Source: a virus. Taken from it: a DNA stretch of 23,657 nt. The notes below the pieces were generated by a model. It did not search any database and had not been told where the DNA came from. It saw nothing but the letters and a program-made list of their open reading frames with translations. The position numbers and the translations under genes were made by a program. This document shows, one piece after another, positions 1 through 23,657 of this stretch. The stretch lies in IMG/VR virus record IMGVR_UViG_3300035162_003484, positions 1 through 23,657 of that record; one strand, given 5' to 3'. Position 1 is the first letter of the stretch. Every line of letters starts with the position of its first letter.

Positions 1-2
1 CT

Positions 3-251
3 CTTGGAGGGTACACGGGAGCGGGGTTCGCCTCCAAGGTGCGCCAATCCGGTGTCGGGCATAGCTTGGAGCACATTAAGCTGTACTGCCTGTACATCGG
101 CAATGATAAGCCGAGCCAAATGGCGGACACCAAACGCGCATCGATGCTGACCTACTTGGCGACCGATGCCGGCAAGGATAGCTGGTCGAAGTTCGTTCGC
201 GAGTGTGGTCCGTTGCCGAAGTCGAAGCCGTCGCTATCGGATCGCCAATGA
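3..251 (+). CDS. Hypothetical protein, 5' end cut by window edge
   Basis: The frame is open from base 3 to the TGA at 249-251, so the true start probably lies left of the window; the first in-window start candidate is a GTG at 39. The visible 82 residues are soluble-looking and basic at the C-terminus, ending in a Lys/Ser/Pro-rich tail. I recognise no domain or family. The stop overlaps the next start as ATGA (248-251), which suggests co-translation with the downstream ORF. It belongs to the plus-strand group that faces the late operon. That it is a gene at all rests on this coupling and on the open frame. Confidence 0.5.
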   Translation, partial: LGGYTGAGFASKVRQSGVGHSLEHIKLYCLYIGNDKPSQMADTKRASMLTYLATDAGKDSWSKFVRECGPLPKSKPSLSDRQ

Positions 252-643
252 GTAACCTAGCCAAGAGGGCCATGGCCTGCAAGGGCTGGCGGTGGATGCC
301 GGGGATGCGTGTTGCCTGGAAAGATGCGCGGTCAATGCGTACCGAGTGGGCATGGATAAGGCTAGAAGATGAAATAGGGCACCTTCTCCGGGGAAGCTGG
401 ACAAATGCGGATAAGCATACGGTAGACCTCACCGACGCCGCCACGCTGGGGTGCTTGCTGGCGTTGGTTCGTGAGGCGCTAGGGTGCAACTGCGCTATTA
501 GGCGCTGGTCGCATGGGTGGGCGCTGGTAGATGCGGGTGCGCTTAGCTTCTACTCTCACGTCTCCGCCACCGAAGCCGAGGCCCTTGTGGCTGCTCTGGA
601 AGCCGCCGAAGGGCGGGAGGTGAAGGATGAGCGTCTACCATGA
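248..643 (+). CDS. Conserved-looking phage hypothetical protein (131 aa)
   Basis: The start chosen is the ATG at 248, in ATGA overlap with the preceding stop, rather than the GTG at 203, which would extend 15 codons into the upstream ORF. The protein begins MSNLAKRAMACKGWRWMPGM, is Trp-rich, and has a middle segment DLTDAATLGCLLALVREALG followed by a C-terminal helix SATEAEALVAALEAA. From memory, this combination (a CKGWRWMPGM-type N-terminus, a TLGCLLALVREA core and an Ala/Glu helix) recurs in small phage accessory proteins of unknown role; I cannot confirm this by search. No catalytic motif, signal peptide or membrane segment is visible. It overlaps the next ORF by 17 bp. Confidence 0.7.
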   Translation: MSNLAKRAMACKGWRWMPGMRVAWKDARSMRTEWAWIRLEDEIGHLLRGSWTNADKHTVDLTDAATLGCLLALVREALGCNCAIRRWSHGWALVDAGALSFYSHVSATEAEALVAALEAAEGREVKDERLP

Positions 644-920
644 GCTGAAGACCTTTGAGGCGGGTCACGTTGACCTGATGCTCCACGCTCACGGGTCGGA
701 TTTGCTAACCGCTCTACTCATTGCACGGGCTCGGGTTGAGGTCGTGCTCGGCGAGCTCGACGCCGAGATCGTCAACGCCCAAGACGACAGCGCCTTGAGC
801 TGGTCGAGCCACACCGAGTTAGGGACCGAAGAGCACCGCGCCGTAAACCCCGGCGGGGTACTCGCCAACCAAACCGGTCCAAGTCGTTCGTCGATAGCGC
901 GGGCCACCGGCAAGGCTTGA
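627..920 (+). CDS. Small hypothetical protein with antisense 3' overlap
   Basis: The ATG at 627 is preceded by a strong ribosome-binding site GGGAGG (615-620) at 6-nt spacing, lying inside the end of the previous ORF. The first ~60 residues (MSVYHELKTFEAGHVDLMLH..., then a helix around LLTALLIARARVEVVLGELD) look like a real small protein. From 819 onward the frame runs antisense through the 3' end of the peptidase-like gene, and the C-terminal ~33 residues are low in hydrophobics and look like read-through. The natural end may originally have been near 819. Function unknown. Confidence 0.55.
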   Translation: MSVYHELKTFEAGHVDLMLHAHGSDLLTALLIARARVEVVLGELDAEIVNAQDDSALSWSSHTELGTEEHRAVNPGGVLANQTGPSRSSIARATGKA

Positions 921-1415
921 GGCTTCGAGTACTAGGATGCCATCGCCGGCGTCATCGGCGAGCACTAAGAACGCGTGCCCGCTGTAGCGTGGGACCGTCG
1001 GGTCGAATGTCCGCCAACCCTGGACGAGATGCCAAGCGCCGGCGGTGAGCGCCTCGACCCGTCGCCCAATGCCCATACGCACGACGGCGGTGATCGGGGC
1101 GTCGGGTTCGGCTGGTAGGCGATCGGCGTAGACTTGGAGGTCGCCATACTCCCGCGAGCTCCACGGGGCGTCTGGTCGCACGCTAGTCAGTAGGCTAGTC
1201 GTGAGCGTTGAACAGTTGGTTTGCTTGGTGCCGGTCGTCCACACGATACCACCGGCAAACATGGCGGCGGGGAGCTCATAGAGTACTTTGGGCGATGAGA
1301 GGTCATAGCCCCAACCGTCCAGATACGGCGCCGCCGCTAGTCGGATCTTGATATCGAGGCTATGCCGGGTCCACTCGTCTTCGGTGAGCCCTGCCACGTC
1401 CCACGCCTCGATCAT
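819..1415 (-). CDS. Putative endolysin, NlpC/P60- or CHAP-like Cys peptidase
   Basis: The start chosen is the ATG at 1415 (MIEAWDVAGLTEDEW), in ATGA overlap with the holin-like stop; an earlier start at 1481 would run deep into that gene. Length is 198 aa. A Cys at residue 68 in KQTNCSTLTTSLL sits at a helix start like the catalytic Cys of NlpC/P60 or CHAP hydrolases. His147 in YSGHAFLVLAD and Glu164 in ILVLEASS follow in the order and strand setting expected for the His and polar third residue. That assignment is inference from motif layout plus its place at the end of a lysis cassette next to a holin-like gene. No signal peptide or cell-wall-binding domain is seen. It could instead be a non-lytic papain-fold phage protein. 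Confidence 0.6.
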   Translation of the reverse strand: MIEAWDVAGLTEDEWTRHSLDIKIRLAAAPYLDGWGYDLSSPKVLYELPAAMFAGGIVWTTGTKQTNCSTLTTSLLTSVRPDAPWSSREYGDLQVYADRLPAEPDAPITAVVRMGIGRRVEALTAGAWHLVQGWRTFDPTVPRYSGHAFLVLADDAGDGILVLEASSLAGGPRYRRTTWTGLVGEYPAGVYGAVLFGP

Positions 1416-1648
1416 TCTGCGGGCGTGGTAAGTGCTTGGGCGGCGTCTACAGTGCCGAGCACCGCTTGACCCGCGCGCCATGCTCCCGCCGTGTCTACGA
1501 GCCCTTGAGCGCCTAGCAAGCCCAGAAGCATATTGGTAACCGCGTCGAGCGTAGCGGCGTCCATAGGAGCGCCGAGAAGGTCGGCGGCGACAACCACTGC
1601 GATGGCGATGGTCGTGGCGATTAGTTTGCGGCTAAAGAACTTACTCAT
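1412..1648 (-). CDS. Holin-like small membrane protein (78 aa)
   Basis: The start chosen is the ATG at 1648, preceded by AAGAGG at about 5-nt spacing; a GTG at 1654 would add two residues but crowds this site. The protein begins MSKFFSRK, then a membrane span LIATTIAIAVVVAADLLGA (about residues 9-27), then a second hydrophobic stretch MLLGLLGAQGLVDTAGAW (about 41-58). A basic N-terminus, one or two spans and a GLVDTAGAW-type segment resemble small putative holins of GC-rich phages. It overlaps the upstream gene by 8 bp and the peptidase-like gene by 4 bp, so the three should be co-translated. Such a protein would permeabilise the inner membrane at the end of infection. The role is inferred from size, topology and neighbours. 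Confidence 0.65.
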   Translation of the reverse strand: MSKFFSRKLIATTIAIAVVVAADLLGAPMDAATLDAVTNMLLGLLGAQGLVDTAGAWRAGQAVLGTVDAAQALTTPAE

Positions 1649-1964
1649 GGGCACCTCTTAGTGAGCGTCGAGCGACCCGAGCCGCGCGGCGTTCAACGCG
1701 TCGAAGCTGTCGAGCCTCTTTGCGCGCCGGGTCAGGTCGGAAAGCGTTTAGGAGTGCCAATACGACCCTTTGAAACGCGGCGCCGTCTACTGCTTCGAGC
1801 GCCAACCCGGCGGGACCAGGGACTAGCACGTCGAGCGGAACGATGGCGTCAAGGAACGTGGCAACCGCCGCCGCCGCGAGTGCTTGGTCGGTGCCCGCTT
1901 GGGAAAGGTCCGCCGCTAGGTCTTGAGCCTCAGCCCAGATTATTCGCGCTTGGTGCTCGTTCAT
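1641..1964 (-). CDS. Hypothetical protein of the lysis cassette (107 aa)
   Basis: A GGAGG sits 4 nt before the ATG at 1964. The protein has an Ala-rich helical first half, a hydrophobic mid-part (AAVATFLDAIVPLDVLVPGP, about residues 33-52) that is too broken by Pro and Asp to be a clear membrane span, and a strongly basic C-terminus with many Arg (from about residue 76). I do not recognise the family. It lies between the coiled-coil membrane protein and the holin-like protein, overlapping the latter by 8 bp, so a lysis or membrane-associated role is possible but unproven. Confidence 0.6.
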   Translation of the reverse strand: MNEHQARIIWAEAQDLAADLSQAGTDQALAAAAVATFLDAIVPLDVLVPGPAGLALEAVDGAAFQRVVLALLNAFRPDPARKEARQLRRVERRAARVARRSLRGAHE

Positions 1965-1993
1965 TCATCCTCCAATGTCGCACAATACCACGG

Positions 1994-2374
1994 CTATAGG
2001 TGCTGCATAGCTGACACGGCAACCGCCGCCAGCGCCGAGGTTAGTGCGGTGGCTAGTGCTGCTCTTAACTGCCATTGGCCCGCCGTATCTGCGCGGGCAA
2101 GGTCGGTCGACCGAATCAGCTCGGCGACCGATTCTTTGAGATCGCTCATCGTGCCGTCAATGTTCGTGAGTCTGTGCTCAATCAGGCTGATCGAGCCCTT
2201 TAGCTTCCCGACGTCGCCCGATATAGAGTCCTTCGGCCTTAGAATTGCGTCGAGCTGGCCAGAGTGAATCTGCAAGGTGTTCGCGTGGGCGTGTTGTTTG
2301 GCTTCGATCCTGGGTAGCGGCTCGATAACGTGTTCGAGCTTTTCGACCCTGCGCGATAAATCAGTATCAGACAT
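1994..2374 (-). CDS. Coiled-coil protein with C-terminal membrane anchor, XhlA-like
   Basis: This 126-aa protein has a long heptad-patterned N-terminal part (MSDTDLSRRVEKLEHVIEPL onward, about residues 1-95) and a single C-terminal hydrophobic helix LRAALATALTSALAAVAVSA (about 103-122). An N-terminal coiled coil plus one C-terminal span is the layout of haemolysin XhlA-type accessory lysis proteins and of some holin partners. No spanin lipobox is visible. An AGGGG lies about 6 nt before the ATG. Position just upstream of the holin-like and peptidase-like genes supports a lysis-accessory role; the specific family is inferred from architecture alone. Confidence 0.55.
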   Translation of the reverse strand: MSDTDLSRRVEKLEHVIEPLPRIEAKQHAHANTLQIHSGQLDAILRPKDSISGDVGKLKGSISLIEHRLTNIDGTMSDLKESVAELIRSTDLARADTAGQWQLRAALATALTSALAAVAVSAMQHL

Positions 2375-2383
2375 AACAAACCC

Positions 2384-2590
2384 CTATTGTGGTCGCCTAA
2401 CTTTAACACTTGCCCCAACCAAGCCCGCTCGGTCGACTAACGCCTGACCGACTAGGCCCTCAACGCCGCCGCCCGGGGGTAAATACCCCTCATGAATGAC
2501 CGAGGCAAAGAGCCCGCGAAGCTGTGCGGCCTCGGGTGGCCCCTCATGAATGACCGAGGCAAAGAGCCCGCGAAGCTGTGCGACTGCCAT
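2384..2590 (-). CDS. Small hypothetical protein built on an 18-aa tandem repeat
   Basis: This 68-aa ORF starts 1 bp after the stop of the LamG-like gene. It contains two identical copies of AQLRGLFASVIHEG (about residues 4-17 and 22-35) separated by PPEA, followed by a Gly/Val-rich tail. The copies are encoded by a perfect 43-bp DNA repeat with a period of 54 bp, so the frame is kept. There is no clear Shine-Dalgarno; translation would rely on coupling. No family is recognised. The ORF may be genuine, or it may be an open frame across a nucleic-acid element (see the repeat entries). Confidence 0.4.
   Translation of the reverse strand: MAVAQLRGLFASVIHEGPPEAAQLRGLFASVIHEGYLPPGGGVEGLVGQALVDRAGLVGASVKVRRPQ
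2486..2528. repeat. 43-bp perfect direct repeat, copy A
   Basis: The 43 bases at 2486-2528 (beginning cccctcatgaatgaccgagg on the plus strand) recur without mismatch at 2540-2582. The 54-bp period is a multiple of three and keeps the overlapping small ORF open. Copy A abuts a short inverted repeat ggggtaaatacccc (2476-2489). Perfect identity in a phage otherwise free of long repeats suggests a recent duplication or selection on the nucleotide sequence. Confidence 0.95.
2500..2560. other. Mutually exclusive inverted repeats between the direct repeats
   Basis: The linker carries gcctcgg (2529-2535). Each 43-bp unit carries its exact complement ccgaggc, at 2500-2506 and 2554-2560. The linker can therefore pair with either neighbour to form a 7-bp GC-rich stem, with loops of 22 and 18 nt, but not with both at once. 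This alternative-stem layout is seen directly; any regulatory effect is inference, and it could be an accident of tandem duplication. Confidence 0.55.
2540..2582. repeat. 43-bp perfect direct repeat, copy B
   Basis: Second copy of the unit at 2486-2528, separated from it by 11 bp (2529-2539). It ends 8 bp before the first base of the small minus-strand ORF's start codon region. No third copy is seen in the window. Confidence 0.95.
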
Positions 2591-2591
2591 G

Positions 2592-3629
2592 CTACACGCT
2601 CACCACTTCGTATTTGCACTTGGGCGTGTCGGTCGCCGCCCATACACCGCCGCTAGGCTTTGTGGGTGCCGAGGCGTACGCGTAGGTTGTGTCGCTGCCG
2701 ATTAGCGTAGTGGCTCCTACGGTCGTGGTCGCGCCTGCTTGATCTCCGACTTCCGCCCTCGCCGTATTGTTCAAGCCCGTGGAGTACGAGTGCGCCGTTA
2801 CGAGATCGACCGAACCGGGCACCCCACCCAGCTTTGCGGTCAGGTCGCCAGTGTAATTTGTAATCACCTCATCGCCGACCGTGGGTGTGGCCTCTGTAGT
2901 GTCCGTCGCAGCGTCGAAGGGATCCACGCCCGTGCTTGCATGGTTGGTGCCGGTGGTGGGCGTCCAAGTCCCGACCGTTGACACGTCTGCGTCAGGCGAA
3001 ATGCGGGTCACGTACCGGGGCGGGGAGGCGTCGGCGTAGGCGTCCTGTACGATTATTTGCCCATTGTACCAGGCGCGGTCGGAGCTTACTGGGCTGTCGA
3101 ACAGCACCGCCGCAACGGTGTCAGCGGCGCGGGCGTCGGTGAACTCTGCGATGAGCTCAACGCCATCCAACACAACCCGGCCCTTCCAGGGGTTCGCGCT
3201 TATGTCGAAGTGTAAAGCAAGGAATTTCCAGGTTAGGAAGTCGGTCGCGACGGCCGCGGTCGCCTTAAGCACGTTGTCGACGTAGAGTTTGAGCGCGCCG
3301 CCCGTGGTAATCTGGATGTAGATGCCTCGGCCCGACGTGCCTGTAACCCGAATAAGACTAACGCCCGAAGAGTAGCTGGCCACCGTGGTCTTGAGTGCCG
3401 CCGAGATTACGCCCTGGTTCATTCCTGCCGTCGCCACTACGGGAATTTGCAGCTCGTCGAGAATGTCACTAGCCATGGAGTACTTCATTGGCGCTCCGGT
3501 TGGCTTGTATTGCTCGGTGGTGCGCGGCTCAAACACGTTCACCGCGGTGTTATTGAAGGCGAACCCCATGTCGCTTTGCAGCAGCACAGCAGACTCGGAA
3601 CCCCATGACCAGGACCAGCGATACGCCAT
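2592..3629 (-). CDS. Virion adhesion protein with LamG/concanavalin-like domain
   Basis: This 345-aa protein starts with a TGATG overlap with the previous gene and opens MAYRWSWSWGSESAVLLQ. Residues about 85-190 have the alternating strand pattern of a laminin-G/concanavalin-type jelly roll: GRGIYIQITTGGALKLYVD, then FLTWKFLALHFDI and KGRVVLDGVELIAEF. In phage tails such domains often bind glycans or decorate fibres. The C-terminal half is Thr/Ala/Gly-rich and probably beta-structured (TGTNHASTGVDPFDAATDTT). It lies last in the adhesion block after the fibre gene. The fold is inferred from strand pattern only; receptor binding is possible but not shown. Confidence 0.65.
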   Translation of the reverse strand: MAYRWSWSWGSESAVLLQSDMGFAFNNTAVNVFEPRTTEQYKPTGAPMKYSMASDILDELQIPVVATAGMNQGVISAALKTTVASYSSGVSLIRVTGTSGRGIYIQITTGGALKLYVDNVLKATAAVATDFLTWKFLALHFDISANPWKGRVVLDGVELIAEFTDARAADTVAAVLFDSPVSSDRAWYNGQIIVQDAYADASPPRYVTRISPDADVSTVGTWTPTTGTNHASTGVDPFDAATDTTEATPTVGDEVITNYTGDLTAKLGGVPGSVDLVTAHSYSTGLNNTARAEVGDQAGATTTVGATTLIGSDTTYAYASAPTKPSGGVWAATDTPKCKYEVVSV

Positions 3630-3874
3630 CAGTCACCCCCTGGGATTAGACCCGGATAATCAGCATTAACCTCGGCTGCGGTCTTCTCGTCCCACCCGGC
3701 AATGGTCACGGGCGCGGGGGCCGAAAGAACGAACCGCTCAAGGTCCCGGTCATACTTTGGCGCTTGCAAGCCCAGCGGAAGAGCCGCCGCGATATGGCTG
3801 CCGTCGCCCTGCACTTCAGCCGGGTCTATCTGGCCCTCCGCGCTTATGATTGCCGGCGCGTAGTAGTAGCTCAT
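3629..3874 (-). CDS. Small tail-associated hypothetical protein (81 aa)
   Basis: The start chosen is the ATG at 3874 (MSYYYAPAIISAEGQIDPAE), in ATGA overlap with the upstream stop; a start at 3901 would add nine unlikely residues. The protein is compact and acidic to neutral, with APKYDRDLERFVLSAPAPVT in the middle and a WDEKTAAEVNADYPGLIPGG end. No family is recognised. Tight coupling on both sides within the fibre block suggests a virion part or fibre-assembly factor. Confidence 0.65.
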   Translation of the reverse strand: MSYYYAPAIISAEGQIDPAEVQGDGSHIAAALPLGLQAPKYDRDLERFVLSAPAPVTIAGWDEKTAAEVNADYPGLIPGGD

Positions 3875-4290
3875 GCTTGCCTCACTACTCGAACGTAGCA
3901 AGTCGTGGTTGTGCCGATATCCGCCTTGATCGAAACCTTGGCCCCGGGTGCAATGACAGGAAGCGGGATCGGCGGGAGCGCACCGGCAACGGCGGTGTAC
4001 TCGAAGACGCCGGCGGTGATGGTCGCGGCGCCGGCGGTGATGGATTCGAACCCCTGTTGAGCTAGGTTAGCACCGTCCTCGGACCACTCGACTTTGACCG
4101 TGATCTTCGTCGCGGTCCCGACGTTCGAGATGAAGGGATGCCACGTCACCTGACGGTAATTCAGAGCCGCAGTTATGCCAGTCTCCGAAACGTAGGTATC
4201 CGCCACGCCGAGCGCCGCTGGTGCTGCACTGGTGCCGATTACATCGACACCCGCTGTGTCGTCGCTCGGGCCGTTTTTATAAAATCCCAT
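3871..4290 (-). CDS. Beta-rich small virion protein (139 aa)
   Basis: AGGGG lies about 6 nt before the ATG at 4290. The protein (MGFYKNGPSDDTAGVDVIGT...) alternates short hydrophobic strands with Gly/Thr/Asn turns (ATKITVKVEWSEDG, TITAGVFEYTAVAG, GAKVSIKADIGTTTTCYVRV), which suggests a small beta-sandwich. It has a style similar to the 133-aa protein at 7994-8395 on the other side of the fibre gene, though I see no clear shared motif. Likely a fibre-associated, decoration or tail-tip component; function is inferred from position. Confidence 0.65.
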   Translation of the reverse strand: MGFYKNGPSDDTAGVDVIGTSAAPAALGVADTYVSETGITAALNYRQVTWHPFISNVGTATKITVKVEWSEDGANLAQQGFESITAGAATITAGVFEYTAVAGALPPIPLPVIAPGAKVSIKADIGTTTTCYVRVVRQA

Positions 4291-4298
4291 GCTTGCCC

Positions 4299-7200
4299 CT
4301 ATTCGATTGTACCGTCGGTGAATTGGACGCCTTCGATCTCTAATCCGTAGATAAGCACGTCAGTGCCTCCGTTATCGTCCACAAGGGTTAGCCTCATTGC
4401 GACCATATCCCCCTCGTAGAATCCGCTGATATCTAGGGGTGCGGTGGTGTGACGCGTGACTTGCTCCACGGCGAGAACATCGCCAGTCCAGCTATATCGC
4501 GTTCCCGCCGCCGCAGTCGTTAGCGCCGTGGTGGCGATTGTGCGCTCAATGGGCACCACCACGTCGCCTGGATCGGCTACGATATTGCGCGCCACTTCGA
4601 CCCGCTGGGTGTCGAGCTGTAGATCGGGCGCTGCGGCGTAGACTTGATATCCGTAGAGCACGCGAAATGTCAGGGGGTGCGCGGTGCATATCCCCTGGGG
4701 TAACGAAAGCTGTAGATAGGCGTCGTTCCCGTTTGCCCGCAGCAAACCCTTGTCCAGCTCGTGGTTCCACGTGACGCCGCCAGTGCCCATGGTGACGGAC
4801 CCGTTGCCTTGGCCGCTCCCGCTCCATTGCAGACCAGCGGCGCTAACGACTTTGCTCCACTTGGCCAGTCCATTAGCGGAGCGTTGGCCGGTCTGATTGA
4901 TTACCGCTGCCGACTCCATAAGCCTGGACCGCTCCCAAGTTGGAGCCGTGGTAACCGTCGTCAGGATTCGGATCCGCGCATGGTACGAGGCGATGGCCCC
5001 CACCGTCGACTGGCCCCACGTCGTCGAAGCGGTGATTCCAAAGTGGACCATCTCCTGGCTTGCCGCCCGCAGATACACGCTGTCAGCGTAGCGATACTGC
5101 TCGGCCATGCTCACCGCCATGATGCCGACTTGGACCCATGCCGCGCCGTCCCAGATCTCATGGGCATACGTGCCGCCCACGCCCGCCGCGACCTGGTTTA
5201 GCATCAACCCCCAGAACTTCAGCGGGACACTCGCGGCGTCTTTGCGGAGACTGCCAAAGTAGATGGCATTGTTGGCGGTCAATGCCTGGAATGCGAAGGT
5301 CGAAGCACTGCGGCTACCGGCTTCGGCGGTCACGTCGGTCTGGTTGCCGCCCGTCACTACGGAGCCAACCATTGTCTCGGTGCCGTCCGTCGTGTAGACC
5401 GATATCCCCGAGCTGTACGGAGCGCCCTTTCCGATCCATGCAGCGGATCCAAGCTCGGGGAAGCCAAGCGCCAGGTCTGCGCCGATGAGACGCTGCCTGC
5501 TATCGCGGGTGTTGCTTTCCTGCTGATTGAATTGCAGTACGAACTCGGTATTAACCGCCGCCGCCGGGGGAAAATCAAAGAGCGGATCGAGCACCGTCCC
5601 CAAGCAACGCACCGTTGAGCCTGTGCCGGTGAGCGCCGGGTCTACCCAGACCGTCCGGAGCGTGGCGGATATCTTACCGCCGATGATTGTGACGTTCGGG
5701 CCGTCCGCTGTGAGGTGGACCGCGTTTGAGCAGTTGAAGATATTGGGCGAGTAAACCCGGATAGTCGCCGTTCCTGCCAGTTGAATCGCGTCCACGACGT
5801 TCGTGTTTCCGACGTTCAGACCTTGACATTGCCAAGTGCCGCCCTCTGCTAAAATTACCGAAGCAATGGTTCCTGCGCTTTGCGGGCAGTGAACGTCGTC
5901 GAGCGCCAAGACGCCAGCAGAGACGCGCACATATGAGTTAAGCCCGCCAGTTTCGCATCGAATCAGGCCGCCGATTAGCTTGCCGGTTCCGGTCTTGTGG
6001 ATGCCGTCGCCGATGCCGGTGGCCCCGTCGCCCTGGATATTGATCCCGGTGACGCTACCCGTGCCCGCCGTGTGCGAGATGCCCGCGTGGGCCGCCGTCG
6101 GCACGATGACGGTGATTCCATTGACGCCGCAGTCGGTCCCCATCGTGAGGATATTTGCGGTGGCCGCCGCCGAACCGATGCTTGTGGTCTGCCATGACTC
6201 GCCGTTAATCACGGTTCCCGCCGTCATGGTCAGGCCGGATTCTGCGTAGACACCGGGGCGGACGTGGATAACATCGCCGGATAGCGAGGCTGTGATAGCC
6301 GCACCGACGGTCAAAAACGGCAGGTCTTGACGGTCTGACACAGCCGTACCGTCGTCGCCGAAGTCCGCATCGACCCACAGGGTATTGCCCGTGGCAACGC
6401 CGACCGGAGCGAACCCAGCGGGAGCAGGAAAGCCGCCCTCAATGTAGGTACCATCGGGGTTCTGCGCGGTATTCGTAGCCCCGTCGTCAGCACTGACTGA
6501 AGCTGTGCCCGTTGCGTCTGTCACGGTGGAGCCCGCGCCTAGTCGAGCCCGCGCTCCACCCGTCGCTGTTAGGGTGTAGGCTCCGGTAATGTTGCCGTGA
6601 ATGGTTGGGAGGTCCATGGGTGCCCAGCCCCAGCCTTCGCCTGCGTCATTCGCCAAGATTCCGGCGGCGCAATCGACAAAGCGCCACAAGTTGAAAATCG
6701 ACCCGCGCCGGGCGTTCAGCGCGATAATGCCGGACCCTCGGATTAGAATGCCCTTGGTGCCCAAGTCCCGGTAGGCGATTTCCCCGCGCGTCTCAATCAT
6801 ACCTACGGTCAGAGCCGAGATGAACGACTTGTTCGCGGCGGCGTTCACCGCGTCGATAAATGTACCGTTCTGGAGCAGCGTCACGCCCTCCGTAATCGTG
6901 GTGAGCATACCCCAATCAGAGAAAGTCTCGCCCGCGTTGGCTAGGCTACAGGTGGACAGGAAGATAGATCCGCCACGTCCCGCCAACAGCCCGGTGATTT
7001 CAAACCGGCATCGAATGAAGTCAAGTTTGTCGGTGTCATTGATGAACAAGTACTTAGGCGTGCCGATAAAACGGACGTGCTTAAATGTGCTACCGGATGA
7101 AGACTCGATAACGTAGTCGTTCCGGTCGGGGAAGTCCCAGGTGGTCACCCAATCTGTGAGAATGTCATAGGTGTCCCCGATGGACGGCACCAGGAACGTG

Positions 7201-7997
7201 GCTCCAGTGGTGTCCTGCGTCACCTCCAGTTGGTTGGCAGCGTTGCGTACCACCACGCCGTACTGTGTATCGAGCACACCGGACGTGAACTTAACCAGTC
7301 GTCCTCGGTGCGCGTCTACACCCATAGCGCCATCGGCGTCGGTCAAGACTAGGCCAACGGAGGCACTACTGGCCCCCACGCTAGTGATGGTGCGAGACAG
7401 CGCGACCGTCGGCTCGTCTCCCTCAACCGTGATTAGGTTGAGGTCGTGCAGGTTAATCCCACCAGCGTTGTACGGACCCGCGCCCTGGAGTCGAATCGTC
7501 CGTGCGCTGGTCGGCGAAGCTGCGCAAGCCTGAAAAGCCCGCTTGAATGTAGCATAGGGCAGCAGCGTAGTACCGACGCCCGTAGCGTCAGAGCCAGTCG
7601 CAGCATTGACGTAAATCGTAGCGGCAGCGTTACCTGTGTCGAACTCCGGGCGTTCGGTGTCTGCTAAGTAGTCGTACAGCGCGGGCAACGTAGACGCCGC
7701 CTCAAAGACCGCTACAACAGGCGTGAACTTCTGCGCCGCGTCCAAGTTGGTCCGCGCAACTGCGGGAGTGCTGGCGGCGGTGCCGCCTTCTGCGACGGGA
7801 ACGGGGAGGGTAGACACTAGGCGCGCGTCGTCTCCCTCTGTGATCGTGCCGGCCGTCGCGCCATAGGTGGGAGCCAGATTCGCATCGGTATTAGTGCCGA
7901 TATTGGCGATCCCATCGGTGCCGACGACCGTGTTGGTGTCGCCGCCGCCGGCCGCTGATGCGCCCGCACCATAAAAGTTGGTCGGGTAGAAGCTCAT
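4299..7997 (-). CDS. Tail fibre or tailspike with two beta-helix regions (1232 aa)
   Basis: This is the largest protein here and starts by ATGA overlap with the upstream gene. The N-terminus (about 1-90) is Gly/Ala/Thr-rich, consistent with virion attachment, and holds a tail-fibre-type repeat GGTAASTPAVARTNLDA at 71-87. Two segments carry the entry motif of right-handed parallel beta-helix, pectate-lyase-like proteins. The first is TIYVNAATGSDATG...LPYATFKRA, about 127-154. The second is TLWVDADFGDDGTA...LPFLTVGAAI, about 539-569, followed by DVIHVRPGVYAESG (about 575-588). Each is trailed by many short hydrophobic strands with Asn/Gly turns. The C-terminal ~350 residues look like beta-sandwich material with no repeats. 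The likely role is receptor binding, perhaps with polysaccharide-degrading activity; no catalytic residues can be assigned. Confidence 0.85.
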   Translation of the reverse strand: MSFYPTNFYGAGASAAGGGDTNTVVGTDGIANIGTNTDANLAPTYGATAGTITEGDDARLVSTLPVPVAEGGTAASTPAVARTNLDAAQKFTPVVAVFEAASTLPALYDYLADTERPEFDTGNAAATIYVNAATGSDATGVGTTLLPYATFKRAFQACAASPTSARTIRLQGAGPYNAGGINLHDLNLITVEGDEPTVALSRTITSVGASSASVGLVLTDADGAMGVDAHRGRLVKFTSGVLDTQYGVVVRNAANQLEVTQDTTGATFLVPSIGDTYDILTDWVTTWDFPDRNDYVIESSSGSTFKHVRFIGTPKYLFINDTDKLDFIRCRFEITGLLAGRGGSIFLSTCSLANAGETFSDWGMLTTITEGVTLLQNGTFIDAVNAAANKSFISALTVGMIETRGEIAYRDLGTKGILIRGSGIIALNARRGSIFNLWRFVDCAAGILANDAGEGWGWAPMDLPTIHGNITGAYTLTATGGARARLGAGSTVTDATGTASVSADDGATNTAQNPDGTYIEGGFPAPAGFAPVGVATGNTLWVDADFGDDGTAVSDRQDLPFLTVGAAITASLSGDVIHVRPGVYAESGLTMTAGTVINGESWQTTSIGSAAATANILTMGTDCGVNGITVIVPTAAHAGISHTAGTGSVTGINIQGDGATGIGDGIHKTGTGKLIGGLIRCETGGLNSYVRVSAGVLALDDVHCPQSAGTIASVILAEGGTWQCQGLNVGNTNVVDAIQLAGTATIRVYSPNIFNCSNAVHLTADGPNVTIIGGKISATLRTVWVDPALTGTGSTVRCLGTVLDPLFDFPPAAAVNTEFVLQFNQQESNTRDSRQRLIGADLALGFPELGSAAWIGKGAPYSSGISVYTTDGTETMVGSVVTGGNQTDVTAEAGSRSASTFAFQALTANNAIYFGSLRKDAASVPLKFWGLMLNQVAAGVGGTYAHEIWDGAAWVQVGIMAVSMAEQYRYADSVYLRAASQEMVHFGITASTTWGQSTVGAIASYHARIRILTTVTTAPTWERSRLMESAAVINQTGQRSANGLAKWSKVVSAAGLQWSGSGQGNGSVTMGTGGVTWNHELDKGLLRANGNDAYLQLSLPQGICTAHPLTFRVLYGYQVYAAAPDLQLDTQRVEVARNIVADPGDVVVPIERTIATTALTTAAAGTRYSWTGDVLAVEQVTRHTTAPLDISGFYEGDMVAMRLTLVDDNGGTDVLIYGLEIEGVQFTDGTIE

Positions 7998-8395
7998 GAC
8001 GTGAGATTCCAGGTGAGCCGGGCGATCGCGTTGGCGGTCCCGGCGTTTGTCTTGGCAAAGATAAACACCGAACCGCCGACCCCTACAGAATACCGCTGAT
8101 AGAGTTTTCCGAGAATCTCAACCACGGCGCCATCGGTTGCCGTGGTGGTACCGGGCACAATGGTCGTCGTTATTTCGTTTGTCAGTGGCACGTCTCCCGC
8201 CGCATCGGCGGCGACAAGCCAAGTGATCGAGGTGGCGCCGCCCGCGATGGTGTCGAGCTGGAGGTGCGCGTCTTCGAGGTAGCAACCGTCAGGCACCTCT
8301 ACCGCTTGGGCTTCGCCGCTTGTGGTGCCGGTGCATTCAAGCGCGGCATAGCTAGTCGATAGGGCCGTTGAGGCGGCGGCGGATATCTGGGCCAT
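7994..8395 (-). CDS. Small beta-rich virion protein, first gene of adhesion block
   Basis: GAGG precedes the ATG at 8395 by 7 nt. The 133-aa protein has an Ala/Ser/Thr-rich N-terminus (MAQISAAASTALSTSYAALE) and then repeated hydrophobic strands (ATSITWLVAADAAGDVPLTN, ITTTIVPGTTT, SVGVGGSVFIFAKTNAG), consistent with a jelly-roll or Ig-like fold. It is the first gene after the 143-bp gap that carries the promoter and leader repeat, and it overlaps the fibre gene by 4 bp, so it is likely made together with the fibre. It may be a fibre connector, chaperone or decoration protein; no family is recognised. Confidence 0.65.
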   Translation of the reverse strand: MAQISAAASTALSTSYAALECTGTTSGEAQAVEVPDGCYLEDAHLQLDTIAGGATSITWLVAADAAGDVPLTNEITTTIVPGTTTATDGAVVEILGKLYQRYSVGVGGSVFIFAKTNAGTANAIARLTWNLTS

Positions 8396-8416
8396 GGGAC
8401 AACCTCGGATGGTGGG

Positions 8417-8456
8417 TCATCGGGTTCGGCTGTTACGGGTGCGACCCTCGATGGTG
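8417..8456 (-). repeat. Conserved leader repeat, copy 2 (upstream of adhesion block)
   Basis: A 28-bp core at 8429-8456 matches 19802-19829 at 27 of 28 positions. A second shared hexamer TCATCG (plus strand, 8417-8422) sits exactly 6 nt away in both copies. On the minus strand it starts 5 nt after the TAGCAT -10-like element and ends 33 nt before the first base of the ATG at 8395. As RNA, CATCG at one end can pair with CGATG at the other. The inner GGGT-CGC-ACCC can also pair; the single mismatch between copies keeps a stem here. Confidence 0.85.
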
Positions 8457-8461
8457 GTTGG

Positions 8462-8470
8462 ATGCTATCA
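8462..8470 (-). promoter_or_regulatory. Probable extended -10 promoter for the adhesion block
   Basis: On the minus strand the sequence is TGATAGCAT, which fits the TGN-TAnnnT extended -10 pattern. It lies in the 143-bp intergenic gap and directly before the conserved leader, so transcription would start at about the first bases of the leader. No convincing -35 hexamer is found 17-19 nt upstream. Support comes mainly from the matching arrangement before the capsid gene. Confidence 0.5.
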
Positions 8471-8538
8471 CGGATTCGAGCCCACCGCACCTCGGGCGAA
8501 TCCATGGGGCGACCTTGAGCCGTTCGTGCCTTTGCCGG

Positions 8539-10179
8539 CTAGTCAGTTTTCCGGCTTGTCTTGAATGGGTCGTCCAAGATAACGAGGTCTAGATATACCT
8601 GGGTTGTCGAAGTTAGGCGCTCGACCACCAAGGCAAGCACCGCGTCGACGTACATCTCGGGATCGGTCAGCCGAACGACGGCGCCCGGTTCGAGCCCTTC
8701 GAGCTGGCCCATGGGTCCGCCATACCTGACCATCCTCTTTTGGGTGGCGTATCTCAAGGCCATGTAGTCTAGCGACAGGGCGATCGATGCGTCATCCCAA
8801 CAGCTTGAGTTCGTGCCGGTCCACTCCCGCGGGCCGTTGTATGCGTAGGACCACCGGCAAAGCGGATCGGCAAAGAACCGCACGTCCTCAAATGTCGTCG
8901 TGTTCCACGGGAGCGAAGTCATCCCGAGCACACCCCACCCGGATTCGTGGCGCCCGTATTCTGGACCGAGCACCCGCCGCGAACCATACGCGGTGCCGTC
9001 GCGTTGTGGTCGGTATTGGATGGTGAGTAAGTTTCGGATCTCGTCGTCGTATTGCGTCTCATCGGACGCCCGCGCAACCATGCCGGGGCGCAAGTGCGCT
9101 ACCACGTCAGAGTCGACGGCATCCCAGCGCATCGGCGCGTAATAGATGCCACGCGGGCCGTTCACTCGGATAACCGGGATATGGGCCAGCACTTCAGAGT
9201 CGAGCCAATCGAGCATGTTTATCGTCTGGTTAATTACAGCGTCAACTTGCCAGCGATTGAGCCAAGCCGCCGCGCCGATGACGGCCGCGGTGTCAACGTC
9301 AAGCGTGGTGCATTCCTCAAGTACCCATCGGATGACGTCGCCAGCGCCTCGAAGGTATCCGCCGCCGTATGGGTTGAGCCGCCCGCCGCCATAGACGCCG
9401 GCGTTGCCGAAGCCGACCCACCACTCAAGGTCTACATCAGAAGCCGATAGCGGCGGGTTCTGGATGACCGATACGCGGCGGCCAAGGGCGTCGGTCGTAA
9501 GTGTGACCGGCTTGTCTAATGACGTGCCGAAGTTCAGCGCATCGTAGAGCGGGACCGAGGTGGCGGCGATGTGTCCGTCTGCTATGACCATTTGGCCAGC
9601 GGTGGTCGCCGTCGATTTGTACTCCGCATAGATTGCGGGCGATGCCATCTCGGGGCGATAGGTCGTGCCCGCCTTCGGATGGTGGCCAGGTATGCCAATC
9701 ACTAGCGGGTATGGCTTCCCCTGGTTTTTGTCGACGATGATATTCGCCGCCGTAACTGGCCACGTCTCATCTTCGACCACTGCTTGAGCGAGCGGGAACT
9801 CGAACGCCTGATCGCTGGCGTTCTCTCGGATCGTCAGGGTAAGCGGTTCGCCAATTGTGCCGTGCTTCGGTGAGGTCGTGCGACCGCGCAGATACACGCG
9901 GGCCGTCTCGAGCACGTCGCCCTCGACGTAGAATCTAACGGTGGCTTGCTGATTGCGTAGCGTGGCACCCCTGGCCTTGACCGCGAACCAGTCCACCGAC
10001 GACGCGACCACAACAGACTCGGAACGCTCGCCAGACTGCGAAGCCGACCCGAGCGTGAGCTCATTAAGCCCACCCGAGTATTGGATGGTCGAGCCATCGG
10101 CCAAAGCCACCACGGTCGCCGACGTTGCGAACCGGTAAACCACGCCGCCCGCCGTAAAGTCGAGAAGCCACACCGCCAT
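8539..10179 (-). CDS. Tail hub/tip (baseplate-like) protein (546 aa)
   Basis: It starts by TAATG overlap with the Asp-box tail protein. The N-terminal third is beta-rich (MAVWLLDFTAGGVVYRFATS..., SERSESVV-type strands to about residue 110). A central part has a Gly-rich loop (GVYGGGRLNPYGGGYLRGAG) followed by DVIRWVLEE and a helix-rich MLDWLDSEVLAHIPVI segment with GPRGIYYAPMRWD. The C-terminal ~100 residues again look like a beta-domain (YGGPMGQLEGLEPGAVVRL...). Place after the tape measure and size suit a distal-tail or hub component that closes the tube and carries the fibres. The GAGDVIRWVLEE-type core recalls phage tail hub proteins, but family assignment is by context. It ends just before the promoter-bearing gap. 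Confidence 0.65.
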   Translation of the reverse strand: MAVWLLDFTAGGVVYRFATSATVVALADGSTIQYSGGLNELTLGSASQSGERSESVVVASSVDWFAVKARGATLRNQQATVRFYVEGDVLETARVYLRGRTTSPKHGTIGEPLTLTIRENASDQAFEFPLAQAVVEDETWPVTAANIIVDKNQGKPYPLVIGIPGHHPKAGTTYRPEMASPAIYAEYKSTATTAGQMVIADGHIAATSVPLYDALNFGTSLDKPVTLTTDALGRRVSVIQNPPLSASDVDLEWWVGFGNAGVYGGGRLNPYGGGYLRGAGDVIRWVLEECTTLDVDTAAVIGAAAWLNRWQVDAVINQTINMLDWLDSEVLAHIPVIRVNGPRGIYYAPMRWDAVDSDVVAHLRPGMVARASDETQYDDEIRNLLTIQYRPQRDGTAYGSRRVLGPEYGRHESGWGVLGMTSLPWNTTTFEDVRFFADPLCRWSYAYNGPREWTGTNSSCWDDASIALSLDYMALRYATQKRMVRYGGPMGQLEGLEPGAVVRLTDPEMYVDAVLALVVERLTSTTQVYLDLVILDDPFKTSRKTD

Positions 10180-13100
10180 TAGACAAGCTCCTTAAACTGC
10201 AAGCCGCCTATCCGGTTCGTCTCATCGATGCCGAGGTCGCCGTTGTGGTTGTCGATGCGCGCGGTGCCAGTCATATGGCCATACAGGAACAGAGACGGAT
10301 CGGTCACGATGGCGCCGCTAGTCTCTGGGATTGACTCGACGTAGACCACCGGCAACGCCCCGGAGTCGGTCGCCCTGAACAAACCTTGTATGAGCTGGCC
10401 CACGTCATTAAACGCCGCCAGAGGAACGCCAGCGGTGCCCGCTACATATTCTAGGTCAGTACCCGCCCGAATGTCGACGAGCTCCGTAACGTCAGACAGG
10501 GGAGCCGAGAAGGTGCGCGCCGGTGTGCTGCGCTGTCGAGCGTGGCGAGTGCCAGCGGCGTCGACGGTTACGTCGAGGCTGGGCATAAGCTCGTCAGAGT
10601 ATCCCCAGCCGGGTCGAACTCCGAACGGCTGAACGCGGCACACTAGCATAGCCCCGGCTTCGTAATAGCCCTCGCCGGTCGGCGTCTGTTTGCCGATGCT
10701 ACCGGCGGGGATGCGAAGCCTCAGATACCTCTTGCGACCTGAAGATGCGGGATGGATGACCACGAAGCCCGCGGTGTGGTTGAGGTTGAGAGTCCTGGTA
10801 TTCCCGGCGCTGTTGAGCACGCCATCGGCCAAGCCGGTCGCGGTCGCAAGTGTGAGCACCGGGTGGACCGTGGTTTCATTGGTCCACGATCCGGCACTCT
10901 GAACGGTGAGTCGGTGAGCTTCCGAAGCCGCCCCAACTTGTCCGTCTAGATATGCCCACGCGCCCCGAAGCTCGGAGTCCCATAAGAAGCGCGCCGGGGT
11001 TGAGGTTGTCGCCGTGTTGACGATGACCGAACGGCCGGCGAGATCGTGAGCCAACCCGGTAAAACCATCAGCAAGGTCGAGCTCGGCAAGATTCACCCAA
11101 GCCGCGCCGGTCCAAACGTCTAAAAAGAGCTTCCTGAAGTTCGCGTTAGCTACATAGAGTGCGAGGCTATTGCCGATCCAAGTATCCGCGCCGAGGTCGT
11201 ACACGATGAGCTGTTCGGCGGTGTCCGTAGATCGCCACGTCTGCGCGGGGCTCGGGCTTTGCACCGGGTCAATATGTTCGATGCCGTAGTCGTGAGTAGC
11301 GGCGATCGTCCAAGAGTCGCCGACCCGAGCTGGCCCAGCGGTCATCGATAGCCACGCCACAGAGTCACCGCTTCCCATATCTGGGATCGGCTCGGGGTTG
11401 GCTGTCCAGGGCTTACTAAGCACCGACGCACCGCTAAGGAACTTAAGCCGCCCGGATACAGACGCGGCGACGTTGACCATGCGCCAATGGCTCACGGTAG
11501 CCGATGACGCCAGCTTGCCCCATCCGATGAGCCCGCCGGCTTTGGGTGTGGCGGCGTCATCGGTGAGAACGAGGTCGGCCGTCGCGTTCCATATCGTTTC
11601 GCCTATGTCTTTGTCCCATACCTCGACGGCTCCCTGATTCATCAGGATACGAAGATGAAACGGGTTCACCGTGGTGTTGCGGGTCGCTGTCGCCCCGGTC
11701 GCCGAGTGCGTATCGTTGACCACTATCCCGGTTGAATGGATGATTACCTCGACCTCATAATCATAGACGCCGTTGGCTATCCTGATTGCCACCGCACAGT
11801 CTCGCTGACTCGATAGGCCCGCGCTGATCAAGCGGACGACCACATCTATCGCCACTTCGGTGCTACTGATTGCAAGGGTGCTGTAAGAGGTCGCGACCGT
11901 GGCGGGTATCTTGAGCTCGCCCGGTGTCACGATCGTCGGAGCCGTTCCCACTGCGGTCCAGCCGGCGGCGGCGGGGAGCTCGATCGGTATCCAGATTAGA
12001 CCGGGATCGAAGCCCGCGCCGCTGGTGCTATACGCCCGCCTCTGGTCTGGGTTCGCGGGGTTAGGCGCACCGAGCACGGTTACAGTCGTGTCGGCGCCCA
12101 TGGTTACGTTGGAGTGCCCGCCGTAGACCATTAGCCCGGTCATGTAGTCGTTGGGCACCGAGGTAGACGCGGAGACGTGCAAGACCAATAGCCGACCCAT
12201 GGCCCAAGTCGAAGCGAACTGGTTAAGCCGCAAGGCCACGTCTCCGAGCTCATACGGCTCTTGTGCCCAGGTGGTCCAAGTCGCGCCTCGATCGGCGCTG
12301 GTGTAGATGTAGCCCTTGTTTAGATTAGACGCGAAGACGTAGATCTTCCCGGCTTGGTCAACGGAGGTGGTCTGGTATTGGCGGGTTGATGCTGTCACCT
12401 CGACCGGGGTTTGAATCGTGATCTCTTCCCAAGCACTAGACAAGACCCGAGCCTTAAGCGCACCCGGTCGCGTGGTGCCGTCGATGTAGGTCACCACAAC
12501 GCCATAGGCGGTTGCGTTCACGTCGACGTCGAGCCCATCGGTGGGCGTGGCGACAACTTGAAACGACGCCCCGAGATCGGCGCTGGCGAACTGTCGCCAA
12601 GTGCCCGCGGTGGCGGTGTCCTCGATCGCCATGATAATCGAGCCGCGATAGATTGCCACCCGGGTGCGCCCGTAGTTCGTCGTCGCCGCGGCGGTAATGC
12701 TATCTGACCAGATATTCCAGGTTGCCCCGAGGTCTTCGGAATAGTAAGCCGTCCCGCCAAAGAAGAGCAAGACACGCTCTGATTCCGGTAGCACCAAGAG
12801 CGCCGGATTATTCCAATTGTTGGCGGCGGCGATGGTGCCCTGTGTAGTGACCCCGAGCGCCTTAGATACGCTGTAAGTCTTGAGCCCGACGTTATCGTCG
12901 AAGTCTGCGATAATAGTCGTTTGAGTCGATGGTATGGTCACCGCGTCATAAGACCGGGCCGTTACTGACCCGGCGTCGTAGTCGATCGGGTGCCAATCGC
13001 ATAGGAGCTGGGTGCCATCCCAGCCGCGCCACTTGGTTACCGCGTCACCGGTCTGCCTGACTAAGAACGCGGCGCCGGTGCCGGGGTTGCCCGGTGCGCG

Positions 13101-13316
13101 GGCCTCGACCTCGAAGTCGACACCTTGAGCGCCGGACACCTCGACCCGGGCGATGGTGAGCGGGTCGACCACGATGGCTTGACCGGGGCGCGGTCCTGCT
13201 TCGGTGTAGCTGCTATCGGTGGTCAATGCTCCACCGGTGCCGACGGGTTCGAGGTCGGCGTTGAATAGTTGCGGGATGAGTATCCCGCCCGGTAGTGTTG
13301 CGCGCTTGGTTGCCAT
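10179..13316 (-). CDS. Large tail protein with Asp-box (sialidase-type BNR) repeats
   Basis: This 1045-aa protein starts by TAATG overlap with the tape measure. It contains three Asp-box motifs (SxDxGxTW): SEDLGATW at about 193-200, SADLGASF at about 245-252 and SADRGATW at about 340-347. Each follows a hydrophobic strand, which is the spacing of a beta-propeller as in sialidases and related glycan-binding proteins. The remaining ~650 residues are beta-rich with no membrane or coiled-coil parts (WNATADLVLTDDAATPKAGG, and DIRAGTDLEYVAGTAGVPLA towards the C-terminus). Position directly after the tape measure is that of a distal-tail or tip protein, so this may join tip structure to carbohydrate recognition. 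No sialidase catalytic set (Arg triad, Tyr) can be assigned, so binding is likelier than hydrolysis. Confidence 0.75.
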   Translation of the reverse strand: MATKRATLPGGILIPQLFNADLEPVGTGGALTTDSSYTEAGPRPGQAIVVDPLTIARVEVSGAQGVDFEVEARAPGNPGTGAAFLVRQTGDAVTKWRGWDGTQLLCDWHPIDYDAGSVTARSYDAVTIPSTQTTIIADFDDNVGLKTYSVSKALGVTTQGTIAAANNWNNPALLVLPESERVLLFFGGTAYYSEDLGATWNIWSDSITAAATTNYGRTRVAIYRGSIIMAIEDTATAGTWRQFASADLGASFQVVATPTDGLDVDVNATAYGVVVTYIDGTTRPGALKARVLSSAWEEITIQTPVEVTASTRQYQTTSVDQAGKIYVFASNLNKGYIYTSADRGATWTTWAQEPYELGDVALRLNQFASTWAMGRLLVLHVSASTSVPNDYMTGLMVYGGHSNVTMGADTTVTVLGAPNPANPDQRRAYSTSGAGFDPGLIWIPIELPAAAGWTAVGTAPTIVTPGELKIPATVATSYSTLAISSTEVAIDVVVRLISAGLSSQRDCAVAIRIANGVYDYEVEVIIHSTGIVVNDTHSATGATATRNTTVNPFHLRILMNQGAVEVWDKDIGETIWNATADLVLTDDAATPKAGGLIGWGKLASSATVSHWRMVNVAASVSGRLKFLSGASVLSKPWTANPEPIPDMGSGDSVAWLSMTAGPARVGDSWTIAATHDYGIEHIDPVQSPSPAQTWRSTDTAEQLIVYDLGADTWIGNSLALYVANANFRKLFLDVWTGAAWVNLAELDLADGFTGLAHDLAGRSVIVNTATTSTPARFLWDSELRGAWAYLDGQVGAASEAHRLTVQSAGSWTNETTVHPVLTLATATGLADGVLNSAGNTRTLNLNHTAGFVVIHPASSGRKRYLRLRIPAGSIGKQTPTGEGYYEAGAMLVCRVQPFGVRPGWGYSDELMPSLDVTVDAAGTRHARQRSTPARTFSAPLSDVTELVDIRAGTDLEYVAGTAGVPLAAFNDVGQLIQGLFRATDSGALPVVYVESIPETSGAIVTDPSLFLYGHMTGTARIDNHNGDLGIDETNRIGGLQFKELV

Positions 13317-15328
13317 TATCCCCGTCCGTATGAAGTCCCGCGGCCCGCGCCTTGGTTGAGTCTTAGCTCGGCTACTATCGCACGCTTGACGCTCGGAGTC
13401 GCTACCGCGGCGGCGAGTGTTTGCCCGTCCAGCACTAGAGTAACATTCAGAGACCCGCCGAAGCCGCCGCCAGCGTTGAGCGATTCGAGCCCATCGGCGC
13501 CGAGCGCGTCCATACCTCGAGCGGATACAATGCCCTCCCGTGGGTCCGCCTGGATTGTAACGTGGTCGGAGGTTGAGCCCTCACCGAACGCACGCCCGAC
13601 GACACCGCCAGCGGCGAAGCTCGGCGGGCTCTGTTGATTGATCGTGGCAACCTGAAGACCGAGCGCCGTGGCGGCGGCGGCGGCGGCTCCAACCGGGGCG
13701 AATGGACCCATGAACGAAAAAGCGGGGATCATCGTTAGGGCGGCCACACCCGCGGAGATGGTCGCCTCTGCTAGTGCGGCGGCCTGGGATGCCTTAAAGC
13801 TCTTCAGCGAAGCCTTGCGGGCTGTTGCTGCACGCTCGGCGTCGGCTTTGCCCTTGGTGTGGTTGCCGGCGGCGTGAGCCTTGGCTGATTGCTCGGCCCA
13901 ATGTATCGCCTGCTCTGCGGCGTTCTCGCTGGCAACGCTGGCAACTCCGCCGAGATCGCCCAAGAGCCCAGCGGTTGCCGCCCCGGCTTGAGCGACGTCC
14001 GCCTTAAACTCTTCCTGTTTCTTTTTACTTGCCGCCGTGGCGGCCTCGCTAAGTGCGGCGATGTATCCCATCTCGACAGCGAATTGAGATTGTGCGATCT
14101 CGGCGGCGCTGACACCAGCGGCGGCGAGCTCGCCGAGCCTACTCATGCGCTCATCATAGAGCGCGTTGATCTTGCCCACCTCATCCAGCTCGACACCGCG
14201 CGCGGCCTCGGTGATTCCGTCGAGTTCCATAGACAGCGCGGCGAACTCCCGGATATTCGCGCCGGCTTCTTTGCCGCGGGCCTCTTCGGCTTTGAGTCCG
14301 GCTTCCATAGCCCGGCCAATCTGATCGAGTAGGCGGACTTCATCGGCGAGTGCTTGAAGGTGTGCTCGGTGCGCCTTCTCGGCGTCGGCTTTGCCCTTGG
14401 CGATCCGCTTGTCATCGGCGGCGATTGACTTTGCGGCGGCGCTGGCGGCGGCGGCTAGTTCGTCGTTTCCTTTCTTCAGCTTCGCCTTGCCGTCGATTGC
14501 GCGCCGGACCCCTTCGTCATCGATGAGCCTTTCATGTAGTCCATCGAGCCCGCCAACCAAGGCCCACGTCGACGCGGTAGTGGCGAGCATTGCTTTACCG
14601 AAAGGTACCGTCGCAACGCCAGCGGCAACAAAGGCCCCACCCAAAGCTGTGAGCTCTGGCATGAACTTCTCGACCACGTCGGTGAGCTTAATCACCGCCA
14701 TCGCCCCGACTTCGACCGATTGCGAGAACTCCGTCGACAGCACGACGCCGACCCGTTGAGCCGCGATAGATATCCCGTCCATGGCGGCGGCGGCGTCTTC
14801 GATGCTGGCCAGCTCTTCGTCGGTGATGAGATCCCCGGCGGCGCCGGCCTCTTCGAGTATCTTGACCCACTCCGCCGAGTTAGATACCAAGCTCACGATT
14901 GCAGAACCGGCGGCCACCGCGCCCGCGGCCACACCGACCACGGCTAACGCTGTCACCGCCGCCGCGGCTCCCATCGGACCAAGCGCAGAACCGGCCTCAA
15001 GAATCGATCGGCTGAACGCTTCGACCTGTCCACCGGCGGCACCGATAGAACCGCCGGCGCCCGTCGCTGCTTGCTTGAGCGCTTCGAAGCCCGCCTTGGC
15101 TTTACCCTTGAGCGCCGCCGATTCTTTGCTTAACTTCTTAGCCTGTTCGACGGCTTTCTTGGTCTCACGGTCCACCTTGCGCGCTTGCTTCTCTGACTTT
15201 TTGAGCGCGGCGGTCCATTGGTTAAGCGCCTTCTCGGCGGCCTTGGCGGATTCCTTGGGAAGCTCGCGCATCTTTTTCCGCATATCGGAAATGTCAAGCT
15301 TAAGCTGCATGTTAATGGTATCAGCCAT
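13316..15328 (-). CDS. Tail tape measure protein (670 aa)
   Basis: It sets tail length by spanning the tube and leaves with the DNA. GAGG lies 6 nt before the ATG at 15328, and the start overlaps the previous gene by 8 bp. The N-terminus is a charged coiled coil (about 15-90, rich in Lys/Glu/Ala). Hydrophobic spans follow at about 118-148 (LGPMGAAAAVTALAVVGVAA) and 228-245, then long helical stretches, then a hydrophobic region at about 521-562 (TISAGVAALTMIPAFSFMGP). The C-terminal part, SFAAGGVVGRAFGEG and REGIVSARGMDALGADGLES, is typical of tape measures. By the usual ~0.15 nm per residue the tail would be about 100 nm. The segment KGKADAE occurs twice (about 311 and 492). No peptidoglycan hydrolase domain is seen. 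Confidence 0.92.
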   Translation of the reverse strand: MADTINMQLKLDISDMRKKMRELPKESAKAAEKALNQWTAALKKSEKQARKVDRETKKAVEQAKKLSKESAALKGKAKAGFEALKQAATGAGGSIGAAGGQVEAFSRSILEAGSALGPMGAAAAVTALAVVGVAAGAVAAGSAIVSLVSNSAEWVKILEEAGAAGDLITDEELASIEDAAAAMDGISIAAQRVGVVLSTEFSQSVEVGAMAVIKLTDVVEKFMPELTALGGAFVAAGVATVPFGKAMLATTASTWALVGGLDGLHERLIDDEGVRRAIDGKAKLKKGNDELAAAASAAAKSIAADDKRIAKGKADAEKAHRAHLQALADEVRLLDQIGRAMEAGLKAEEARGKEAGANIREFAALSMELDGITEAARGVELDEVGKINALYDERMSRLGELAAAGVSAAEIAQSQFAVEMGYIAALSEAATAASKKKQEEFKADVAQAGAATAGLLGDLGGVASVASENAAEQAIHWAEQSAKAHAAGNHTKGKADAERAATARKASLKSFKASQAAALAEATISAGVAALTMIPAFSFMGPFAPVGAAAAAATALGLQVATINQQSPPSFAAGGVVGRAFGEGSTSDHVTIQADPREGIVSARGMDALGADGLESLNAGGGFGGSLNVTLVLDGQTLAAAVATPSVKRAIVAELRLNQGAGRGTSYGRG

Positions 15329-15800
15329 CGGAAGCCTCGGCGATTGCGGCGATCACCAATTTTGGGAACCGGGTGTTTAGTTTGCCCATCGGCTTCCTTA
15401 GCAATTCAACAAAGACCGACAGCCCGGCCAGCTCGTTCGCTTTGATGAACTTTGCGTAACTCACGTTATTCCAAACCCGCCCGACGATAAGCGTGGCGCC
15501 GTTGTCGATCCGTACCTCCCATTTTAAGCCCTCGGCGCTTTCGGGCTCGGTTCGACGTAGAATAAAAGGCGTCTTATTCATCCTCTGATATCGTGAGGCT
15601 TTTCGGCTTCTAGACGAATTGTATAGGAAAGCTCCCGGCTTCGGCCATGCGTCATATGCGTTAACATATACCTCTTCGATTTCCTCTTCCATTAACGCGA
15701 CGACGAGCGCGGCATTCTTGCCGATGAACTGTTCGATAAACTGCGTATCTGACCCGCTTATGGTTACGCCCGTTTTAGAGTTACCTATTTTTATCGCCAT
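15321..15800 (-). CDS. Unassigned tail-region protein (159 aa)
   Basis: A clean GGAGG sits 7 nt before the ATG at 15800, which lies inside the frameshifted end of the chaperone GT. The protein begins MAIKIGNSKTGVTISGSDTQ, has a helix rich in Glu and hydrophobics (ALVVALMEEEIEEVYVNAYD), then a basic loop (NSSRSRKASRYQRMNKTPF) and a C-terminal part with RVWNNVSYAKFIKANELAG and a final helix KLVIAAIAEA. The SYAKFI segment faintly recalls HK97 gp10-type tail-completion proteins (YA near an aromatic), but the order (between GT and the tape measure) is not usual for them. The DNA at about 15560-15800 is visibly AT-richer than its neighbours. Function unknown. Confidence 0.7.
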   Translation of the reverse strand: MAIKIGNSKTGVTISGSDTQFIEQFIGKNAALVVALMEEEIEEVYVNAYDAWPKPGAFLYNSSRSRKASRYQRMNKTPFILRRTEPESAEGLKWEVRIDNGATLIVGRVWNNVSYAKFIKANELAGLSVFVELLRKPMGKLNTRFPKLVIAAIAEASDG

Positions 15801-16244
15801 GCTTGAGCCTCCAGAATGCGATGAGCCTTGCTTGATCTTCTCTGGCGAGTGTGTCCCACCAAGACGGACCGTGCCCAGCTTGGAGGCAAAGGTCGATTAC
15901 GATGTACTCGCGGAGCCCCCCGGGGCCTCGGAGTTTCCCATTGCGGTCGCTTCCTCTTCGTCAGTAGGTAGCCCGGCGCTAATCAGCCCGACTGCCTCGA
16001 CGGCGAGTTCGTTGAGCCTTGACCAACTCATCCCGCTGTCGAGAAGCTTGTCGAATACGGCGGTGCCATAGTCGGCGGCCTTGCCGGTCTTCCAGCGGAC
16101 ACCGGGAGCACCAGCACCGCGCCAACAAACCCCGAGCGCGGCGGCGCCCGCGATCGATGGTGAGCCAGATAGCAGCTCGGCGATCTGAACGCGAACCGCC
16201 ATCGACGACGGCGCTTTGAGCTTGATTTCTTTTGAGTAGTCCAT
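15781..16244 (-). CDS. Tail assembly chaperone GT, by -1 frameshift
   Basis: The product uses the G start at 16244, slips -1 at 15933-15939 (or 15915-15921), and ends at the TAA at 15781-15783, giving 154 aa. The extension in the -1 frame reads ...LREYIVIDLCLQAGH, then SWWDTLAREDQARLIAFWRL, then KHGDKNR. It has the Trp-Trp-Asp...Glu-Asp-Gln-Ala-Arg-Leu...Trp pattern of known GT (T-domain) extensions and lacks its own start. In lambda-type phages G and GT together bind the tape measure and recruit tail tube subunits; a fixed G:GT ratio is needed. Seen: open frame, slippery sites and T-like sequence; the slippage itself is inferred. Confidence 0.8.
15897..16244 (-). CDS. Tail assembly chaperone G (115 aa)
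   Basis: AAGGAAGG precedes the ATG at 16244, fixing this start over upstream in-frame codons that lie inside the tube protein gene. The protein (MDYSKEIKLKAPSSMAVRVQ...) is mostly helical with a hydrophobic mid-part (IAGAAALGVCWRGAG) and a helix KLLDSGMSWSRLNELAVEAV, then an acidic linker LPTDEEEATAMGNSEAPGG. It stops at TAA 15897-15899. Position between the tube protein and the tape measure and the frameshift into a T-domain identify it. G is the non-shifted, more abundant form of the assembly chaperone and is not part of the finished virion. Confidence 0.85.
   Translation of the reverse strand: MDYSKEIKLKAPSSMAVRVQIAELLSGSPSIAGAAALGVCWRGAGAPGVRWKTGKAADYGTAVFDKLLDSGMSWSRLNELAVEAVGLISAGLPTDEEEATAMGNSEAPGGSASTS
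15915..15939 (-). promoter_or_regulatory. Programmed -1 frameshift region with two slippery heptamers
   Basis: On the minus strand the zero frame reads ATG-GGA-AAC, giving the heptamer G-GGA-AAC (15933-15939), which differs from the lambda G/T site GGGAAAG only in the last base. Eighteen bases further on, CCG-GGG-GGC gives G-GGG-GGC (15915-15921). Both are in the correct X-XXY-YYZ phase and both lead into the same -1 frame, which stays open to 15781. The first is the likelier site, because its tRNAs re-pair better after slipping. The stretch between and after them is very GC-rich and could form a stimulatory structure. Confidence 0.75.
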
Positions 16245-16266
16245 GGTCCCTTCCTTGGGTTTTGGA

Positions 16267-16794
16267 TTAGTTAGTCTTTTCGACCTGAGCAATGTCGCCA
16301 GTAATCGCGCCGTAAACAATGCCCGACACCGAGATGGTATCTGTTTCGCCCTCGGCAAAGTTCGCCGTGATTCGCACGTCTTCAAGTGTGAAGGTGTGGT
16401 CGGCGTCGTCACCGAACTCGGCGGCGGCGGCAATGGTATAGGTCCACGTAGTCGTGTAGGGGCGACCGGTGCCACTGGTAGACACTGCGGCGGCGTATTC
16501 GCTACCACTGGTCCGCATGATAAAGTCAGTCAGCGTTCCCGACGTGGCGTCGGTAAACTGGGCGACCTTCGCCGTGAATGAGAAGGTCGGATAGATTCGA
16601 GCACCATAAGACAGCCCGCAAAGATTGCCTTTGCGCTCGGCGGCCACGATCTCGCGCAGACCCTCGACAAGACCATCGATCGAGAAGTCGCCGTTATCGA
16701 ATGTCGCGGTGTAGCTCAACGGGGTTACGGCGGTTGCATCGATGGCGCTCAAGGCTCCCATCATCATAGTCTTGACGTATGTCGATTTTGCCAT
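16267..16794 (-). CDS. Major tail (tube) protein (175 aa)
   Basis: AGAGG lies 6 nt before the ATG at 16794. The protein is beta-rich with few Lys and no membrane part. Its strands YTATFDNGDFSIDGLVEGLR, YPTFSFTAKVAQF and TFTLEDVRITANFAEGETDT, then ISVSGIVYGAI, match the pattern of siphovirus tube proteins, in which the last strand pair with a Phe-Ala-Glu-Gly turn closes the sandwich. It forms stacked hexamer rings around the tape measure. Location just before the chaperone pair and after the terminator-like gene fits. The length is typical for a simple tube subunit with no added Ig domain. Confidence 0.85.
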   Translation of the reverse strand: MAKSTYVKTMMMGALSAIDATAVTPLSYTATFDNGDFSIDGLVEGLREIVAAERKGNLCGLSYGARIYPTFSFTAKVAQFTDATSGTLTDFIMRTSGSEYAAAVSTSGTGRPYTTTWTYTIAAAAEFGDDADHTFTLEDVRITANFAEGETDTISVSGIVYGAITGDIAQVEKTN

Positions 16795-16803
16795 CTTGGG
16801 CCT

Positions 16804-17235
16804 CTAGGTCATGGGGTAGTTGTGCCACGCGTGCGCGGTAATGGTGCCAAGTAGGTAAGTCCCATCGGCTATTGCGGCTCGGCCTATGCCGGTGATCGTG
16901 TTCGACGGCCCGCTATCGCCAACGGCAAAGCGAAGAGCCTTGACAAGCTTCGCCTCTTCGATTAGTGCGAGGTCGTAGTCGTCGCGCCCGTCGGACGCTC
17001 TTAGCAGGTAGGACCACCGGACCACAACTAGCTCGGACACCGGCATACCGATAGCCTTCTGGCGACCCTCGGCGAGCTCAACGCCCGGCAACCCCACGCT
17101 GAAGTGCTTGTGCGATATGGGGCGGGCCGCGAACGCCGGAAAGCGTGAGGGTACTCCCGAGAACTCGGCCCACCCGGGAAGCGCAGCCAATGCGGCGGCG
17201 ATGCGTTGGCGGACTAGTTGGGGCGCAAGTGACAT
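16804..17235 (-). CDS. Tail terminator/head-tail joining protein (143 aa)
   Basis: The start chosen is the ATG at 17235 (MSLAPQLVRQRIAAALAALP), overlapping the upstream stop as TAATG; the TTG at 17244 would be the alternative. The core ELVVVRWSYLLRASDGRDDY followed by DLALIEEAKLVKAL has the strand-then-helix pattern (Arg-Trp-x-Tyr-x-Leu-Arg then Asp-Tyr-Asp-x-Ala-Leu) seen in phage tail terminator or neck proteins of about 140 aa. Such proteins cap the tube and join it to the head. Order adaptor, terminator, tube supports it. A head-closure (stopper) role is the main alternative. Confidence 0.65.
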   Translation of the reverse strand: MSLAPQLVRQRIAAALAALPGWAEFSGVPSRFPAFAARPISHKHFSVGLPGVELAEGRQKAIGMPVSELVVVRWSYLLRASDGRDDYDLALIEEAKLVKALRFAVGDSGPSNTITGIGRAAIADGTYLLGTITAHAWHNYPMT

Positions 17236-17954
17236 TAGAGCCAAACCACCGAGTGAGCCAAGCCGATCCTGTCGTCGTTATCTGGGTCGCCATCGCCGTC
17301 GCGGTCCATTAGAGCATCGGCGGACTTGTACGCCTTCTCATATCGGTCCATGTACTTGGCGGCCTGACCCTCGAACGCTGCATCGTTGCGCGTCTCGAGG
17401 TCCTCGAAGATGATCGCGAGCGTGAGCCACACCGTCGCGGCGCGAAGGCTTGACGGTGAGCGAATCCACTCGGGGCGGCGGCCGTCTTGGAATAGCCGGT
17501 TCTCAATGTCGACCCAGGCTTCGTCGAGCTGGTCTTGGTAGTTGGTCGCCAAGGTCAGCGGGCTCGGGCCGTTCGGGTCAAGCGCTGGAACCTTGCGGTA
17601 CAAGTCGGCATCGGTCACGACGTTGTAGAGCATACGCTTAACGAGCGCCCCGTCGTTCTCCGCCACAAGGGGCTTAGCGGCCACTGTGAGCGACCAGACA
17701 ACCCGCCAACCGGCACCGATGGTAGAACCCGCGACAGTAGCCGTCAGGACCGGGTACGTCGCCACCGATGCCACGATGGTAACGGCGGCCGCGTTGACAA
17801 GCACCACGTTGTCGGCGTCATAAATGGTGACGGTGCCAACACTCGGCGCCACTAGCGCACCAGCCAGATAGACCGGAGCCTCAAGCGTGGTGTCTTGGCC
17901 CTGCACTATCGAGTGAGGAACCGTAAAGCGCACGGTGTGGCGTTGGTCGCTCAT
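17235..17954 (-). CDS. Head-tail adaptor with N-terminal Ig-like part
   Basis: This 239-aa protein starts in ATGA overlap with the 48-aa ORF. Residues about 1-95 are beta-rich (TVPHSIVQGQDTTLEAPVYL, VGTVTIYDADNVVLVNAAAV, GWRVVWSLTVAAK), like a small Ig or carbohydrate-binding sandwich. Residues about 110-212 are helical (LATNYQDQLDEAWVDIENRL, AATVWLTLAIIFEDLETRND, KYMDRYEKAYKSA) and resemble the helical bundle of adaptor (gp6/gp15-type) connector proteins that bind the portal. At 217-228 the run DRDGDGDPDNDD is an EF-hand/dockerin-like calcium loop. Adaptor assignment rests on helix pattern and position; the fused Ig-like part and Asp loop are unusual. Confidence 0.65.
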   Translation of the reverse strand: MSDQRHTVRFTVPHSIVQGQDTTLEAPVYLAGALVAPSVGTVTIYDADNVVLVNAAAVTIVASVATYPVLTATVAGSTIGAGWRVVWSLTVAAKPLVAENDGALVKRMLYNVVTDADLYRKVPALDPNGPSPLTLATNYQDQLDEAWVDIENRLFQDGRRPEWIRSPSSLRAATVWLTLAIIFEDLETRNDAAFEGQAAKYMDRYEKAYKSADALMDRDGDGDPDNDDRIGLAHSVVWL

Positions 17955-18097
17955 TTCTGCGAGCGCCTACGGTCATCGGCGGGGCGGTCCCGCTCGCAGC
18001 GCTTGAGCGACTCGACAGCTTTGGCGCGTGCCGCGGCGGGCGAGTGCCCGGCCTCGACAAGTACCTTGGCCATACGGTCGCGAACTTCGTGGCTCAT
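17951..18097 (-). CDS. 48-aa basic ORF between capsid-region gene and adaptor
   Basis: It has ATGA overlaps at both ends (starting at 18097, ending at TGA 17951-17953), so the frame is locked between its neighbours. The product MSHEVRDRMAKVLVEAGHSP... is helical with an Ala/Lys core (AAARAKAVESLKRCE) and a very basic end (RRRSQK). There is no recognised family. A 147-bp stretch that couples exactly to both flanking genes is unlikely to be non-coding. It may be a small head or neck accessory protein or a translational relay. Confidence 0.65.
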   Translation of the reverse strand: MSHEVRDRMAKVLVEAGHSPAAARAKAVESLKRCERDRPADDRRRSQK

Positions 18098-18744
18098 TTG
18101 GCCGCCTTGCGTTTACGAGCCACCGGCTTGGGTGGAGCGGGTACCAGCTCGGCGGCGATGGATGCTAAGAACACCTCGCACGCTTTGATATTGCTCTTGA
18201 GTGCGCGGAGCTCACCTGCTTCGCTTCGGTTGTCTCGATCGATGAGCACGTCGGCGGCGGCCTGTAGCTCTGCCATCAGCCCTTCGACGATGTAATCGTG
18301 CGGCGGGGTTACCTTGCCGTCGGCCATAAGCGCCCCGAGCCACTCGGCGTAGGCCTTCGAGCCGTCGCCGATAATGTCGGAGCCGTAGTGGACCACCTCG
18401 TGTTGGTCGAGCCACACGGCCGCGCCGACGTGGTTGTAACGCTTCACAGCGTAACTAGTGCCCGGCCCGTCGACGTCAGGCTCCAAAAGGAACCAACCAC
18501 GCTTGCGGCGCTCCTGAACGGCGGCGGATACGTCGCCGGTCGGGGTGACCAGATTAACACCGGGCTCAATGATTAGCTTCGCCAGCGATGGCAAGACTTG
18601 ACCGTGCATCACCGCCACCCGGTCGGGCCGATGGAAGTACAGGAAACGAGACGCCGACGGCACCTTGATAGCCGGCTTCGGCGTTGGTGCGGTGTATATA
18701 TCGGTGTGCGGCTCAATGCCTGCGACGCTGGTAATCTTAGCCAT
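18094..18744 (-). CDS. Hypothetical protein downstream of major capsid gene (216 aa)
   Basis: The start chosen is the ATG at 18744 (MAKITSVAGIEPHTDIYTAP), preceded by AAGGAAG at about 8-nt spacing; a start at 18777 is possible but has no site. The first half is mixed alpha/beta (SRFLYFHRPDRVAVMHGQVL, KLIIEPGVNLVTPTGDVSAA) and the second half helical (EGLMAELQAAADVLIDRDNR, ALKSNIKACEVFLASIAAEL). It ends in a Pro/Lys-rich tail (PKPVARKRKAAK). No family is recognised. Being directly after the capsid gene it may be a head accessory or completion protein, but no decoration-protein signature is seen. Confidence 0.7.
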   Translation of the reverse strand: MAKITSVAGIEPHTDIYTAPTPKPAIKVPSASRFLYFHRPDRVAVMHGQVLPSLAKLIIEPGVNLVTPTGDVSAAVQERRKRGWFLLEPDVDGPGTSYAVKRYNHVGAAVWLDQHEVVHYGSDIIGDGSKAYAEWLGALMADGKVTPPHDYIVEGLMAELQAAADVLIDRDNRSEAGELRALKSNIKACEVFLASIAAELVPAPPKPVARKRKAAK

Positions 18745-18797
18745 GGGTGGAACTTCCTTAAGAACGTGAAGAGGCATTGGCCCTAAGACGGTGGCCC

Positions 18798-18821
18798 AAG
18801 GAAGGGGAGAACCCCCACCCT
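18798..18821 (-). terminator. Strong hairpin after the capsid gene (attenuator-like)
   Basis: On the minus strand AGGGTGGGGG (18812-18821) pairs with CCCCTTCCTT (18798-18807) around a TTCT loop, with one T-T mismatch and two wobble pairs. It lies 17 nt after the capsid stop codon. There is no run of T after the stem, so it does not look like a full intrinsic terminator. It might protect the capsid mRNA 3' end or partly reduce transcription of later genes. Confidence 0.4.
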
Positions 18822-18838
18822 AGGACCAAAGCCAAAGA

Positions 18839-19759
18839 CTATGCGTCGGAGATGATGGACACACCAGCAAGATCGATGAGCTCGGAGACGCCCATGTATG
18901 CGCTGGTAACAACTTTCTTCTGGTCAGAAGAGGCGTCGTATTCCATCGCTACCAGGGTTTTGCCCGCGATGAGCGCGTCTGCGGAGCTGTCGATAATCGG
19001 TGTGGCATCGGCCCAACCGATAGCGCCTTTGCCGAACACCCCACCGGCGCGGTCAGCGCCGCCGCCCGAAGTCGGCACTTGTGCAGATACGAACACGTCG
19101 GCGCCGTAGATTTGGCCCTTATACGAATTTCCGCGCACGCTGATTTGTTCGGGCGTAGCAGCGTTATAAGCGAAGACGGTTCCACTTTCAGCGCGCAGCG
19201 CCGTTTGAAGATCCTGCCATTGGACCGGATGAAGCACGGCCATTTTATCGCCCTGCACGTTGGCCAGCTCCAAAGCGGACAGCGCGTCGAAGTATTGGGC
19301 CAAAGTGAGGTTAACGCCTGTACTTCCCTTGATGGTAGCGAAGCCACCGACGAGCGCGGCGATTAGGTTCGTCATCGTCATTCCAGCAGACATAACGGAG
19401 TCTTGAGCCCAGAAGGCCGGATTGTTGAACATGCCGAGCGAGTCGGTGATGCTGGCGAGTCCGGTGACTTGGTACTGCTTCGAGTAGCGGGCGACCGTTA
19501 CTTGGTGGCTCGCATCGACGAGAGCGGTGTTCGCGGGGCTTGCCGACTCGGCGGTGCTGGCGAGCTGGGTGGCGCCGTCCCAAGCGATTTCGCTGGTCTT
19601 GATGACGGTCGAGCCGGTCATGGTGGCGTCACCGACATAGAGCAACGCGGGATGGTTCTGAAGCACGTTGCGATCGGCAAGTGCGAGCAATACCTCGCGG
19701 TTAAGGGTTTCCGCTAAGCGGAGGTCACCAAGACCGGAGTATTTGATTTCGTTCGCCAT
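18839..19759 (-). CDS. Major capsid protein, HK97-like fold (306 aa)
   Basis: GAGG lies 8 nt before the ATG at 19759. The protein begins MANEIKYSGLGDLRLAETLN and has the hallmarks of capsid subunits: a spine-helix region (FDALSALELANVQGDKMAVL followed by HPVQWQDLQTALRAESG), a segment YKGQIYGADVFVSAQVPTSG, and GGVFGKGAIGWADATPIID towards the P-domain end. About 300 aa is a usual length for a mature-size subunit with no fused scaffold. It follows the scaffold gene and is preceded by its own promoter-like element and a leader shared with the adhesion block, which suits the high copy number needed. No cleavage-protease gene is seen near it. The family (HK97-fold) is inferred from sequence style and synteny. 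Confidence 0.88.
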   Translation of the reverse strand: MANEIKYSGLGDLRLAETLNREVLLALADRNVLQNHPALLYVGDATMTGSTVIKTSEIAWDGATQLASTAESASPANTALVDASHQVTVARYSKQYQVTGLASITDSLGMFNNPAFWAQDSVMSAGMTMTNLIAALVGGFATIKGSTGVNLTLAQYFDALSALELANVQGDKMAVLHPVQWQDLQTALRAESGTVFAYNAATPEQISVRGNSYKGQIYGADVFVSAQVPTSGGGADRAGGVFGKGAIGWADATPIIDSSADALIAGKTLVAMEYDASSDQKKVVTSAYMGVSELIDLAGVSIISDA

Positions 19760-19789
19760 TGGGCATACCTCGTAGGGCGTAAGGGGTTG

Positions 19790-19829
19790 TCATCGTCCTA
19801 CGCTGTTACGGTTGCGACCCTCGATGGTG
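19790..19829 (-). repeat. Conserved leader repeat, copy 1 (upstream of capsid gene)
   Basis: The 28-bp core at 19802-19829 matches 8429-8456 except for one base, and TCATCG (plus strand, 19790-19795) lies 6 nt from it as in the other copy. On the minus strand the core begins 4 nt after the TAGGGT -10-like element and ends 42 nt before the first base of the ATG at 19759. A further stem CGTAGG/CCTACG (plus-strand positions about 19771-19801) ends directly before the Shine-Dalgarno GAGG, so leader structure could affect capsid translation. Confidence 0.85.
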
Positions 19830-19833
19830 AATC

Positions 19834-19864
19834 ACCCTAGCACGTTACCGGCGAGTCCTGCCAA
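19834..19864 (-). promoter_or_regulatory. Probable promoter of the capsid gene
   Basis: On the minus strand TTGGCA (19859-19864) is followed after 19 nt by TAGGGT (19834-19839), with TGC directly before it, so the -10 is of extended TGN type. The -35-like hexamer lies in the last codons of the scaffold gene. The 19-nt spacer is long, but an extended -10 can compensate. A second extended -10 with the same position relative to the leader repeat occurs at 8462-8470. Inference from sequence only. Confidence 0.55.
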
Positions 19865-20447
19865 ACCCCGGAAGAGTTTTTCGGTATTCGGCGTATTGAG
19901 CGTCGGGCATGCTGCGGATCTGTTCGGCGCTTAGCTCACCGTTCGGCGGCACCGGAGGCACCACGCCTGCATTGGTGTCGGGCAACCTCGGAGCACCGGG
20001 CACCACGGGCGCCACGGGCGCAACTGGGGCGGCTTGGTTGGCGAATAGGTGCCCCAAGCCCTTGGGCGCGTTGTCGGCGCTAAGAGTCGCCGCCCACTCG
20101 GCGATCGGCGTAGAGCTCCCGCTCTTGCCGTGGTAGAACTCGGCGAGCTCCCGGTCGTCGGCGGCGGTGAACCCGGCGCTCACCATGCCCTCAAGCGTGG
20201 AGTACTTGGCGGCGGCATCGGCGGCGAAGCTATCGTACTTGGCCTGAAGCGTGGCGTGCGCCTCGGTGAGTGCGCCCATACCTTCGAGTGAGGTATTGGC
20301 GGCGGCAAGTGCAGTCGCGGCGGCATCGGCGCGCACCTTCTCCGATGCCGTGGCGGCCTCGGCGGCCTTGACCCGCTGGGTGAGCGCGGAGACGCGCACG
20401 GCTACGCCATCGTTGCGGTCGACCTCTGGGCTATCGTCTGTTGACAT
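19845..20447 (-). CDS. Capsid scaffold protein (200 aa)
   Basis: AGGAAGG lies a few bases before the ATG at 20447, just after the portal stop. The protein has an Asp-rich start (MSTDDSPEVDRNDGVAVRVS), an Ala/Glu-rich coiled coil (about 20-90), a flexible Pro/Ala/Val linker (QAAPVAPVAPVVPGAP), and a C-terminal helical segment with a basic end (EQIRSMPDAQYAEYRKTLPG then RTRR). A charged coiled coil followed by a linker and a basic C-terminal helix-turn-helix that binds capsid protein is the scaffold pattern. Position between portal and capsid genes fits. No Ser-protease motif is visible, so scaffold removal without a maturation protease, or an unseen protease, is implied. Confidence 0.85.
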   Translation of the reverse strand: MSTDDSPEVDRNDGVAVRVSALTQRVKAAEAATASEKVRADAAATALAAANTSLEGMGALTEAHATLQAKYDSFAADAAAKYSTLEGMVSAGFTAADDRELAEFYHGKSGSSTPIAEWAATLSADNAPKGLGHLFANQAAPVAPVAPVVPGAPRLPDTNAGVVPPVPPNGELSAEQIRSMPDAQYAEYRKTLPGFGRTRR

Positions 20448-20456
20448 ACTTCCTTC

Positions 20457-22214
20457 CTATTCTGCGGCGGGTTGTGTTGGTGTTGCTGATGCGTCCGCTT
20501 TGGCTTGCTCTTGAGCCTTAGCGGCAAAGACGGAGATATCGCCGGTGGTACCGGGAAGCGCGACTAGACCCTCTTGGGCGCGGGCCTCGTTCACGCTTAC
20601 GATCGCGGCAAGGTCGGTCGGTGCGAGTTCGATCGTAGACTTGGGCGGCGATGAAACCCCAGCGGCGGCAAGTACCATCGCTATCTGAGAGTCTAGAAGC
20701 TGTGTCGCTAGCTCTTGGTCGATGACGAACGCCCGAAGCTCATCGGGGCTTAGACCGGGTCGGCGCACGGCGGCCTCTTCCAATCGGGTAGGCGCGGCCG
20801 CGTTCTCGAATGCGGCGTTGGTGATTCGGATTTGATCGAGTGCTTGGCGGGCCTCGATATTGGTGACGCCGGGGTGCTCTTCCATGTAGGCGGTCACTAT
20901 GTCAAGCGTGCCAGCGGCTCGACGTGCGGCGTGGTCGTCTCGTAGTGCCCGTCGCTCATCGGCGCTCAAAGGAATGCCCCGATAGGTGATGGTCCAGCCG
21001 TCCTCGGGTAGACTGACCCACCCGGGTGTGCCCTCGCCCTCATGCCAGCGATTGAGCAAGACGGCGACGATCGTGATGGTCCGCACATCGGCACGACCGA
21101 AGACCGGAGCGAACCGCCGCTGAAGTGTGCGCTGTGAATCGCGGTTCACCGCCAGCGCATAGCCCGAACGCGGATCGCCGCTGGTTCTGGTGACGTCGGC
21201 GGCGTTGAGCCCAAGGTGCGAGGCAAGGCCCCGAGCGTACATCGTGATCGCCGATACCATCTTATCGAGGTCAGCCGGTGACGACCATTGGCCAATCTGC
21301 GGCTGAATGCTGTCGTCGGTAGGCTCGAGCATCAGCGCCGTCGACGGGTCGGTGATGACCGCCGCGCGCTTGGTGGGGTTGGTCGCGCCCGTAACGCCAA
21401 CGCCGGCGACTTGGGCGCCGACGATGTACCGTTGAGCCCAGCTCGCCTTCAATTCTGCATGAGCTAGATTTGTGTACTTCAAAGCTAGGTTTAGCGTTCC
21501 TTCATACAATCCCTGGGTGTCGTAGGTATTCCAGAGGCTCCCAGTCTCTTGCGCGTGGTACATCGAATAGGGCAAGAACGCGGTGCCGTCGCTCTTCACA
21601 TAGGGATAGGCCATAGGCTCACCCGTGTCGGAGTCCGTCGGCATCACCAACGCGGTCACGTCGTTACCCTCGACGTCGATGACCCGGAACTCTTCGCGCT
21701 CGGCGTCGGTGATATCCCAAGTCCAAATGCTTTTGCCGTCGATGGTGCGCTCGCGTGCCTCTTCGACTCGCACGGGTACCGATGGGTTCTGCGGGCGGGC
21801 ACTAGCCACCACGGTCTGAGGGTAGACCAGCCTGAACACCGGAACGCCCCGATCGATTGACGGCCGCACCAGCATCTCGCGCATCCCAAGGGTGTCGCGC
21901 TGGATGGTCTGACCTAGCGACCAGAAACCAGCGTCGAGCAAGATGGCGCCCATACGATCGGCGGCCTCGAGGTCCGGGTTGCCGACCTTGCCCGCGTCAT
22001 CGTACATCACCGCGATCGCTTCGAACCCGCCTTTGTAGAGGTTGGCGCTTATGTCTGGTTCCCCTTGCGCCTCGGTTCGGATGTTCCCAAGCTGGCGCTC
22101 CATAACCACTTTCACGTCGGGCTTGTGCAGGTTGTGCATAATTCGGAAGAGCGCGCCCGCATACTGCCATCGGGCCTGGTCTGCGGTATCTTTCGGCATC
22201 GGTGGACTTGACAT
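20457..22214 (-). CDS. Portal protein (585 aa)
   Basis: It starts 3 bp after the terminase stop, with only a weak GGAT site, so it is probably coupled to terminase translation. The protein is of normal portal length, with a helical N-terminus (ADQARWQYAGALFRIMHNLH), a beta-rich body (PVFRLVYPQTVVASARPQNP, YPYVKSDGTAFLPYSMYHAQ), a helix with DKMVSAITMYARGLASHLGL, and a sequence NAADVTRTSGDPRSGYAL like the wing/crown junction in other portals. A long C-terminal helix (ADERRALRDDHAARRAAGTL) and an Ala/Gln/Lys-rich tail follow. It forms the dodecameric ring at one capsid vertex through which terminase packages DNA. No fused MuF or protease domain is seen. Confidence 0.88.
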   Translation of the reverse strand: MSSPPMPKDTADQARWQYAGALFRIMHNLHKPDVKVVMERQLGNIRTEAQGEPDISANLYKGGFEAIAVMYDDAGKVGNPDLEAADRMGAILLDAGFWSLGQTIQRDTLGMREMLVRPSIDRGVPVFRLVYPQTVVASARPQNPSVPVRVEEARERTIDGKSIWTWDITDAEREEFRVIDVEGNDVTALVMPTDSDTGEPMAYPYVKSDGTAFLPYSMYHAQETGSLWNTYDTQGLYEGTLNLALKYTNLAHAELKASWAQRYIVGAQVAGVGVTGATNPTKRAAVITDPSTALMLEPTDDSIQPQIGQWSSPADLDKMVSAITMYARGLASHLGLNAADVTRTSGDPRSGYALAVNRDSQRTLQRRFAPVFGRADVRTITIVAVLLNRWHEGEGTPGWVSLPEDGWTITYRGIPLSADERRALRDDHAARRAAGTLDIVTAYMEEHPGVTNIEARQALDQIRITNAAFENAAAPTRLEEAAVRRPGLSPDELRAFVIDQELATQLLDSQIAMVLAAAGVSSPPKSTIELAPTDLAAIVSVNEARAQEGLVALPGTTGDISVFAAKAQEQAKADASATPTQPAAE

Positions 22215-22217
22215 TGG

Positions 22218-23657
22218 CTATCCGTTGTGGATGGGCGCGGACGACCGCTGGCGTTGAGCGAAGATAGCATGAACGAGCGAATAGCGAAGAGCGTCACAGA
22301 TATGCTTCCACTGATCATCGATCCCCGAATAGGAATTGAGCATACCGATAACCCGCTCGCACCGCTTCGATACGTGGAAGTGCCCGCGAACCATAGCACG
22401 GTGTAGCCACCGTTCGCCGAACTTGACCGAGTGCTGCGCGTGCCCCTTGCCTCGTTTCACCGTGCCGATCTTCACGCCCATCTCATGCGCTTGTATTCCC
22501 ATCTCGCGAGCGATGGCGCGTTGGAGCTGTCCGTTGCTTTTCTTGCCCTGTTGCCGTCCGTACTTGCCGCCGGCTCCGTAGTGCACCCGGTCGCCGTGCG
22601 CTTTGTTGAGGTTCGACCACTTCCAACCCCATCGACCCAGCATCTCAATCACGCCGCGCGCATCCTGTTGCTCGGTGGTCTGACCGTCGCTGACATACTC
22701 ATCCAAAACCCAAATGGCATCGAAGCCCTCTGGCGTCTTGACGGTACCGACCAACACCGCGCAGCTTGAGAAGTTTGCGCCGCTACCATGGTCGGCGCCG
22801 AAGCACAAGTCGAACTCGCCACCAAAGAACGGCGGGGCCTCGGTGACCGTGTGACCCTTGGGCGGCTCGGCGTCGTGGTACGCCGAGAACATGCGCCCGC
22901 TCGACCGGAACTCCCACCCGCCATGCACAACGACGTCGACCTCGTATTCGAACGAGTCGGCCTCTTGGGCGTCGATCCAATCCTGGTCAGCCGGCACGCC
23001 GTTGATTCTGATCGGGAGGTTCGCGCCGATCGGGATGAGCATCTCTGGCGTGCATCGGCTGTGTAGGTCGATCATCTTGTGCTCTTTCGATTCGCACATC
23101 TCCCTGATGTATTCGACCGGGGCATTAACCGGAGTAAAGGTCAGCCAGACGAACCCGCCCGCCTTGCCTCGCAGGGTTCGCTTGACCATCTCAGAATAGA
23201 CCCTAGCATTTTTGGGAGGCTCATCGAAATGCACCCAGTCATAAGTACCACCGGCGAGCGATAGCCCGCCTTGGTTGGTGGTCTTGATAAATATCATCGA
23301 TCCGTTGCGGAACTTCACGACGATGTTCTTACCCCGGAAACCGTGACCCGGTATGTAGACCGTATCCGGGTGGAGCTCGGCCTTGGGTAGCAAGTGCCAC
23401 AGCTTCTCCTGAATCTCGATCGATTGCGCCCAAGTCGCGCACACGATGGCGCCTTTAATCGGCGGCGGCGGCACGTCATAGAAGGGGTGCTCGCCGAGGC
23501 AATGCATGATCCCGTTCGCGAGCCCGACCCAGGTTTTCCCGCCCCATTGATTGCCGAGCCGAAGCAACCGGCGGCGGGCCTCTTCCTTTAAGAACTCCTC
23601 TTGCATCGGGAGCCACCGCACGTAGTCGAGCGGAGTGGCGGTGGCCACGTTGCGTAG
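22218..23657 (-). CDS. terL: Terminase large subunit, N-terminus open at window edge
   Basis: The frame is open to the right edge (CTA-CGC-AAC precede the first in-window start, a GTG at 23648 with no Shine-Dalgarno), so the real start may be outside. Counting from that GTG the protein is 476 aa. Walker A is GNQWGGKT (32-39); Walker B is YDWVHFDEPP with Asp142-Glu143; a coupling-type motif VWLTFTP is at 167-173. The nuclease domain has GADHGSG (Asp286), WVLDEY (Asp316/Glu317) and HICDALRYS (Asp452), the acidic triad of the RNase H-like fold. It powers DNA packaging at the portal and cuts concatemers. The small subunit is not in the window. Confidence 0.93.
   Translation of the reverse strand, partial: LRNVATATPLDYVRWLPMQEEFLKEEARRRLLRLGNQWGGKTWVGLANGIMHCLGEHPFYDVPPPPIKGAIVCATWAQSIEIQEKLWHLLPKAELHPDTVYIPGHGFRGKNIVVKFRNGSMIFIKTTNQGGLSLAGGTYDWVHFDEPPKNARVYSEMVKRTLRGKAGGFVWLTFTPVNAPVEYIREMCESKEHKMIDLHSRCTPEMLIPIGANLPIRINGVPADQDWIDAQEADSFEYEVDVVVHGGWEFRSSGRMFSAYHDAEPPKGHTVTEAPPFFGGEFDLCFGADHGSGANFSSCAVLVGTVKTPEGFDAIWVLDEYVSDGQTTEQQDARGVIEMLGRWGWKWSNLNKAHGDRVHYGAGGKYGRQQGKKSNGQLQRAIAREMGIQAHEMGVKIGTVKRGKGHAQHSVKFGERWLHRAMVRGHFHVSKRCERVIGMLNSYSGIDDQWKHICDALRYSLVHAIFAQRQRSSAPIHNG

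Follow-up and report, generated by a model that had tools for sequence, protein, structure and literature searches.

The window, the whole stretch of 23,657 bases of a viral record analysed here, encodes on its minus strand a major capsid protein of 306 residues (18839–19759). The protein matches a PHROG major head family, and its AlphaFold2 model (pLDDT 78.7) matches solved HK97-type capsids in a Foldseek search. Upstream is a gene in the scaffold position (19845–20447, minus strand), assigned by synteny with the related locus L007. The stretch between the two genes contains copy A of a repeat whose 28-base core, CACCATCGAGGGTCGCAMCCGTAACAGC, occurs on the minus strand at 19802–19829 and, as copy B, at 8429–8456. 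The two cores are identical at 27 of 28 positions, as described in the initial annotation, and the number of such matches expected by chance is 0 in 100 dinucleotide-preserving shuffles of the window. A second motif, TCATCG on the plus strand and CGATGA on the minus strand, had been reported at an equal distance of 6 nt in both copies and is found there. Over the whole 41-nt repeat the copies are 85% identical, and the 23,657-base record contains no third copy of the element.

Copy B precedes two genes on the minus strand. The first, behind a Shine-Dalgarno-like GAGG (8403–8406), encodes a protein of 133 residues (7994–8395) that has no confident family and for which single-sequence structure prediction was uninformative (pLDDT 45). 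The second encodes 1232 residues (4299–7997) and gives a weak tail-protein match, phrog_4577 (E 0.007). The gene block may, on weak evidence, be tail- or adhesion-like. The copies had been assigned to the two largest minus-strand gaps. Both do lie in gaps, of 85 and 143 nt, but larger or similar gaps exist (217 nt at 2375–2591, 139 nt at 17955–18093, and one of 96 nt), some of them containing short ORFs, and these sizes depend on the ORF set used in the present analysis. The largest gap also holds a perfect 43-nt direct repeat (2486–2528 and 2540–2582, 54 nt apart), which would encode a repeated AQLRGLFASVIHEG peptide.

The RNA element of copy A (19791–19826, minus strand) scores 42.2 bits with our covariance model R1. 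It is bounded by helix P1, whose 5' strand CAUCG (19822–19826) and 3' strand CGAUG (19791–19795) are assigned by covariation, as is the enclosed hairpin P2, AGGG-UCGCA-ACCG (19809–19821). The pairing of CATCG with CGATG, and that of GGT with ACC or GGGT with ACCC, had been noted as possible, and both can indeed form. The GCG at 19801–19803 is a possible pseudoknot partner of the loop CGC, with weak support, and the Shine-Dalgarno-like GAGG of the capsid gene is at 19768–19771. Copy B is also full length (8418–8453, minus strand; 39.8 bits), with AGCC replacing AGCG. Upstream, the extended −10-like sequences TGC-TAGGGT (hexamer at 19834–19839) and TGA-TAGCAT (hexamer at 8462–8467) end 4 and 5 nt before the core, in agreement with the initial annotation. 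Most relatives have TAGNNT at an equal distance. Copy A is accompanied by a −35-like TTGGCA (19859–19864), where relatives have TTGACG or TTGACA, and the consensus scan gave no good −35 for copy B.

Searches by sequence and by terminase revealed the element in approximately 55 viral contigs of 44–71% GC. It lies shortly before the HK97-type major capsid gene, or before a scaffold gene heading a scaffold-capsid block, which bears out the proposal that it marks the capsid gene. A first near relative, L003, was obtained by an exact-pattern scan of viral contigs. Its element has no differences in 41 nt, and 3 of the 80 nt from the −10 to the ATG differ, compared with 105 of 600 nt in the capsid gene, mostly at third codon positions. 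A shorter pattern gave L007–L009, whose terminase, portal and capsid are 38, 34 and 34% identical to those of the window phage. Their DNA shows no BLASTN alignment with the window, and the element again separates the scaffold-position gene from the capsid gene. The capsid proteins of the carriers match PHROG major head families and are as little as 19% identical, and despite this divergence the leaders keep the closing helix P1, the hairpin P2 with the loop UCGCN, and AAMAGCG. That the fold is constant while the capsids diverge to this extent points to a strong shared reason to control capsid synthesis.

Twenty-one loci were fetched by terminase alignment, the element not being used in their selection, and the pre-capsid regions again contain it in most cases (L015–L017, L019–L023, L025–L027, L029 and L031, with a variant in L028). 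The variant leader of L028 (3935–4000) carries an additional hairpin, placed after P2 and before the ACGCG strand, and resembles a three-way junction. A looser pattern for the hairpin and the joining strand yielded 100 stretches, which were then scored by the covariance model; a capsid or scaffold gene follows each of the 42 model hits at E ≤ 0.0046 in this purely sequence-based scan. The pattern search pre-selected its loci for the hairpin and joining letters, and the terminase-fetched loci were free of this selection. The element is a member of a widespread structured RNA leader and not the regulon box of one phage. A convincing copy before the capsid gene was not found in the relatives L030, L032, L033, DSL-LC06 and Pelagibacter phage HTVC026P, and the terminase hits L004–L006 were set aside as unrelated phages without the element. 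The capsid, terminase, portal and flanking proteins had no close relative among 50,697 phage records. In 396 actinobacterial genomes a single match passed E 1e-5; it lies inside an ORF and is read as chance, as is the sole match of the genome-collection pattern scan, inside an ABC-transporter ORF.

P1 and P2 covary strongly across the leaders. In alignment A3, made with MAFFT from hand-cut segments, six of the nine P1 and P2 pairs are changed on both sides, and the covariation score of 0.359 compares with 0.155 ± 0.028 for shuffles and no more than 0.134 for slid controls. P1 is CAUCG/CGAUG in the window, GCCG/CGGC in L018, GUCCC/GGGAC in L118 and GGAUU/AAUCC in L080, and P2 occurs as CAGG/CCUG, CGGG/CCCG and CGUG/CACG. 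Model R1 recovers the aligned leaders. A 41-leader alignment, which was fitted to the model, contains 57 cells with double changes, compared with 18.4 ± 4.3 by shuffling. Because of this fitting, P1 was also examined without an alignment, by pairing the 12 nt preceding P2 with the 14 nt following GCG and comparing the strongest helix for own and for swapped partners. Own partners pair much better (z = 8.8, p = 2e-5, the p-value being optimistic because the leaders are related by descent; z = 7.6 for 29 representatives). The outer CATCG/CGATG pairing is thus real, covarying across about 40 leaders. The leader has a conserved structured 5' domain with covariation, as is expected of a riboswitch.

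Loop C-G-C and downstream G-C-G hardly vary among the leaders, the terminase-fetched set included, and an H-type pseudoknot between them is plausible. Two of its pairs are invariant, and one has two double changes and two violations. The double changes are in upstream tandem copies (A-U in L025a and G-U in L083a), and the third pair is broken in copy B, L025b and the phage Chenonceau. Tandem copies are found before the capsid gene in L025 (9644–9731), L083 (3532–3607) and L114 (1338–1432); the upstream copies of these sets, which carry the two double changes, are more degenerate.

Approximately 30 of 42 leaders have TANNNT at 10–19 nt before P2, most with TTGAC(G/A) further upstream, by consensus matching only. 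The spacing between −35 and −10 is 17–19 nt (17–18 nt is usual), just before P1, and TATAAT lies within the same range before P2 in L081 and L108, two carriers of lower GC. From the positions of these promoter-like hexamers, the transcript should begin at P1 or a few bases before it. A sigma-70-type promoter would thus usually put the transcript start at or just before P1. These positions support the earlier suggestion of an RNA leader that starts at or just after the predicted start site.

A second fold is predicted from the same leaders. The core strand, comprising the loop, the 3' side of P2, the A-rich strand, GCG, the linker and the 3' side of P1, is complementary to the strand from P1 to the start codon. 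Compared with dinucleotide shuffles of the downstream strand, the duplex is stronger in 26 of 36 leaders at p < 0.05 (mean z −2.95; a p-value combined over the 36 is not to be taken literally, the leaders being related). Much of the effect is lost when partners are swapped between leaders (own versus swapped z −10.1, and −10.0 for 29 representatives). The best duplex reaches the −16 to −5 region in 34 of 35 leaders. In copy A, CGUAGG (19797–19802) is paired with CCUACG (19771–19776), which abuts the Shine-Dalgarno sequence, as CCUACG(AGG). The corresponding pairings are CGCUCC...GCGUACAGG with CCUGUACGC...GGAGCG in L086, CCCGGAAC with GUUCCGGG(AG) in L070, and CCCCUGUAA with UUACAGGGG in L022. 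By the duplex-versus-shuffle test the competing pairing is absent in L071, L081, L108 and L114.

The leader therefore has, by computation and not in every case, a fold that excludes the conserved one, in the manner of a riboswitch expression platform, and it looks bistable. In structure I, P1 would close around the short GC-rich P2 with its loop UCGCN, followed by the A-rich strand and GCG, and the loop CGC could pair with GCG to give a compact H-type pseudoknot. Structure II would be a longer hairpin in which the core strand is paired with a strand adjoining or including the Shine-Dalgarno sequence, and the two structures would be mutually exclusive. The Vienna minimum-energy fold is structure II in 39 of 40 leaders, the pseudoknot energy not being counted for structure I. 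The mean number of paired Shine-Dalgarno bases is hardly different, 3.9 of 6 in the minimum-energy fold and 3.4 of 6 in structure I.

A scaffold-headed arrangement is found in Chenonceau, a temperate phage of Flavonifractor plautii (L149). Its element (26341–26375, 35.7 bits) directly precedes the annotated scaffold gene, and the complete 42-kb record contains no other convincing match. The Chenonceau P1 has 8 bp, ACAUUCUU/AGGAAUGU, and takes in the Shine-Dalgarno sequence. In both Chenonceau and L112 the Shine-Dalgarno sequence is hidden in P1 and not in structure II. The Chenonceau element comes directly after two terminator-like hairpins with T-runs (26240–26345), as though a late transcript of its own started there. 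A block running from scaffold to capsid, whose capsid belongs to a different family (PHROG 3990), is headed by the element in L112 and L048. A scaffold-decoration-capsid block is located behind the element in L144 (2145–2200, from L112) and L145 (4758–4781, from L048). L048 has no space for P1, and its Shine-Dalgarno sequence directly follows GCG. As both Chenonceau and its gut-bacterial host are named, the idea set out below is directly testable.

Computation shows the element itself, where it lies, its helices P1 and P2, and a core complementary to the ribosome-binding-site strand. Two exclusive and apparently maintained pairings at the 5' end of head-gene messages suggest a cis-acting translational switch. 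Judged from sequence, two competing shapes probably control when ribosomes make the shell protein, and translational control of capsid synthesis appears to be the best-supported reading. We consider it reasonably likely that the element is a structured RNA which acts in cis from the 5' end of phage head-gene messages, as a translational switch for the capsid gene or the scaffold-capsid block. Interconversion of the two folds would set translation, and the choice between them might depend on a ligand, on a protein of host or phage, or on the order and kinetics of folding during transcription. Structure I would be the ON state in most leaders, with the sign reversed where the Shine-Dalgarno sequence lies within P1, as in Chenonceau and L112.

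The different capsid families and the carrier GC of 44–71% would make a widespread factor likelier than one phage-specific protein. A new riboswitch-like class that senses a small molecule or a widespread host factor, and that gates capsid production in phages of very different hosts, is a tentative proposal that we hold to be possible but somewhat doubtful. Tandem copies would, if it is true, sharpen the response. A fixed folded cap that protects the most needed messages against decay from the 5' end or aids ribosome loading, with no switching, would fit an element whose predicted promoter places it at the very 5' end of the message for the most abundant virion protein. It leaves unexplained why, leader by leader, the core matches the ribosome-binding-site strand, when pairing of the two would undo the cap, and such a stabiliser or enhancer is unlikely.

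Binding of structure I by the capsid or scaffold protein, which would repress or balance its own synthesis, is one possible trigger of a switch and is suggested by the constant association with scaffold and capsid genes. However, the RNA core is near-constant across capsids with identities down to 19% and from different PHROG families, and copy B precedes other genes; an autogenous operator therefore seems quite improbable to us. The initial annotation had pointed to a pause or antitermination site. A transcription element of this sort, put-like in the second case, would act where the late transcript begins; the repeat does lie within the first transcribed bases, and the operons are long. In most carriers, however, the repeat is inside the late operon directly before the capsid gene and not at the operon start, and the alternative pairing involves the ribosome-binding-site strand, which argues for translation; we regard a transcription element as very unlikely. 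The put sites of HK022 and the nut sites of lambda are cis-acting RNA elements near phage promoters, whereas the capsid leader is found inside the late operon before the capsid gene, with its competing pairing directed at the ribosome-binding-site strand. A pair of long, nearly identical copies before late genes is reminiscent of phage-polymerase promoters, but the paired changes preserve RNA helices P1 and P2 and an ordinary sigma-70-type promoter is predicted upstream in most carriers, so that a DNA element, whether such a promoter or an operator for a DNA-binding protein, is scarcely credible. Equally improbable is a small self-cleaving ribozyme, which the compact closed fold and the few invariant unpaired letters would suit, but which matches no Rfam family, ribozymes included, and would not be expected to have a competing pairing with the ribosome-binding-site strand.

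None of the Rfam 15 covariance models matched the element, whether in the window or in 19 other loci, even at permissive thresholds. Together with the lack of a description in the open-licence literature searched, this agrees with the earlier remark that no phage element with this sequence was described, and the folded RNA leader is apparently undescribed. Candidate RNAs in viral contigs have been listed on a large scale by automated methods, and the element may be among them without a name. In the literature searched, no regulatory RNA leader was found described for any major capsid message, and to our knowledge regulatory RNAs on virion structural genes are scarcely known. The preQ1-I riboswitch is an H-type pseudoknot with the general layout that is proposed for the capsid leader. 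A compact hairpin, a loop that pairs downstream and an expression platform at the ribosome-binding site are likewise features of the SAM/SAH H-type pseudoknot riboswitches (PMC7367207). Unlike the SAM/SAH and preQ1-I riboswitches, the capsid leader has no Rfam match, contains the extra closing helix P1, and precedes head genes and not metabolic genes.

In phage T4, gp32 represses or balances its own synthesis by binding a 5' pseudoknot (PMC535899). The gene 32 operator of T4 and RB69 is a 5'-terminal folded element of about 28 nt with a pseudoknot, upstream of the ribosome-binding site, and controls translation (PMC535899). The capsid leader shares the location on a phage message. In gene 32, however, the bound protein is the gene's own single-stranded DNA-binding product and the operator diverges fast among T4-like phages (PMC535899), whereas the core of the capsid leader is near-constant across very different phages, serves head genes, and can pair instead with the ribosome-binding-site strand. 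The cyanophage manA and wcaG motifs are also phage-carried structured leader RNAs found by comparative genomics, but they precede metabolic or stress-type genes (PMC2864571); the capsid leader precedes head genes and is unrelated by Rfam search.

A regulon uniting capsid and adhesion genes, as inferred initially from the two copies, finds no support as a general rule. In relatives of up to 36 kb and in the complete 42-kb genome, every copy found precedes a capsid or scaffold gene. The related records of up to 36 kb, most of them fragments, lack a further convincing copy away from the head region, and the larger relatives carry the element singly or in tandem. A copy before a tail/adhesion-type block is found in the window only. 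The competing pairing of copy B, ACAGCC with GGUUGU, covers the ribosome-binding-site strand (p = 0.11, not significant alone). We read copy B as a putative duplication that was recruited for a second gene block in the window lineage, which would place capsid and tail-type genes under one signal. Upstream of copy B, a protein of 1045 residues (10179–13316) has a sub-threshold match to BNR/Asp-box repeats. Elsewhere in the window, a small holin-like protein (1412–1654; phrog_9987, E 6e-4) is encoded beside a possible lysis gene (819–1481).
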